This document shows positions 1 to 64,000 of a stretch of DNA of 64,000 bases, piece after piece. The stretch is from Euryarchaeota archaeon (GTDB lineage: Archaea > Thermoplasmatota > SW-10-69-26 > JACQPN01), in assembly GCA_016207515.1 (NCBI GenBank), contig JACQPN010000020.1:1-64000 (forward strand), given 5' to 3'. The position numbers and the translations under genes were made by a program. The notes under the pieces were generated by a model. It made no database searches. It was not told the origin of the DNA and was given only the letters and a program-made list of their open reading frames with translations. Position 1 is the first letter of the stretch, and every line of letters begins with the position of its first letter.

Positions 1-1286
1 AGGGTTCGTTAACAAATAAACGCTCTAATTAGGCAGGATTGACTTCTGAGACATCGGTGGATGCACTCGCGATCAAGCGGAAGCTGTCTGCGCTCACGCG
101 AGCGCTGGACGAGCGGAGCCGCCGCCTCGTGTTGGCGGCGGAGGCCCAGTCGTTGGGTCGAGGCGGAATCGAACTCGTGCACCAAGCCACAGGCGTCGCT
201 CGAACCACGATTACGCGCGGCATCCAGGACCTCCGGTCGCCGCCGGACCCCACGCGCATCCGGCGGCCGGGAGCCGGACGCAAGAAACTGGCAGACCAAG
301 ACCGGACGCTGATGCGGGACTTGGAGGCACTCGTCGAGCCCGTGACGCGCGGCGACCCCCAATCCAACCTGCGGTGGACCGCCAAGAGTCTCCGCGCGTT
401 GGCGAGCGAGCTTCGCGCCCTCGGGCACCGGGTAAGCCACGTCGTGGTGGGACGCCTATTGGAAGAGGCTGGCTACAGCCTCCAAGCCAACCAGAAGGCG
501 CGCGAAGGGACTCGTCACCCCGATCGCAACGCCCAATTCGAACACATCAACCGCCAAGTTGGCCAATTCCAAAAGGCCCACCAACCCGTCATCTCGGTGG
601 ACACCAAGAAGAAGGAAATCGTGGGCGATTTCAAGAACAACGGGAGGGAATGGCGGCCCAAAGGCCACCCCCAACGAGTCCGCGTCCACGACTTCATCCT
701 CAAAGAAAAAGGGAAGGCAGTCCCGTACGGCGTCTACGACCTGACCCGCAACGCGGGCTGGGTCAGCGTCGGCATCGACCACGACACGGCCACGTTCGCC
801 GTGCACTCGATCACCCGATGGTGGGCGACGATGGGTCGCCCCACCTACCCCAAGGCCACGCGCCTTCTCATCACGGCCGACGCCGGTGGAAGCAACGGCG
901 CCCGAAACCGATTATGGAAGTGGGAACTCCAACGCTTCGCCGACCGCACGCGCCTCGCCATCACGGTCTGCCACCTACCCCCAGGCACCAGCAAGTGGAA
1001 CAAGATCGAACACCGCCTCTTCAGTTTCATCAGCCAGAACTGGCGCGGACGCCCCCTCACCAGCCTCGCCGTAATCGTGAACCTGATCGCAGCAACCCGC
1101 ACGACGACCGGACTACGGGTCCGAGCCGAACTTGACAAGAGCAAATATCCCAAGGGCCGGGAGATCAGCCGCGAGCAAATGGCCCAACTCAACCTCCATC
1201 CGGACGCGTTTCACGGCGACTGGAACTACACGATCACGCCACGCGGACACCATCGGAAATAGAGCGATAATTTTCTAACGAGCCCT
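1..1286 (+). mobile_element. ISAzo13-family insertion sequence (possibly clipped at the left edge)
   Basis: A transposase gene is bracketed by imperfect inverted repeats. Positions 1-26 (begins AGGGTTCGTTA, ends CGCTCT) match the reverse complement of 1261-1286 at 21 of 26 positions. The right repeat overlaps the transposase stop codon. Because the left repeat begins at base 1, any target-site duplication and possibly the outermost base lie outside the window. No second copy is visible here. Confidence 0.8.
39..1262 (+). CDS. ISAzo13-family DDE transposase
   Basis: This 407-residue protein looks like a complete DDE/RNase H-fold transposase of the ISAzo13 (Rhodopirellula-type) family. The N-terminal 90 residues look like a helix-turn-helix DNA-binding region (GVARTTITRGIQDL). 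The catalytic acids are visible in order: D in VISVDTKKKE, D in LLITADAGGSNG and E in NKIEHRLFS. The family-typical WNY near the C-terminus is also present. The start is TTG at 39 (GTG at 57 is the alternative); either lies just inside the left inverted repeat. No frameshift is seen, so the enzyme may be active. A reading frame in another phase at 374-1135 is a shadow. Confidence 0.88.
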   Translation: MTSETSVDALAIKRKLSALTRALDERSRRLVLAAEAQSLGRGGIELVHQATGVARTTITRGIQDLRSPPDPTRIRRPGAGRKKLADQDRTLMRDLEALVEPVTRGDPQSNLRWTAKSLRALASELRALGHRVSHVVVGRLLEEAGYSLQANQKAREGTRHPDRNAQFEHINRQVGQFQKAHQPVISVDTKKKEIVGDFKNNGREWRPKGHPQRVRVHDFILKEKGKAVPYGVYDLTRNAGWVSVGIDHDTATFAVHSITRWWATMGRPTYPKATRLLITADAGGSNGARNRLWKWELQRFADRTRLAITVCHLPPGTSKWNKIEHRLFSFISQNWRGRPLTSLAVIVNLIAATRTTTGLRVRAELDKSKYPKGREISREQMAQLNLHPDAFHGDWNYTITPRGHHRK

Positions 1287-1333
1287 TAGCCGAGAGCCAA
1301 ACCTTTGCGGAGGTCTGCGAGAATGCGTCCTTG

Positions 1334-2038
1334 TTATCGTATGCCATCCAGATGGGCGAGCCGTTCCCGGATAGTCATTGTCGACAGCGGAACGCCGCGA
1401 ATAGACCATGTGTGAGACGGGGCATCGGCGTTTCCACCCACCAGCTTCAGGAGCGCTGACTTGGCTGCGTTCACATCCCCCGCCGCCAAGAGTATTCCAT
1501 CGCGATCCGCTTCTAACTCCTGTTCACTGGTAATTCTGGGAACGGGTGGCAATTCGCCGCGAAAAACTTTGTACGTTTGGAACATATCATAGCCGGCGAG
1601 AAGCCAATCGAACCTCGAATCCTGTTTGGCGCGGGCCTCTGCCCAACTGCGAATCGCAGAGAAGAGTTTGCGAGACGCCAAGTGGTTACGATGGATGTGG
1701 CTAACCTCGTGTCCGAGGACGAATTCCAATTCTCGATCTGTGAGGACGTCTGGAAGAACAGAATTGACACGAATGATACCGCTCGGAATTCCGTCAATCA
1801 ACATGCCCTCCGCTTGGGCCACCACACGTCGGCTTTTGCTCAGCCGCACGGCCACACGCGTGACGTGATGCCCAAGTCGACCGAACAAGTTGTCGACTCT
1901 GCACTGTAACCGCGCGGTCTTGCTCTGACCGCGTGCGACTCTCGCTTCGTCGGAGGACGTCATGGTGAGGCATGCCGACCGTGCGGCTGGACCTTTCGCG
2001 CTCCTCAAAGGAGATCGGGAGAGTTGCGGAGGTCTCAT
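1334..2038 (-). CDS. M48-type zinc metallopeptidase
   Basis: About 234 residues with the gluzincin signature HEVSH (residues about 110-114) and a downstream EQELEADRDG segment that supplies the third zinc ligand, as in M48 peptidases (HtpX/Ste24/BepA relatives). Unlike HtpX it shows no clear membrane helices, so it resembles a soluble minimal M48 core. ATG at 2038 is just past the nrdJ stop; GTG at 2053 (overlapping nrdJ) and ATG at 1963 are alternatives. The region is less G+C-rich than its neighbours and sits next to an insertion sequence, which hints at acquisition. Substrate unknown. Confidence 0.7.
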   Translation of the reverse strand: MRPPQLSRSPLRSAKGPAARSACLTMTSSDEARVARGQSKTARLQCRVDNLFGRLGHHVTRVAVRLSKSRRVVAQAEGMLIDGIPSGIIRVNSVLPDVLTDRELEFVLGHEVSHIHRNHLASRKLFSAIRSWAEARAKQDSRFDWLLAGYDMFQTYKVFRGELPPVPRITSEQELEADRDGILLAAGDVNAAKSALLKLVGGNADAPSHTWSIRGVPLSTMTIRERLAHLDGIR

Positions 2039-2043
2039 GACGT

Positions 2044-5216
<3,173 letters not shown>

Positions 5217-5217
<1 letters not shown>

Positions 5218-5831
5218 CAGTTGTGTCCCCCTGTCTTCCTGCCCGTCGTGTCCAACCCCATCTCCTCCTTCGCCTTGTTCAACGCAATCGCCTTCTTCGC
5301 CTTGTACTCGGTCTTGTCGGCCGCGGCCCCGCGCGGCTTCGTTCCCTTGGCGCCGTATGAGAGCGCGTCCTCGACGGCGCCTCCTTCCGAAAGGAGTGTC
5401 TTGACCTCCTGTTCGAAGTGCGCGGCGTCCGTGAATTCCTTGTACACGGACGCGAAACGGAGGTACGCGACCTGATCCACGCCTTTCAGCCTGTCCATCA
5501 CGAGTTCGCCTATCCGCATCGAGGGGATCTCCGTCGTCTCGTCCGAGCGCAGCGTCTCCTCGATGTCGTCGATCATCTGTGCGATGACGTCTCGCGATAT
5601 CGGGCGCTTCTCGCACGCCTTGAGTATGCCCATTTCCAGTTTGTCGCGGTCGAAATCCTCCACACGGCCGTCGCGTTTCACGACCCGCAATAGCGGCGAA
5701 TCGACCCTCTCGTAGGTGGTGAACCGCTTTCCGCATGCGACGCACTGGCGGCGGCGTCTCACCGCCGGTTCGCTCGTATCCCGTGAGTCAAGAACACGCG
5801 TGTCGAGGCAGTCACAATATGGACATTTCAA
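5217..5831 (-). CDS. nrdR: NrdR-type ribonucleotide reductase regulator with C-terminal extension
   Basis: A zinc-ribbon/ATP-cone repressor of the NrdR family. The N-terminal ribbon uses C3-x2-C6 and C30-x2-C33, followed by an ATP-cone (about residues 45-140) that senses (d)ATP. Bacterial NrdR is about 150 residues; this one has 204, with an extra 55-residue Lys/Ala-rich tail of unknown role. The start codon is TTG at 5831, fixed by the ribbon starting at residue 2. It overlaps nrdJ by one base, consistent with control of that operon. A palindrome lies in its own promoter (see 5870-5890). Confidence 0.92.
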
Positions 5832-5869
5832 TGAAAACCACCACCTATAAGTTGTGTCCCATCCCTGGG

Positions 5870-5910
5870 TATACTACTATCGGTGGTATAGACAAAAGGC
5901 ATTTTTATAC
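5870..5910 (-). promoter_or_regulatory. nrdR-nrdJ promoter with operator-like palindrome
   Basis: On the minus strand a TATA-like GTATAAAAAT (5901-5910) is followed, where the transcript should start, by an inverted repeat with arms TATACTAC (5870-5877) and GTGGTATA (5883-5890; 7 of 8 pair) and a 5-base spacer. The geometry fits a repressor site covering the start of transcription about 40-60 bases before the TTG of nrdR. Binding by NrdR is inference. Confidence 0.5.
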
Positions 5911-6250
5911 TTTTTGATAAAACGCGGCCCTTATAAGGAACCGACCACCCGCGCCACGGTCGCCGTGGGTTCTGTTCTTCCCCGGATGTAGGCCTTTCGA
6001 TTCGATTCACCATTGAAGTAGATTTCGACTTTGGATTATCATGTCGGCTACGGGATAAGTGAAACTGCACGCCGGGGCCGGCGCCCAACGTAACGGTCTT
6101 TTCGTAAAGACCCGCCACGCGAATCCATGCACCCAGCGAGGAAACCCGACGATTCCTTACCCACCTTCACGACGGACCTTGGACCGGCTTCAGCTGGAAG
6201 ACGCGCCAAAAACTCCTTGAGCACATGTCCCTTATCCGAAGACCGGTCCA
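5911..6250. other. Intergenic region between divergent nrdR and a lipoprotein gene
   Basis: Beyond the nrdR promoter this 340-base stretch has no convincing gene. A perfect 7-bp hairpin (GGTCTTT, loop TCGT, AAAGACC) lies at 6095-6112. A CCTTATCCG box ending about 18 bases before the ATG at 6251 may serve as the TATA element for that gene. Confidence 0.4.
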
Positions 6251-6691
6251 ATGAAGCCCCACCCGATCACCAGAGCGTTTGCCGTCACGATGATCGCGCT
6301 ATCGGCGTCGTCCTTCGGCGGATGCGTCGGGGCCACCGACGAGCCCACGCCCTACGTGATAATCCAAGAGGGGCGGATGCCGGCCGCGAACGTCGCCTTG
6401 AACGTCACCGTCAACGACGAGCCGGCGTGGTCGGGCTTCAACAAATCGCTCTTCAACGGCACCGCCGTCGTGGACTTCTCGAAAGCGTTCGTCGTGGTCT
6501 CCGTCCTTAATCCCGGAAACGACACGATCCACGTGGACCGCGCCACCATCAAGGGTGACGTCTTCAACGTGTATTTCAAGGTCTCGAAGGGCGAGCCGTA
6601 CGATGGCCCGATCCCCTCGGTCTCCATCGTGAAACTCGATAGACGTGGAATCAAGACACCGATAGCGCTTGTCGTCCACGAACGCGCGTAG
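6251..6691 (+). CDS. Small predicted lipoprotein, function unknown
   Basis: A 146-residue protein with a signal peptide and lipobox ending at C25 (SFGGC), so it is probably membrane-anchored and faces outward. The rest is a single beta-rich domain (alternating hydrophobic pattern, NVTVNDEP, VVVSVLNPGNDTI, VYFKVSKG) that could be an immunoglobulin-like fold. I do not recognise a family. It is divergent from nrdR and convergent with the PPC-repeat gene. Confidence 0.6.
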   Translation: MKPHPITRAFAVTMIALSASSFGGCVGATDEPTPYVIIQEGRMPAANVALNVTVNDEPAWSGFNKSLFNGTAVVDFSKAFVVVSVLNPGNDTIHVDRATIKGDVFNVYFKVSKGEPYDGPIPSVSIVKLDRRGIKTPIALVVHERA

Positions 6692-6728
6692 CGCGCGGCC
6701 AGAGCGTCGCCCGCTTCAACGCAGGGCC

Positions 6729-7946
6729 TCAATCCAATATCAGCGTCGATGTGTAATTGCCGAACCCGGTGACGGCCATGAGACGCAATCGATAGAAGCC
6801 CGCGGGGAGGTTGTTGTTGATGACCTTGTCGAGGACGCCAGGCCCGGCGTACGAGGCGTTGACGAGGGTGCCGGTCGCGTTGTAGAGCCGTAGATCGAAA
6901 TCGGCTCCGACGGGCGATTCGAGGACATAAGTGAGGTTCTCCCCGGCCGTCACGTTCACCTTGTACCAATCTTCGGTGTCCGCCACTATTGGTTCGAGCG
7001 TGCCGGTGTGGTTTCCGGGAAGGATCTCATCGGCCGTCGCGAGACTCCCCGCGGCGTCGCGCCCGAGTCCAGAATCGTTTTGAGGGATCGGCCGCGTGAT
7101 GACGACGTAGAGCGAATAGAGGCCCGCGCCACTCACCGGGGAACTCTTGACGAGCAGTTTCCAGTCGCCGGCCTGTGTCGCGTAGTGCCTGAAAGAGGCC
7201 GAGTTCCCGCAGCAGCTCGTCACCTCGGCCGCCGTATTGAGGTTCGGCTTGGTGAGGCGCAGGCTCGCCGATAGCGGCGGCGCGGCGGAGATTGTCGCGT
7301 CCACGATGTCGCCCACGTCAAGGAACAGCCTGTACCAATCCTCGGTGTCCCCGTCGGCAGGCCGGAGCTCGCCGTCGGTTATGGGCTTTGGCACCTCGGT
7401 CGCGTAGAAGTAGTGGCCGGGGGCGTCGTAGCCACTTGCTCCGTCGTCTTGCGGGAAAGGTTGGATCTCGAGGTCCAACGTGTAGGCCCCTATGTCGCCG
7501 GCCGACAACGGGATGAGACCCTGCGTGTAGACGAGGACTTTCCAATAGCCCGTCACGTCCACGGGGATGAAGATGTGGTCCTCCTGAAGCTGCGTCGCAA
7601 TCGAGTTCGCGCGGTACCGGAAGCCGGAATCGTAGAGGACGAGGTCGAAGTTGCTCACACCGGAGGAGAGGTTGAGCCGGATCAACTGTCCACGCGTCGC
7701 ATAGAACGCGTACCAATCCGACACGTCGTCGGGAAACGCAAGTATGCCGTCGTGCCCGCCCGCCGCGATGAGCCTGGCGCTTGTCGGGCTGTCGCCGGCG
7801 TCCCCCGGCTGTCCCGCGTCGGACTCCACGGGGTTAAGGAGCGTCCCAGCCAGCGCTGGCGACGAAAGGGCGGCACCCAGAAGCATCACGGTCGGGAATG
7901 CCGCGGCCCAGACTTTACGTAGTTGACACTTTCCCATCCGACGCAC
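6729..7946 (-). CDS. Secreted protein with PPC (pre-peptidase C-terminal) repeats
   Basis: 405 residues. An N-terminal signal peptide (hydrophobic core about residues 12-30, ending PALAG) precedes three PPC-like beta-sandwich repeats. Each has the hallmark acidic-WY motif: DDVSDWYAF, GDTEDWYRL and ADTEDWYKV, spaced about 125-140 residues apart, each followed by a loop of the DLVLY/DLRLY type. PPC domains usually accompany extracellular proteases; no catalytic domain is present, so this may be an adhesive or accessory surface protein. ATG four codons in (7937) is an alternative start. Confidence 0.75.
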   Translation of the reverse strand: MRRMGKCQLRKVWAAAFPTVMLLGAALSSPALAGTLLNPVESDAGQPGDAGDSPTSARLIAAGGHDGILAFPDDVSDWYAFYATRGQLIRLNLSSGVSNFDLVLYDSGFRYRANSIATQLQEDHIFIPVDVTGYWKVLVYTQGLIPLSAGDIGAYTLDLEIQPFPQDDGASGYDAPGHYFYATEVPKPITDGELRPADGDTEDWYRLFLDVGDIVDATISAAPPLSASLRLTKPNLNTAAEVTSCCGNSASFRHYATQAGDWKLLVKSSPVSGAGLYSLYVVITRPIPQNDSGLGRDAAGSLATADEILPGNHTGTLEPIVADTEDWYKVNVTAGENLTYVLESPVGADFDLRLYNATGTLVNASYAGPGVLDKVINNNLPAGFYRLRLMAVTGFGNYTSTLILD

Positions 7947-8151
7947 GAGGGGCTGAACGGTGTCGCGCTTATTGTACGTTCTTCAGGATTCCCTATTACA
8001 CGGCGAGAGGTCTAGTGAGAAGATATGATTACGCGGTGCGAAAGTGTCGACGCTTGCCGTGAAACGGACGCGTTGGACGGGAAAACGGAGACCATGGTCG
8101 GGAGAATGGCGGCGTGAAAACGCCTCACCGTTCCACGTAATGGCCGCGTCT

Positions 8152-9756
8152 TCAGTTCCTCGGTCCTGCCGGGAACTTCACGGGCGCAAGCGGGAGGTTC
8201 CGGGCGGACTGCGCGTAGGCGGTCGTCTCCACGCCCCCGGCCGCCGGAACGTGGGAATAGATGACATGCACCTCGCCCTTCGGCCCGATCTCCACTTGGA
8301 GGAAATCCAGGAGGCGTCGCGCCATCGGCCCCGACAGGACCGGTTGAGGGTCCGCCTTGATGACCTGCCAGTGCGGTTCGGCCGAATCGGCATCGAGGCT
8401 CACGGCGAGATACACGTACATCGCATCCTGGTCCGTGACGCGCGTCGGGCCGACGCTTGCGTTCGGGTAACCATACCAAGCGACCGCGACCTTGCCGGGC
8501 CCTCCAGCCGCGATCCACGGCATGACGTAGCTTCCCGCGGGCGACACCGTCTGCGCCGCGCTCCACGTCCCGTCGGCGAGTCGATGGGCGACCCGTATCG
8601 AGTACCCGACGGAAGCGTTGCCTTCGTCCCACACGACGTACGGCGTCCCGCTCTCGTCGATCGCGGGCGTGATGAACCCGTACGTGCCTTGCCCGTCGGG
8701 CATCGTGTAGACCGTCTCGTTCGCCTCCCAGCTCGCGGCCGCATCGACGCTGTGGTCCGCGATGATGCGTTGGTCCGGGGATCCGACGACCCAGATCTCG
8801 CCGGGGCTTCTCACGGCGGCGTTCGGGAAAATGTAGGAAGTCACGAAGTTCGGCTCGACTGGGAACGTCTTCCCGCCATCCGTGGATTTGTAGACATATC
8901 CCCCGGCGGTCGCCCCGCCGGCGTTGTACACGAAGTAGACGACGTCGTTGCCCTCGGCGCGTATCCAGGGTCGATCCTCAAGGGGCCGAAGCACCTGGTA
9001 ACTCGTGTGGCGCCACGTGCCGTCCTTCGTCCATGACGCGGTCTGCGAGTGGGCAAGCGAGATGTCCACCCAGAAGAGGTCGCCGTCGTCGTCTATTGCG
9101 AGGTCGCCTTCGACGCCATACGTCTCCCTGAGCTTGGTGTCGGACATCAATTCCGTGAACGTTACGCCATCGTCGCGTGAGACCCAGATGGGGGGCGCGT
9201 CGCCGACGCAACAGACGCCGGTGGCGTAGATCGTCCCGTCGCCGGCGATCTCTATCGAAGGCTCGGAAAGGCCGCAATCGTAGGGGGGTGTGTTGTCCGA
9301 GGCAGTGCAGGAACTCGGCACCGTGTACGCCTTCGAACCGAGTTCGTAACGCCTGACGATCGACAGCCCGAGGTTCTCGACGGCCGCCATGGGCTTCTCG
9401 ACCGCAACCAGAGGGAAAAAGAGGGGCGAGGTGAGGTCGCTCGACCGGACGGACGCGTAACCGGCCGCTTCCACGACCAGTTCGGTCGCTCCTGGAAGGA
9501 CGGAGATGACGAAGAACCCTGAGGAGTCCGTCGAGGCGAGCACGATCGGCTTCTCCGACGCAAAAAGCGTCACCGAGGCGCCCGCCAACGCAGCACCCGT
9601 GACGGAGTCGGCGACGAGGCCTTCGAGCGTCGGGTAAGACGTCGCGGCCTGCGGCGCCTCAAGGACAAGATCTGGGGGAGACGCGGCCGGAGGTTGGACG
9701 CACCCGGACACCGCCATGACGGCGGTGATGAACACGGCGAAACCCGCCCCTTTCAT
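8152..9756 (-). CDS. Beta-propeller lipoprotein with N-terminal carboxypeptidase-regulatory-like domain
   Basis: 534 residues. Lipobox AVSGC with the lipidated Cys at residue 19. Residues about 40-115 look like a CarboxypepD-regulatory-like (CnaB-type) domain (LEGLVADSVTGAALAGASV). The remainder resembles BNR/sialidase-type propellers with repeated WVSRDDG, VYKSTDGGKT and Asp-box-like turns. Catalytic sialidase residues cannot be assigned, so a binding role is as likely as an enzymatic one. Its C-terminal segment (RRLLDF...GPKGEVHVIY) recurs in the lipoproteins at 48626 and 50138. Confidence 0.72.
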   Translation of the reverse strand: MKGAGFAVFITAVMAVSGCVQPPAASPPDLVLEAPQAATSYPTLEGLVADSVTGAALAGASVTLFASEKPIVLASTDSSGFFVISVLPGATELVVEAAGYASVRSSDLTSPLFFPLVAVEKPMAAVENLGLSIVRRYELGSKAYTVPSSCTASDNTPPYDCGLSEPSIEIAGDGTIYATGVCCVGDAPPIWVSRDDGVTFTELMSDTKLRETYGVEGDLAIDDDGDLFWVDISLAHSQTASWTKDGTWRHTSYQVLRPLEDRPWIRAEGNDVVYFVYNAGGATAGGYVYKSTDGGKTFPVEPNFVTSYIFPNAAVRSPGEIWVVGSPDQRIIADHSVDAAASWEANETVYTMPDGQGTYGFITPAIDESGTPYVVWDEGNASVGYSIRVAHRLADGTWSAAQTVSPAGSYVMPWIAAGGPGKVAVAWYGYPNASVGPTRVTDQDAMYVYLAVSLDADSAEPHWQVIKADPQPVLSGPMARRLLDFLQVEIGPKGEVHVIYSHVPAAGGVETTAYAQSARNLPLAPVKFPAGPRN

Positions 9757-9873
9757 TGCGAAACAGCCGTTCTCATGGCGTTTAATCCTTGTGGAACAAG
9801 GGTTTCGCCTGTTGTCGCCCCGATAAATGGCTTCCGGTGGGGTCTCTCGCCCCAGACATGCCCGTGAGGTCGT

Positions 9874-12800
9874 TCACATGAAATCGCTCAACTTGCTCTT
9901 CTTCACCTTGTCCGAGAGGAAGAGCGAGTTCATCGACTCCTCGATGAGTTCGATGCGCTGGCGCGTGTAGGCGTCGACCGCGTATTTCTCGCTGATGCGC
10001 TTGGAGACCTCAAGGTACTTCTTCACCGACGCCTCGTGGACCGTCATCGTGAGGCCGTTTCCGCAACGTCTGCCGCCCGCCTCCTTGATGCAGACGCCGG
10101 CGAGCGGGATGCGCCGGTACTTCGTTCCGCATTTTGTGCAGCGCATGCTCTGCTTGCTGAACGCCCTCAGGTTCCCGATGAGATCGGGAAGGAAGTGCGT
10201 CTCGATGACGCGGCTTGCGACGTTGGCGGCGTCGACGGCCCGGATCTTCGACGCGAGTTCCAGTTGGCCTTCCATCTTCTCCATCATGGTACCAAGCGAT
10301 TTGTAGGCGGAGAGGCGCGGGCCTTCCGCGATGTTCTTCGTGTCGTGCGTGAACCGGAAGCCGCGGTACTGGGAGGTCTTCCCGAGCCGTTTTGCGACGT
10401 CGTCGATGAGCTTCGACACGTCCTTCGGGCTCGGGTGGGTGGTCGTCGCCTCGTAGAACGCCAACGGGTACGAGGCCCCGACGTCGATGTTGTGGGCCTC
10501 CTTGTCGATCTCTGACGGGTCGATCCTGGTGGCGAGGACGAGTGGTGCGTCCATGAGGCCGCCGGTCGAGCCCGGCAGGTACGAGCGGCTGAAGTTCACG
10601 AGCGCGTCGAGAAGAAGCATCACGCAGTCCTCGTCGCCGTCGCAGTTCCTGCGCTTGGACGCGTGGTAGAAAGGATGCGCGAACCCGGCCTGGGCGTCCG
10701 TCCAACCGATGAGGCGGCCCAAGACGCCGCCCGAGGTGTGCGGCGCAAGCCCCACAAGCAGGTGCCCGATGAGGTCCTGATCCTTCTTCAGGCGGTAGTG
10801 GCGCGGGAGGTGGTAGTACTTCTCCAGAAGATCGTCCATGAAGGCGGCCGTCCTCGCCAGGTACTCGAGGCAGCCCTTGCTCACGACGAGGTCCTGGGTG
10901 AAGAGTTCGAGGACTTGATCGTCCGTCTCCAGGGGCAGCCCGTCGATGTCGGTCTTGTACCCAAGGTCCACGAGGGTCTTCACGTCCACGTGGATCTCGC
11001 GCGGCCGGAAGTGAGTGAGCGGGACGTCCGTCATGTCGAACCGGGTCGTCCCGTCCTTGAAGACGTAGACGCCGTGGATCGCGCGTAGGACCCCTTTGTG
11101 AAGCGGTTCGGGCGTCTTCTGCCGGCTGATGAGGCCTTGGACGCCCTTCACGCCGTCCGGGACCTTCGTAAGGCCCAGGTCCTTCTCCACCCCGTCGACG
11201 AGTTCTCCAAGGTCTACGCGTTGCGGCGTGGGCCGTTCCTTGGAGACGAGCGTGTGTTTGCCGCAGGAACCGCACCGGTTGGCGAACGTGCGCTCGCCGC
11301 AGCCGCTGCACGTGCGTAGGCCCACCTCGACCTCGACGACGCCCCGGGGCAGGCTCGACGCGACGCTTCCGTCGGCCGCCCGCGTCCTTCCGACCGAGCC
11401 GGCGTTCTCGGGTCTCGCGATGCTCTTCTTTTGTGACTCGGGGACGTAGCCCTTGGCCGCATCGACGACCTTGCGCTGGGCGCCGCCGGCGATCCCGATG
11501 GGAAAAAGCGAGTGCACCGGCGGGTTCATGAGGCGTTCGGCCGCCTTCTCGGGCCGGCCCATCCGCGCCCCGATTCGGTACGGGGAACGTCCCTTGATGA
11601 CCACACCTGCGAGTTTCGAGGCGATGGCCAAGGGGTCACGCTCGTCGCCGACGGCCGCCAGCGGAACGCGCCTTACCATCGTTTCGCCGCGGACGTCAAG
11701 TCCAAGGCCACGAAGGAGTGAATAGGAGTGGCGCCCGAGCTGGTTCTCACCGTTTCGAACGTCGTGGAGCGCACCCAGTGTGACGAGGAGTTCCTTCATG
11801 GCGGCTTCGGCCGGTAGCACGAGCGTCCCCCGCTCCCAACGGCCTTTGTCTTCGACGAACTGCGAGAGGGCCGCCATGTCCCTGGCGCTGAGGTCGTGCC
11901 AGAAGAGGTTGAAGCGCGGATGAAGGGCGACGCCTGACTTCTCGGCCAACGCGAACGCCTCCTCCGCGGTGCTCGGCGACGGCACGGGGCCTGTCTTGGA
12001 GTCGGGTGTTCCCGCGTCCGCTTTGGGGCCGGCTGATTGCGAGACGGTGGTGCCGCCCGCCTGCTCGTCGCCGTTCCCGGCCGCCCGCATCTCCATTTCC
12101 CACCATTCGACGCAGTAAGGGCTCTGGGGCAAGACTGCGTTGTTCTCCGCGAACTCGCCGAAGGGGATGAGTATCTCCCCGAGGTCGACGACGCGCTTCA
12201 CGAGAGGACGGAGTTCGACCGCCTCGGCCGTCGAACCGACCTCGACGAGAGCTCCCGAGGCCAAGAGCACCATGGGGCCCTCGATCGTGTCGCAAGGGGT
12301 CACGACCGTCCCTTTACCAGGCCGTTCGATCTTCATCTGCGTGCCGACGGCGAGGAATTCGTCGAGGAGGAACATCGTCGCCGGGTGTATCGCCGTCGAG
12401 GCGAGGCCAGCGGTGCGGGCCCTGCCGTACCGGAGACGGAAACCCCCCGCGCACGATGGGTGGGAAAAAACGGGGCGGCCGGCGATGAGGTCGTCCATGA
12501 ACCTGTGGTTCGGGGTGATCTCCGGCTTTGCCCCGGTCTTCGCGCCGGGCTCCGCCTTCTTGCCTTTCTTCATGAGCTCGTCAATGAACTCCCAACCGTC
12601 CATGCCGAGCGTCTTCACGTGCTTCTGGATCTTCGCTGCCTTCTGACAGACGCCCTCCGCGAGGACCAGGGCCATGCCGCCTCGTAGTTGGTTCGTATCA
12701 AGCCGCGGTAGGTCGCGCTTCCCGGTGACTTCGCGGTCCTGCGTGCCCTCGCCGTCGATCGATACCGGGCAATTACGCACCACGAGTTCGACTTCGGCGT

Positions 12801-13524
12801 CGCTTGGGCTGTACTGGAGCCTCACTTCCTGCTTGTAGGCGGGGATCTCCTCTTTGTACCGGTCGATCTCGTCCTGCGACGGGATGTAGCGGGCAAGCCC
12901 CAGGTCGCGCCGCGCCAGATCGCCAATGAGGACCGAGAGCGCCTGGGCCGTGCCTCCGGCCGAACGGATGGGGCCGGCGAAGAGTATTGAGACGTATTCG
13001 GTGCCGTCGACGTTGCGCCGGAGCTTCGTCTCCGAGATCCCGTCGAGCGGGGCGACCGTTATCCCTTCGGTGAGGATGGAGAGGCCCGTGCGGATGGCCT
13101 TGTCGACGGCCGAGCGCCGGTCGCCGGTCTTGGCGTGCCAGTCGCGTGCGACCGTCTTTGAGACGGCGAGGGCGACCTCTTCACGGTTCTTCCCCTGTTT
13201 CGTCTCGTCGCGTATGAGTTTCGCAACGCCCGGTATCTCGACTTGGGCCTCGACGCGCGCGGCAAGGTCCTCGGCCGGTGGCACCTCCACCTTCGTCTCC
13301 GGGTCGAGGCCTTGCGAGCGCGCCCGTTCGGCGATCTGGTATTCGATGCGCGTCGCCGTCTCGAGCCGTTTGAAGTATGCGGCCATCTCCGGGCTCAGGC
13401 CGTCGTTTTGCGCGATGACCACATCCGAGACGTCGCCGTCGAACGCGTCTTCCTCCGCTTCGCTGGGGTCGTCGATGTCGGCCTCGTCGGCCTCCCCGTC
13501 CTCCATCTCGAAGTAGCCTTGCAC
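9874..13524 (-). CDS. polC: DNA polymerase D large subunit DP2
   Basis: 1216-residue catalytic subunit of the archaeal replicative polymerase D. The catalytic aspartate signature NCDGDEDC lies in the C-terminal third, followed by LLDALVNFSRSYLPGSTGGLMDAPL. Two zinc-binding clusters are visible: CSGCGERTFANRCGSCGK in the middle and CTKCGTKY...C near the C-terminus. The N-terminus is very acidic before the conserved region near EMAAYFKRLE, so a later start is possible. Two low-complexity linkers (KKGKKAEPGAKTGAKPE, and GNGDEQAGGTTVSQSAGPKA onward) lengthen it. No intein. It lies downstream of polB with a 163-base gap carrying its own palindromic promoter element. Confidence 0.97.
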   Translation of the reverse strand: MQGYFEMEDGEADEADIDDPSEAEEDAFDGDVSDVVIAQNDGLSPEMAAYFKRLETATRIEYQIAERARSQGLDPETKVEVPPAEDLAARVEAQVEIPGVAKLIRDETKQGKNREEVALAVSKTVARDWHAKTGDRRSAVDKAIRTGLSILTEGITVAPLDGISETKLRRNVDGTEYVSILFAGPIRSAGGTAQALSVLIGDLARRDLGLARYIPSQDEIDRYKEEIPAYKQEVRLQYSPSDAEVELVVRNCPVSIDGEGTQDREVTGKRDLPRLDTNQLRGGMALVLAEGVCQKAAKIQKHVKTLGMDGWEFIDELMKKGKKAEPGAKTGAKPEITPNHRFMDDLIAGRPVFSHPSCAGGFRLRYGRARTAGLASTAIHPATMFLLDEFLAVGTQMKIERPGKGTVVTPCDTIEGPMVLLASGALVEVGSTAEAVELRPLVKRVVDLGEILIPFGEFAENNAVLPQSPYCVEWWEMEMRAAGNGDEQAGGTTVSQSAGPKADAGTPDSKTGPVPSPSTAEEAFALAEKSGVALHPRFNLFWHDLSARDMAALSQFVEDKGRWERGTLVLPAEAAMKELLVTLGALHDVRNGENQLGRHSYSLLRGLGLDVRGETMVRRVPLAAVGDERDPLAIASKLAGVVIKGRSPYRIGARMGRPEKAAERLMNPPVHSLFPIGIAGGAQRKVVDAAKGYVPESQKKSIARPENAGSVGRTRAADGSVASSLPRGVVEVEVGLRTCSGCGERTFANRCGSCGKHTLVSKERPTPQRVDLGELVDGVEKDLGLTKVPDGVKGVQGLISRQKTPEPLHKGVLRAIHGVYVFKDGTTRFDMTDVPLTHFRPREIHVDVKTLVDLGYKTDIDGLPLETDDQVLELFTQDLVVSKGCLEYLARTAAFMDDLLEKYYHLPRHYRLKKDQDLIGHLLVGLAPHTSGGVLGRLIGWTDAQAGFAHPFYHASKRRNCDGDEDCVMLLLDALVNFSRSYLPGSTGGLMDAPLVLATRIDPSEIDKEAHNIDVGASYPLAFYEATTTHPSPKDVSKLIDDVAKRLGKTSQYRGFRFTHDTKNIAEGPRLSAYKSLGTMMEKMEGQLELASKIRAVDAANVASRVIETHFLPDLIGNLRAFSKQSMRCTKCGTKYRRIPLAGVCIKEAGGRRCGNGLTMTVHEASVKKYLEVSKRISEKYAVDAYTRQRIELIEESMNSLFLSDKVKKSKLSDFM

Positions 13525-13565
13525 GTTCCACCACCGGCCCGCTCGTCAGGGCCTACGCTCGCCCA

Positions 13566-13585
13566 TGTACGTACTTATACATACA
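13566..13585 (-). promoter_or_regulatory. Palindromic promoter element upstream of polC
   Basis: The 20-mer TGTACGTACTTATACATACA is found here and again, identical, at 40150-40169 upstream of hel308. It is an imperfect palindrome (arms TGTAYGTA and TACRTACA around a 4-base spacer) that contains a TATA-like core on the minus strand (GTATAAG). It ends 42 bases before the polC start. It may be the TATA box, an operator overlapping it, or both. Confidence 0.6.
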
Positions 13586-13687
13586 CCCCCGAGCTTCTCC
13601 GCCGGCCGCAACCTGGCGCGGGGTACATCCTCATGTGGACGACCCACCCGCCGGACCCGGCGCTTCTACCTTAGGGCCCAATGCGTC

Positions 13688-15376
13688 CTACGACGCGACG
13701 TTCGATGAGTTGTAATTGAAATCCAGGATTGACGCCTGACCAGACGCCAAGTCTATGATCGGGACGCGTGCCGGCTCCGGCGCGAGGCCGAGCATCTTCT
13801 GGTAATCGGTCTTGTCCTGCCATGTGGAGGAATTCACGAGAGTCACCCCGCGATACGTCCCCACCCTCGCCGAATGCACGTGGCCGGTGACGAAGATGTC
13901 CGGCGCGCTCTCGATGACGAGGTGGTCCTTGTGCTCTGGCGCTATTGGTGTCCGTCCCCCGTAGACGGGGCAGAGGTGGCGCCTCTTGATCATTTCCCGC
14001 ATCGCGCCGAGGGGGTCGCTGTACGTGAGGCCTTTCACGGACGTCATGTAATCGTCGAGCCCGTGCCCATGATAGGCGAGGACGCTCACGCCCTCGATCT
14101 TGAACCTGCACGGGTTTCCCACGAACTTGACGCCGGGCCTGAAGAGCTTCTGCACTTTGAGAGGGAAAGTCGGCTGCGGTTCCGCCTGCCGGACCGCGTC
14201 ATGCTCTCCCGGGAGCATTATCACTTCGACGCCTTGCGGGAGCCGGGCGAACTGACGCGCGGCCTCGGCGTACTGGTCCATGATGCTGGTGATGGCAAGT
14301 TCGTTCCTTTGACGCGGATAGACGCCGACCCCGTCGACGACGTCACCGCTCACGACGAGGTACTTCACGTTCCTTGCCTTCGCACGCTCCCGCTCGTCGC
14401 CGTGACGGCCGTTCATCCATTCGATGAAGCGATCCCATTCACGCGAGAGGAATGTCTTCGACCCGAAGTGGATGTCGCTGATGAACGCGGCGGACACGTT
14501 CCTCGTCGAACGGGCCGAGACCCGTTGGAGCGGGATATCCGGCCGGATGATGTCGTTTGGCTCGTTGAGGATGACCAATCCTTTGTCGCGAGGATCCTTC
14601 TTGAAGATCTTCCCGATGACACCTATCACCTCGTCCTGGACGATGGACTCGGCCGCCTTGATGCAATCCGGGTTCTTCTGCGACGCGAGCACCGACGCGG
14701 AACCCGTCTCGTCGTCCAGATCGATGAGGAGATGGCCGTTCTTCGTCTTCCGCACCGAGCTCACCATGCCGACGACCTTCACTTCGCCCGTGCCCTGCCA
14801 GATGCGGTCGATCGTGGTGAAGCCTTGGAGCTCCGGGCGGCTTCGCAGCATCGCCTTGATGGACCTGTACCGGTCCTGGAAATGTCTCTTGAAGTCCGCG
14901 AGTTCCCCGACGCATGAAGACTGGCCAGTGATGTCCCTCACGACCTCCACCATGGGACTATCCGAGGAGACGCCCGGCGGCAACTCGGAGGCGAACACGG
15001 GCGTGAAGGGTGCCACGGGAAGGGTGGGTGAAGAAACGCCGCGCGACGTGTCGCGAGCGCGATCCAACTCTGACATCTCGGCGACGAACCCCGCATAGGG
15101 CGTTAACCGGGGGGCGCCGGGATATCCACCGCCGGCAGCCGACGGCGCTTGGAACAGGGACGGGAAGGAGAGATCGCCCATCGACCCTGAAGCGTCCGCC
15201 GGCGGCGCGTGAAGCCGTTGAAGGTCGGAGAGGGCGATGACGAGCGGCGCGTCCTTCATCCCGGACATCGATTCCCGGAGGAATTCGAGCGGCCGCTCCT
15301 GTGTTTCGAGGAAGGCCGCCGCCATTGGGTCGAGAAGGACCCCACGGCTCTCAAGGAAATCGAAAACGTCTTTCAC
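13688..15376 (-). CDS. polB: DNA polymerase D small subunit DP1 (exonuclease subunit)
   Basis: 562-residue DP1, the Mre11-like phosphoesterase subunit that proofreads for polymerase D. The metallophosphatase motifs are all visible: SDIHFGS, VSGDVVDG, LPGEHDAV, YHGHGLDD and VTGHVHSA. An OB-fold (about residues 190-290, GEVKVVGMVSS..LLIDLDDETG) precedes them, and a variable N-terminal region with a low-complexity linker comes first. The start is GTG at 15376. Gene order polB-polC places both subunits in one orientation. Confidence 0.96.
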   Translation of the reverse strand: MKDVFDFLESRGVLLDPMAAAFLETQERPLEFLRESMSGMKDAPLVIALSDLQRLHAPPADASGSMGDLSFPSLFQAPSAAGGGYPGAPRLTPYAGFVAEMSELDRARDTSRGVSSPTLPVAPFTPVFASELPPGVSSDSPMVEVVRDITGQSSCVGELADFKRHFQDRYRSIKAMLRSRPELQGFTTIDRIWQGTGEVKVVGMVSSVRKTKNGHLLIDLDDETGSASVLASQKNPDCIKAAESIVQDEVIGVIGKIFKKDPRDKGLVILNEPNDIIRPDIPLQRVSARSTRNVSAAFISDIHFGSKTFLSREWDRFIEWMNGRHGDERERAKARNVKYLVVSGDVVDGVGVYPRQRNELAITSIMDQYAEAARQFARLPQGVEVIMLPGEHDAVRQAEPQPTFPLKVQKLFRPGVKFVGNPCRFKIEGVSVLAYHGHGLDDYMTSVKGLTYSDPLGAMREMIKRRHLCPVYGGRTPIAPEHKDHLVIESAPDIFVTGHVHSARVGTYRGVTLVNSSTWQDKTDYQKMLGLAPEPARVPIIDLASGQASILDFNYNSSNVAS

Positions 15377-15419
15377 TCTTGGCCCATCCCATCGGCCTAA
15401 GCGTATGCAGCGTCCCCTC

Positions 15420-16217
15420 TTTCAAAGTTTCCGATATGCGTCTCGAAAGCGAACTTCGAAGTCACACGCCGTGCCGCGCCCTTTCAAAGAAGGACGCACG
15501 CCGCGCCCTTACTCCCGACCCTCGTCGCGCGAGTCGTGACATGAGAGAAGACGCTGCGCCCGGGCGCCGTTGGGGATCGCGCCATCCGCCAACACGTTGC
15601 GACGTGGAAGTCCGGTTTCTTTCGCTTCCCCAGCGAACGTTGGACGCGGATGGGCCGCGACCGCCGGTTCCAATCGAAGAACAGGAACTACGCGTCGGAA
15701 CCGAAACCAAGTGTCGAACACCACGCCTTGATTCTCCATGCGAAGAGAGGGGGTGTCTTGCCAGGATCTATCTATTCCATTTTATCAAAAAACGCAAGCG
15801 AAACACTTATCTTGCGAACTGCGGTAGTCCGCTTCTCCTGGTTCAACTGCACCCTTGATGCGGGATGGGCAAGCCCAGTTTCGCCCGACCCGCGTCTTGC
15901 CGAGTACGCTATCGTCATCCTGACGGTCGTCCGGCAGGTTGCGGCGGACCTGAGTCCGATGGAACAGCGTATGCTCTATCGCGTGTGAGACCGCGGTCAG
16001 GCGGTCTTCCCGGGGCGGCACACCCCGGCGGCGACTTGCGCGCCCGCGAAAGCGCCTGCGGCTGCATCAGCAGTGAGGACCCCAGGAAAGCGGTACAGGA
16101 GGGACATCGAGTGAAACGCGGGCCGGCACCGCGCGCCATCGAAATGCGGGCGCGAGGCTGGGCCCACCGTGGAGCCTGATGCGAAGCCCGGAGGCCGCAG
16201 GAAGGAGGGGCGGGCAC
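15420..16217. other. Large intergenic region between polB and cdc6, candidate replication origin
   Basis: Nearly 800 bases separate the divergent polB and cdc6 genes with no convincing coding potential. An A+T-rich tract (about 15768-15815) is flanked by two short sequences in inverted orientation pointing at it: CCATGCGAAG followed by AGAGGGGGT (from 15736, plus strand) and CCAGGAGAAG (15832-15841, minus strand). These loosely resemble euryarchaeal origin recognition boxes. An inverted repeat TTCGCT/AGCGAA lies near 15621-15637. The stretch just before cdc6 is very G+C-rich with several short hairpins; I could not match it to RNase P or SRP RNA. Confidence 0.35.
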
Positions 16218-17477
16218 ATGATGGCACGAAGCAGACTATTCGACAGCTTGTTGCAAAGAGAACCGATCTTCAGGAACAAGGAGGTCCTCCAAGCGCGCTA
16301 TACGCCAGAGGAACTCCCGCACAGGCAATCCCAGGTGGCGCAGCTTGCGTCCATACTCGTCCCGGCGTTACGCGGCGAGACGCCTTCGAACGTTTTCATC
16401 TACGGGAAGACAGGCACAGGGAAGACCGCCGTCGCGAAATACGTGGGAAACGAGATCGAGCGGACGGGCCGCGAACTCAACAAGTCCGTGAACTACATCT
16501 ACGTGAACTGCGAGGAGGTCGACACCCAGTACCGTGTCCTCACCAACATCGCGAACCACTTGAGCAAAAGCGGCGGCGGACGCGTCCCGTTCACGGGGTG
16601 GCCCACAGACGAAGTGATGTCTCGGCTCAAGGAGCGTATCGACGCTCGCGACGGGGCCACCATCATAATCCTCGACGAAGTGGACAAACTGGTGAAGAAC
16701 GCCGGCGGAGACGTGCTCTACAACCTCACAAGGCTCAATGCGAGCCTCCATAATGCGCGCGTCTCGATGATCGGCATATCGAACGACCTCAACTTCACCG
16801 ACCACCTTGACAGCCGCGTGAAATCGAGCCTTGCGCAGGAAGAGATGGTCTTCCACCCGTACAACTCCGGGCAACTCGAGGACATCCTCCGCCAACGCGC
16901 GAAGGTCGCTTTCAAGGACGGCATCCTCGACGACGGCGTCATACAGCTCTGCGCGGCTCTCGCGGCGCACGAGCATGGGGACGCGCGACGCGCATTGGAC
17001 CTCCTTCGCGTGTCGGCGGAGGTCGCCGAGCGCGACAACGCGAAACGCGTGAACGAGGGGAACGTGAGACTCGCCCAGAAGAAGATCGAGATAGACCGCG
17101 TCTCGGAGGTGGTAAAGACGCTTCCCACACAGAGCAAACTCGTGCTCCTTGCTTCTTTGCGGATGGCGCAAGGGCAGAACCTGGGATTTAGCGTTACGAA
17201 CCTCCTCACGACGGGCGAGGTCTACAACGCGTATTCGTCCCTTTGCAGGCAGGTCACGATGGAGACGTTGACGCAAAGACGCGTCACAGACCTCATATCG
17301 GAGCTCGACAGCCTCGGCATCCTGAACGCGAAGGTCATCAGCAAGGGCCGATACGGGCGCACCAAACAGATCCAGGTATCCGTCCCCATCGAAGAGACGC
17401 TGGCGGTCCTTTACGAGGACGAGACCATCGCGGCCACTGCCGGCACGGCGCTCGTGAAGCAGGTACCGCTCGCCTGA
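16218..17477 (+). CDS. cdc6: Orc1/Cdc6 replication initiator
   Basis: 419-residue initiator ATPase that binds origins and loads MCM. Walker A GKTGTGKT (residues 63-70), Walker B IIILDEVDKL and sensor-1 region SMIGISNDLNF are followed by the lid and a C-terminal winged helix (residues about 310-400). The chosen ATG at 16218 has a purine-rich GGAGGGG just upstream and begins MMARSRLFDSLL; the frame is open to 16179. Adjacent to a long intergenic region, as is common for archaeal origins. Confidence 0.96.
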   Translation: MMARSRLFDSLLQREPIFRNKEVLQARYTPEELPHRQSQVAQLASILVPALRGETPSNVFIYGKTGTGKTAVAKYVGNEIERTGRELNKSVNYIYVNCEEVDTQYRVLTNIANHLSKSGGGRVPFTGWPTDEVMSRLKERIDARDGATIIILDEVDKLVKNAGGDVLYNLTRLNASLHNARVSMIGISNDLNFTDHLDSRVKSSLAQEEMVFHPYNSGQLEDILRQRAKVAFKDGILDDGVIQLCAALAAHEHGDARRALDLLRVSAEVAERDNAKRVNEGNVRLAQKKIEIDRVSEVVKTLPTQSKLVLLASLRMAQGQNLGFSVTNLLTTGEVYNAYSSLCRQVTMETLTQRRVTDLISELDSLGILNAKVISKGRYGRTKQIQVSVPIEETLAVLYEDETIAATAGTALVKQVPLA

Positions 17478-17546
17478 GGCGGACAAGGCCCCCAGGCGGA
17501 GGAGGACCTTTACGCCAGGGGGCCCACGCCCCGCGGGAAGGCACGC

Positions 17547-18095
17547 TCAGCGCGCCTTCTTCCACATACGGTGGGCGACGACGATGAACGGAAGACCGAA
17601 GAGGATCACCACCAAGGCCCCTGCCTGGTCCCCTAATGTCGCCGCGTCTTTGGAGGCGTAGAGGCCCGTCGCCACCACTAGACCCAAGGCGACGTTTCCG
17701 AGTCCGAAAAGGAATACCAGGATCGGGACGATCCGCGAACTTTCCAACGCATCGGTTTCGTGCCTTAGCGCGGAAGTCTTGGCCCGCTCATCGGCGATTT
17801 CGCTTTCTACCTTCACCGCCGACTCGGCGGCAAAGGCCGCTTGCGCGGCGTCACGTTCCTCGCGGGGAGGACCTCTTTTCTCGCTTCGGAAAGCAAGGTA
17901 ATCCTCCTCGCTGTCGAACTCCAGCATCATCCCCTGGAAGGCGCATTCGTCGCAGACGAGTTTCTGGAGTTCGCCGCCGCCCGGCCAGATCCCGTCGGCG
18001 ATCGTGGGCCCGCGCACTTGCTTCGAGGCACAACGCGGGCACGAGCGGACGAGCATCGACTTGAAAGACGCGGTCGGACTTTTCTTTGTTTCCAC
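17547..18095 (-). CDS. Zinc-ribbon membrane protein, function unknown
   Basis: 182 residues. The N-terminus has a ribbon-like CPRC...CDEC pair (residues about 19-52), a charged and probably helical middle (EERDAAQAAFAAESAVKVE), then two hydrophobic segments (about 122-143 and 154-172) ending in a basic tail MWKKAR. This fits a cytosolic zinc ribbon on a two-helix membrane hairpin. It is convergent with cdc6 and downstream of the signal peptidase gene. No family recognised. Confidence 0.65.
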   Translation of the reverse strand: METKKSPTASFKSMLVRSCPRCASKQVRGPTIADGIWPGGGELQKLVCDECAFQGMMLEFDSEEDYLAFRSEKRGPPREERDAAQAAFAAESAVKVESEIADERAKTSALRHETDALESSRIVPILVFLFGLGNVALGLVVATGLYASKDAATLGDQAGALVVILFGLPFIVVAHRMWKKAR

Positions 18096-18225
18096 GGCGG
18101 CGCGAGAAGTCTCCTCGATGGCGACGGCCCTTCGCAGCGCCGTCCGCCAGCCATGAATGGCGATGGGACGCTTCGCGCACGGAAGGCCATAGTCTGTGAA
18201 AAGACAAGGGGGCGGGCCTCGTCCC

Positions 18226-19170
18226 CTATTGGGGCTTCTTGAGGAGCGCTCTCAAAGCGCCCTTCGCTCCACGGTCCTCGGGCGCAAGCCGCCCCTCCTT
18301 CTTCATCTTGTTCCAATGCGAGATCCGCTCGTAACTTGCCGGCGCCACCGCGAGGACCGCGGCGGAACCTGCGAGCGAATACCAGAGATCACAAGGCGCC
18401 CACGCGTTCGTGAACGGCGGGTGGCACCAGTCGTTACGGACCTGGTTCGGGTCCGCTCCAAGGGCCAACTTGATGAGCCCGAACCACGGGATCTCACCGC
18501 GGGCCTTCCCCTCTATCCATTCGACCTTCACGGGCTCGCGTGAAATCCCTCCCACTTGGTCTGGCGACGGGTTGTTGTCGCCCCACGTGATGAAACCGCT
18601 GAATGTCGGCTTGTAGCCGCTTTGGCGCGACAAGTGGCTTTGCGACCCGGTCTCGTCCATCTTCAGTTCCGGGATGTAGATCCCTTCCGGCCCGAACGTG
18701 CAAGCGTTGTCGGAGCGCTGGCGAGGCGGACACGACTTGAAAGTCCCTTCGACGCGGTACGCCGTCGTCCCGTTGGCGATCGTGACGTCGACCCACGTGT
18801 AGGCCCTGTGGATGATCGGCGTCTGCGGGCCCTCCGGCGTGACCTTGGCGCCGTTGCGGTAATAGACGACGACGTCGCCGTTTGCGCTGTATGTCGGATC
18901 CTTCGCCTGGGCGAACGTCACGATGTCGGAACGTTTGGTCACCTTCTGGACGAACACCATGTCCCCAGGATCGATCGTTCCGACCTTGCCAAATCCAGGG
19001 ACGGGAACGGTCGTGTCGTGGAATATCAATGTGCGCTCGTGCATCATGCTTCCCGACTCCACCACGACCATCGGCGGCCACACGCCCGTATAGATGTACA
19101 AGGCGCCGAGTATCCCGCCGACGATGGCCAAGGCTATCGCGATGTCCTTGACCGCGGAATCCCGGGCCAT
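18226..19170 (-). CDS. Signal peptidase I, archaeal/ER type
   Basis: 314 residues. An N-terminal membrane helix (about 7-30) leads to the catalytic serine motif VVESGSMMHE (Ser41). The second catalytic residue is the His in TPIIHRAY, replacing the bacterial Lys as in Sec11-type enzymes; GDNNPSPDQ supplies the conserved acidic region. A further hydrophobic stretch lies near the C-terminus. The ATG at 19170 is favoured over the longer frame because a TATA-like box sits about 26 bases upstream. It would process the many exported proteins in this window. Confidence 0.9.
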   Translation of the reverse strand: MARDSAVKDIAIALAIVGGILGALYIYTGVWPPMVVVESGSMMHERTLIFHDTTVPVPGFGKVGTIDPGDMVFVQKVTKRSDIVTFAQAKDPTYSANGDVVVYYRNGAKVTPEGPQTPIIHRAYTWVDVTIANGTTAYRVEGTFKSCPPRQRSDNACTFGPEGIYIPELKMDETGSQSHLSRQSGYKPTFSGFITWGDNNPSPDQVGGISREPVKVEWIEGKARGEIPWFGLIKLALGADPNQVRNDWCHPPFTNAWAPCDLWYSLAGSAAVLAVAPASYERISHWNKMKKEGRLAPEDRGAKGALRALLKKPQ

Positions 19171-19190
19171 CGGCCGAGTTACGAAGAGGT

Positions 19191-19202
19191 CTGATAAAAA
19201 GG
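19191..19202 (-). promoter_or_regulatory. TATA-like promoter box of the signal peptidase gene
   Basis: CCTTTTTATCAG on the minus strand is centred about 26 bases before the ATG at 19170, the spacing expected for a leaderless archaeal transcript. It supports the short start. Confidence 0.5.
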
Positions 19203-19447
19203 TTCTCTCCCCGGAACAACGCGGTACGCCACGCACAAGCCAGACGGGGAAACTCTGATCACTTTCGAGGCCGACCGCGATCGACGACGCGTTTCCATGG
19301 GTCCTGATTAGACAAGTCCTTACCGTGCCTCCTTGGCAACGCGTCCTTGGCAATGCAACGTCGACGGCCGACCCTCGACGGTGCATCCTTGGTGGCCCGC
19401 CCCTTGGGTGATACGTTCTTCTACACCGTCACCCGTAGCGGCGTCTG

Positions 19448-20959
19448 TTGAAACGCGACGTCATACTCATGTCACCTGGCGGGGACGAGACGGAGATGCG
19501 GGACCTCCTCGCTTCCCTAAGATGGACGGTCCTTGCGAGTGTGCGCCAGCGTAACCGCCGGCCTGATCCGAGCCGGTTCTTCGGAAAAGGCAAACTCGAC
19601 GAGGCGCGCGAAGTCCTCGCCGATTGGACGAAACGGCTGATCGACGAGCGGGCGGCGGGGCTTTCGGGCGAGGACGCGGGACTACCGGCCGACGCGAGCG
19701 ACGCGATCGTGGATGCAGTGTTCGATGCGGATGAACGGGCCCGCACGGGCAAGAGTAGGGGCCAAGCGAGGGGCCGTAAGGATGCCGTTTCGAAGAGGCA
19801 ATGGGGAACAAGAAAACGCTCGAAGAAGCCGAGTCGAAGGCAACGCGCACTGGTGGTGCGACCGACCGTCGTGGTCGACGCGGAACTGAAGGCTTCACAA
19901 CTTGCGGGGATAGAGAACGCCTTGGGCGGGGCGGAGGTCTTCGACCGTACGCGTGTCATCCTCGAGATATTCCAGGAGCGCGCCCAGAACGAAGAGGCGC
20001 GTCTCCAAGTGGAGGCGGCGCGCCTACGTTACGAGATGCCGCTTGTGCGCGAGTACATCCGGTTGGCAAAGCTGGGCGAGCATCCGGGTTTCATGGCGGG
20101 GGGCGAGTACGGCGTCAACCAGTACTTCGACACCATCCAAAAGCGAGCGACGAAAGTGAACCGCGAGCTCGAACACATCGGAAGCGAGCGGGCGGCAAGA
20201 CGGAAACACCGGCGACGCGGCGGGTTCCTTCTCGTGAGTCTCGCGGGCTACACGAATGCAGGAAAGAGCAGTCTCATGAGACGTCTATCCGGCGAGAACG
20301 TGCTCGTGGAGAACCGGATGTTCTCCACCCTCGACACCAAGACGGCCAGGTTGACGTTCCGAAGCGCATCGGAGGAGGAGCCGGCAGGGGCGAGGCCGGC
20401 GTCGGATGTGAATGGCAAGGCGTCCGAGACCGGTGCGCATCAAGATGATAGTTCGAGGCGGATGTCGCGCGATGACGTCGCAAAAACGGATGAGGCGCAA
20501 GATCTTAGAGAAGGGCAGCCGCCTGTGGGTGAAGACCGTGGTCAAGGACAGCGGCCTGTACTCGTCACCGACACCGTTGGTTTCATCCGGGATCTGCCGC
20601 CGTGGCTCATCAAAGCGTTCAGGTCGACGCTCGAGGAGATCGCCTTGTCCGACGTCATCATACTGGTGGTAGACGCTTCGGACGCGCCCGAAGAGATAGC
20701 CGACCGGTTCCAGGCGAGTTATCAAGTGCTTCTCGGGTTCGAGCGGATCCCGACGCTCGTCGTCGCTTTGAACAAGAGCGACCTTCTCCCTTCCGACGAA
20801 GAGCGCGATGAAGCGCGTCGCGTCGTGATCGATCCGGGGCTTGTTCCCGATGATCGCGTCGTTTTCACTTCCACGAAGACGGGTGAAGGGTTGGACCGCT
20901 TGGTGGATGTGGCTACGCGACTGCTTGCCGACGGGTCGCCCGAGGATCCGTCTTGGTAG
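19448..20959 (+). CDS. hflX: HflX-type ribosome-associated GTPase with an unusual G-domain insertion
   Basis: 503 residues. The N-terminal HflX domain includes the GKGKLDE nucleotide-binding motif and the conserved RTRVILEIFQERA region, followed by a helical linker and the GTPase domain. G1 is GYTNAGKSS, the switch region is STLDTKTARL (family norm TLDPTTR), G3 is DTVGF and G4 is NKSD. About 60 hydrophilic residues (roughly 307-370, rich in Glu, Asp, Arg, Gly and Gln) are inserted between G2 and G3, where normal HflX has about a dozen. Start TTG 19448; ATG 19469 possible. Confidence 0.92.
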   Translation: MKRDVILMSPGGDETEMRDLLASLRWTVLASVRQRNRRPDPSRFFGKGKLDEAREVLADWTKRLIDERAAGLSGEDAGLPADASDAIVDAVFDADERARTGKSRGQARGRKDAVSKRQWGTRKRSKKPSRRQRALVVRPTVVVDAELKASQLAGIENALGGAEVFDRTRVILEIFQERAQNEEARLQVEAARLRYEMPLVREYIRLAKLGEHPGFMAGGEYGVNQYFDTIQKRATKVNRELEHIGSERAARRKHRRRGGFLLVSLAGYTNAGKSSLMRRLSGENVLVENRMFSTLDTKTARLTFRSASEEEPAGARPASDVNGKASETGAHQDDSSRRMSRDDVAKTDEAQDLREGQPPVGEDRGQGQRPVLVTDTVGFIRDLPPWLIKAFRSTLEEIALSDVIILVVDASDAPEEIADRFQASYQVLLGFERIPTLVVALNKSDLLPSDEERDEARRVVIDPGLVPDDRVVFTSTKTGEGLDRLVDVATRLLADGSPEDPSW

Positions 20960-21217
20960 GGGGACCCCGTACCTTCGATTGGAGTCCAATGGAACTGATC
21001 GTGGGCTATGGGTCCGAGCTCGAAAATGAAAAGCCCCTTCGTTCAATTTATTTCGATGAATTCTTATAGTATGAAGATTATAGCTATCTGGTACTTTTTC
21101 TTTCAAGTATTCTAATAGATGTATTTTCAAAAACATCTCCAATAGAAGCAAGGGGGTCTCCCCCTCTGACGATTGCCATGCCGGGGCCTTTATCATGGTT
21201 TTTGACCTTGGCTTCTT
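20960..21217. other. Intergenic region with A+T-rich island
   Basis: About 21030-21140 is strikingly A+T-rich for this chromosome. It contains an imperfect hairpin (GATGTATTT/AAAACATC, 21118-21137) and is followed by AGGGGG-TCT-CCCCCT. No gene was found. The downstream gene appears to have its own TATA-like TTTATCATGG at 21189-21198, so the island is not needed as its promoter. Confidence 0.4.
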
Positions 21218-21907
21218 GTGAAGATAGCCGTCCTCTCCGACATACACTCCAACCTCCACGCCCTCAAGGCGGTCATGGAGGATGTCACGGCAATGGACGT
21301 GGACATGATCGTGAGCCTCGGCGACATGGTCGGTTACAACGCCTTCCCGAACGAGGTCCTCGACATCCTTGTCCAATCAGATGTCAAGATGATCCTTGGT
21401 AACCACGACCGGGCGGCCGTGACCGGCGACGTGTTCGGGTTCAACCCCGTCGCGATCGAAGGCGTTCGGTTCAGCACGAAACAGCTACGCGCAGCCCACA
21501 AGGACCTCCTTGATGGTCTGCCCGAGACCCTTTCGCTCGACATCGACGGCACCAAACTGGACCTTTTCCATGGCTCACCGAGGCAACCCCTCATGGAATA
21601 CGTCTACCCGGATGATCTACCGAAGGTCGGGCCGGGTTTCTGGGACCAGACCGGCGCAGACGTGATCCTCCTCGGTCATACGCATTTACCGGCCCAACAC
21701 GGCGCCGGAAACAAGTTCATTGGAAACCCTGGAAGCGTCGGCCAGCCACGCGACAGCGATCCGCGCTCGTCCTACGCGATCCTCGACCCGAAGAAACGTC
21801 GCCTCCAGTTCAAGCGTGTCGCCTACGACATAGAGGCCGCCGCCGAAGCGAACCTCGACGCAGGCCTTCCAGAATTCTTGGCGTCCAGGCTCATCGCGGG
21901 GAAATAA
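21218..21907 (+). CDS. Metallophosphoesterase (YfcE/MJ0936-like phosphodiesterase)
   Basis: 229-residue calcineurin-like phosphoesterase with the complete dimetal set: SDIHSN, VSLGDMVGY, LGNHDRA and LGHTHLP, then GNPGSVGQPRD. This arrangement is typical of small archaeal and bacterial phosphodiesterases that hydrolyse model phosphodiesters and cyclic nucleotides; the natural substrate is unknown. Start GTG at 21218, directly before the family-typical KIAVLSDIH, with a TATA-like box centred about 25 bases upstream. Confidence 0.9.
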   Translation: MKIAVLSDIHSNLHALKAVMEDVTAMDVDMIVSLGDMVGYNAFPNEVLDILVQSDVKMILGNHDRAAVTGDVFGFNPVAIEGVRFSTKQLRAAHKDLLDGLPETLSLDIDGTKLDLFHGSPRQPLMEYVYPDDLPKVGPGFWDQTGADVILLGHTHLPAQHGAGNKFIGNPGSVGQPRDSDPRSSYAILDPKKRRLQFKRVAYDIEAAAEANLDAGLPEFLASRLIAGK

Positions 21908-21939
21908 CGAACGCCGTCTCCCCTTCGGTGACTCCCTTC

Positions 21940-22049
21940 GGTGACTCCCTTCGGTCGTCACCTCGTAGAGACTCCGTAACTTCGTCTCTACTTTGTGGAT
22001 TTCGCTCCGCTCAATCCACTCGTTGATCCCAAGTAGCTTCGCTACTTGG
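21940..22049. repeat. Run of four short hairpins between convergent genes
   Basis: Four inverted repeats follow each other: GGTGAC/GTCACC (21940-21962), GTAGAGAC/GTCTCTAC (21965-21991), GTGGATT/AATCCAC (21995-22019) and CCAAGTAGC/GCTACTTGG with a TTC loop (22029-22049). The last includes the stop codon of the PRC-barrel gene. A short direct repeat (GACTCCCTTCGGT, two copies) leads in at 21930-21955. They may end both convergent transcripts, though archaeal termination usually needs U-tracts, which are absent. Confidence 0.6.
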
Positions 22050-22281
22050 TCTCAATCACAATGACGTCCTTGATGGACTTGACCGCTTCGAACGGGAACA
22101 GGATGTAGCCCTTCGGATCCCTCTTGAAAAGCCGGGGGTCGACGTCTTCAGACGGTTCCACAAGCACTTGCGAGAGGTCGCCGCTCTCGGTGTTCACGAC
22201 CACGTTCCTCAGCCGGCCGAGCATCAATCCCTCGTCCGACATGACAGTCTTACCACGGATATCCGAAGCGAGAATCTTCAT
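22042..22281 (-). CDS. PRC-barrel domain protein
   Basis: 79 residues forming a single PRC-barrel: KILASDIRGKTVMSDEGLML followed by GRLRNVVVNTESGDLSQVLVEP and a C-terminal FPFEAVKSIKDVIVIE strand. Such small archaeal proteins are RNA- or protein-binding modules related to RimM and photosynthetic H-subunit tails; the specific partner is unknown. The ATG at 22281 is preferred to a longer open frame because KILASDI begins the domain and a TATA-like GTTTAAATAATA lies about 35 bases upstream (22314-22325). Confidence 0.8.
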   Translation of the reverse strand: MKILASDIRGKTVMSDEGLMLGRLRNVVVNTESGDLSQVLVEPSEDVDPRLFKRDPKGYILFPFEAVKSIKDVIVIETK

Positions 22282-22313
22282 TAGTGCATCCTCGCGCAAA
22301 AAATGGCGCCCGG

Positions 22314-22325
22314 TATTATTTAAAC
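22314..22325 (-). promoter_or_regulatory. TATA-like box for the PRC-barrel gene
   Basis: GTTTAAATAATA on the minus strand, an isolated A+T-rich stretch in G+C-rich surroundings. TTTAAA is symmetrical, so it could also serve the plus-strand frame beginning at 22388. Confidence 0.45.
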
Positions 22326-22387
22326 TACCCGATTCTGTTGCGCGCGGCGACGCACGGTTCAACGAGGCGGGCCGGAACCGGTAGGAC

Positions 22388-22753
22388 GTGCTCGGCCGCT
22401 GCCGCGACATCGAGGCCGCGTTTCCAGGCGCCAAGACGATGGTGCTTCAACGGAAACTCGGGTATGGGAGCACGGGGCACGCGGAGTTCACGGTGCGCAT
22501 CCGAAACGCAGCCGATACTGACCTCGTCGCGGCGATCGTAAATTCCTTCCCGGGGGCGGCATCCGTGGCGAACAACCTCGTCATCGACCCGCGACGCCGC
22601 GCACCGAATGGCGGTCCCGAATCCGGGCTTGGATTCCCAACCAATTCAGGCCCCACCTCAATCCGCGAGTCGACCGCGTGGTCGCGTGCTCATTCCCCGA
22701 CGTGCGGTATCGGCCTGAGGTCCACCGTGAGCTTCGGGTCGACGACGATGTAA
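22388..22753 (+). CDS. Hypothetical protein, uncertain
   Basis: A 121-residue frame whose first 70 residues look protein-like (IEAAFPGAKTMVLQRKLG, FTVRIRNAADTDLVAAIVNS) with G/C-rich third codon positions, while the last 50 are low in structure and the final 64 bases overlap the end of the amidotransferase gene on the other strand. The start is GTG two codons after an in-frame stop. It may be a short gene whose 3' end has been altered. No family recognised. Confidence 0.4.
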   Translation: MLGRCRDIEAAFPGAKTMVLQRKLGYGSTGHAEFTVRIRNAADTDLVAAIVNSFPGAASVANNLVIDPRRRAPNGGPESGLGFPTNSGPTSIRESTAWSRAHSPTCGIGLRSTVSFGSTTM

Positions 22754-23499
22754 TGCTTGTTCGGGACCTCCCTCCATTGAAGGCCCCAGAGGGGTTCCTG
22801 TCCGAGGATGATTGCGTCGCCATCGCGGGCCGCGTGGATCGTGTAGTAGTCCTCATTCTCCTTGCCAAGGTCCGGGTTCGCCATCCTGAACCCGTAGAGT
22901 TTTCTCCCGTTGGTCAGGAGGAACGTGATCGAAGTGTACTTGTAACGACGCGTGACCTCGGCCAACAAGGACCCTGCGGCCTCCGCCGGCTCGGCTCCTT
23001 TCCTTATGTCGTTGGCCAGGAACTTGAAGAACCGCTCGCTGTCGGTGGTCCCCTTGGGTTCAATGGGGGGCCGTCCGTGGAAGTTGTCGATGGTCCCGTT
23101 GTGGCAGAACATCCAATCGCCTTCGAAGAAGGGGTGCGTGTTCTCCACCGATTTGTTCCCCACACTGCATTTTCGCACGTGGGCTAGGGCGATCCGCGAC
23201 GTCGAGGCGGCGGCCTTCTTGACCGCCGCATCGTAGTGGACCGTGTCCATGGCAGCGCTATTCGCGAAGCGGCCCGCGTACTCGGGCTCGTTGAGGCCGT
23301 TGTAGAAGCCGATGCCCCACCCGTCGTGGTGGCCGGGTGCTTTGTCGTCTCCGCTCGTGGAACCTTCGGTTCCCCGGCGCCTAGAGTCCGCTTCGCGATC
23401 CCCTGCGGCCACCTTCCCGTCGCTGGCCAGGAGTTTGAACCTCTCGAGCATCTCTGGCTTGATCGTCGAGCGCGTGTAGACGCCCATCATGCGGCACAT
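22690..23499 (-). CDS. Class II glutamine amidotransferase-like protein
   Basis: 269-residue Ntn-fold glutaminase of the YafJ/GATase_4 type. The nucleophile is Cys2 (MCRMMGVYT), exposed after removal of Met1. Other family features are HHDGWGIGFY, AHVRKCSVGNKSVENTHPF and the oxyanion-region WMFCHNGTIDNF. There is no synthase domain, so it either works with an unlinked partner or hydrolyses a glutamine-like substrate. A polar 25-residue segment (AAGDREADSRRRGTEGSTSG) interrupts the N-terminal part. Confidence 0.85.
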   Translation of the reverse strand: MCRMMGVYTRSTIKPEMLERFKLLASDGKVAAGDREADSRRRGTEGSTSGDDKAPGHHDGWGIGFYNGLNEPEYAGRFANSAAMDTVHYDAAVKKAAASTSRIALAHVRKCSVGNKSVENTHPFFEGDWMFCHNGTIDNFHGRPPIEPKGTTDSERFFKFLANDIRKGAEPAEAAGSLLAEVTRRYKYTSITFLLTNGRKLYGFRMANPDLGKENEDYYTIHAARDGDAIILGQEPLWGLQWREVPNKHYIVVDPKLTVDLRPIPHVGE

Positions 23500-23583
23500 G
23501 GCGAAGTCATCACCATCGTCCGCCCATATCCCTTTTGCCGCGCCGCCGAATCGTTCATATCTCCCTATGGTAGGTAGGGGGCG

Positions 23584-24036
23584 GTGTCTCGGGCCCCATT
23601 CGTACTTCTTGCCATGTCGCTTGTCGGCGGCTGCACGACCGCGGGGCCGCCGGGTGTAGCCGGCTTGTGCGTGGACACGTTCGACGACATCGTCACGAAC
23701 ATCGTCGACGGCGATACCCTTGACGTGGCCGAGTGCGGACGAATCCGTCTTGCGCTCGTCGATACACCCGAACGGGGGCAGGAAGGGTACGAGAACGCCA
23801 CCGACTTCACACGTGCGGTTTGCCCGGTCGGCGCCAACGCCACGGTTGATATCGACTCAGGCCAGCCCATGGACACGACGGGGACGAGGCGAGTGGCCGT
23901 GGTGTTCTGCGGCGGGGATAATCTGAATGCCGAACTATTGGTCGCGGGGCACGCCGTCATTCTGGTGCAATTCTGCGACGAGAGCGAGTTTACGGACGAG
24001 GAGTGGGCGCGCGAACAATGCGCGCGGCCTGATTGA
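23584..24036 (+). CDS. Staphylococcal-nuclease-like lipoprotein
   Basis: 150 residues. Lipobox LVGGC (C17) followed by a thermonuclease (SNase) fold: VDGDTLDVAECGRIRLALVD resembles the calcium and substrate-binding strand pair with the family Arg, and LNAELLVAGHAVILVQF corresponds to the later helix and strand. The acidic and basic catalytic residues are only partly recognisable (TPERG takes the place of the usual DTPE/R set), so activity is likely but unproven. Start GTG at 23584. A surface nuclease could recover nucleotides from environmental DNA (inference). Confidence 0.75.
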   Translation: MSRAPFVLLAMSLVGGCTTAGPPGVAGLCVDTFDDIVTNIVDGDTLDVAECGRIRLALVDTPERGQEGYENATDFTRAVCPVGANATVDIDSGQPMDTTGTRRVAVVFCGGDNLNAELLVAGHAVILVQFCDESEFTDEEWAREQCARPD

Positions 24037-24067
24037 GGCCCGCGAAGCGATCTCTCTTGCCAAGCGA

Positions 24068-26281
24068 CTACTGCGCCTCTATCCCCGCCGTGTAATCCTT
24101 CCGCTTGACCTTCACGAGGCCGCCTTCGAGCTGTTCTGCGATCCTGTTGTAGTACTGGATCGTCGCTTCATCGACGCTCGGTCGGATGAGGCTCAAGGCC
24201 TTCTCGAAGTGCCGCGTCTCGACGATGGTCGCGTTGATGTCCTCGCGTAGCGCGAGTACCCCTGCTTCCCTGCACAGCGAAGCGATGTCCGCTCCGACGT
24301 AGCCTTTGCACTTGTCGGCGAGTGGTTCGAGTTCCACGTTCTTCAGGGGCATCTTGGCCGTGTGGATCTTCAGGATCTGCAGGCGCGACGCCTTGTCCGG
24401 GGCCGGGGCCTGGAGCAACCTGTCGAAGCGGCCGGCGCGTAGGAGTGCGTTGTCGATGATGTCGGGGCGGTTCGTCGCGGCGAGGATGATGACGCCATCG
24501 AGACTCGCTAGCCCGTCGACGGACGTGAGGAGTTGGTTCACGATGCGTTCGGTGACGTGGCTGTCGCCCATGCCGCCGCCGCGCCGGGGCGCGATCGCGT
24601 CCAACTCGTCGAGGAAGACGATGGAAGGGGCGGCTTGCTTTGCCTTCTTGAATATCTCGCGGATCGCCTTCTCCGATTCGCCGACCCACTTGGACAGGAT
24701 CTCCGGACCCTTGATTGAGATGAAGTTGGCCTTGCTCTCCGTGGCGACAGCCTTGGCGAGGAGCGTCTTTCCCGTTCCCGGGGGGCCGTAGAGGAGGATG
24801 CCACGCGGCGGTTTGATGCCGAGGCGCTTGAACGCCTCGGGATTGGTGAGCGGCCACTCGACCGCTTCCTTGAGTTCCTGTTTGAGGTCTTGGAGCCCGC
24901 CCACCTCGTCCCACGACACGTGCGGAATCTCGATCATCACTTCGCGTAGCGCCGAAGGTTCGATCTCACGGATCGCTTGCGTGAAATCGTCCATCGTGAC
25001 GATCATCTTCTCCAACGTCTCCGCCGGAATCGGCTTGTCGAGGTCTATCTCCGGCAGGTAGCGCCGGAGTGCCCGCATCGCGGCCTCTTTGCCAAGCGCC
25101 GCGAGGTCTGCGCCGACGAACCCTTGTGAATTGTCGCAGAGGACCTCGATGTCGAAATCGTCAGAGAGCGGCATCGAGCGTGAGTGGATCTGGAGGATCT
25201 CTTTCCGGCCTTCCCGGTCGGGCACACCGATCTCGATCTCCCGGTCGAACCGGCCCGGCCGCCTTAGCGCCGGGTCGACCGCGTCGACGCGGTTCGTTGC
25301 GCCGATGACGATGACCTTGCCCCGCGACTTAAGACCGTCCATGAGGGTCAAGAGCTGGGCGACGACGCGCCTCTCCACCTCGCCTTGGGTCTCGTCGCGC
25401 TTCGAGGCGATCGAGTCGATCTCGTCAATGAAGACGATTGAAGGGGCGTTCTGTTCCGCCTCCTCGAAGATCTCCCGGAGCCGCGCCTCGGATTCACCGT
25501 AGAACTTGGACATTATCTCGGGGCCTTGGATGGAATAGAAACTCGCTCCCGATTCGTTGGCGACCGCCTTCGCGATCAAGGTCTTGCCAGTGCCCGGCGG
25601 GCCGTGAAGAAGAACGCCCTTCGGCGGGTCGATGCCGAGCCGGTCGAATAACTCGGGGTGCTTCAACGGGAGTTCGATCGTCTCGCGGACCTTCGTGAGT
25701 TCCCCACGAAGTCCCCCGACGTCCTCGTAGCTGACCTTCGGTGCGTGGAGTTCCGCGGTCGTCACCGACTCTTCGCGGATGTGGACCTCCGTCTGCTCCG
25801 TGATCTGTACAATGCCGCCCGGGTTCGTGTCGACGACGACGAATGGAAGCGCACGTCCGATGAGAGCGATCCCCGGGACGATGACGGTGTCACCCTTCGT
25901 GACGGGGCGCTTGAAGAGACCCCGCTTGACGACCCCTTCGATGCCGCTACCAAACTGTAGTTTCTGACGGTCTTCGATGACGGGCGCGAGCGTTATCCTC
26001 GCAGCGGCCTGGCCATCGACCTTGCGAATCCTCACCTTGTCGCCGATCGAGACGCCTGCGTTGTCGCGGATGAGTCCGTCCATGCGGATGATGCCCTTGC
26101 CCTCGTCGTCCGGGTGAGCCCTCCAGACGATCGCGGCCGTCGTCTTCTTGGAATGGATCTCCACGAGGTCGCCGACCGTGAGGTTGAGGTCAAGACGTGT
26201 GGCGGCGTCCACCCGGACCCTGCCCTTCGCTACGTCTTCCTGGACCGCTTCGGCGACTTTGAGCGTGACTTCTTTCACCAT
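24068..26281 (-). CDS. cdc48: Cdc48/VAT AAA+ unfoldase
   Basis: 737-residue homologue of p97/VAT. The N domain (1-180, double-psi barrel plus a second subdomain) leads to D1 with Walker A GPPGTGKT (227-234) and Walker [11 protein letters not shown], and D2 with a second GPPGTGKT and [10 protein letters not shown]. Both rings carry the arginine finger region ([13 protein letters not shown]). It unfolds proteins for the proteasome. The C-terminus lacks an obvious aromatic HbYX tail. An operator-like palindrome lies at 26374-26390 upstream. Confidence 0.97.
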
Positions 26282-26373
26282 TGGTCTGAATCACCGCACG
26301 ACGCCACGGCCGCTCCGGAGGAATCCCGATCCACCCCGCCTTGGGCCGCGTGCATCTCTTATCTACTCTAAAC

Positions 26374-26390
26374 AAGGAGGCAGCCTCCTT
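26374..26390 (-). promoter_or_regulatory. Palindrome in the cdc48 upstream region
   Basis: Perfect inverted repeat AAGGAGGC-A-GCCTCCTT. On the minus strand it directly follows a CCTTAAAGG box (about 26389-26397) that could be the TATA element, about 110 bases before cdc48. Suggests a regulator site; which protein binds is unknown. Confidence 0.4.
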
Positions 26391-26530
26391 TAAGGTTTCT
26401 GGAACAGGGACGCTTGTTTTGATGGAGTGGGAAGGCACAAGGTGCAGGCGCGCCAAAGTGCGGATGTGGTTACGAAGGGGATAGCGCGTCACCAATTGCG
26501 AGAACCAGGCAGTGAACATCGAAGTCGCGG

Positions 26531-28720
26531 TCATTGCTTACTGGAATCGGTCCGGAACCACTCGTCTACAAGCCGCTTCGCCTGTTCCTTCTGCGCAGCC
26601 GTGAGCCCTTCCTCCCGTTCTATCGCGGCGATTGCGTTCGCCCGTTCCATCGGGCTCAATCTGTTATCCTCGATCATTCCCCTGAGCATCACTACGATTC
26701 CATGGGGCAGGAACCGGAACCTGTCGTCGAGCACGTCGAGTCTTGATTGCCGCGAGTGTTCGTCGATGCGCCTCGCGAGTGTCTCCAATTGTATCTCGTC
26801 CAACTTTCCGACCTCGAACATCGCTCGCGCGTGGCGGCGACGTTCCTTCATGGCCGCCTCCGTGCGCGCGGGATCGCGCTTGGCGTGCTCGTAGGCGTGG
26901 TCGATCGCGCGTAGTTCCTGGCGTAGCCTGTTGCGTTTTCGCCGAAGGGCCCAGGCGCCGACTATCGCGCCGCCGCCGGTGATCGCGAGACCTACGGCGA
27001 AGAAGAGGATGTTCTGGTTGGCGGGGTCCCCGACGGTCTGTACTGCCTGTTGGGTGGTGTCGGCAGGGCCTTCAAGATCAACGGATGGGGCCTTTCCCCC
27101 GACGTTGAAGGTCGTGAGATTGCTCGACGTCTGGCCGGCGTCGTTGCGTGCTTGGAAACGTGCTTGATATGGGCCGGCCTTCGCGTAGGCGTGAGAGAGC
27201 AGATCGTCCTTCTGCCAATCCGTCACGGCGCCGTCGCCCCATTCCGCGCGATACTCGCTCGGCGCACCTTGGGCGCCGGCAACGGAGCCTTCGAGGCTGA
27301 CGTTCACGCGCTCGCCCGGCGCGGGATAGGTCGTCGAAACGACCGGGCCGACCTTGATCGACGCCTTGGTCTCCCCGAGAACGTCCAGGGTACCGTCAAA
27401 GCCGGCCACGGCTACCACCCCTCCTCCGACCCCGAAGTCGAAGTGCTGGCCTCCGGCGCGCACGTCGTCGGCGAAGTCATGGCGCCAGACGATCGAACCG
27501 TCGGTGCGGGACAGGGCGTAGATCGCCTCATTGGTCCCGGCGCCGCTCGATTGGGCGCTTCGGGCGAAGAGCAGGTCTTTTGTGATGACGGGCGCGCTGT
27601 TCGCTTGCCATGTCGAATCGCCGCCGACGAGGACGGGGCGCCTCCAGACGACCTCGCCGGTCGAAGCGTTTAGCCTGTAGGCCGTCTGGGATGTGAGACT
27701 GAAGAGGTCTTGCCCGTCCAACGCGAAGCCGCCGCCTCCGTCGCGGAACTTATCTTCAAAGCCCACCGGTCTTCGCCAGAACTCGTTCCCGCTCGCGGGT
27801 GCGATCGCGGTCACGTTCTGATTGACCTTGATATAGACCGTTTCGAGCGTGCCCGTCGGGGGCGGTAACCCGTTGGACGCGGTGTCCACCCATTCCCGCT
27901 CCAAGGCCCCGGAGGAGGCGGATAATTGGAACAGGCTCAACGCGCTTTCCCCGTTGACGGTCGCGTTGAGCGAGAAATAGACGCGCGGCCCGACGACAGA
28001 GACCCGCCCCGGGCCGCCGAACGCTTGTTTCACGGGATCGTTCTTCCACGTCCAGTTCATCGAGCCGTCCCGCGCGTTGAGGCTTACGAGAAACGAGCCG
28101 ACAAACCTCGTTACGTAGCCGCGGCCGTCGCTTCCCGGCACGCCAACGGGGCTCAACGGCACGTTGTCTTGCTGCCGGCAGGGAAAATAGAGCGTCTCGC
28201 CGCGTAGCGCGGGCGGACTGCAAAGAGTCGACATGTTTTGACCGGTCCCCGGGAAGGCCCAGAACCATTGCTCCGCCCCCGACGCTATGTCGTAGGCGTG
28301 GATGCCACTACGCTGCTGGGCCACGTAGACGCGTTTTCCATCTGCGGCGAAGCCCCGCGCCACGTCGTCGAAACGCACGAAAACGTCGACGACGCCCGTC
28401 GCCAGCGAGACGCGGGCCAATCCATTGGTCGTCAGATCGCCACGGATCGGCGTCCCCCATGCGAATCCGGGGTCGGTGCCGTTGAACAAGAGCACGAGGA
28501 CCGAGTCGCCCAAGATGAGAGGCGGTGAAACGAAGGCCCTCGACCCGGGAAGTCTGACGCGCAAGGCCACGTCGTCGGAGCGGGGCGCGGCGTCATCGAC
28601 ACGGCCGGTCTTTGCGGCGTCGGCGCCCGATTGCAGATACGCCGCCTCTATGAGCCCGGTCGAGGTGAGCGTGAGGACGAGGGCCGTGGCCGCTAGCCAG
28701 TGGACGGTTCTTCGACTCAT
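26531..28720 (-). CDS. Membrane-anchored PQQ-like beta-propeller protein with PKD-like domain
   Basis: 729 residues. Signal peptide (about 7-28), then a long PQQ-type propeller with recurrent strand motifs such as GSIVWRHDF, GEVVWRRPV and GAEQWFWAF, a PKD/Ig-like domain (PVVSTTYPAPGERVNVSLEG..YRAEWGDG), a single transmembrane helix (ILFFAVGLAITGGGAIVGAW) and a charged cytosolic tail ending LTAAQKEQAKRLVDEWF, reminiscent of SHOCT-type tails. Topology is outside propeller, inside tail. ATG 28720 has GGAAGGGGAGGG before it and a TATA-like box at 28747-28757. A damaged copy of the last residues occurs at 30117-30251. Confidence 0.78.
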   Translation of the reverse strand: MSRRTVHWLAATALVLTLTSTGLIEAAYLQSGADAAKTGRVDDAAPRSDDVALRVRLPGSRAFVSPPLILGDSVLVLLFNGTDPGFAWGTPIRGDLTTNGLARVSLATGVVDVFVRFDDVARGFAADGKRVYVAQQRSGIHAYDIASGAEQWFWAFPGTGQNMSTLCSPPALRGETLYFPCRQQDNVPLSPVGVPGSDGRGYVTRFVGSFLVSLNARDGSMNWTWKNDPVKQAFGGPGRVSVVGPRVYFSLNATVNGESALSLFQLSASSGALEREWVDTASNGLPPPTGTLETVYIKVNQNVTAIAPASGNEFWRRPVGFEDKFRDGGGGFALDGQDLFSLTSQTAYRLNASTGEVVWRRPVLVGGDSTWQANSAPVITKDLLFARSAQSSGAGTNEAIYALSRTDGSIVWRHDFADDVRAGGQHFDFGVGGGVVAVAGFDGTLDVLGETKASIKVGPVVSTTYPAPGERVNVSLEGSVAGAQGAPSEYRAEWGDGAVTDWQKDDLLSHAYAKAGPYQARFQARNDAGQTSSNLTTFNVGGKAPSVDLEGPADTTQQAVQTVGDPANQNILFFAVGLAITGGGAIVGAWALRRKRNRLRQELRAIDHAYEHAKRDPARTEAAMKERRRHARAMFEVGKLDEIQLETLARRIDEHSRQSRLDVLDDRFRFLPHGIVVMLRGMIEDNRLSPMERANAIAAIEREEGLTAAQKEQAKRLVDEWFRTDSSKQ

Positions 28721-28746
28721 GCCCTCCCCTTCCGATTCGCCTTCTT

Positions 28747-28757
28747 GGATAAATAGG
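28747..28757 (-). promoter_or_regulatory. TATA-like box upstream of the propeller gene
   Basis: CCTATTTATCC on the minus strand, about 30 bases before the ATG at 28720. The rest of the 320-base gap up to 29013 holds no recognisable gene. Confidence 0.45.
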
Positions 28758-29013
28758 ATGGCGTGGCGGCCGTCGCGTCTATCCCTCATGGTCGGCCGTC
28801 ATCCCCGCCTGATTCTCTATTGCGTCGAACGCGGCCTAAGAGTTTGGGCAAGGGATAGAAGAAAGGGCGGCAAGGTGCCAGCAAGTCCCCCATCGACCGT
28901 CCAAGCCGCGTCATACCGTGATGGTTTCGAGGCAAACTCGATCGATCGCCAGGCGTCAATGGGGTCGACACCAAAGCCGCGGTCCCGTTCTTGGGGCCGG
29001 TGATGGAAAACAG

Positions 29014-29043
29014 TTATATAAACGCTCGTTCACTATACTAAAC
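29014..29043 (+). promoter_or_regulatory. Promoter and operator-like palindrome of the MNT/HEPN pair
   Basis: TTATATAAA (29014-29022) is about 26 bases before the ATG at 29044. Directly abutting that ATG is an imperfect palindrome, 29028-29043 (GTTCACTATACTAAAC; 12 of 16 positions symmetrical). The placement over the transcript start suggests autoregulation by the HTH domain of the first gene. Confidence 0.5.
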
Positions 29044-29634
29044 ATGCAACTCGACAACTGGCTGGAAACCGCATTCGGCAGCCCCACTCGGGTCCGCGTG
29101 CTGCGTTATCTCGCGGCCCAGGAGGGGCGTGAACGCACTCTGCGGGAGGTCGCACGCGCTCTCGGCGTGAATCCAAGCACCGCGCGAGTCGCCCTCTTTG
29201 CGCTCCTCGACTTGGGATTGGTCGATGTCCGCCGGCTCGGCCGATCCGACGGCTACTCGCTGCGCCCGGCGACAAGTTCCAATCTGGTCCGACGCCTTTT
29301 CGGGACGGAGGCGGAACTGAGGAAGAAAGTGTTTGAGGTCCTCCGCGCCTCGACGATAAGAGGCGCCTCCGTCGTGGTCTTCGGGAGCGCGGTCCGCAAA
29401 GAACAAGGCCCCGATAGCGACCTTGACATCCTCGTGGTCGCGGCCACCAAGGACAAGGCCTTGGGCGTTTCCCTCGATCTTGACATCGCCATCAACCGGG
29501 TCGGGCCCGTGGCGCCGAGCTTCATCAGCCTCGGGGCCCGCGAACTCCGGGCCAAGTGGACGCTGCCGTGGATCGAGAACGTGCGCAGAGAAGGGATCCT
29601 CGTCGCTGGTCGACCCCTGGAGTCCTGGACCTGA
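29044..29634 (+). CDS. HTH-nucleotidyltransferase (MNT-type antitoxin) fusion
   Basis: 196 residues. Residues 1-80 form a winged helix (TLREVARALGVNPSTARVAL), and 105-150 carry the minimal nucleotidyltransferase signature: GS at 114-115, DLD at 126-128 and a third Asp near 147. In MNT-HEPN systems the MNT protein inactivates the HEPN toxin, in some cases by AMPylation; the added HTH could make it the operon's own repressor. The stop overlaps the next start (TGATG). The ATG at 29044 is chosen from the promoter position; an open frame reaches back to 28918. Confidence 0.8.
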   Translation: MQLDNWLETAFGSPTRVRVLRYLAAQEGRERTLREVARALGVNPSTARVALFALLDLGLVDVRRLGRSDGYSLRPATSSNLVRRLFGTEAELRKKVFEVLRASTIRGASVVVFGSAVRKEQGPDSDLDILVVAATKDKALGVSLDLDIAINRVGPVAPSFISLGARELRAKWTLPWIENVRREGILVAGRPLESWT

Positions 29635-30032
29635 TGCCGCGCCCGGTCGACCGTGCCAGGTGGCCCTTGTCCATCGACAAGGCGGAGGAATTCCTTCGCG
29701 TCGCACGTGCTTGCGAAAAGACAGGCGACTGGAACGCCGGCGCGAGCGCATCCGTGCATGCGGCCATCATGGCATGTGATGCGTTGACCGTGTCGGCCCT
29801 CGGAGTACGGAATTCGGGCGACCACAAGGGCCTCGCACCCCTCGTGGCAAAGGCATTGGCCAAGAGCCCCGCAGACGCAGCCGACGTCCGGAAACGGATC
29901 TTGAGGCTTCTCGACACCAAGCGCCTCGCAGAATACGATGACCGGCCCGTTTCCGCCGCCGAGGCGACGGCGTGTCGGAAGGATGCGGAAAGGATCAGGG
30001 ATATCGCGAAGGCGCACGCCGGCGCGGATTGA
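29634..30032 (+). CDS. HEPN domain protein (putative RNase toxin)
   Basis: 132-residue helical protein starting in the TGATG overlap with the MNT gene. It carries the HEPN catalytic-type motif R-x4-H (R59-NSGD-H64) after a helix with the family-typical SASVHAAIMACDA segment. HEPN proteins of this class are ribonucleases that cut RNA when freed from their MNT partner. The order HTH-MNT then HEPN and the coupled translation support a type VII-like toxin-antitoxin or defence pair. Confidence 0.8.
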   Translation: MPRPVDRARWPLSIDKAEEFLRVARACEKTGDWNAGASASVHAAIMACDALTVSALGVRNSGDHKGLAPLVAKALAKSPADAADVRKRILRLLDTKRLAEYDDRPVSAAEATACRKDAERIRDIAKAHAGAD

Positions 30033-30116
30033 CGCCCGGCATCGGCCAGATTCAACGACCTCCCCTTCGAAATAGTGTCCTCCCTCTTGGGATCGCCCCC
30101 GGGCGTAAGCCGATGC

Positions 30117-30251
30117 TCAATGCCCGCCGGAGCCCGAGTCCGTCTTGAATCACTCCTCCACGAGCGCCTTCGCCTTGGCCCGGTTCTCCGGAGTGAGCGA
30201 CTGTTCACGCGCCAGTGCGACTCTCTCACTGTCCCCCGGTTTCCGATTCAT
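30117..30251 (-). pseudogene. Remnant copy of the propeller protein C-terminus with in-frame TGA
   Basis: The minus strand from ATG 30251 encodes a short frame ending ALVEE followed by TGA (30150-30152), then FKTDS. The propeller protein at 26531 ends RLVDEWFRTDSSKQ, so the TGA sits exactly where its Trp codon TGG is. The preceding REQSLTPENRAKAK also aligns with EREEGLTAAQKEQAK. It is either a fragment of a deleted paralogue or a 33-residue peptide gene. The surrounding 30033-30288 holds nothing else. Confidence 0.5.
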
Positions 30252-30288
30252 CTTCGCGCATAAATAGAGGCGGGATACTGGCTCGCAC

Positions 30289-30310
30289 AAGTAGGTATAA
30301 GTACCTACTT
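30289..30310. promoter_or_regulatory. Perfect 9-10 bp palindrome related to the polC/hel308 element
   Basis: Arms AAGTAGGTA and TACCTACTT flank a TAAG spacer and pair perfectly; one more C-G pair extends them outward. The 18-base core (30291-30308) fits GTANGTATAAGTACNTAC, the same consensus as the polC and hel308 elements. It overlaps the stop codon of the gene at 30305 and lies 38 bases upstream of the remnant frame at 30251. Confidence 0.55.
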
Positions 30311-31117
30311 GCTCCGGGCACCCTTCCTCTGTTTCTCGATCGCCTCGCTCAAAGTGACCCGCCCAAGCGCCACGTCCCTTGCCAACCGGAACCCCACCGT
30401 CACTTCGCCGCCGCTTGCGATCCGGCTCTTCCTTTGGATGTCCCGTATCTCCCCGTCCGTCGGCGAGACCCTCCGGTAGCGACCCACCTCCTCGCCCTTC
30501 GACAGCGCGATCGCATGCGCTGCCGCCCTGTCGCGGTGCGCGACCGGCGCCGTGGCGCTCGTCTCCGTCTCGTCCACGATCTCGATCCTCACATCTAATG
30601 GGACGAGGCTGTTGATAATCCGGTCCCGGGCGGTGGCTGCCCCGTGTCCGATCCTCACGATCACAGAGGCATCCTTGTAGGTCTCGATCACGCGTTCGAG
30701 TTCAGCCGATACATCCGCCGGCGAATGGACCTGTAACGTCCGGATGAGGCTTCCATCCGCGAGGATCGCGACACCAGGGCGCTCCCCGGGATCGACCCCC
30801 ACGACGACCTTGCTCACGCGCCCGCCCGATTGAAGCGCCAGCATCGCCCGCTCCACGGCGTCCTCTGCATCGTCGCTTGCGACGACGTTCGCGAAGGCGA
30901 TGCCCGGGCGTTCGTCGAGGCTCGTGATGACGACGCCGATCCCGGCCGGGATACGGGCGCCTCCAACGAGGCTTCTGAAGGGGATGTTCCGGGCTTTGAG
31001 TTCGCGGACCAGGTCATGGTAGAACGAGAAATCGTTCGTCATCACGCCGATCTCGCGCGTGGGACGGCGCGCTCGCCGCGTGGGCGGGGCTCTTTCCCGT
31101 CCTGGCTCCCTATTCAC
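30305..31117 (-). CDS. Predicted RNase H-fold (RuvC/YqgF-like) protein
   Basis: 270 residues (245 if the ATG at 31042, MTNDFSFYHD, is used). The centre contains KVVVGVDPGERPGVAIL, the glycine-Asp strand typical of RuvC/YqgF-like RNase H folds, followed by VIVRIGHGAATARDRIINSL and VDETETSA, which could supply the second acidic strand. The N-terminal part (LVRELKARNIPFRSLVGGARIP) looks like a separate alpha/beta domain. This resembles uncharacterised archaeal RNase H-like proteins; nuclease activity is inference. Confidence 0.6.
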   Translation of the reverse strand: MNREPGRERAPPTRRARRPTREIGVMTNDFSFYHDLVRELKARNIPFRSLVGGARIPAGIGVVITSLDERPGIAFANVVASDDAEDAVERAMLALQSGGRVSKVVVGVDPGERPGVAILADGSLIRTLQVHSPADVSAELERVIETYKDASVIVRIGHGAATARDRIINSLVPLDVRIEIVDETETSATAPVAHRDRAAAHAIALSKGEEVGRYRRVSPTDGEIRDIQRKSRIASGGEVTVGFRLARDVALGRVTLSEAIEKQRKGARSK

Positions 31118-31326
31118 GGCATCTCGCTCCCATCGGGCATTCGCTCGCTTTCGATAGAATTGTGGCGCTCCGTCAACAAAGACTTATTTTCCGGGAAACA
31201 GGCAAAGCACGCTTCCCGAAGCGGTCTCCATGTGGTCGTGCGGGACGTAGAATCAGCGCCTAGTCGCGCGTCGCAAGCCGGCTTTTCGCCTTGATTCGAT
31301 TTCAATGGCCATAAATAGGGGTCTGA

Positions 31327-31338
31327 TTTTATATAAAT
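31327..31338 (+). promoter_or_regulatory. TATA box of the gene upstream of radB
   Basis: TTTTATATAAAT, centred about 26 bases before the ATG at 31359, the ideal leaderless spacing. This decides between ATG 31350 and ATG 31359 in favour of the latter. Confidence 0.55.
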
Positions 31339-31358
31339 CGGGATGCACAATGTGCCCA

Positions 31359-32960
31359 ATGATTAGGGACGGGAAGCCGCCGCTTCCACCAAGCACGATC
31401 ACTGAACTCAAGCAGACGCTACCGACCGACTACGGCCACAAGTTGGTGAACAGCGCCGGTAACCGCATCCTCGCGATACGCATCCCGACCGCCCGGCCGG
31501 ACATGTTCCAAGACATCCCGCGCGCCGCCGACTTCTTAGGGACAGACGACACGCGCGAACTCACACACGTCCTGCTCATCGGCGATGAGAAGGTGCTCCG
31601 CGTCGACCCGATATCGCTTCGAGACGAGGTCCGGGAAAGGACACGGGAAGACCAACAGTCCGTCGTGACGTTGAAGAAAAAACTCGGCCGCAACTACGAA
31701 TACTCGGTCTTCAAGCCCGTCACGGGGAAGGGCTCCCCGCGGCTCGTCATCCGGATCCCGAAGTTCAAGGCGGGCGAACTCGACGATTCCGACCGGACGC
31801 AGCTCAAGGGCCTAATGGCGAAGATCACGGCGGATCCGAACGTCCGTGAATCACGCATATTCTACATCGTCACCGATGACGACTACGTGAAGCTCGGGAC
31901 CGAAGGATTCCAAGCGATGCTCGAAGGGCGAAAGAACGAAGCACTCGCCACCGCCACCTTGTCGGCGGCTGCCATGAACGCCCCGCCACCGGCGCCTTCG
32001 GGCCAGTATTTCGTCGCAGACGAGAAGAAGTCGCGCCCCGCGCAGGGGACGATGGGAAACGCCTTCGGCATCGACTCCAGCAGCCCGTTCGGCGGGCTCA
32101 TGGGGCAGACCGCCCAAGCGAACGAGAAGCTCGACCTGCACAAGGCAGCGATCGCCGAGAAGAAGGCGGCGCCCGTCGGGGAATTCATCGATGGTACGGA
32201 GAAGGCGCGCAGGACGTCAGCCGCTCAAGCCCCTCCGCCACGCCGGGGCGGCGAAATCATAGATGCAGAAAGCGGGATGGCCGTGACCCCAAAGAAAGGA
32301 AGGCCGCAGTTCAACGCGGACGGTTCCGTCTCATACGTGGAACAGGCGCCAAAACCGGTGGGCGCAGGCACTATCGATTCCCTCATTTCCGCGGTGGTCT
32401 CGAGTCCCGCGCAAAGTATCCATGACGCGCACACGACCGAACCGGCACGCACACTTCCACCAGCGCACGAAGCGGACGTCGAGATAATGCCGGGACGAAA
32501 CGAGGTCGCTACGCCGGGTACTACGCCGAGGATGGACTGGACGGCCCCTCCCGCGGCGACGCGCGCGGACACGGAAGCGCCCACGCCAGAGGTCATCGTT
32601 GCGGCCCCCCTTCTCGCCGTCGCACAGATCGCGCCGGCGCCGGTCGCGGAGCTTCCGAAAGACCCGATGGCGACGATGCTCACGAAGCTCCACGGCTCCG
32701 GTTACGAGCTCCTTGACACGGCGAGCCTCCTCGACGTAGACGCCGCCGCCCACAAGGCGGCAGGCAAGCGCATCCTCGTGAAACGGTTGAAGACCGTGGA
32801 CGTCGAGACCGTGCAAAGGCTTGAGCGGCTCGCAAACGACCTCCGGGCGGACGCCTGCATCGTCATCGCCGAGGAGATCGCCCCGGGGACGCGCGGCTGG
32901 ACCATGGGGACGAAAGTAGAGTTATTACGCCCATCTGACATAGGCGAACTCGAACTCTAA
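31359..32960 (+). CDS. Unknown two-domain protein preceding radB
   Basis: 533 residues. An N-terminal alpha/beta domain (about 1-200; RILAIRIPTARPDMFQDI, LTHVLLIGDEKVLRVDP, SPRLVIRIPKFKAGELDDSD) is joined by a Pro/Ala-rich disordered linker (about 210-430) to a C-terminal domain. That domain reads GYELLDTASLLDVDAAAHKA, RILVKRLKTVDVETVQRLERLA, DACIVIAEE, a pattern reminiscent of Mrr-like restriction-endonuclease folds, though I cannot point to a complete active site. It ends 69 bases before radB in the same direction, so a role in recombination or repair is plausible inference. Confidence 0.6.
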   Translation: MIRDGKPPLPPSTITELKQTLPTDYGHKLVNSAGNRILAIRIPTARPDMFQDIPRAADFLGTDDTRELTHVLLIGDEKVLRVDPISLRDEVRERTREDQQSVVTLKKKLGRNYEYSVFKPVTGKGSPRLVIRIPKFKAGELDDSDRTQLKGLMAKITADPNVRESRIFYIVTDDDYVKLGTEGFQAMLEGRKNEALATATLSAAAMNAPPPAPSGQYFVADEKKSRPAQGTMGNAFGIDSSSPFGGLMGQTAQANEKLDLHKAAIAEKKAAPVGEFIDGTEKARRTSAAQAPPPRRGGEIIDAESGMAVTPKKGRPQFNADGSVSYVEQAPKPVGAGTIDSLISAVVSSPAQSIHDAHTTEPARTLPPAHEADVEIMPGRNEVATPGTTPRMDWTAPPAATRADTEAPTPEVIVAAPLLAVAQIAPAPVAELPKDPMATMLTKLHGSGYELLDTASLLDVDAAAHKAAGKRILVKRLKTVDVETVQRLERLANDLRADACIVIAEEIAPGTRGWTMGTKVELLRPSDIGELEL

Positions 32961-33029
32961 GATGGGCAAGCTCAAAACCGATGCTTTCTCCGCGTTCTCC
33001 ACCCGGCCCCACGGTGAGGTGTACTGCCG

Positions 33030-33734
33030 ATGAAAGTCCCGATAGGGGCGAAGGGGCTTGACGATCTTCTCGGCGGCGGCATCGAGGCGGGCGCCATCAC
33101 CGAGTTCTATGGCGAGGCGGGGACCGGGAAGACCAACATCTGCCTCCTGCTCGCAAGAAACGTCGTCCGCTCCGGGCGGAAAGTGGTCTACATCGACAGC
33201 GAAGGGGTATCGCTAGAAAGGTTACGTCAAGTGTGCGGGCCCGATTTCGAGAGCGTCCAGAAGAACATCCTCTTCTTCGAACCGTATAGCCTCGACGAGC
33301 AGGACCGCATCGTCGCGAAGGCCACACGCCTCGCGCAGTCGGGAAGCGACATCGGCCTCATCGTGATGGATTCCGCGACGATCTTTTACCGGTTGAGCCT
33401 CGCAAGCGGCGACGACATGCAGCATCGGCGCGGCCTCACCCTCCAATTGCATACCTTGCTCACGACCGCGCGCCAGAAGCTCATCCCCGTGGTGATCACG
33501 AACCAGGTCTACACGAACATCGACAGCGACATCCTCGAACCCATCGGCGGCCAATTGATGCGCCACATCAGCAAGGCCATAATCCACGTGGAGAAGGCGG
33601 GGAAGGGCCTTAGGAGGGCGACGGTCGTGAAGCACCGCTCCGCGGCGGAGGGTTCGAGCGTGGAGTTCGTGATCAACCAGGCGGGCCTCGGGCCGCCCCC
33701 GGAAAAGCACGCTACGGGCGCGGCCAAGGGCTGA
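33030..33734 (+). CDS. radB: RadB recombinase paralogue
   Basis: 234 residues, the length of euryarchaeal RadB: a RecA-core ATPase without the RadA N-terminal DNA-binding domain. Walker A is GEAGTGKT (28-35), Walker B is IGLIVMDSATIFY, and the conserved VVITNQVYTNID region and C-terminal KHRSAAEGSSVEF follow. RadB assists RadA-mediated homologous recombination. Probably transcribed with the preceding unknown gene. Confidence 0.95.
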   Translation: MKVPIGAKGLDDLLGGGIEAGAITEFYGEAGTGKTNICLLLARNVVRSGRKVVYIDSEGVSLERLRQVCGPDFESVQKNILFFEPYSLDEQDRIVAKATRLAQSGSDIGLIVMDSATIFYRLSLASGDDMQHRRGLTLQLHTLLTTARQKLIPVVITNQVYTNIDSDILEPIGGQLMRHISKAIIHVEKAGKGLRRATVVKHRSAAEGSSVEFVINQAGLGPPPEKHATGAAKG

Positions 33735-33836
33735 AGGCCCGCCCGTGACGGCGCGACGCAGCGGGCCGTCGCTCCGGTCCCGCCCGTATCAGGCGTTTTC
33801 AAGAAGGTTTTTGAGCAGCCCCATGAATGGGCCGCC

Positions 33837-34604
33837 GTGGCGCGTTCGAAAGACGTCGGTGCAGCCGTCGCGCTCGCCGGCATCTTGCTCGTCTCTGGCT
33901 GCCTCGGTTTCGACCTCGGCGGCTCCTCCGGCTCGCAGGAGACCAAGGTCTCCGAGCGGTACGCGGACGCGGATTTCCGTTTCGCGAGGGCGACGTCAGG
34001 TAGCAGCGTCGAACATCCCAAGATTATCGTGAAGGAAGGCACAGCGGTGCTCACGATCAAGGTCTCGTGGGAGACGACGGGCGACTTCGGTTGGACTCTC
34101 ACCAATCCCGAGGGCGGCGTCGAATCGCGTTTCAACGCGATCGAGCGCAACTCCGCGCGTCACATGAACTGGCTCCACGACACGAACCCGAAGAAAGGCA
34201 TCTGGAACCTCACGATCGAATGCGAGGCCGCGTGCGAGTACTCATTCGGCTTCTACTTCAACGATGCAGTGCAGCCGCCGCTCGTCCCCATCCCGACGAA
34301 GTTCAAGGACGCGCCTTCCCGTGTCCAAGGCTCCTCCAAAGGCGGGTCGCAAACCCACGCGCTCACCGTGTCGCCGGACGTTTCCAAGCTTAGGTTCCGC
34401 ATGAGCGTCGACGCGAAGGACGGTTTCAACTACAAGCTCACGGACGCCAAAGGCAAGCAGCAGAGCAGCCTCGGGTTCGATTTCAAGGTCGGCATAGAGG
34501 ACACGGAATTCACGCAGAAAGAGCCCTACGCCGTGGGGGAATGGCACGTCGACGTGGGATGCGTCGGTTCGTGCGTCTACGCCTTCGCGTTCTACGAGAA
34601 GTGA
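33837..34604 (+). CDS. Predicted lipoprotein, function unknown
   Basis: 255 residues with signal peptide and lipobox LLVSGC (C22). Two similar beta-rich halves are visible: each has a W/F-rich strand (FGWTLTNPEGG / FNYKLTDAKGK), a repeated E(N)-W-H/N-x-(V/L)-x-(V/I)-x-C turn (GIWNLTIECEAACEYSFGFYF / GEWHVDVGCVGSCVYAFAFYE) with paired cysteines. It therefore looks like a duplicated C2/Ig-like domain. Start GTG at 33837. No family recognised. Confidence 0.65.
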   Translation: MARSKDVGAAVALAGILLVSGCLGFDLGGSSGSQETKVSERYADADFRFARATSGSSVEHPKIIVKEGTAVLTIKVSWETTGDFGWTLTNPEGGVESRFNAIERNSARHMNWLHDTNPKKGIWNLTIECEAACEYSFGFYFNDAVQPPLVPIPTKFKDAPSRVQGSSKGGSQTHALTVSPDVSKLRFRMSVDAKDGFNYKLTDAKGKQQSSLGFDFKVGIEDTEFTQKEPYAVGEWHVDVGCVGSCVYAFAFYEK

Positions 34605-34678
34605 GCCCGTGCGCCTCGCGCGCGGTCAAGCCACGTGCAAGAAGCGTTAAAACCCGCCCCGCGCTCTCTTACTAGTAT

Positions 34679-36823
34679 ATGACAGGGAGGGCGCCGAAGG
34701 CTTCCGCGGTCGGTCCGGCACTCGCCGTACTCCTCATGGTGTCGCTGTCGGGTTGCGTCCAGAACGACGCTGCGACGGGGCCGGCCGCCATCAACAACAT
34801 CCTTCCGGACGCCGGTTCGATACTGGCCGACAAGGCGGTCGTCACGGCCGTCGAGGGCGCTCTCAACGTCGTCTGGGAGGGGCCGTTGACGACGGAACGC
34901 GGCTTCCTCGTCACCATCCCGCCCGGCGTCACGCGCGTCGACGCCATCATCACCGGCACCGCGGGGATCGCGATGGTGAACGACGCGACGGGCAGGATCC
35001 GCTGCCAGCCCGACCGCTACGAAGCCTATTTCACGCCCTTCACGACGCGAAGCCAATGCACCGGCATCACGCTCCTCGACCCGCTTCCCGCGGTGTGGAG
35101 AACGACCACGCGAAACCTTCTTGCAGACCAGAAGATAGAGTTGCGCCTCTCGTCCGACCCGCTCGACGGGACCGCGGCGACGATCAAGATTGCCAATCTT
35201 TCCATGCCGAGTCACAAGGAGCTCCCGACGGAGGTCGTGACGATGGCGGCTTCCATCGATGGTGAGCCCATTCATCTGGAAGTGACCCGACCAGACACCT
35301 CGGAGCCCGTCCCCACCATCGTCGTCTCGTCGCCTTACTATCAAGCGCAGCGGCTCGCGAAACTTCGCGCCGAGAACAGCACCATCGCGGATTGGGTGCC
35401 GCGCGGATTCGCCGTCGTGACCGCGGACGTTCGTGGCTTCGCCCTCTCCGGCGGATGCATCGAGGTGTGGGGGAAGAACGAGCAACAGGACCAGGTCGAC
35501 ATCGTCGAATGGGTCGCAAAGCAACCCTGGTCGAGCGGGAAGGTCGGCTTCTACGGCCAATCGTACGTCGGCACGACACCGGTCGAGGCCGCGTCCAACG
35601 CCGCGCCGCACCTCACCACCATCATCACCGTCGCGCCCGTCATCAACAGTTACGAGGACTGGCACTACGGGGGCGTGCCGAACGGCGAACAGACCGCCTC
35701 GCCGCTTCTTGGCTACCAGTTGGCGGATACGCAAGGCCGGGCTCCAACACAAGCAGACGTCCTCGCCGCCGCGAACGGAAACGGCGCTTCTCTAATGGGA
35801 AAGACGAGTGCCGAGGCCTTGATGGCGCTTGCGGACCAGGGAAGACGCGGCCTTTGCGATCCGACGCTCGCAGCGAGGGCGAGCGACCCGCGCGCAGTCT
35901 ACGATTCATTCTACGCGGAGCGCGACTTCAAGGCAAAGGTGGGAAACGTGAAGGCCTCCGTGCTCTACACGCAAGGCTTCTACGACCAAAACGTGAAGAG
36001 CCAGATGATCCCCGGCTGGTTCAACGAACTCAAGGTACCGAAAAAAGGCATATTCGGGGACTGGATCCACCAGCACCCGCCGCGCGGCGACCAGGAACTC
36101 CTCTTCCACGCGTGGTTCGACTATTGGCTCAAAGGGCTCGACACGGGCATCATGGACACGCCGGCCGTCGAGGTGCGGACGAACGTAGACACGGTCCGTT
36201 ACGCCAGCGAATGGCCTCCGCGCGACGCTAGCAAGATCTCGTACGGCCTCGACTTCGCGGGATCCATGATCTCGGAAGGTGTCGCCGGCAAAGGAAGCGC
36301 CCAATACGTCGCCCGCATCGCGGCCGAGGCGCCGAGCGAGGTGCCGGTTGACATGTTGGCCGCCATGGTCCCCACGAAACTCGTCCTCAGGACCGCTCCA
36401 CTCGCGTCACCAATGTACGTCTCCGGCATGGTTGAACTTCGGCTCAACGCGGCCCTCACGGGCGCCGAGAACACTTTCATCTATGCGCAGCTACGCGATG
36501 TCGGCCCGGATTCGACGAGGGTGGTCACATTCGGGGCGCGTAACGCCGCCTTGAGCGAGGATCACAAGACATACACGCCGGTGACGCCCGCTGCCGCACG
36601 CGACTATGTCCTCGCAATGCTTCCGACAGAATACGTCGTCGGGGCCGGACACACGTTGGAATTGGAGATAGATGGCGTGACCGACCCGGCCGGTAGTTTC
36701 CACCCAGGCGAACCCGGTGTGGTGACGCTAGCCGGGGCCCAATCTGCCCTGGTGTTCCCGACGTTGAGAGTGCCGGGCGATACCGCCATCCCATTGTCCG
36801 CCGGCCCGGTCACCGTGGCCTGA
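34679..36823 (+). CDS. CocE/NonD-type (S15) hydrolase lipoprotein
   Basis: 714 residues. Lipobox SLSGC (C26) and an N-terminal beta region precede an X-Pro dipeptidyl-peptidase/CocE-like alpha/beta hydrolase. The nucleophile elbow is GFYGQSYVG, the acid is in QGFYDQNV and the histidine in GDWIHQHPP; VVTADVRGFALSGG is the conserved strand. A C-terminal jelly-roll domain follows (VPTKLVLRTAPLASPMYVSG). S15-family members cleave acyl-proline dipeptides or esters, so this is probably a surface peptidase or esterase; the substrate cannot be told from sequence. Confidence 0.82.
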   Translation: MTGRAPKASAVGPALAVLLMVSLSGCVQNDAATGPAAINNILPDAGSILADKAVVTAVEGALNVVWEGPLTTERGFLVTIPPGVTRVDAIITGTAGIAMVNDATGRIRCQPDRYEAYFTPFTTRSQCTGITLLDPLPAVWRTTTRNLLADQKIELRLSSDPLDGTAATIKIANLSMPSHKELPTEVVTMAASIDGEPIHLEVTRPDTSEPVPTIVVSSPYYQAQRLAKLRAENSTIADWVPRGFAVVTADVRGFALSGGCIEVWGKNEQQDQVDIVEWVAKQPWSSGKVGFYGQSYVGTTPVEAASNAAPHLTTIITVAPVINSYEDWHYGGVPNGEQTASPLLGYQLADTQGRAPTQADVLAAANGNGASLMGKTSAEALMALADQGRRGLCDPTLAARASDPRAVYDSFYAERDFKAKVGNVKASVLYTQGFYDQNVKSQMIPGWFNELKVPKKGIFGDWIHQHPPRGDQELLFHAWFDYWLKGLDTGIMDTPAVEVRTNVDTVRYASEWPPRDASKISYGLDFAGSMISEGVAGKGSAQYVARIAAEAPSEVPVDMLAAMVPTKLVLRTAPLASPMYVSGMVELRLNAALTGAENTFIYAQLRDVGPDSTRVVTFGARNAALSEDHKTYTPVTPAAARDYVLAMLPTEYVVGAGHTLELEIDGVTDPAGSFHPGEPGVVTLAGAQSALVFPTLRVPGDTAIPLSAGPVTVA

Positions 36824-36897
36824 ATCCGGAACCCTTCCACCCGGATGGACAAAACCCGGCAATCGGCCGCTATTCACCGAGTTTCACGTCAGAAATC

Positions 36898-36906
36898 TTT
36901 ATATAG
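36898..36906 (+). promoter_or_regulatory. TATA box of the first membrane-anchored regulator
   Basis: TTTATATAG, centred 26 bases before GTG 36928, supporting a leaderless transcript from that start over ATG 36937. Confidence 0.5.
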
Positions 36907-36927
36907 TCACTTGCTTACCTTCTGGCC

Positions 36928-37785
36928 GTGGGCAGTATGCGCTATCCGGGGATATTCGTCGGCTTAGTGTTGGCCAGCCAATTCCTCGTGACCGCGAGCG
37001 CGGTCGGCTCCGCGGCCGTCGACCCCGGCGCCCCGGTGATCGGCCCGATGGACGTCCCGAAAGCCCCGAAACTCCCAGAGCTTCCCGACGTCGAGACGAT
37101 CGGCGGCGCAAAGACGCCAGGCAGTTCACCGACGCCGAACGGCCCCGCTGGCCCGACACCCGGCTTCGACGCACTTTTCACCGGCGCCACGTTCGAAAGC
37201 TTCGCCCTCGTCGGGCTCGCCGCAAGCACCCTTGCCGCCTTCGCGATAATAGGGGGCGCCAAGTACGTGAACAGCCAGAACGTTCTCGAGAACGAGGTCC
37301 GCGGCGAGATATACGGCTTTCTTCGGAAATCGGTCGGAGCGAACCTGAAGCAGATAACGGACGAACTCGCCCTCTCGACCACCAACGCCGTGTGGCACCT
37401 CAGGAAACTCGAACAGTCAGGCCTCGTGCGAAGCCGCAAGTTCAACGGTTACAAGATCTATTACCCCGTAGAAGGGGGGGTGCGTGCCCGCGACCTGTCG
37501 TGCAGCGCCTCGACCCTTTCGAACGACAACGCGAGGACCGTCTTCGAGTTCGTCGCAGCGAACCCAGGGAGCCACCAACGCGAGATCGCGCGCGTGCTCG
37601 GAGTGAACCACGGAACGGTGCGCTGGCACCTGAAGAAGCTACGCCAGGCGGGCCTCCTCGTCGAGATGAGGAACGGCAAGGTCTCCACTTATTTCCCGAC
37701 GGACATCGGCAAGGAAGCCTTCGACATCGCTGTCCGCAACAGCGCTCCCCGCTACCACGTGGAAGGCCTCGCGTCGACCCTGTAG
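36928..37785 (+). CDS. Membrane-anchored transcription regulator with two winged helices
   Basis: 285 residues: a signal-like hydrophobic N-terminus (7-30), a Pro-rich outside linker (31-85), a transmembrane helix (about 88-110), then two cytosolic winged-helix domains. The first includes ITDELALSTTNAVWHLRKLEQSGL (142-166) and ends GYKIYYPVEGG; the second includes SHQREIARVLGVNHGTVRWHLKKL (215-238). This arrangement suggests a one-component sensor that binds DNA while in the membrane. It has a close paralogue at 39043 with the same layout. Signal sensed unknown. Confidence 0.85.
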   Translation: MGSMRYPGIFVGLVLASQFLVTASAVGSAAVDPGAPVIGPMDVPKAPKLPELPDVETIGGAKTPGSSPTPNGPAGPTPGFDALFTGATFESFALVGLAASTLAAFAIIGGAKYVNSQNVLENEVRGEIYGFLRKSVGANLKQITDELALSTTNAVWHLRKLEQSGLVRSRKFNGYKIYYPVEGGVRARDLSCSASTLSNDNARTVFEFVAANPGSHQREIARVLGVNHGTVRWHLKKLRQAGLLVEMRNGKVSTYFPTDIGKEAFDIAVRNSAPRYHVEGLASTL

Positions 37786-37834
37786 TTTTTTAGGTACGAG
37801 CCCGTACACGGTCTCGAAAGCGACGGCCGAATCC

Positions 37835-38296
37835 ATGCCAGAGAGACAATCGAAGGCGCACAACGCATCCGGCCCGGCAAGCGCCGGCCCCCATCAGAGC
37901 CCGCGCGTCATGATACTCGACGACAGCCCGGTGATCCTCGCGAGCCTCAAGGACATCCTCGCGACAAGCGGTGTTACGAACGTGAAGACCGCGAAGAACG
38001 TGAAGGACGGCGTGAAGGTCTTCAAGGACTTCAAGCCCGACCTCGTCTTCGTCGACCTCATGTTGGGGGAGACGGAGAGCGGACTCGATTTTCTCAAGCA
38101 GGCGATGGGCGTAGGCTCGAAGGCGAAGATCGTCATCTCCACGGCGTTGCCATCCACGGCCGACGCGGTCGTGATGGCCGTGAGCCTCGGCGCCACCGAG
38201 TACCTCCCGAAGCCGTTCAGGAAGGAGGACGTCGACCACATAATCGAGAAACTGAAGAAGCCCAAGAGCGGGCAGACCGACATGTCCTACGGTTGA
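37835..38296 (+). CDS. CheY-like response regulator receiver protein
   Basis: 153 residues with a 25-residue polar N-terminal extension, then a single REC domain: acidic pair LDDS, phospho-acceptor Asp in FVDLML, Ser/Thr in VISTA and Lys in LPKPF. There is no output domain, so it must act by protein contact. It lies 50 bases after the membrane-anchored regulator in the same direction. No histidine kinase is in the window. Confidence 0.9.
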   Translation: MPERQSKAHNASGPASAGPHQSPRVMILDDSPVILASLKDILATSGVTNVKTAKNVKDGVKVFKDFKPDLVFVDLMLGETESGLDFLKQAMGVGSKAKIVISTALPSTADAVVMAVSLGATEYLPKPFRKEDVDHIIEKLKKPKSGQTDMSYG

Positions 38297-38339
38297 GTTG
38301 CCGAGCGGACGACCCCGTCGATGGGAATCCGCGCGTCGG

Positions 38340-38813
38340 TCAACGTACCTTCTCGACCATTTCACGCAGAGCCCGCAGCGCCTCCTCCACATGCCACCGC
38401 GGCCGCCATTGGGAAGAGACGACCTCTTGGACGACGCCGTCCTGGTCGATGACGAACGTCTCCCGGCCCGGGATGAGGCCCAAGGTGGGCCGGACGCCAT
38501 AGGCGTCCCGAACCTTCCCGTCCACGTCGCTTAGCAACGTGAACGGGAGTCGGTGCTCGCGGCAGAACGAGAGGTGCGACTCCGGCGGATCGGAGCTGAT
38601 CCCGACCACCCTTGCGCCCAATCGCTCGAACTCGTCGTGATGGGCGCGGAAGGTCTTCGCCTCGGTCGTGCAGTTGGTCGTACGGTCGCGCGGATAGAAA
38701 TAGAGGACCACGGGGCCTTTGGCAAGGAGATCGTGTAGCGACGTCAGGCTGCCGTCTTGCGAGCGGAGCGTGAAGTCAGGCGCCCTCGCCCCCTTTGCGA
38801 CCACAGGCTCCAT
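38340..38813 (-). CDS. Bcp/PrxQ-type peroxiredoxin
   Basis: 157 residues. The peroxidatic site is PRDRTTNCTTEA (family norm PxxxTxxCTxEA), after VVLYFYP and before GISSDPPESH. The usual Bcp resolving Cys five residues after the peroxidatic Cys is absent; a Cys in SFCREHRLPF may take that role. It reduces hydrogen and organic peroxides with thioredoxin-like donors. ATG 38813 is chosen because the domain begins right after it; a longer frame reaches 38852. Convergent with the receiver gene. Confidence 0.87.
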   Translation of the reverse strand: MEPVVAKGARAPDFTLRSQDGSLTSLHDLLAKGPVVLYFYPRDRTTNCTTEAKTFRAHHDEFERLGARVVGISSDPPESHLSFCREHRLPFTLLSDVDGKVRDAYGVRPTLGLIPGRETFVIDQDGVVQEVVSSQWRPRWHVEEALRALREMVEKVR

Positions 38814-39042
38814 GGTATCATCTCGGCGGGGTTTACCCTTAAGTGGTTCCATTCACCGAGGGGGAATTTCGTGGAGATATATCGAACGCTTAAAATAGCC
38901 GCACGAGAAGAACGAGTGTGGTCGGGCTCGGGCAGATTCTCTGCCCCCTTCGAGCCACGTTAGGTGACATTGTTCCTTTTCCTTTGAGTATTAGGGGCAA
39001 TCGGCAAACGCTTTTAACAGGGTTAATACAGAGCCACGAAAC

Positions 39043-39945
39043 ATGGCTTCCTACAGGCGAACCGGGCGCCGGGGCACCGGCTGGTTCCCGATAATGATGG
39101 TCTTCGGGCTGCTCTTGACCATCCTTTTCGCGAACGTCCACGCGGCCAAGGCCCTCGACACCGACTCGGCGACGGACGCAGCCGGCGGGCTCGGCGACAC
39201 CGCCGGGCAAAGCGACGGTACCGGTTCACTCGACAACCCCGTGAACGGCATCGGCGGGGACCTCTTCGGAAACATCGGCATCGGCGAGATAGCCCTCGGC
39301 GCCGCGGGAGTGGCGGTCCTCGGCGGCATCGCGTACCTCTTCCTCGGCGGAACGAAGTTCGTGAACTCCGAGAACGTCCTGGAGAACGACGCTCGCCGCG
39401 AGATATTCAATTACATCAAGACGAACCCAGGGGTGCATCTACGCGCGACGGCAAGCGCGCTGTCGCTTTCGACCACGAACGTGCTCTGGCACCTACGAAA
39501 GCTCGAACAGGCGAACCTCCTGAACTCGAAGAAACTCGAGGGGTACAAGGTCTACTACCCCGTCGAGGGCGGGATCGAGATGCGCCGCATGGGACTCGCG
39601 ATGGCGGTGCTTCGTAACCCCAACGCAAAGACGGTGCTCGAATTCATCAGCGGTAGCCCCTCAAGCCACCAGCGGGAGATCGCCCGCGCGATGGGCGTGA
39701 ACCACGGGACGATCCGTTGGCACCTTCGCAAGCTCCAGGCGGTGGGCCTCGTCCTCGAGGTCAAGAAGGAGCACACTTCCAATTATTACGTGAGCGAACT
39801 CGGGATACAAGCGCTCGGTCGCCTCGAGTCGACGAAGGCCGTTCCCGCGGGAGTTGCGACCATGCAGGCCGCGATGCCGGCGGCGATGGAGCCTTCGCCG
39901 CAAGCGACGAGCGAGACGCGTTACGAGGACGCTCCACCGCATTGA
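39043..39945 (+). CDS. Membrane-anchored transcription regulator with two winged helices (paralogue)
   Basis: 300 residues with the same plan as the protein at 36928: N-terminal helix (about 14-34), Gly/Asp-rich outside linker, second helix (about 80-102), FVNSENVLENDARREIF junction, winged helix 1 (LSLSTTNVLWHLRKLEQANL), GYKVYYPVEGG, and winged helix 2 (SHQREIARAMGVNHGTIRWHL). It differs by an Ala/Met/Pro-rich C-terminal tail of about 35 residues. A TTTTAACA box about 27 bases before the ATG fits a leaderless transcript. Confidence 0.85.
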   Translation: MASYRRTGRRGTGWFPIMMVFGLLLTILFANVHAAKALDTDSATDAAGGLGDTAGQSDGTGSLDNPVNGIGGDLFGNIGIGEIALGAAGVAVLGGIAYLFLGGTKFVNSENVLENDARREIFNYIKTNPGVHLRATASALSLSTTNVLWHLRKLEQANLLNSKKLEGYKVYYPVEGGIEMRRMGLAMAVLRNPNAKTVLEFISGSPSSHQREIARAMGVNHGTIRWHLRKLQAVGLVLEVKKEHTSNYYVSELGIQALGRLESTKAVPAGVATMQAAMPAAMEPSPQATSETRYEDAPPH

Positions 39946-39975
39946 AGATCATCGGCAACGCCAATAGCTACAGCC

Positions 39976-40020
39976 TCCCCCCCGGTTTCACCTCCACGGG
40001 GGGACTCCCTCTTTTCTTGT
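39976..40020 (+). terminator. Hairpin plus T-rich tract after the second regulator
   Basis: TCCCCCC (39976-39982) pairs with GGGGGGA (39998-40004), followed closely by CTTTTCTTG. This hairpin-T tract sits 30 bases after the stop at 39945. Confidence 0.55.
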
Positions 40021-40149
40021 AGGAAGCAAGGCGGGCGCCTTCGCCAGGGCGCCCTTGCCTCTCTTGACTTTTTTCCCGTCCGCCTCGGTCGGCCTCTCCC
40101 CGTTCATCGCTTTTTCCCCGCTCCACCCGAACGACCCCTGCTTCTCGCG

Positions 40150-40169
40150 TGTACGTACTTATACATACA
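40150..40169 (+). promoter_or_regulatory. Palindromic promoter element upstream of hel308
   Basis: Identical 20-mer (TGTACGTACTTATACATACA) to 13566-13585 upstream of polC. It ends 54 bases before the hel308 start. Relative to its gene it is in the opposite orientation to the polC copy, as expected for a near-palindromic protein-binding site rather than a plain TATA box. Confidence 0.6.
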
Positions 40170-40223
40170 TATCGGCGACCCGCGGGAAAAAGCGATAAGC
40201 GGTGCTCGCTTGTAACGACCTGT

Positions 40224-42383
40224 TTGAAAGTCGACGAACTTGCCACCGATCAAAAGCTCTCGGCGAGACTCAAGGCCCTCGGGTACGACGAACTCTGGCC
40301 GACTCAGGAGCGATCCATCCCGCTGGCGCTCGAAGGCAAGAACCTCGTCCTCGCCGTCCCGACGGCAAGCGGGAAAAGCCTCGTCGCCTACGTGGCGCTC
40401 GCCCACACCGCGTTGAAAGGAGGACGAGGCGTCTACATCGTGCCCCTACGAGCGCTCGCATCCGAGAAGTACGACGACCTGCGGGAATTCGAGGAGCTAG
40501 GCATCCGCGTCGGGATGTCGATAGGCGACCTAGACGCCTCGGACACGCGCCTTGCCGACTACGACCTATTGGTCCTCACCGCCGAGAAGGCGGACGCGCT
40601 CATCCGGCACCGCACCGGGTGGCTGTCGAACCTCAAGACCATCGTGGTCGACGAAGTCCATCTCTTGAACGACGGCGACCGCGGCCCGACGTTGGAGATA
40701 TTGATGGCGCGCCTACGTAGGATCGCCCCGAAGTCACAGGTCATCGCCCTCTCCGCGACGATCGACAACAGCGACGCCCTGGCCGAGTGGCTCGATGCCG
40801 AGCACGTGAAAAGCGATTGGCGCCCGGTGCCGCTACGCGAAGGCGTCCACTTCGGGCGGACGATAACCTATGCGGACTCTGCGAGCCAGGAGGTCGTCTC
40901 CGACGAGGACGATCCCGTGACGTCGCTCGTCACCGAGACGCTTTCGGGCGGAGGCCAGGCGCTCGTCTTCACGAATACGAGAAAATCCGCCGAATCGCAA
41001 GCGGAGAACCTCAGGCTCCCCGTCACGAAGCGGCTCAAGAAGAGCGAACTAGATGCGTTAGCCATTGCGTCGGAGCAGATCGGCGCCTCGAACGCACCCG
41101 GTGTAGTGGGAAAACTCGCTCGCCTCGTCAAGGGCGGCGTCGCCTTCCATCATGCGGGGCTATCGAACGACCAACGAAAGGTCGTCGAACGGTCATTCAA
41201 AGCGGGCCTCCTCAAGGCGTTGACCGCGACGCCGACATTGGCTGCCGGCGTCAACCTTCCCGCCCGTCGCGTGGTCATCCGCGATCTATGGCGTTACGAT
41301 TCCGAGACAGGGAACCGCCCGATACCGGTCCTGGAATACAAGCAGATGGTGGGGAGGGCCGGACGGCCCCGGTACGACAAGTTCGGCGAGGCGATCTCGC
41401 TCGCCAAAGGCTACGATCAGATGCGTGAGATCATGGAGACGTACGTCCACGCCTCGCCCGAGCGCATCAGGAGCAAGCTCGCGGCCGACGCACCGCTACG
41501 CACACACATCCTCTCCCTCATCGCCGGGAACGTGACCCCGAGCCTCAAAGACCTCTATGCCTTCATCGACACGACTTTTTTTGCCCACGAATCGGAACGC
41601 TGGACGATAGAATCACGCGTGGAATCGATGATAGCGTTCCTTCAAGAAGAGGGCCTTGTGGAGGGCGACGAGGACGATTACAAGGCGACCGATTTCGGAC
41701 GCCGCACGAGCGAACTCTACATCGACCCGGTCAGTGCGGTCATCATGCGAGACGCGCTACGGCGCGCCGCCGGACGGGAGACCACGTCCCTCTCTTTCCT
41801 TCACGCCGCCTCGCGAACGCCGAACATGATGCGCCTCTACCTTGGCCGCGGTGAGGACGCGTGGCTCCACGCGGCGGCGATCGACCGCGCGGACGAACTC
41901 CTTTTCCCGTTAGGGCGCGACTCGGAACTAGAATGGTTCCTTTCCGAGGTGAAGACCGCGCTGCTTCTTGAGGATTGGACGCAGGAAATCGCCGACGATC
42001 GCATGGAAGAGAAGTACCGCGTCTACCCTGGGGACGTCCACAACAAGGTCGAGACCGCCGTGTGGCTCGTCTACGCGATGAAGGAACTGGCACACCTTTT
42101 CAATCCCGATGCCAGAAACGCCCTCACGGGCCTTGAGATCCGCCTGAAAGCCGGCGTCAAGGAGGAATTGCTCCCGCTCATCAAGTTGAAGCACGTCGCG
42201 AGGGTCAGGGCGCGGGTCCTCTACAACGCCGGCTTCAAGCGACCACAGGACCTCGTGACGGCGAACGAGGCGACGCTTGCAAAGCTTCCCGGCATCGGAA
42301 AAGAGATCGCCGCATCCATACTCAAAGAGGTGGGGGCGAGGACCCAGCCGACACAGACGAGGCTCGGGGTGGATCCCCGATGA
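40224..42383 (+). CDS. hel308: Hel308-family DNA helicase
   Basis: 719-residue superfamily 2 helicase. Motif I is PTASGKS (46-52), motif II DEVH (143-146), motif III LSATI, motif VI QMVGRAGRPRYD. The ratchet domain follows, and the C-terminus has a helix-hairpin-helix-like LITANEATLAKLPGIGKEIA-type segment (VTANEATLAKLPGIGKE). It unwinds lagging-strand forks in the 3'-5' direction. The start is TTG at 40224, where the family N-terminus MKVDEL aligns; the frame is open to 40149 but that would include the promoter element. It overlaps cgi121 by four bases. Confidence 0.96.
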   Translation: MKVDELATDQKLSARLKALGYDELWPTQERSIPLALEGKNLVLAVPTASGKSLVAYVALAHTALKGGRGVYIVPLRALASEKYDDLREFEELGIRVGMSIGDLDASDTRLADYDLLVLTAEKADALIRHRTGWLSNLKTIVVDEVHLLNDGDRGPTLEILMARLRRIAPKSQVIALSATIDNSDALAEWLDAEHVKSDWRPVPLREGVHFGRTITYADSASQEVVSDEDDPVTSLVTETLSGGGQALVFTNTRKSAESQAENLRLPVTKRLKKSELDALAIASEQIGASNAPGVVGKLARLVKGGVAFHHAGLSNDQRKVVERSFKAGLLKALTATPTLAAGVNLPARRVVIRDLWRYDSETGNRPIPVLEYKQMVGRAGRPRYDKFGEAISLAKGYDQMREIMETYVHASPERIRSKLAADAPLRTHILSLIAGNVTPSLKDLYAFIDTTFFAHESERWTIESRVESMIAFLQEEGLVEGDEDDYKATDFGRRTSELYIDPVSAVIMRDALRRAAGRETTSLSFLHAASRTPNMMRLYLGRGEDAWLHAAAIDRADELLFPLGRDSELEWFLSEVKTALLLEDWTQEIADDRMEEKYRVYPGDVHNKVETAVWLVYAMKELAHLFNPDARNALTGLEIRLKAGVKEELLPLIKLKHVARVRARVLYNAGFKRPQDLVTANEATLAKLPGIGKEIAASILKEVGARTQPTQTRLGVDPR

Positions 42384-42883
42384 TCCGCATCGTCGGAGCT
42401 CGAGGCAAGGTCGCCGACGTGGCCCACATCCTTCAGGTGGCCCGGTCGGTCGAGAAACGGAAGGGTTGCGACATCGCTCTCCTAAGAGCCGCCATCGTCT
42501 ACGGACGCGAGCACGTCGAATCCGCCGTCCACAAGGCGGTGCGGGCATGGGACGCGAAGACGAACGCTTCCGACACGCTCGCAGGCGAGATCCTATGCTA
42601 CGTGGCTGCCGAAAGGCAGGTGCACGCGGCCATCAGGAAAGCCGGCCTTTCAAAGGGCGACACGAAAGTCGTGGTCGCGGCGACCGGGCGCGACCCCAAC
42701 GGGGCCGTGGACGAACTGCTTCGCGAGGCAGGATGGGACGTCGATGAATCCGTCGTCTCCAAGGAGGGGAAGGATCTGGCATTCATCCTCAAGACCATGG
42801 ACGTGGACGTACCCGCAGGTTACGAGGGCCGGGAACCGGAACTCATCTTGGAGAAAGTGGCGCTCCGTGACATCGTGAAATGA
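42380..42883 (+). CDS. cgi121: KEOPS complex subunit Cgi121
   Basis: 167 residues matching Cgi121/TPRKB: IVGARGKVADVAHILQVAR, the central CDIALLRAAIVYGREHVESAVHKA and RQVHAAIRKAGLSKGDTKVVVAA. In KEOPS this subunit brings tRNA to the complex that makes t6A at position 37 of ANN-decoding tRNAs. The start ATG overlaps the hel308 stop (ATGA), so the two are translationally coupled, although their known roles differ. Confidence 0.92.
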   Translation: MIRIVGARGKVADVAHILQVARSVEKRKGCDIALLRAAIVYGREHVESAVHKAVRAWDAKTNASDTLAGEILCYVAAERQVHAAIRKAGLSKGDTKVVVAATGRDPNGAVDELLREAGWDVDESVVSKEGKDLAFILKTMDVDVPAGYEGREPELILEKVALRDIVK

Positions 42884-42912
42884 ACCAAAGCGCAGCTTCG
42901 TGTCGTCCTTGC

Positions 42913-45264
42913 CTATCCTAGCTGCGTCCGTCTGCCTGTGAGGTAGCGTCCGAACTGTCGCAGGTTCCTATAGAATTCCCGGAACGTGTGCACGGTAGGG
43001 CCGCCGTGGGATTTCACCATGAGGACGTTCGCGTTCGCCCGCTCCGCGATCTCCTCCGTCTTGTGCCCGAAGAGGTAATTCCGCCACGAGGGCTCCGTGG
43101 TGGCTCCGACGACTACGAGGTCTGCTTCCTTCGCGACGTCGATGACGCGAGAGAGCACCCTGTCCGCCTGCTCAATCTTGAGTCTAGTGGGGACACCACG
43201 GATCGCGTTCTGCTCGATCAACGCCTCTCCTCGCGCCCGTCTCGCAATGAAATCGGTCTCGTCCTGGTTCATCGCGTGGTAGACCGTCACGGCGCCCACG
43301 TTGGCCCGTGCTATCGCGCTGCCGAGCCGGATGCCGAGCGGGGCGTGCCTTCCTCCGTGGGTGGGGATGAGGACCTTCGACAGCTCCTTTCCCTCCCTCA
43401 ACTTCAAGACGGCGATGTCGCACGGCGGGACCTCGACGAGGCCCTCTATCGTGCGGGCCTTCAGGAAATCGGTGATCCTGCCGCGCCCGCTCCAGCCGAG
43501 CAGGATAAGGCTAGCGCCCTCCTCCATCGCGGTCTCCCGGATGACTTGCGAAGTGTTGTGGCCGATGCGCACGAGCGTGTGCACGGGGACGCTCGTCTTT
43601 CCCATCGCGGTCTTCGCGTTTTCCAGGACAGGCAGGGCCTTGGAGACGAAGCGGTGCCCTTCCGTCAACGGCGTCACGTCCGGCACCTCCACGACGTAGA
43701 GAAGGTCCACTTCGCCGTCGAGGCTCTTCGCGATCGAGCTCGCCACCCTCGCGATGCCTGCGGCCGTCTCGGGGTTGGCCACTGGCACGAGGACGCGGAA
43801 GTTCTTGCGGATGGCCGGCACCTCGCGGTGCGCGACTGAGCGTTCGACGGCTAAACGGTGCTCCGCCTCTTCCCGGGGACGTAGTCCGACATAGTACGCC
43901 GCGAAACCCAAGGCGATCCAGCCTGCGCCCGCAAGCCAAGCCAACGGACTGAAGGAGAAGAGATAGATGGCGAGGAACACCTGAGCGAAAAGACCGATCA
44001 GCGGCGTTATGGGGAAGAACGGGGCCCTGAACCCATAATCAAGGTTCTCCGTCGTGTTTCGCAATTTTATGTAACTGATGTTGACGAGTGCGAACAGGAT
44101 GAGGAACATCAGATTGGCGGCCGCAGCGACGGCCTCGATCGGAAGCACCAACGCCATCGCCGCGATGATCGCTCCGCTTGCGAGAATGCCAAGGTGCGGC
44201 GTCTTCCATCGTGGATGTATCTCCGAGAACGCGTCCGGGAGATCGTGGTGACGGGACATCGCATAAGCGACCCTGCTGGAGCTGTAGATGGTGGCGTTGA
44301 GCGCCGTGATGTTCGAAAGCAACGCCGCCGCTAGCGCGACAGTCGCACCGAACGGCATGAATTGGCCTGCCGATTCCACGATCGCGACGACGCCGGAATC
44401 GGCGAGGAAGACCCAACTGGCACCGAGTGATCCGCCATCAACCGCGCCTAGGGCGACGAAGACCACCAATAGGTAGATCGGCGCGACTATGAGAAGCGAC
44501 ATTCCCAATGCACGAGGGATGTTCTCCTTGGGGTTCTTCACCTCCTCGCTCGATTGGGCGATGATCTCGTACCCTTCGAATGCGATGAACGTGATGCCCA
44601 TGGCAACGAACACGCCGCCGAAACCGTGGGGCATGAAATCCGCGAAGTTGCGTCCAGCAAGGAGCGGATTCGAGTTGATCGCGAGGAGCCCCCACCCGAT
44701 GAAGGCGCAAAGGATCGCGATTGTCACCGCGGTCATCACGTTCTCCGTGCGCGTGCTGTTCTTGACACCCACCATGTTGAGGCCCACGAAAGTCGCCGTC
44801 AAGCTGAAAGCCAGCGCCTTTGTGGCCAAACCATGGTCAAGGCCCGGGGGCATCAGGGCGTAGAAATCTAGGAGCCATACCGTGAAATGAGCTGACGCCA
44901 GGGCGTACACGCCGCACGCGACCGCATGGGAGAACCAGCCGATCCAGCCCGCGACGAACCCCCAAGGCTGATGGAGCGCGTCGTGGATCCAAAGGTAACC
45001 GCCGCCAGCGTCGTGGTATGCCGAACCCAACTCGGCATAGATGAGCAGTGTGGGAATCGTCAGGAACGTGTTGAGGACGAACGCCAAAAGGAGCCCCGGA
45101 CCCGAGAGGCCAGCGGCAATCCCGATCAATGCGAATATCCCCCCTCCAAGAAGGGCACCGACGCCGATCATCGTGGCGTCAAAAAGCGTCATCTCGCGGG
45201 CCAGGCGCACCTCGCCCATCGTCGACAACTGCGTCTGCGACGGGCCCTCGTTCTTCTCGCTCAC
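42913..45264 (-). CDS. APC-family amino acid transporter fused to two USP domains
   Basis: 783 residues. The first 480 hold about 12 transmembrane helices with the APC signature near the start (MIGVGALLGGGIFALIGIAAG) and FIAFEGYEIIAQSSEE. The C-terminal 290 residues form two universal-stress-protein domains; the second has the nucleotide-binding VVVGATT...GHKTEEIAERANANVLMVK pattern and the first a GWSGRG variant. Such fusions are thought to regulate uptake by nucleotide or stress signals. It probably imports amino acids, fitting the surface proteases nearby. Start GTG at 45264. Confidence 0.9.
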   Translation of the reverse strand: MSEKNEGPSQTQLSTMGEVRLAREMTLFDATMIGVGALLGGGIFALIGIAAGLSGPGLLLAFVLNTFLTIPTLLIYAELGSAYHDAGGGYLWIHDALHQPWGFVAGWIGWFSHAVACGVYALASAHFTVWLLDFYALMPPGLDHGLATKALAFSLTATFVGLNMVGVKNSTRTENVMTAVTIAILCAFIGWGLLAINSNPLLAGRNFADFMPHGFGGVFVAMGITFIAFEGYEIIAQSSEEVKNPKENIPRALGMSLLIVAPIYLLVVFVALGAVDGGSLGASWVFLADSGVVAIVESAGQFMPFGATVALAAALLSNITALNATIYSSSRVAYAMSRHHDLPDAFSEIHPRWKTPHLGILASGAIIAAMALVLPIEAVAAAANLMFLILFALVNISYIKLRNTTENLDYGFRAPFFPITPLIGLFAQVFLAIYLFSFSPLAWLAGAGWIALGFAAYYVGLRPREEAEHRLAVERSVAHREVPAIRKNFRVLVPVANPETAAGIARVASSIAKSLDGEVDLLYVVEVPDVTPLTEGHRFVSKALPVLENAKTAMGKTSVPVHTLVRIGHNTSQVIRETAMEEGASLILLGWSGRGRITDFLKARTIEGLVEVPPCDIAVLKLREGKELSKVLIPTHGGRHAPLGIRLGSAIARANVGAVTVYHAMNQDETDFIARRARGEALIEQNAIRGVPTRLKIEQADRVLSRVIDVAKEADLVVVGATTEPSWRNYLFGHKTEEIAERANANVLMVKSHGGPTVHTFREFYRNLRQFGRYLTGRRTQLG

Positions 45265-45290
45265 TGTTTTCGCCGCGGCATGGCGGGACC

Positions 45291-45300
45291 GGCTTATAAA
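45291..45300 (-). promoter_or_regulatory. TATA box of the APC transporter gene
   Basis: TTTATAAGCC on the minus strand, about 30 bases before the GTG at 45264. Confidence 0.5.
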
Positions 45301-45344
45301 CTCACGACGAACGAAGCCGAGCCCGGGCGTCCGACGGAACGCAC

Positions 45345-46424
45345 TTACGGGGGCTTCTGGTCGCTCACGGGCTGATGCCGCTCCGGCGACTGGGCCCCGG
45401 GCATGTGCTCGGGAGGCGGGAGGTCGAACTCATCGTGGATCTCGCCCACGAGCTCCTCGAGAAGATCCTCCACCGTGAGAAGGCCCATCGTCTCGCCGCG
45501 CGCATCCTGCAAGACGGCGATCTGCGTGTGCAGCCTCTGCATCGAGACGAGGAGATCGTCCGTATCGACGTCGTCACGCGCGATGAGGACCTTTCGCCGG
45601 AGTTCCGCCGCCTTCTTGACCTTCAACTCGGCATCCGAAAGACGCAAAAGGTCCTTGGCATGGATGAAACCCAAGACGTGGTCAAGGCTACGGTCCGCGA
45701 CCAGGATCCGCGAGTAACCGCTCTTGTTCACCGTCTCGAGCGCCTCGGCGAGACTCGCCTCCTTGTCCACGAAGGCGATCTGATCACGCGGCGTCATGAC
45801 GCGCGACGCCTTCGTCTCGGTGAACCTGAACACCTCGCCGATGACCTTCCGTTCGAAGCCCTCGATGGACCCCTGTTCCTCACCGACGCGGAGCATTAGC
45901 TTGATCTCCTCCTCCGTGATGAAACCCACATGGCGCCTGCGGGGTGCGCCAAGGATGAAAAGGAGACGGTTGGCTATCCCCGAGAAAAGCCAGACAAGCG
46001 GCGACAACACGACCTCCATGACACTCATCGGCCAAGCGACGGCGAGCGCGATCCCCATGGAATACCGGACGGCGAGCGTCTTCGGCGTCACCTCGCCGAA
46101 GACGAGGACAAGGAACACCATGGCCCCCGTCGCGATCGCCGCCCCCGACGAGCCGAATAGGCCTTGCGCGATCACCGCCGAAAGCACCGACGCGGCGATG
46201 TTGACTATGTTGTTGCCGACGAGTATCGTGGTGATGAGCCGCTCGGGATCATGGACCAGCCGATCGAGAAGCGCCGCGCGCTTGCTCCCCTTTTCCTTAA
46301 GAGCGCGGATGCGCAACCGGCTCGCTGATATGAGTGCCGTCTCGCTCATCGAGAAGAAGGCGGAGGCCGCGAGGAGTACTACAAGTCCGGCAATCTGGAC
46401 GCGAAGGTCGCTTTCGAGGCCCAA
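45345..46424 (-). CDS. CNNM/CorC-type (DUF21-CBS) membrane protein
   Basis: 359 residues. The N-terminal DUF21 transmembrane domain (AFFSMSETALISASRLRIRAL, ILVGNNIVNIAASVLSAV, FGEVTPKTLAVRYS) is followed by a CBS pair (VMTPRDQIAFVDKEASLAEAL, LLTVEDLLEELVGEIHDEFD). There is no CorC_HlyC C-terminal domain. Family members handle magnesium or cobalt efflux and bind adenine nucleotides. The coding sequence ends in a Pro-rich tail. Confidence 0.9.
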   Translation of the reverse strand: MGLESDLRVQIAGLVVLLAASAFFSMSETALISASRLRIRALKEKGSKRAALLDRLVHDPERLITTILVGNNIVNIAASVLSAVIAQGLFGSSGAAIATGAMVFLVLVFGEVTPKTLAVRYSMGIALAVAWPMSVMEVVLSPLVWLFSGIANRLLFILGAPRRRHVGFITEEEIKLMLRVGEEQGSIEGFERKVIGEVFRFTETKASRVMTPRDQIAFVDKEASLAEALETVNKSGYSRILVADRSLDHVLGFIHAKDLLRLSDAELKVKKAAELRRKVLIARDDVDTDDLLVSMQRLHTQIAVLQDARGETMGLLTVEDLLEELVGEIHDEFDLPPPEHMPGAQSPERHQPVSDQKPP

Positions 46425-46554
46425 GAGGGGTTCCGCGTGAAGGTAGGAGGCCGCGGCATTAGGCTTTTTCCCGATTGCAGGGAACGTCGGGCATAAACCT
46501 TATCAACTGCGACCGATTCCGGCGAACCGGCGGCGCCCTATTCCGCAAGGTCGC

Positions 46555-46801
46555 GCGCCACGAAGAAACTGCGCCTGGAAAACGAAGACTCGTTCAGGGC
46601 GCAAATCAAAAAGGATGCGCCCGCGAGGGCACCCTTTTTCGGCTACGCCGAAAAAGCGTGCATGGAAAATCGGTTGCCCCGCGCGCGTAGAGCAAAGAAA
46701 GGATGCGCCCGTGGGGTAGCCGACGGGCACCCTTTTTGGCCTGGCGGCCAAAAAGCGTGCACGGAAAACGGAGACCCGATTGGGCAACAATCAAAAAGGA
46801 T
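46555..46801. repeat. Tandem degenerate units with hairpins upstream of tRNA-Arg
   Basis: A sequence beginning AAAGGATGCGCCCG recurs at 46610, 46698 and 46795, spacings of 88 and 97 bases. The third runs into the tRNA-Arg gene; the second repeats the tRNA's first 17 bases exactly, and all three share CAAA-rich leaders. Between them are hairpins CTTTTTCGGC/GCCGAAAAAG (46634-46656) and CTTTTTGGCC/GGCCAAAAAG (46732-46755), each followed by AGCGTGCAYGGAAAA. A more diverged partial unit precedes at 46560-46609. The minus-strand frame across them is a by-product of the repeats. Confidence 0.7.
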
Positions 46802-46875
46802 GCGCCCGTGGGGTAGCCCGGATATCCTCGAAGATTGCGGATCTTTGGACCCGCGTTCGAATCGCGGCGGGCGCG
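46802..46875 (+). tRNA. tRNA-Arg (anticodon GCG)
   Basis: Acceptor GCGCCCG pairs perfectly with CGGGCGC (46868-46874). The T-arm is CCGCG-TTCGAAT-CGCGG, and the anticodon arm is GAAGA-TTGCGGA-TCTTT with GCG at 46837-46839. The D-arm GGGT...ATCC includes the conserved AG and GG. The CCA end is not encoded and no intron is present. It would read CGC/CGU codons. Confidence 0.88.
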
Positions 46876-47086
46876 CTTCGCTATTGGGAATGTCGGAGAG
46901 CTCGCGCGCCCGCCTTGCCGTGGCCAGGTACGGTTTGTGACTTCTGGCCCCGGCGCGGCGGGCGCTTGAGAATGACGTGAGCGACGCCGACGCCCCAGCC
47001 TTCTCGGCGGGCCGGCACATTAGGCGTCTCCCGTCCCATGACACGGCGAGCGTGCCTCTTTTCCGTGGGCATCTGCTTTCCGGCCC
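46876..47086. other. Intergenic region after tRNA-Arg
   Basis: No gene, clear promoter or repeat recognised in these 210 bases. Confidence 0.4.
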
Positions 47087-47536
47087 GTGGAATGGCAGGA
47101 ACGCCTTCGCGCCGATGCGTCGTTTTCCGACTTCGGTGACTTCTCGCACCTCTATCACGTCGGCCTCACGCCGCTTGTGCCCCCCGAGTACGACATCCCA
47201 GGCATTGTCGGTCTCACGTTCCGCCTCCAAGAACGGCCCCGGGGCGGGCACGTCTACGTGACGACGATCGACGTCGGCGCGGCGATGAGGCTCGGCGAAC
47301 GGATGGGGCTTGACCCTGCCGAGGCCTTGGCGATGGTGGACAGCCACGAGCGGGTCCACATAGAGATGCAGTTGGCGGGCGTCGCCGAGGAAGTGGAAGA
47401 GGCGCAATCAACGTTCGCGGACGCGGTCTGGTTGAGCCTTCGTCACGAGAAAGCCGCCGAGCGGTTGCAGGCAGGGGAGTTCGGGCTAGTGACGAAGGTC
47501 GGGCCGGGGTTTTGGGAGGCGCTTCTCGATCGATGA
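47087..47536 (+). CDS. Hypothetical protein with HExxH motif
   Basis: 149 residues, soluble, no signal peptide. The central helix reads MVDSHERVHIEMQLAGVAEEVEEA, containing HERVH (an HExxH zinc-protease-type motif) with acidic residues downstream that could be a third ligand. The N-terminal half is beta-rich (GIVGLTFRLQERPRGG). The motif can occur by chance in helical proteins, so a metallopeptidase role is only a possibility. Start GTG at 47087. No family recognised. Confidence 0.55.
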   Translation: MEWQERLRADASFSDFGDFSHLYHVGLTPLVPPEYDIPGIVGLTFRLQERPRGGHVYVTTIDVGAAMRLGERMGLDPAEALAMVDSHERVHIEMQLAGVAEEVEEAQSTFADAVWLSLRHEKAAERLQAGEFGLVTKVGPGFWEALLDR

Positions 47537-47598
47537 CACGCGTTTCGGTTTGACCGGGGGCCCAAGATCGATTGCGCGCCGACCGAACGCCGCTCGCT

Positions 47599-48450
47599 TC
47601 AATCCCCGACGGCGAAGCAGCGCATCGATATGTTCGAGTTGTAGATCCCTTCGAAGACATGCCGCACCTTCTCGTGGCCAAGGGCCGCGCCCAAGACCAC
47701 GAGCGCGGGGTCGTAATGCTCCGTCGTCGGCACCGCCATCATAGAATGAGGGGCGCGCCTCCTATAATCAATCGCCCCGGAGACGTCCATCGCGTCGAGC
47801 CGGTCCCTGAACCATGCGTCGAACTCGGCGGCCCACCGGTCGACGGGGCCGTCCTTGTCGGGGCCCGTAACGCGCAGGTTATGGACCACGTTCCCGCTTC
47901 CGACGAGAAGAACGCCTCGAGAACGGAACGGCGCAAGAAGCTGGCCGAGTCTAAAGAGCGTCGTGAGATTGCTAGGGCGAGGGATGGAGATCTGGATCAC
48001 CGGGACGTCGGCCGATGGATAGAGGTGGCGCATCGGCACCCAACAACCGTGATCGAGGCCGCGTCGCTCGTCCTTGTCGACGGCGACCCCGGTTGCGAAA
48101 AGCGTCTTCGCGATCTCTTTCGCAAGCGCCGGGTCGCCCTTTGCCGGGTATTCGAGGTCGTAAAGGTCTTGCGGGAAACCAAAGAAATCATAGATGAGTT
48201 CCGGGCGCTGGGATGCCGTGACGCGCACCGGTAGTTCGCGCTCCCAGTGGGCCGAGATCACTGCAATTGCCTCGATGTCTTGGACGCTTTTCCCAAAATC
48301 GTGGAGCGCCTTCGTGTAAGCGTCATCCTCGAGGGCCATCATCGGGGAGCCGTGGCCGACGAAGAGGGCAGGAAGCCGTTGTGTCGCTTCGTCACCTGGG
48401 CCTTTGCCGCGGCGCGCAGTTGTCCGCTTGTGATTTTCCAGTTCGTCCAT
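47599..48450 (-). CDS. LigB-family extradiol dioxygenase (4,5-DOPA dioxygenase-like)
   Basis: 283 residues like YgiD/DODA enzymes: PALFVGHGSPMMALED (metal His), ISAHWERE (second His), GLDHGCWVPMRHLYP (third His and the conserved base region), LLVGSGNVVHNL and the C-terminal PTTEHYDPALVVLGAA. These iron or zinc enzymes open catechol-type rings; the physiological substrate here is unknown. The ATG at 48450 is chosen because upstream residues of the open frame do not match the family. The first 25 residues are a charged extension. Confidence 0.87.
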   Translation of the reverse strand: MDELENHKRTTARRGKGPGDEATQRLPALFVGHGSPMMALEDDAYTKALHDFGKSVQDIEAIAVISAHWERELPVRVTASQRPELIYDFFGFPQDLYDLEYPAKGDPALAKEIAKTLFATGVAVDKDERRGLDHGCWVPMRHLYPSADVPVIQISIPRPSNLTTLFRLGQLLAPFRSRGVLLVGSGNVVHNLRVTGPDKDGPVDRWAAEFDAWFRDRLDAMDVSGAIDYRRRAPHSMMAVPTTEHYDPALVVLGAALGHEKVRHVFEGIYNSNISMRCFAVGD

Positions 48451-48625
48451 GTTCGACGGATGCCCTCTGGGACGTACATTAGGCGCGCCACACCTTATAG
48501 GGCCGCTACGTCGCCTGGAAGCCTTGGCGGATTTCTCAAGAATCCTCATGCTCTGGCGTGAAAGGCGCTTGGTCGGCTTTTGGGCCCACCACAACCTAGT
48601 TATGATTCGATGAAGACTTCTTCCT

Positions 48626-50020
48626 GTGATACGACGCGCCGCGCCGATCCTATTGATGGGCCTGCTTATGGCCGGGTGCGTCTCGGTGCCTGCGCCGGGA
48701 TCTGACGGGGCGGGCCGCGGCGAGTCCGGCGTGACATTGACTCTTCCCCAATTCGTCCCAAGCGTCGCGATCTCAAAAGACTGGCCAGGCGCCGAACCCG
48801 TAATCGCCGTCGCGTCTGACGGGACCCTTTTTGCCGAAGGGATAGGCACCGTGGTGCTCCAGAACGGCCAGACCACGAACGTGAACAAGGGCTGGCGCTC
48901 GACGGATGGGGGAAAGACTTGGACGGACATCACGCCGCCCGGTCTCGGCCAGGAGCGGTCGAACGACGGTTTTATCGCGGTGGGTAATGGCGACCGCGTC
49001 TACCTCGTGAACGTCGCCTCGCTCACTTTCGAGATGTACCGCTCCGAGGACAAGGGCGCGACGCGGATCCTCCTTGCCACGCCCAAGCTCCCGGCACTCA
49101 TGCACCGCAACTGGATCGTGCCCTCCGGCCCCAACACCATCCACGTGGTGATGGAGGCGTTGCCGCCCACGTTCGCGCCGTTTCTTGCCGGACAGAGCCC
49201 GCCGGAGAATGCACCATCGACCGCGAACGAGGGCCTCTGGTACATGCGCTCCGACGACACGGGGCAGACGTGGACCACACCCGTCCAGATCGACCCGACC
49301 GTGAACTTCGCAGGCCAAGGGAACCTCGCGATGAGCCGCGACGGCCAGTTCCTTGCCGTCCCCCGCTATTCGGACGATGTCAAGGGATTCTCGCCGACGT
49401 ATCTTGGCGGAAAATGGTACATGATGGTGTCCGAGAACGCGGGTCGCAATTGGGAACGTCGCGAGATGTTCCGCCTGACTTCCGAGCTTGCATCGGCCGT
49501 GGAGCCACTCGCGATGGATGCGGAGGGCACGCTGTATTTCGTCTGGTCGCAACAGATCGACGGCACGTCGCTCCTTCACATGTCCGTCTCGAAGGACCGC
49601 GCAAAGACGTGGGGCGGACCCATGGTGATCGCGCGCGGGAACGTCACCCAGTCGATGCCTTGGATCAACGTCCGCATGCCCGGAGAACTCGGTGTGGCAT
49701 GGTATGAAGCGCCCGTCGTCGGGCCCGCGTCGAAAGTGAACGCGTCGTGGCACTTCAACTACGGATTGCTTTCCGAGGCTGACACTGCGGCGCCGGTGAT
49801 GCATGCCGCGAGGGCGACCACGGAACCGGTGCATGAGGGCAACATCTGCGCCCGTGGTCCTGCCTGTGGGTCAGGGGAGGATCGGCGCCTTCTCGACTAC
49901 CCTTGGCTCGAGTTCGGTCCGGATGGAAGGGCCCACATGGTCCTCGCGTCGACGAAGTGGGAGAAACGGAGCGCATTCGCGGTCTACGCGGGCGAATCCA
50001 CACGACTCACGCTTGATTGA
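48626..50020 (+). CDS. Sialidase-like propeller lipoprotein
   Basis: 464 residues, lipobox LMAGC (C18). Asp-box/BNR-like turns recur: WRSTDGGKTW, MRSDDTGQTWT, SVSKDRAKTWGG, which indicate a six-bladed propeller of the sialidase superfamily. Family catalytic residues cannot be assigned. The C-terminal segment with CARGPACGSGEDRRLLDY and FGPDGRAHMV is shared in outline with the lipoproteins at 8152 and 50138. Start GTG at 48626. Divergent from the dioxygenase gene. Confidence 0.78.
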   Translation: MIRRAAPILLMGLLMAGCVSVPAPGSDGAGRGESGVTLTLPQFVPSVAISKDWPGAEPVIAVASDGTLFAEGIGTVVLQNGQTTNVNKGWRSTDGGKTWTDITPPGLGQERSNDGFIAVGNGDRVYLVNVASLTFEMYRSEDKGATRILLATPKLPALMHRNWIVPSGPNTIHVVMEALPPTFAPFLAGQSPPENAPSTANEGLWYMRSDDTGQTWTTPVQIDPTVNFAGQGNLAMSRDGQFLAVPRYSDDVKGFSPTYLGGKWYMMVSENAGRNWERREMFRLTSELASAVEPLAMDAEGTLYFVWSQQIDGTSLLHMSVSKDRAKTWGGPMVIARGNVTQSMPWINVRMPGELGVAWYEAPVVGPASKVNASWHFNYGLLSEADTAAPVMHAARATTEPVHEGNICARGPACGSGEDRRLLDYPWLEFGPDGRAHMVLASTKWEKRSAFAVYAGESTRLTLD

Positions 50021-50107
50021 ACAAGGCCGCCTCATATGGGCGCGTCGTTGACCAGTAATCCTCCTGACGGGGGACCTACCTCAAGGGCGGCGGTTCCACA
50101 AAAAGAC

Positions 50108-50115
50108 TTATAAGC
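50108..50115 (+). promoter_or_regulatory. TATA box of the second propeller lipoprotein
   Basis: CTTATAAG, centred about 26 bases before the ATG at 50138. A leaderless transcript is likely. Confidence 0.55.
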
Positions 50116-50137
50116 GCCCAAACCGGCTCAAGCAACA

Positions 50138-51442
50138 ATGAAGGCAACTTCGGTCGTCGCGCTCACACTCATCGTCGGCCTCTCGGGTTGCGTTTCCGAC
50201 CAGGCCGAGACATCGGCGCTCCCCATCGACGTGCCGCCGCTTCTTGACGCAGCGTTCACGCGCGTCGAGACGGTCATAGACGCGGCACTAGGCAAAGGCG
50301 AGCCGAGCTTCGGCGTGACGCCCGATGGCGTGCTGTTCGTCCATGGAGGTGGAAACCCGAGTTTCGCCTACAAGTCCATCGACGGGGGTCTCACGTGGGA
50401 GAACCTTGGACAGGTCTTGGCTCCCATGCGCGACTCCGACCCCGACATCGCAGTGGACAAGGACGGGACCGTCTGGTACGATGACCTGTCGATTCTTTGC
50501 ACCACCGTCGGAGTGAGCCGCGATCAAGGAAAGACGTGGACGACGAACCCCCTCGCGTGCGGTGCACCGGTGAACGATCGCCAATACGTGATCCCCACGC
50601 GAGGCGGCACGGCCTACACCTACGCCCACCAGCTCCCGACGTTCTGGCAGATGGCAGCGAAGACTACGGACTACGGAAAGACCTGGATCCCCATAGGGTC
50701 GGCCGAGGGCATGGATCACCATCTCCTCTTGTCGGAAGGGTCAGGTTGGGGCGGCGGCGGTTTCTGGAACGAAAGGACCGGCAGCGTCTTCTTCACGTTC
50801 ACATGGAACTCGGGGCTCGCAGGGGACGGAAGCTGGAATCCCGCGTTCGGGGTGACGCGCGACGAAGGGACTACGTTCACGGTCGGCGGACCGAAGAGCA
50901 TGGGCGGCGAGAGCCTCGGGCTTGGACTCGTCGTGGGCGCGGCGGATGAGGCAGGGAACGCATACCTTTCATGGGCGGAGTCGAAGGACAAGTCCACCGC
51001 GGTGTACCTCGCGACGTCAAAAGACGATGGACGGACTTGGGGCGACCCGGTTCGCGTGGACGACGTCACGGGTTCAAAGGTCTTCCCCGCGATAACGGCA
51101 GGCGCACCGGGGAAAGTTGCGATCGCCTACTACGAATCGACGGAGGAAGCGCTCCCGAGCGACGTGAAGGAACAGTGGAACGTGACACTCGCGTGGACGG
51201 ACGACGCCCTCGCCGAGAGACCGGTCTTCAAGCACGAGAAGCTTTCAAAGGATGCCGTGAAGACGGGTGCAATCTGCATCAACGGGACCACGTGCCAAGG
51301 CGGCCGCGAGTTCCTCGACTACTTCACGATACACGTCCTTCCAGACGGTCGGGTCGGCGCGGTCTACAACAGCTTGCTCGCCGTCAAAGACAAACTCGTC
51401 GAGGTCTACGCGGCCACCGATATGCCGATCCTTGCGGCCTAG
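50138..51442 (+). CDS. Sialidase-like propeller lipoprotein
   Basis: 434 residues, lipobox GLSGC (C18). Asp-box-like turns YKSIDGGLTWE, VSRDQGKTW, TTDYGKTW, VTRDEGTTF and ATSKDDGRTWG mark propeller blades. Near the C-terminus GAICINGTTCQGGREFLDY and VLPDGRVGAVY parallel the gene just upstream, so the two are probably tandem duplicates that diverged. Binding or glycan hydrolysis cannot be separated from sequence. Confidence 0.78.
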   Translation: MKATSVVALTLIVGLSGCVSDQAETSALPIDVPPLLDAAFTRVETVIDAALGKGEPSFGVTPDGVLFVHGGGNPSFAYKSIDGGLTWENLGQVLAPMRDSDPDIAVDKDGTVWYDDLSILCTTVGVSRDQGKTWTTNPLACGAPVNDRQYVIPTRGGTAYTYAHQLPTFWQMAAKTTDYGKTWIPIGSAEGMDHHLLLSEGSGWGGGGFWNERTGSVFFTFTWNSGLAGDGSWNPAFGVTRDEGTTFTVGGPKSMGGESLGLGLVVGAADEAGNAYLSWAESKDKSTAVYLATSKDDGRTWGDPVRVDDVTGSKVFPAITAGAPGKVAIAYYESTEEALPSDVKEQWNVTLAWTDDALAERPVFKHEKLSKDAVKTGAICINGTTCQGGREFLDYFTIHVLPDGRVGAVYNSLLAVKDKLVEVYAATDMPILAA

Positions 51443-51609
51443 CCCCGCGCACCACCGGATTCATACGAACCAACGACATGGGACCGCGCACGGTGCCCGA
51501 GGGCGAAGCCCGAGTGGCGCCGGTCTTGATGCGTCTTTTTCCAAAAGATGCAGCGGAAATAATCGGTAGATTCATAACCCGCCCGACTCCATCTTAAAGC
51601 GGGCACTTA

Positions 51610-52590
51610 ATGACTATTCCCTGGAGGGACGATAGGTCCATCCACTTAGTCACCAGAGGGAATGTGGATGGGATAGTTTCATCAGCGTTCGGTCTCGCCG
51701 CGCACCCGAACGCGCGCGTGAGCTACGTTTCCTCCTCTTCGTCGGCCGTCGAAGCGCTTCGTAAGGATCTCTCGTCGAAGACCATCTACCTTGTCGACCT
51801 CGGCCTCTCCCCGCGTCTTGCGAAGACCATCAACATGAAGGAGAAGACGCGGCAGGAGGTCGTCATCCTCGATCACCACCAGCAGTCCGGACATTACGAG
51901 GAACAGTTCGGCCCGCACGTCCAACTCGTCGTCGAGGAAGGCATCGCTGCCGCGACCGTGGCGTACAAGTACTTCGGCCTCAACGGCAACCACGGCCACC
52001 TCGCCGCCATCGCCGACCTCGTCGAATACTGCCGTTCACCGTACCTCAACGAGGCCGAGGAGGCGTGGGGCCGTGAACGCATCGAGATGGAGGCAGATTA
52101 CCTCGACTTCTCGTGGCGGCTCTCCATCGAGGACGATCGCTTCAGGCTCCTCGCGTCACGCAAACTCGCCAAAGGCTTCTGGCCCTCGGAGATCGACGAG
52201 GTGAAGCGTCGATACCTCTGCATGATAAACGAGAACCGCTGGGCACGCGCCACCGAACGCGTGAAATCGCGCATGGTCGTGAACGGTGAAGTCGCAGTGC
52301 TCAACTTCGGAAAGAGGAAGCCGTCCTTGTTGGGGTTCGGGACGCGTGCCCTGACCAGCGTGGCGCGCGAGGCGGGCTGTTCGGTCGCGCTGCTAATCAA
52401 CAGGCGAAAGAAACTGTCCAGCGTCGCGCTGAGGGGAATAGGCGACCCGCCGATAAACCTCGGAAAGTTCGTCGAAGAGTTCACGCAACAGCACGGACTG
52501 GTCGGAGGAGGGCACCCGAGTTCGGCCGGGGCGAAGATACACACGGCGGATGTCCCGTTGTTGCTGAAAGAGATAATGGCGTTGTGTTGA
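51610..52590 (+). CDS. DHH-family phosphoesterase
   Basis: 326 residues with motifs of DHH/DHHA1 enzymes: an early GNVDGIVSSA in place of the usual DxDG region, YLVDLGLSP, ILDHHQQSG (DHH triad) and the C-terminal DHHA1 GGGHPSSAGAKI. Candidates are RecJ-like nuclease, oligoribonuclease or cyclic-dinucleotide phosphodiesterase; the short length favours a small-substrate enzyme. A degenerate copy of its last codons occurs at 53545-53655. Confidence 0.85.
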   Translation: MTIPWRDDRSIHLVTRGNVDGIVSSAFGLAAHPNARVSYVSSSSSAVEALRKDLSSKTIYLVDLGLSPRLAKTINMKEKTRQEVVILDHHQQSGHYEEQFGPHVQLVVEEGIAAATVAYKYFGLNGNHGHLAAIADLVEYCRSPYLNEAEEAWGRERIEMEADYLDFSWRLSIEDDRFRLLASRKLAKGFWPSEIDEVKRRYLCMINENRWARATERVKSRMVVNGEVAVLNFGKRKPSLLGFGTRALTSVAREAGCSVALLINRRKKLSSVALRGIGDPPINLGKFVEEFTQQHGLVGGGHPSSAGAKIHTADVPLLLKEIMALC

Positions 52591-53021
52591 CGTTTGGACC
52601 TATCAGCGGGCGCCCTCGCGAAGGGTAAAGTGTCGTTTCCGTTCCTGCGCGCAGAGTTTTTCCATTTCTGCCCTGAGGGTGGAAGGAATTCCAGGGATCG
52701 AAGGTCAAATCGCGCAGCCATAGTCGTCGCTAGGGTTCTGCGGAGGCGGTTGTAGGGGTGTTTGACGGCGTCTCCCTTTGGCGTACAGCGAAGCATCGTC
52801 CGCGCGCTGCGGTCGAGGAATCCTTTGCGAACCAATCGCAAGACGACATCTGACAGTTCTGCATCGTGGCGCGCGAGAGGGTGGATCACAGACGGTTTGG
52901 CCAACGCGCCGAAGCGGAAAAGCCGCTCCGAGGGACTCTTGCCAATGCCCTCGCAAGCCATGAGGACGAACAGCTCGGCATTGGACAATCCCTTTCCCAG
53001 CTGCCACGCCCGACAGGTCAA
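52098..53021 (-). CDS. Possible winged-helix protein without a clear end
   Basis: The first 120 residues (from TTG 53021) look real: AELFVLMACEGIGKSPSERLFRFGALAK, then DVVLRLVRKGFLDRSARTMLRCTPKGDAVKHPYNRLRRTLA, a winged-helix-like pattern. After about 52650 the frame turns into low-quality sequence and from 52590 runs antisense through the DHH gene, where it is surely not coding for this protein. The gene has probably lost its own stop by a rearrangement or frameshift. Only the N-terminal portion should be trusted. Confidence 0.35.
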   Translation of the reverse strand: MTCRAWQLGKGLSNAELFVLMACEGIGKSPSERLFRFGALAKPSVIHPLARHDAELSDVVLRLVRKGFLDRSARTMLRCTPKGDAVKHPYNRLRRTLATTMAARFDLRSLEFLPPSGQKWKNSARRNGNDTLPFARAPADRSKRQHNAIISFSNNGTSAVCIFAPAELGCPPPTSPCCCVNSSTNFPRFIGGSPIPLSATLDSFFRLLISSATEQPASRATLVRARVPNPNKDGFLFPKLSTATSPFTTMRDFTRSVARAQRFSFIMQRYRRFTSSISEGQKPLASLRDARSLKRSSSMESRHEKSR

Positions 53022-53108
53022 TGAAGCGACAGGGTCGCTACATCATCCTTGAGCATTTCCCCAAAACCGTCGAACCACGAGCCCGGAACGGCCGAAACAT
53101 TGAAGTAT

Positions 53109-53126
53109 CATAATGGTACCATAATG
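53109..53126 (+). promoter_or_regulatory. Direct repeat operator-like site before an HTH gene
   Basis: CATAATG occurs twice (53109-53115, 53120-53126) separated by GTAC; the centre also forms the palindrome ATGGTACCAT. It ends four bases before the ATG at 53131, where an autoregulator would block a leaderless transcript. Confidence 0.45.
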
Positions 53127-53130
53127 AGCC

Positions 53131-53493
53131 ATGCGTCCCCTTGAAGACCTCTTCGGTAGCTCGCCACGCGTGAAGGTCTTGGAGGCCGCCCTCTGGTTCG
53201 GAGACACCGAATTCAGCGCGGTCGATATGGCGCACGAGACCGGCCTCCACAAGCCGACAGCGTATCGGATCGTGAGAGCGTTGGAGAAGGAGAAGCTCTT
53301 CGTCAGGACGACTAGGACGCGGCCCGTGCGTTACCGGATCAACGTTCGCTCGCCCAAGTACCAGATGATAAGTTACCTGGAAGCGGCACTAGGGTTGGTG
53401 TCAAGGGCCGAAAACGGGAACTGGACGAAGGACGAGGTCGTGGAGATTTTACGCAACGCCCTACGCAGGGAGATCTCGGCGAGGCCGTCGTGA
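53131..53493 (+). CDS. Winged-helix transcription regulator
   Basis: 120 residues. FSAVDMAHETGLHKPTAYRIVRALEKEKLFVRTTRTRPVRYRI is a complete winged helix with a recognition helix (KPTAYRIVRAL) and wing. The N-terminus PLEDLFGSSPRVKVLEAAL is like that of archaeal MarR/TrmB-type regulators, and the C-terminal helix may dimerise. It starts immediately after an operator-like repeat, so autoregulation is likely. Regulon unknown. Confidence 0.8.
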   Translation: MRPLEDLFGSSPRVKVLEAALWFGDTEFSAVDMAHETGLHKPTAYRIVRALEKEKLFVRTTRTRPVRYRINVRSPKYQMISYLEAALGLVSRAENGNWTKDEVVEILRNALRREISARPS

Positions 53494-53544
53494 TCGTATT
53501 TGACGCTTTTGGCCCCCCTCGGACATCCCGCGGATTCTAGGTCG

Positions 53545-53655
53545 ATGGCACGAGGCCAGCCGAGGGGTCGCGATGTCGGTAATCCGACGAGCGCGAGCAC
53601 GAAGATACACACGGCGGACGTGCCGCTGCCTTTGAAAGAGATAAGGGCGCTCTGA
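53545..53655 (+). pseudogene. Remnant of the DHH phosphoesterase 3' end
   Basis: A 36-codon frame whose second half, KIHTADVPLPLKEIRAL plus stop, is almost the same as the last residues of the DHH protein at 51610 (KIHTADVPLLLKEIMALC), with close DNA similarity too (AAGATACACACGGCGGA in both). The preceding VGNPTSAS aligns with GGHPSSAG. The motif glycines are lost, and no other part of the gene is present. Confidence 0.65.
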
Positions 53656-53664
53656 TGGGCCCAG

Positions 53665-54081
53665 CTAGATATCGAAAATCACCTGCACCCTCGGCGGACT
53701 CCGTCGGACCTCCATCATGTGCCACGTGATGGCTTTGATCTCCATCAAGTGCCCGTGTTTAGCTTCCGAGTATTCCTCCCCCTTCACGTCGACTTCCAGC
53801 CTGTTCTTCTCCTCGTCCAACTCTATCCTGAAGTCGCTGAAGACGAGGTGTCTCGTCTGGTGGATGAAGAGTATCTCGGAGAGGAACCTGAAGAACAGCC
53901 TGTCGAGGCTGTCGGCTTCGACGTCGAACCTCATCTCGCCCTTGGGCTCGATCTTGCCCTTGACGCCCATCACGGCGAACATTCCTCGCCCTGCGGCCTC
54001 GAACGCCTGCGCGAGCGTTCGGCCGGTCGCGCGTAGGCCGGTGTCGGCAGTGTGGTCGAGGATCTCGTATGTGCCGGGCAC
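53665..54081 (-). CDS. Archease
   Basis: 138 residues matching archease: YEILDHTADTGLRATG at the N-terminus with the conserved His-Asp metal site, AFEAAGRGMFAVM, and the C-terminal GHLMEIKAITWHMMEV followed by VQVIFDI. Archease activates the RNA ligase RtcB in tRNA splicing; rtcB is not in this window. It is ten bases from the DHH remnant, on the opposite strand. Confidence 0.93.
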   Translation of the reverse strand: MPGTYEILDHTADTGLRATGRTLAQAFEAAGRGMFAVMGVKGKIEPKGEMRFDVEADSLDRLFFRFLSEILFIHQTRHLVFSDFRIELDEEKNRLEVDVKGEEYSEAKHGHLMEIKAITWHMMEVRRSPPRVQVIFDI

Positions 54082-54173
54082 GACACGTAGAAGGAAACCC
54101 GTCTAAAAAGCATCGTCCCTCGGACGCGACATCCCGGTTGCTTCGGAAAGAGTGCGGCCTTCGCGCGACGGGC

Positions 54174-55382
54174 CTACTTTTTGGGCAGCGTGATGGGCGG
54201 AAGCCCTAGACAGATCGGTAGGCTCCCGTCGAGGACGTCTTCCACGGCCCGGCTAGCGTTCACGCGCCCCGCGCCAGAGCGCTCGTCCACGCGGTCCGCC
54301 GTCGAGGAAAGTATGCATCGCATCTGGTGCGATGTGATCGTTGGATTGGCCGCCTTCATGAGAGCCGCTACACCTGAGACTAGGGGTGTGGCCATGCTGG
54401 TCCCCGATTTTTCGCCGTAACCGCCGCCTCGGAGCGTCGACACTATGGCCGTGCCCGGTGCGCCTACCTCTCCGCAACCAGAATCGCCCGCGCTCATCGT
54501 GGGTGTCGCGAGGTTCGCCACCGAAACCACCTCCGGGTAGGATGAGGGGTAATGGATTACGCAGCCCGAGTTCCCGGCGGCCGCCACGAGCAGGACGCCC
54601 CGGTGGTAAGCGTACTGGATCGCGGCGTGGAACAATGGATCGTCGGCGAAAAGGCCCAGACTCATGCTGATAATGTGCGCGCCGTCCAACGTGGCCTGGA
54701 TGACGCCAGCGGCGACGACACTTGCAGCGCCCAGAGCGACTCCGGACCCGTCGTCCGTGCCCGTCGATACGGCGAATCCAAGGACCGGATAATTCAGGAC
54801 GCAGGCCTGGGCCGCGCCGGCCATCCCTGCGGCGTTGTGGGTGACCGCGGCCAGGATCCCGGCCACGTGGGTCCCGTGTTCTCCGAGGCCGCTACCAAAG
54901 CCTATCGGCGACGAGCCGCAAAGGTTCGAGCGAAGATCGGGGTGGGGGTAGATGCCGTCGTCGAGGACCGCCACCTTCACGTCGTGGCTCCCGAGTCCGT
55001 GGTCCCAAGCAGCGGGAAGGGCGACGGCTTGGGGTGCCCACTGCCCGTACAGGGGATCGTCCGGAACGAACGCGGGATAGACCCAATGGTCTCGGTATGC
55101 TCGCAGCACTTCTCCACGGCTCTCCGCCGCATGGATGAATGCGCGTTCCTCACCGATTTGCACCGCGTAGGTCGCAAAAGGGATCTCGGAGCTGGCAAGG
55201 ACCGGCGCGTGGCCGGATATGAGAAGGTCGCTTGGGAGTGCCTCCTGGAAGAGGACGACGACCGGGACAAGCCTTCCCCCGCGTCCCGGCTGCGTCGGTG
55301 CGGCGGCCGAAAGCGACGCGCCGATAATGATGGAAGCAAGGACGATCGCCGACCACGCCCGCGCCGGCCGAGGGTTCATCAT
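54174..55382 (-). CDS. Secreted subtilisin-like serine protease
   Basis: 402 residues. Signal peptide (about 8-28), a propeptide of about 90 residues, and an S8 domain with the full triad: VAVLDDGIYPH (Asp), GEHGTHVAGI (His), SGTSMATPLVSG (Ser), plus oxyanion Asn in AAAGNSG. Several cysteines in the catalytic domain (NLCGSS, AQACVLN, SGCVIH, SGCGEV) could form disulfides, fitting an extracellular site. Start ATG 55382 (ATG 55379 also possible). It would supply peptides to the APC transporter (inference). Confidence 0.93.
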   Translation of the reverse strand: MMNPRPARAWSAIVLASIIIGASLSAAAPTQPGRGGRLVPVVVLFQEALPSDLLISGHAPVLASSEIPFATYAVQIGEERAFIHAAESRGEVLRAYRDHWVYPAFVPDDPLYGQWAPQAVALPAAWDHGLGSHDVKVAVLDDGIYPHPDLRSNLCGSSPIGFGSGLGEHGTHVAGILAAVTHNAAGMAGAAQACVLNYPVLGFAVSTGTDDGSGVALGAASVVAAGVIQATLDGAHIISMSLGLFADDPLFHAAIQYAYHRGVLLVAAAGNSGCVIHYPSSYPEVVSVANLATPTMSAGDSGCGEVGAPGTAIVSTLRGGGYGEKSGTSMATPLVSGVAALMKAANPTITSHQMRCILSSTADRVDERSGAGRVNASRAVEDVLDGSLPICLGLPPITLPKK

Positions 55383-55449
55383 CCCGAGGTGACCGTTGTT
55401 TGAAATAGGTCTTCTCGTGAGACCATGGTCGCGTCCTGCGTTCCCCGGC

Positions 55450-55869
55450 CTACGGCGGCTTTTCACCGTCGTCATGCCCGAAGAGGAGGTGGTCGGTCGC
55501 AAGCACGGCCTTCTGGCTCAGGTCCATGTGGCGTAGAAATGCGTAGATCGCATAGAAAACGGAGATGAGGGATGCGGGGACGAGTGTGAGTTGGAGAAAG
55601 AACGGAAGCTTGTCGAGGCCGCCGAGCCACACGGAAACGATCACGGTGGTCACCGCGCTCGCCAAGGCCATGATGAGGCTCCATTTGAACGTCTTGTAGT
55701 TTGAGTCCATCACTCTTGCGATGTCAAGCAGGATGAAATCGTTCTTCCAGTCCTCTGGCTCGTCGACGCCGGGGTGTATGTCGGACCACGTGACGGGCGT
55801 GAGGCCCGCTTCTAGCGGTGGAAGACCGGCGTCCGACGCCTCCATCTTGTGCTTCGGCTTCGAGGCCAC
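55450..55869 (-). CDS. Two-helix membrane protein, function unknown
   Basis: 139 residues. A polar N-terminus (1-55; DIHPGVDEPEDWKNDFILLD) precedes two transmembrane helices (about 64-83 and 91-112), then a short charged tail. It lies upstream of the protease gene in the same direction, 67 bases apart. Start GTG 55869; ATG 55845 is an alternative. No family recognised. Confidence 0.6.
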   Translation of the reverse strand: MASKPKHKMEASDAGLPPLEAGLTPVTWSDIHPGVDEPEDWKNDFILLDIARVMDSNYKTFKWSLIMALASAVTTVIVSVWLGGLDKLPFFLQLTLVPASLISVFYAIYAFLRHMDLSQKAVLATDHLLFGHDDGEKPP

Positions 55870-55930
55870 GCCTCCCTGACCGGCTGCGCGGCAGAAAAAC
55901 CTGCCTGAACCGGCCGCCCGAGGCGCAACA

Positions 55931-55950
55931 TGTATCTACTTGTATGTATG
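55931..55950 (+). promoter_or_regulatory. Possible relative of the polC/hel308 palindrome
   Basis: TGTATCTACTTGTATGTATG: in reverse complement 12 of the 16 fixed positions of GTANGTATAAGTACNTAC match. It lies 10-30 bases before the start at 55961 and so covers the expected TATA region. Weaker than the other three sites. Confidence 0.3.
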
Positions 55951-55960
55951 TGCCAGGTGT

Positions 55961-56152
55961 ATGACCAAGGTCAGGATACGCGTCGGTTCAGGCGAGTATG
56001 AAGCGGTCGTCCGGGCGGTCTTCAAGACCGGTGGCAGCCTCGCCGTTCGCCTTCCGCGCGCTCTCGCGGAAGAGGTCGGTCTCGATGTGGGAACGCCGGT
56101 CCGGTTCAGGAAGGAAGGTCGCGGCATCCTCGTGGAGCCGGCGAGCGAGTAA
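55961..56152 (+). CDS. AbrB/SpoVT-like small DNA-binding protein
   Basis: 63 residues. VRAVFKTGGSLAVRLPRALAEEVGLDVGTPVRFRKEGRGILVEP is a swapped-hairpin AbrB-type domain (the G-x-S-x-x-V-x-L-P-R...G-L-x-x-G pattern). Such proteins are transition-state regulators or antitoxins; no toxin gene lies next to it. ATG 55961 follows a TATA-like and palindrome-like stretch; the frame is open to 55940. Confidence 0.75.
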   Translation: MTKVRIRVGSGEYEAVVRAVFKTGGSLAVRLPRALAEEVGLDVGTPVRFRKEGRGILVEPASE

Positions 56153-56239
56153 GGAAACCTAAAAGGAAAGGATGGAACGCCGGCCAAGGAAAGGTCGGGG
56201 CCGGCGAGGGACGCACCCACCGCTAATGTAGACGCCCGT

Positions 56240-56860
56240 TCAAGGCCACTCGATGGTCGCCTTCTTGATCACGACGTGCGTCACGGGCCGGTCGCTTGAA
56301 TCGACCTTCGTCTTGTTTATCGCGAGAGCGACGTCGAGGCTCGCCTTGTCCGCCACGACCCCGAACACGGAGTGCTTGCCGTCGAGGTGCGGGGTCGCAA
56401 CGGCGGTGAGGAAGAACTGGCTTCCCCCGGACGCAGGCCGGCCCGTGTTCGCCATCGAGAAAACACCCGGCTTGTCGTGCTTCAAGAGGAGGCCACGAGG
56501 GTTCGACGGGTGCTCGGTCGAGACTTTGCCATCCGCGTAGTAGAACTCGTCCTTGATGGTGTAGCCGGGACCGCCCGTTCCCCAGCGTCCTTTCGCGGCC
56601 TCGTCCTTCGTCAACGGGTCGCCGCCCTGGTTCATGAAGTCCTTGATGACGCGGTGGAATCGCGTCCCATCGTAGTAGCCCTTCTCTGTAAGGTCGATGA
56701 TGTTCTGGCAGGTGATCGGAACCTTGTCGCACAGGAGCGTCGCACGGATGGTGCCGGCGCTCGTGTCGAGGATCCACGTCGCGGACTTGCCTTTCTTGGA
56801 GCTGTTCTGTTTCGAGACGCATTCGCCTTTGCCGGTAGGTGTGTTCCAGTCCATTCTCAT
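56240..56860 (-). CDS. Cyclophilin-type peptidyl-prolyl isomerase, cytosolic
   Basis: 206 residues, no signal peptide. Cyclophilin motifs: YYDGTRFHRVIKDFMNQGGDP (catalytic Arg in FHRV), GVFSMANTGRPASGGSQFFLTA and LDGKHSVFGVV. The N-terminal 30 residues are a basic, Ser/Lys-rich extension. It speeds proline isomerisation in protein folding. Tandem with a lipoprotein cyclophilin upstream; the two share long matching stretches and arose by duplication. Confidence 0.93.
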   Translation of the reverse strand: MRMDWNTPTGKGECVSKQNSSKKGKSATWILDTSAGTIRATLLCDKVPITCQNIIDLTEKGYYDGTRFHRVIKDFMNQGGDPLTKDEAAKGRWGTGGPGYTIKDEFYYADGKVSTEHPSNPRGLLLKHDKPGVFSMANTGRPASGGSQFFLTAVATPHLDGKHSVFGVVADKASLDVALAINKTKVDSSDRPVTHVVIKKATIEWP

Positions 56861-56906
56861 CTCTCCTTCATGACAGCGCGGATCATGGAGTTGTGCGTGT
56901 TCGGCG

Positions 56907-57668
56907 CTACGTCCAATCGATCGTCGCGCTGTTGATGACGACCGGGGTCACCGGTCTGTCGTTCGAATCGGTCGCTACCTTGTTGATCTTCAAGACGACG
57001 TCGGTGCTCTCCTGATCGGCAGTCCGCCCAAAGACCGCGTGTTTTCCGTCTAGATGCGGTGTCGCGACGGCCGTCAGGAAGAATTGACTTCCGCCTGTTG
57101 CCGGTCGACCGGTGTTCGCCATGCTCAAGATCCCAGGGACATCGTGCTTCAGGCCCAGCCCGCTCTTGCAGTTCGCGGGGTGCGAATAGGAGATCGTCCC
57201 GTCGGCGCAGTAGAATTCGTCCTTGATCGTGTAGCCGGGGCCACCGGTGCCCCAGCGCGCCTTCTGGCTGTCGTCCTTCGTCAAAGGGTCTCCACCTTGG
57301 TCCATGAAGTCCTCTATGACTCGGTGGAACTTGATACCGTCGAAGTAGCCGGCCTCCGTGAGGTTCACGAAGTTCTGCGAAGTCAAAGGTGCCTTCGAAC
57401 AGTAGAGGGTGACGCGGATGGTACCAAGTGTCGTCTCAAGCACCCAAGTGACGTTCCCGGCCTCCAACGTCGCATCGAGCGTCGACACGCATACACGCTG
57501 CGCCTGTGTGATGTTGGAGGTCGTCGTACCGCCCGTGCTCGTTCCCGACGACGTTCCGCCGGTCGTGTTGTTCGCCGTCGTGTTGTTCTTCCCGCCGGTG
57601 CCCCGCTCCAGGCAACCGGAGAGCGACAGCATCACGACGAGCACGACTACGGCGAGTTTCGGTCTCAA
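56907..57668 (-). CDS. Cyclophilin-type peptidyl-prolyl isomerase, lipoprotein
   Basis: 253 residues. The likely start is TTG at 57668, which gives a signal peptide with lipobox SLSGC (C19); the longer open frame to 57833 adds only Arg-rich residues. A Thr/Gly/Asn-rich spacer follows, then a cyclophilin domain with FDGIKFHRVIEDFMDQGGDP and MANTGRPATGGSQFFLTA. It would assist folding of exported proteins outside the membrane. A CCTTATCTTGG box about 26-38 bases upstream supports the TTG start. Confidence 0.87.
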   Translation of the reverse strand: MRPKLAVVVLVVMLSLSGCLERGTGGKNNTTANNTTGGTSSGTSTGGTTTSNITQAQRVCVSTLDATLEAGNVTWVLETTLGTIRVTLYCSKAPLTSQNFVNLTEAGYFDGIKFHRVIEDFMDQGGDPLTKDDSQKARWGTGGPGYTIKDEFYCADGTISYSHPANCKSGLGLKHDVPGILSMANTGRPATGGSQFFLTAVATPHLDGKHAVFGRTADQESTDVVLKINKVATDSNDRPVTPVVINSATIDWT

Positions 57669-57745
57669 AGTTGGACCCCGGCGTGACAGGGAAAGACCCC
57701 AAGATAAGGGTTTTCGCGGTCGGGGCTCGGGCCAACGGGGCCGGT

Positions 57746-59806
57746 CTAGAGTTCTTCTTGGCATTCGAGTGTAGCCACGAGGACGGTCACCCCGCGGATG
57801 AACACCATGACGTCGTTGTCTCCTGCCGTGCAAGCCGCGAAGATCGACTCACCGTCCACCCAAGGCGTCGAGCCCCACGCCTCGATCCCGTCTAGGTCGA
57901 GCCAGATGTCGGCCGTCGGGTCAAGAAGGAGACCGTTTACGTAGATCTTCGTCTCGTGCGAGCTGAAAACGGTGCCGGAGGGCGCGTCCAACGTGAATTG
58001 CAGGGTATCGGTCAGGTTGTTTCCATCGGCGTCCCACTGGCTCGGCAAGACGTTTGCGTCCACAAAGTCGATGGTCTCGTCCACCTCGTCGGAGCTCCCA
58101 CCGGTGAACGCCGGGAAGAGTTCCTGGTAGCCGCTTGCGAAGGTCGCCGCCATCGCGCCGTAAGAGATCGTCTGTAGCATGTGTGCGTAGACCAGACCGG
58201 CCCAAGGCTGGAAGCCCACGTCGCCTTCGAGCTTGTCGAGGGTCATCGTCTGGCCGCCCTCGACCTTGAACTCGTAGGACTTCGGCTTCGGGATGCTTCC
58301 CGGCAGCGCCTCCCAGGTCGAATCCTCGACTGCGTCCACCACCTGGCGGACCATTTGGTTGATGTCGAGGGGTTGATCGTACACGACCTTCACGGGCGTG
58401 AACGACTTTTCTGCGAGGTAGATCTTCACGGTCATCGGCTCCTGGTCGATGTTCAGGCCTTTGAAGTGGAAGTCGTCCTTGTCGTAGCGGGAGATGTCCA
58501 TGGTGAGCTTCGAGTGCTCGACGACCTCCCAGGCCTTCATCGTCCCCGCGGGCGTCGTCACGTCGACCACTTTCCCGACCTCTATCGAATAGGAGAATTC
58601 GCCTCTCAACGTCTCCGGCAGGTCCGCCGAGGCGTCCTGGTCCTTCGTCGCGTCCACCTTTATCGAGACGCGAAGCGCGTCGCCAGTGCCCATGTCCGCC
58701 TGGAGGAGCTTCTTGAGGTCGTTGATGGAGTCCTGATCCTGCGACTCGTCGGGTCCGTCGAGGTCCAAAGAGGAGGCTTCGAACGCCTCGTCCATCGGCA
58801 GGTTGTCCTCCACCTCGTTGAGTTTGCAGTCGTCCGTTTTCAACTTGCCAAAACATTGGAACGTGCCCGCGTCTTCTTCGGTTATCCCCGTGAGCCACGC
58901 GATGACCTCGGCGTCGGCCGCGAGCTTTCCGCCGCTCGATTCCGCCTTCACGACCTTCGACCCGTCGAGCCAGAGTCTGCCGCCCATCTCGCCCGAGAGG
59001 AAGCCGCTCTTGGCCTGTACCCCGGCGTCGAACGGCGTCTGGTTGTGCGTCCCCTTGGCCTCAAGCGTGAAGTCCTCCAGGTCGAGGCGGCCCGTGAACT
59101 TGAACGGCGCGGCGTGGGCGTTGTGAGAGGTCTCCGCCTGCACCGTCTGGGCCGTCGAATCGACGCCCAGTTCGATGGTGCCGGTCTGCCGCATGTCGAA
59201 ACTCTCGCGCGCGGTCTCGATGCTCAATTCGCCACCGTCCTCGTCCACTATCTGGTAGTCGTTGATCGACATGTCGAAGACACCGTGCCCGGCGATGGAG
59301 TAGGCCAGCTTGGATCCTGGAGCCGCCTGGAACCCGAGAGGCACGTTCGCGATGTCCCAGCTCTTGAGCGGGACCCCCGTGCGCTCGGCGACGATCTTGT
59401 CCCCGGAACGGACGATGATGCCGCCCGCGAAATCGACGCCCGTGATGGAGATGGGGGCGCCTGGTGAGAGTTGGGTGAGGGAGCCGGATTCGGACAGGCC
59501 CTTCGTGATGATGGACCCGGTCTTGTCCGTGTAGGTGACTTGGAGGGTCGCGGCGTCGATTGCGGACCCGGTGGCCGAGATCTCGTATTTCGTCGTCATG
59601 ACCCGGTCGAGGATGTCGTCGTCAGAGCCCGCCGCGTCCCTTTGGTAAGTGTCCTGGTCGATCGAAATGGCGATGATGCGTGCGATCGAGATGCCGGTGT
59701 CCTTCGGCGGCTCGGGTCCGGTCTCAAGACAGCCGCTCGCCGCAACGGAGGTGAGGAGGATCATCGTGGTCGCAATGGCCGATTTCTTCTGTCCTTTGAA
59801 AACCAT
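57746..59806 (-). CDS. Large predicted lipoprotein, function unknown
   Basis: 686 residues with lipobox VAASGC (C26). Beta-rich throughout, very acidic, with two internal Cys (FQCFGKLKTDDC). The centre has long regular strands (LDLEDFTLEAKGTHNQ, TMKAWEVVEHSKLTMDI); the C-terminal quarter (QFTLDAPSGTVFSSHETKIYVNG) looks like a separate Ig-like module. No catalytic motif seen. It may be a surface-layer-associated or lipid/ligand-binding protein. Divergent from the permease gene. Confidence 0.7.
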   Translation of the reverse strand: MVFKGQKKSAIATTMILLTSVAASGCLETGPEPPKDTGISIARIIAISIDQDTYQRDAAGSDDDILDRVMTTKYEISATGSAIDAATLQVTYTDKTGSIITKGLSESGSLTQLSPGAPISITGVDFAGGIIVRSGDKIVAERTGVPLKSWDIANVPLGFQAAPGSKLAYSIAGHGVFDMSINDYQIVDEDGGELSIETARESFDMRQTGTIELGVDSTAQTVQAETSHNAHAAPFKFTGRLDLEDFTLEAKGTHNQTPFDAGVQAKSGFLSGEMGGRLWLDGSKVVKAESSGGKLAADAEVIAWLTGITEEDAGTFQCFGKLKTDDCKLNEVEDNLPMDEAFEASSLDLDGPDESQDQDSINDLKKLLQADMGTGDALRVSIKVDATKDQDASADLPETLRGEFSYSIEVGKVVDVTTPAGTMKAWEVVEHSKLTMDISRYDKDDFHFKGLNIDQEPMTVKIYLAEKSFTPVKVVYDQPLDINQMVRQVVDAVEDSTWEALPGSIPKPKSYEFKVEGGQTMTLDKLEGDVGFQPWAGLVYAHMLQTISYGAMAATFASGYQELFPAFTGGSSDEVDETIDFVDANVLPSQWDADGNNLTDTLQFTLDAPSGTVFSSHETKIYVNGLLLDPTADIWLDLDGIEAWGSTPWVDGESIFAACTAGDNDVMVFIRGVTVLVATLECQEEL

Positions 59807-59853
59807 AAGGAGGTCCCTCGTTTCGCGAGGCGGGTCCTTGACTAATAAGGTGT

Positions 59854-61191
59854 GTGTCTTGCCCTGACCGGCCGACGTTTTTCCGGCACGCCGTTTTAAT
59901 ACGCGCTAGGCTCTGTAAGCGCCGGTGGCGCTTCCTGGTCCGCGGTCTCTCCTGGTGGTGGGCGACAAGGGAAATCTCGGGTAGGCCCCGACGCTATTTT
60001 CGTCTTTACGTGATAGTGCTCGCGTCGACCGCCGGACTGCTCCTTGTCCTCGGCCTCGCCAACGGTCTCATCTCGGGCCTTGGAGGCGAGCTTGGCGGCA
60101 CCCTGGCCGCGGACGTGCGGTCCTCGAGCGGGTCCTACGAGTTCGGGGAAGGGACGGTGATCGACGGGGCCTCGTTGATCCGCGGTGAACTGGCCCGCAA
60201 GAACCCTTCGGCCCATTTTTCACAACGGTTCGAACTGCAGGTCCTTCTCCAACACGAGGGGGACATCGAGAAGTGGCGGGCGGCGTTCATGGTCGGGATC
60301 GACCCCCAGGAGGATGCAAAGGTGTCGGATCTACGCGGACGCATCGTGGCCGGTGAATACCTGCCGCCAGGGCCCGTGACGCAGGACCTCATCACGTACT
60401 ACCCGGTCGTCGCGGGTCGAGAGCTTGTGACCGCCTTGAACGTCACGATGTGGGACGGGAAGGCGACGATCGCGGGCGGGAACGTCATCAACGCGACCGC
60501 CGGACGCAACGTCGCATCCGGCTCACCTATAACGGTCCGCCTCGTCCTCTCGGGCATCTATTCGACGGGGCTCAAGGTCATCGATTCACGCGCCGTCTTC
60601 GTCGACATCGGGGCCGCGCGCACTCTCGACGGGGGCTTCGCGGACGATGACACGGCCAACGTGTTCCTTGCAAAGACCGCCGATCCGGACGGTGTTGCGG
60701 CGTCCGCCGCGGCCGCAGGGCTGAACGCGACCACTGGAAGAGCGTTCGCGGAAGGCAACCTGGCGACCGTCTTCTCCGCGATACGCGTCTTCGTCGGCGT
60801 GATCGGCGGGATGCTCATCCTCTTAGGAGGAGCATGGGCGACCCACGTGGTATCGACGATAGTCTACGAGGATCGACGCACCATAGGCTATGTCCGGGCA
60901 CTCGGGATGGATTCGAGGGATGTGGCGGCGACCTACGTGTTGACGGGGGGTGTCATCGGGACGCTCGGCGCCGTGACGGGGCTTCTCGTCGGTTGGATGG
61001 TAGCGTTCCTCGTGAACGACCTACGCGTCGGGTCCCTGGCGCTCGGGGATCTGCCGGTCCGCGTCCGGCTCGGTTGGGAGACGGCGGCGTTGCTGTTCTT
61101 CGCCGTTGCGCTTTCGAGCATGCTTGCGGCCGGGCTCGAGGCCCGGACCCTCAAAAGGAAGAACGTCGCCGAGATCCTAAGCGAACCGTGA
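59854..61191 (+). CDS. FtsX/MacB-like ABC transporter permease
   Basis: 445 residues: an N-terminal membrane helix (RYFRLYVIVLASTAGLLLVLG), a long outside domain (about 70-300), then three helices at the C-terminus including the FtsX core (VIGGMLILLGGAWATHVVSTIVYEDRRTIGYVRALGM) and a final LARTLKRKNVAEILSEP-like tail. MacB/LolE-type permeases move lipoproteins or peptides, with an ATPase partner that is not in this window. The start is unclear: GTG 59854 is the first in frame, but the first 28 residues are not typical. Confidence 0.78.
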   Translation: MSCPDRPTFFRHAVLIRARLCKRRWRFLVRGLSWWWATREISGRPRRYFRLYVIVLASTAGLLLVLGLANGLISGLGGELGGTLAADVRSSSGSYEFGEGTVIDGASLIRGELARKNPSAHFSQRFELQVLLQHEGDIEKWRAAFMVGIDPQEDAKVSDLRGRIVAGEYLPPGPVTQDLITYYPVVAGRELVTALNVTMWDGKATIAGGNVINATAGRNVASGSPITVRLVLSGIYSTGLKVIDSRAVFVDIGAARTLDGGFADDDTANVFLAKTADPDGVAASAAAAGLNATTGRAFAEGNLATVFSAIRVFVGVIGGMLILLGGAWATHVVSTIVYEDRRTIGYVRALGMDSRDVAATYVLTGGVIGTLGAVTGLLVGWMVAFLVNDLRVGSLALGDLPVRVRLGWETAALLFFAVALSSMLAAGLEARTLKRKNVAEILSEP

Positions 61192-61207
61192 GGTAGGACG
61201 GCGGAAG

Positions 61208-61282
61208 TACGGGCGGCGGGATTTGAACCCGCGCTATAGCGTTGGCAACGCCATGTACTAGACCAGGCTATACTACGCCCGT
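61208..61282 (-). tRNA. tRNA-Gly (anticodon GCC)
   Basis: On the minus strand acceptor ACGGGCG (from 61282) pairs with CGCCCGT. The anticodon arm TGGCG-TTGCCAA-CGCTA carries GCC, and the T-arm is GCGGG-TTCAAAT-CCCGC. No intron, CCA not encoded. Confidence 0.93.
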
Positions 61283-61408
61283 ATAAACCGGAAGGCAACC
61301 GCAAAGAGGGGTTGGCGTATTTGGCGGTTTTGGTCGAGGGGACGTTCCGGTCCTTGGCGTCGCAAACGCCTTAACCGGAGACCGCGCTCAAGCGCCGGGT
61401 ACACGGGG

Positions 61409-62254
61409 TTGAGTTTGAGATCGGTCGCCGCGGCCGGCGCGGTACTGTTGACGATGATGATGGGCCCCACTGTGGCCGCCACGCCATCGGCCGAAATGCA
61501 CTTCTTGGAGACGCCGCCCCCTTCGTGTTCGTCCGAATATCTCTACGGGTCGCAGCAGAACTCGAACGACACGCCCGAAGAGGCGGATTATCACCTGACG
61601 TCGTGGTCGAACCCCCGTTCATCCTGCGACCGATCAGGCACGATCGCAAGCGCCACCGTGCGCGACGACTCGAACGAGACAGTAAATGCGACTGTCACGG
61701 ATGAACGGCGCGACGGCCAGGACGAATATTCTCGTTATGAGCTTTTCACCGAGCGTCACCAATGTCCGAACGATCCGACGGTCGAGTGCGGATCCTCTTA
61801 CCAGAACTCGCAGACGAACGAGACGACGACGCGCCACAACGGGACGGCGGCGAACGCGAGCGTCGGGGGAAGCCACTCCCGCGTGGACGTCATGTCATGC
61901 GACAGGACGGATTGGCGTGGCGATTCCGACCACACGCAGAGCAGTCACGTCGGAGACCAGTACACGCAGTCGTCCTACTCGCATGCCGACTACGGGAACG
62001 CCACCGATTGCCTCACCGGGGCCCGCGGCCACCTTGTCGCGCCGCCTTCCGGGACGGGCCTCGACGGCTCGTCCTTGGATTACGACGCGGGGTACGAACG
62101 TGGCCACGTCGGACGGTGTGCGGGATACGACGAGGCGTACTCATGCACGACCGACGATTCCGCGGCTCTTTTCACCGATACACACCTCAGCGTCCCCGGC
62201 GTGGGATCGAACGAGCTTGGGGAAAGGTTCGAGTTCGAAGAACCGCTCGTCTGA
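61409..62254 (+). CDS. Cys-rich, Ser/Thr/Asp-rich secreted protein, function unknown
   Basis: 281 residues. A short signal peptide (hydrophobic about 6-24, ending VAA) leads to a hydrophilic, low-complexity mature protein with eight cysteines, many Asn-X-Ser/Thr sites (e.g. NETVNAT, NETTTRHN, NAS) and repeated SxxS/TxxT segments. Four disulfides are possible. This composition suggests an exported, glycosylated surface or matrix protein. Start TTG 61409 (TTG 61415 also possible). No family recognised. Confidence 0.55.
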   Translation: MSLRSVAAAGAVLLTMMMGPTVAATPSAEMHFLETPPPSCSSEYLYGSQQNSNDTPEEADYHLTSWSNPRSSCDRSGTIASATVRDDSNETVNATVTDERRDGQDEYSRYELFTERHQCPNDPTVECGSSYQNSQTNETTTRHNGTAANASVGGSHSRVDVMSCDRTDWRGDSDHTQSSHVGDQYTQSSYSHADYGNATDCLTGARGHLVAPPSGTGLDGSSLDYDAGYERGHVGRCAGYDEAYSCTTDDSAALFTDTHLSVPGVGSNELGERFEFEEPLV

Positions 62255-62518
62255 CGGGATGGGCCCGGACCGATGGTGCTTGGCGGTGCGCCTGATCCCT
62301 GCGGCGGCGTCTTCGCGAGGGAGGCGGCGACGTCAAGCCGGTCGTCGCGTACCGTCTTGGCGAGGGCGTTGAGGCGTGGGACACGTACCCCCTAGGGTCG
62401 CACCGCCGTCGGTATGAGGCGCTTGACGGTCGCGAGGGCGGCCCCGTCGCTTGCAGGTGCGAGTCCGCGGCGAAGCCGCGCGACCACCGAAGCGGTCTCC
62501 ATCGATTCGGGCATCCAG
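62255..62518. other. Intergenic region before tRNA-Leu
   Basis: No gene, repeat or promoter recognised. Confidence 0.4.
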
Positions 62519-62603
62519 TGCAAGGGGTCGGATTTGAACCGACGGACTCCTAAGAGGGCAGATTTTAAGTCTGCTGCCTTTGGCCAGGCTTGGCTACCCT
62601 TGC
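62519..62603 (-). tRNA. tRNA-Leu (anticodon TAA)
   Basis: On the minus strand acceptor GCAAGGG (from 62603) pairs with CCCTTGC. The anticodon arm is GCAGA-CTTAAAA-TCTGC (TAA), a long variable arm CCCTCTTAGGAGTCC follows, and the T-arm is GTCGG-TTCAAAT-CCGAC. The long variable arm identifies a type II tRNA. Confidence 0.95.
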
Positions 62604-62717
62604 GTCCCTTTTCTCGTCGAGGCGACGAAACGGACCGCATCAAAAACCTGTTCCCGGTTAAAGAACGTGCCTTATCGCCAAGGAAATGATTTATCGCCCG
62701 TCCTGCTTCGAGGGGCC

Positions 62718-63917
62718 GTGGAGACTGACGTCCTCATCGTCGGCGCGGGTCCCGTGGGGGCCCAAGTCGCCCGCCACTTCGCGATCTCAGGCGTCAAGGT
62801 CACGATGTTGGAAGAGCACGATGAGATCGGGATGCCGGTCCAATGCTCGGGGCTCTTCACGCCCGCCGTTTTCGACATGGTCCCGAAATCCGTGCAGGCC
62901 GTACAGCTGAACCGGATCCGGGGCGCCCACATCTACAGTCCGTCCGGCGTGAGGCTCGATGTCCGGGCACGGGAGGTCCAGGCGATCGCATGCGACCGCG
63001 CCGCCTTCGACCGGGCCTGTGTCAAGGAGGCGGTGGACGCCGGAGCGACGATCACGATGGGCGCCAAGGCCGTCGCGGCGCAGCGCGAAAACGGCGGCGT
63101 GAAGGTCCTAGTGAAAGGCAAGGGCGGGGAAACCTGGGTGCGAACGCGGCTTCTCGTCGGCGCGGACGGCGTACAATCCAACGTCGCGAAGTGGTTCGGT
63201 CTTCCTCGCGCGGTGCAACTCATCTCCTGCCATGGCGGCATCATGGACGACGTGGAGGTCGAGGACCCTGAATCCGTGGAGATGTGGACCGGCCAGATGC
63301 AGGCGCCGAATTTCTTCAATTGGATCGTCCCCGACGGGAAGAATGCCGGCAAGGTCGAGGTGGGCGTCTTCAACGCGCCCCTGCCCGCGATACACTATTG
63401 GCAGAGGATGTTCGACGACCCACAGTCCGGGCGTCTTCTCAAGAACGCAAAGTTGAGGCAGACGATCAGTGGTGTGATACCGATCGGGCCGGTCGCTCGC
63501 AGCACGACGGACAATGTGATGCTTGTCGGCGACGCGGCGGCACAGGCGAAACCGACGACCGGCGGCGGGGTCTACATGGGATTCCGGGCGGCGCGACACC
63601 TTGCGGATGTCGCCGTCGAGGCTCTCGAGGATGGCGATTGTTCGAACGCCGCCTTGAAACGGTACCATGACCTTTGGATGGGCGACGTGGGCCGCGAGTT
63701 GAAGCTCGGAATGTGGTTCCGCCGGGCCTTCATGGGCCTCAACGACAAGCAGATGGACGAACTCTTCTCGATACTCTCGGAAAAAGAGATGCTGATGCTC
63801 GTGAACAGCCTCGGCGACATCGACTACCCATCGAAGGTGATCTTCGAGATGTTCAGGCGCCGACCGCAATTACTGAAGTTCGCGCCGAGTGTTGTCAAGT
63901 CGTTCTTCCTCAACTGA
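62718..63917 (+). CDS. Geranylgeranyl reductase family FAD-dependent oxidoreductase
   Basis: 399 residues. The FAD-binding GxGxxG is in VLIVGAGPVGAQVARHFA (about 5-22), the family PVQCSGLF motif follows, then LLVGADGVQSNVAKWFG and the ATG/DG region NVMLVGDAAAQAKPTTGGGVYMG. These enzymes saturate the isoprenoid chains of archaeal lipids; bacterial-type relatives act on menaquinone or chlorophyll. The start GTG 62718 has GAGGGG in front and fits the family N-terminus; the frame is open further upstream through the tRNA-Leu. The remaining 83 bases to the window end hold no gene. Confidence 0.92.
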   Translation: METDVLIVGAGPVGAQVARHFAISGVKVTMLEEHDEIGMPVQCSGLFTPAVFDMVPKSVQAVQLNRIRGAHIYSPSGVRLDVRAREVQAIACDRAAFDRACVKEAVDAGATITMGAKAVAAQRENGGVKVLVKGKGGETWVRTRLLVGADGVQSNVAKWFGLPRAVQLISCHGGIMDDVEVEDPESVEMWTGQMQAPNFFNWIVPDGKNAGKVEVGVFNAPLPAIHYWQRMFDDPQSGRLLKNAKLRQTISGVIPIGPVARSTTDNVMLVGDAAAQAKPTTGGGVYMGFRAARHLADVAVEALEDGDCSNAALKRYHDLWMGDVGRELKLGMWFRRAFMGLNDKQMDELFSILSEKEMLMLVNSLGDIDYPSKVIFEMFRRRPQLLKFAPSVVKSFFLN

Positions 63918-64000
63918 TGGACTCTTCCCACGACGCCGGATTAGGTGCCTTCTCGCTCGGCGAAGGCTTGGGTCTGCCCTCGCGATAGAGGAGCGATTGG

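Follow-up and report, generated by a model that had tools for sequence, protein, structure and literature searches.

The 64,000 nucleotides of archaeal DNA analysed here (hereafter the window) probably hold an oriC1-type replication origin neighbourhood, whose origin most likely lies at 20958-21163, between the gene for an HflX-type GTP-binding protein and a phosphoesterase gene. This site is 3.5 kb downstream of cdc6, with three intervening genes, and 5.3 kb from the interval 15733-15841, which an initial annotation had proposed as a possible origin next to cdc6. That an origin is present in this cdc6/polymerase D neighbourhood is very probable, and in this respect the initial annotation stands, but 15733-15841 contains a single origin recognition box (ORB), while the full signature is found at 20958-21163. 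The genes concerned are the following:

9874-13524 (-), DNA polymerase D large subunit DP2 (NCBIfam NF003103 and TIGR00354, above cut-off)
13688-15376 (-), DNA polymerase D small subunit DP1 (NCBIfam NF003118, above cut-off)
16218-17477 (+), cdc6/orc1 (Orc1/Cdc6.1), the likely initiator (NCBIfam ORC1-type DNA replication protein, above cut-off; alternative start 16179)
18226-19386 (-), signal-peptidase-like gene, member of the conserved oriC1 neighbourhood (TIGR02228, 1.4e-06, under the curated cut-off)
19448-20959 (+), HflX-type GTP-binding protein, 3' end adjoining the candidate origin (Pfam GTP-bdg_N, GTP-bdg_M, MMR_HSR1)
21218-21907 (+), calcineurin-like phosphoesterase (metallophosphoesterase), 5' end adjoining the candidate origin (Pfam PF12850, PF00149)

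The oriC1 gene set is thus present in the window (hflX, cdc6, the signal-peptidase-like gene, DP1 and DP2), and the NCBIfam profiles bear out the earlier claim that both polymerase D subunits are encoded next to cdc6. Relatives of the signal-peptidase-like gene adjoin cdc6 within the class of this genome and in other lineages. The gap between DP1 and cdc6, given earlier as 840 bases, measures 841 bases to the ATG at 16218 or 802 to that at 16179, of which ATG 16218 is the likelier start because a GGAGG-like ribosome site precedes it, and the gap holds no known RNA, since an Rfam scan of the window gave only two tRNAs (61208-61282 and 62519-62603). The nearest solved structures to Orc1/Cdc6.1 are the archaeal Orc1 chains 2qby_A and 2v1u_A, both reportedly solved with origin DNA, and the cdc6 of a Thermoplasmata archaeon outside the class (L032) compares at 57% with that of the window, which hints at a place within Thermoplasmatota. 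A PRC-barrel gene (22042-22434, -) and a CDC48-family ATPase gene (24068-26281, -) also lie close to the candidate origin; these two may be part of the ancestral origin neighbourhood, because at two loci outside the class (L043, L044) cdc48 and a PRC-barrel gene directly adjoin the ORB upstream of cdc6.

Paired ORBs between hflX and the phosphoesterase gene

The genes for HflX and the phosphoesterase are 258 bp apart, and the candidate origin, which takes up most of this space, has three parts:

20958-20987 (-), left ORB CTCCAATCGAAGGTACGGGGT, G-tract outward, toward hflX; matrix score 11.7; exact loose-pattern match at 20964-20984
20988-21133, A+T-rich tract, candidate duplex-unwinding element
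21134-21163 (+), right ORB CTCCAATAGAAGCAAGGGGGT, G-tract outward, toward the phosphoesterase gene; the window's best score, 20.9

Two inverted ORBs with G-strings, the left one weak, enclose an A+T-rich region that may serve for unwinding. Its A+T content peaks in the 100 bp at 21045-21144, which extend into the right ORB. With 76% A+T, where the contig (105,823 bp) averages 38%, this is the most A+T-rich 100-bp segment of the whole contig, and with a nearest-neighbour energy of -110.9, where the average is -155.5 (sd 6.6), also the least stable. Another stretch of very high A+T content (72% over 100 bp), with ORBs absent nearby, lies on the same contig beyond the window (C20, 65401-65557; L034, 1401-1557).

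The scores come from a matrix for which relatives of cdc6 were sought in 60 genomes (59 matched) and two named records, and the loci were scanned for ORB-like sites. Of 26 loci outside the class (L008-L033), 11 supplied the 20 sites of the matrix and the other 15 none that was used, the genome of the window being excluded from training; sites were chosen by eye for intact G-tracts near cdc6, and weaker matches with three mismatches were omitted. Its consensus, nnTTTCCAnAGGAAATAAAGGGGT, differs from the published archaeal ORB only in minor letters and by one base in the spacing (PMC4153887, Table 2). In the window it ranks 21134-21163 (+) first with 20.9 and 15731-15760 (+), upstream of cdc6, second with 19.6, followed by 39998 (-) with 13.2 and 20958-20987 (-) with 11.7. 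Simulation of 100 sequences of 64 kb gave maxima that averaged 11.8 (sd 3.1, up to 24.5) and reached 19.6 in two cases, so the box upstream of cdc6 is credible but is outscored by a partnered site 5.3 kb away. An outward (-,+) pair as strong as this one within 300 bp occurred in 3 of 300 simulated contigs, and the pair in this single genome is therefore good but not decisive evidence.

Only three places in the 2.67-Mb genome match the loose pattern YTCCANNNGAANNNRNGGGGT exactly, and all of them lie within 5.4 kb on contig C20, a result that is partly circular because the pattern was widened to fit the three sites of the window. Allowing up to two mismatches gave 62 sites, and 61 in the control, so the signal is confined to the exact matches. 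The pattern TCCANNNGAANNNNNGGGGT, built on the conserved columns of the training set minus one A that is absent from the three window sites, is matched exactly at five places in this genome, among them the three ORBs described here. A second matrix, made from ten published Methanomassiliicoccales ORBs, gave its highest score on the contig at 90848 and the next at 21136, with 15734 and 20964 outside the top six, and it ranked an ORB between hflX and the phosphoesterase gene first in the stretches from three other genomes of the class (G001, G002, G004). A sequence-only model (R1) was also run on the whole genome, where its best E among the 150 of 493 candidates scored was 0.36, for a site on contig C23 slightly above the sites here, and it proved too weak for single sites.

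What is established here is the sequence anatomy of the site, how rare it is in the genome, and that it is conserved between the same genes. Of the seven genomes sampled from the class, five have hflX (this genome, G000, and G001, G002, G004 and G005), while it was not found in G003 and G006, both about 75% complete. The outward ORB arrangement between hflX and the phosphoesterase gene is present in four of these five. The order in G001 is mirrored (phosphoesterase, hflX, signal peptidase, cdc6, DP1, DP2), with ORBs at 1934 (-) and 2167 (+) of L040 in the hflX-phosphoesterase gap, and from this genome ORBs 3' of hflX were predicted beforehand for G002 and G004, which was borne out: the gap before the phosphoesterase gene has ORBs at 6268 (-) and 6565 (+) of L070 in G004 and at 2410 (-), 2663 (-) and 3558 (+) of L071 in G002. 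Both gap lengths are probably overstated, since the borders are the ends of tblastn matches. In all four gaps the G-tracts face away from an A+T-rich centre, and part of the tract that separates the ORBs ranks among the most A+T-rich 0.5% of the respective locus. Pooled, the four gaps have 9 matches of at least 11.5 in 3.8 kb, against 0.054 expected from a background of 213 kb in which no match reaches 15; L072 and L073 were left out of this background because they had been fetched for already having a match. The fifth genome, G005, has no ORB in its hflX-phosphoesterase gap and has instead a single ORB between hflX and cdc6. The long gap of G002 also contains, at 2900-3260 of L071, degenerate tandem repeats of the CCCTGGAA..CGCGAGGGGTCGCAC type that resemble broken ORBs.

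The outward orientation is also found outside the class, where 5 of the 11 loci have opposite-strand matches of at least 14 within 1.6 kb and all five have an outward pair, one of them (L033) with an inward pair besides; two of the remaining loci have wider outward pairs spanning cdc6, and four have matches on one strand only. At another locus outside the class (L046, genome G037) ORBs at 9309 (-), 10867 (+) and 10981 (+) flank hflX on both sides, a layout intermediate between the usual arrangement and that of the window.

As the three ORBs lie within 5.4 kb and nothing else in the genome matches the loose pattern exactly, an extended bipartite origin could be imagined, in which Orc1/Cdc6 would occupy the ORB upstream of cdc6 as well as the pair beyond hflX. 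The ORBs on both sides of hflX in L046 and those reported for 'Ca. M. alvus' on either side of cdc6 (PMC4153887) are in keeping with this. We nevertheless consider such an origin improbable, as the A+T core lies within the pair alone and the distance between pair and cdc6-side ORB grows to 18 kb in G004.

A further explanation is that the A+T-rich tracts are promoters or terminators and the boxes regulatory or fortuitous, with the origin elsewhere, for example at 46-51 kb or on another contig. The GC-skew check suggested in the initial annotation gave a minimum at 46 kb of the 106-kb contig, which is neither 15733-15841 nor 20958-21163 and does not decide between them, and GGGT skew turns at 50.5 kb, likewise not near 21 kb; the two skews were uninformative as origin locators on this contig and support neither site. 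These minima, taken at face value, and lone ORB-like matches such as that at C23:63157 would suit an origin elsewhere. Against it stand the outward pairs conserved in four genomes, with nothing of at least 15 in the 213-kb background, and the second cdc6 paralogue, on contig C15, which has no ORB of at least 9 within about 9 kb and was rejected as an origin site. We therefore regard this explanation as very unlikely. A match at C15:140386, 11 kb from the second paralogue, consists of overlapping partial matches (13.5 and 16.2), and the C23 site (63151-63180; L072, 5151-5180) is a single strong ORB-like site of 20.9, with no cdc6 match in the surrounding 10 kb.

The interval between cdc6 and DP1

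The initial annotation described 15733-15841 as an A+T-rich tract flanked by inverted boxes. Its elements are:

15734-15754 (+), left box, very probably a solitary ORB upstream of cdc6 (CTCCATGCGAAGAGAGGGGGT), G-tract toward cdc6; matrix score 19.6 (match 15731-15760); exact loose-pattern match
15766-15815, A+T-rich tract, 68% A+T over 50 bp, rank 7 among the contig's non-overlapping 50-bp segments
15832-15841 (-), right box, not an ORB, without G-tract; minus-strand starts in 15800-15850 never score above -10.7

The letters are as they had been described, give or take one or two bases, namely CCATGCGAAG at 15736-15745 (+) with the G-tract next to it, CCAGGAGAAG at 15832-15841 (-), and 48 bases with 66.7% A+T at 15768-15815. 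The A+T-rich tract is genuine, only 0.16% of the contig's 50-base segments being equally A+T-rich, though it is not among the strongest of the contig. Of the two boxes, the left one, judged by its score, is very probably a true ORB, whereas the right one was rejected for its missing G-tract, a score far below zero and the wrong orientation, and the matrix scan of the cdc6-DP1 gap gave no second ORB above 3.2. The interval lies inside the gap upstream of cdc6 and thus adjoins the initiator gene, but because the right box fails as an ORB it is a solitary ORB beside an A+T-rich stretch and not a complete origin. The tract is on the G-tract side of this ORB and not between two ORBs, whereas the conserved pairs have G-tracts facing away from the A+T-rich centre, and we rejected it as a complete origin.

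A search for further copies of the box, also suggested initially, found CCANGNGAAG nine times in the window, against 2.3 expected. Genome-wide (2.67 Mb) there are 272 such sites against 195 for the reversed control. By arithmetic, the 272 sites should give one or two inverted pairs spaced by no more than about 100 bp, and an inverted CCANGNGAAG pair alone is therefore weak evidence.

ORBs upstream of cdc6 are nevertheless a recurrent feature. Outside the class they are usually found directly upstream of cdc6, and within it the gap upstream of cdc6 has an ORB of at least 16 in G000, G003, G004 and G005, with every G-tract toward cdc6, while G001 has only a weak match of 8.1 and G002 one of 11.6 in the opposite orientation. 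Four such ORBs in 2.9 kb, against 0.04 expected, exceed chance. The A+T-richest 100 bp of the G001 locus, between cdc6 and DP1, has a palindromic TTCCACTGGAA core without G-tract (L040, 6313-6343), which is perhaps a decayed ORB.

These strong ORBs upstream of cdc6 in three other genomes of the class, the usual position outside the class, the credible left box and the genuine A+T tract would all be expected if the origin were 15733-15841 itself, with the tract as its unwinding element and the hflX-phosphoesterase pair secondary or inactive. We consider this unlikely. There is one ORB only, the tract is on its wrong side, and a complete signature lies 5.3 kb away. In addition, in Haloarcula hispanica, deletion of either ORB impairs oriC1 (PMC3936714), and the deficient locus oriC3-cdc6D*, with one ORB-like element on each flank of cdc6D, does not support autonomous plasmid replication (PMC3528665). 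The side of the A+T tract, the failure of the right box and these H. hispanica results lead us to read 15733-15841 as an Orc1/Cdc6 site plus promoter DNA: the ORB at 15734-15754 is probably an auxiliary or regulatory site, or perhaps an origin remnant, and the tract at 15766-15815 is probably promoter DNA between the divergent cdc6 and DP1 genes.

Proposed function and evolution of the locus

For the origin at 20958-21163 we infer protein binding, melting and initiation in the following manner. Orc1/Cdc6.1, encoded 3.5 kb away, would bind both inverted ORBs, the very A+T-rich tract that separates them would melt, and bidirectional replication would follow from loading of the MCM helicase. The box at 15734-15754 would be a third Orc1/Cdc6 site, in the cdc6-DP1 gap, and would most likely act in cdc6 expression or in initiator titration, or be the one surviving half of an earlier origin that lay immediately upstream of cdc6.

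The general rule in archaea is an origin directly beside cdc6, and the distance of 3.5 kb seen here counts against the proposed site. In G004, cdc6 is 17 kb from the ORB pair, and in G002 it is on a different contig. We tentatively speculate that in this order-level lineage the origin has become uncoupled from the gene for its initiator: the unwinding element and its two ORBs would have stayed with hflX and the phosphoesterase gene while cdc6 moved up to 17 kb away and kept one orphan ORB that might now control or titrate the initiator; this could be so, though we would not favour it over its contrary. The orphan ORB upstream of cdc6 may serve in autoregulation of the initiator, a subject that to our knowledge has been little studied in archaea. 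Our literature searches found no mapped origin for this lineage, no paper on HflX, cdc6, archaea and replication origin, and none on Thermoplasmatota, Cdc6 and origin of replication. This work gives such a lineage a precise candidate origin position, extends the oriC1 gene neighbourhood beyond haloarchaea, and suggests that searching only beside cdc6 can miss a complete origin.

Comparison with known archaeal origins

Archaeal origins typically have an A+T-rich region near cdc6 with ORBs on its flanks (PMC4010727). The deficient H. hispanica oriC3-cdc6D* resembles 15733-15841 in having one ORB-like element per intergenic flank, but it belongs to another initiator gene, and it lacked replication activity when cloned (PMC3528665). 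The oriC of Pyrococcus abyssi likewise lies in a replication island with cdc6, DP1 and DP2 (PMC2643942 and PMC4010727), and the linkage of cdc6 and DP1 at origins was noted earlier in the former; the P. abyssi origin is, however, directly upstream of cdc6, where the window has a single ORB.

In Methanomassiliicoccales, too, one of the two cdc6 paralogues has ORB pairs close by, some of them downstream of the gene, and the other paralogue is without ORBs (PMC4153887). Their ORBs differ in lying directly up- or downstream of cdc6, while the pair in the window is three genes away, and in keeping a TGGAAA core (PMC4153887).

In gene content the window resembles haloarchaeal oriC1, for example oriC1-cdc6A of H. 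hispanica, whose surroundings likewise comprise genes for a GTP-binding protein, Cdc6, a signal peptidase and a DNA polymerase, and in which two inverted ORBs ending in G-strings also enclose an A+T-rich region (PMC4010727 and PMC3936714). The window differs from haloarchaeal oriC1 in the position of its pair, beyond hflX, beside the phosphoesterase gene and 3.5 kb from cdc6, and in the ORB itself, which reads CTCCA...GAAG where that of oriC1 reads TTCCA...GAAA.
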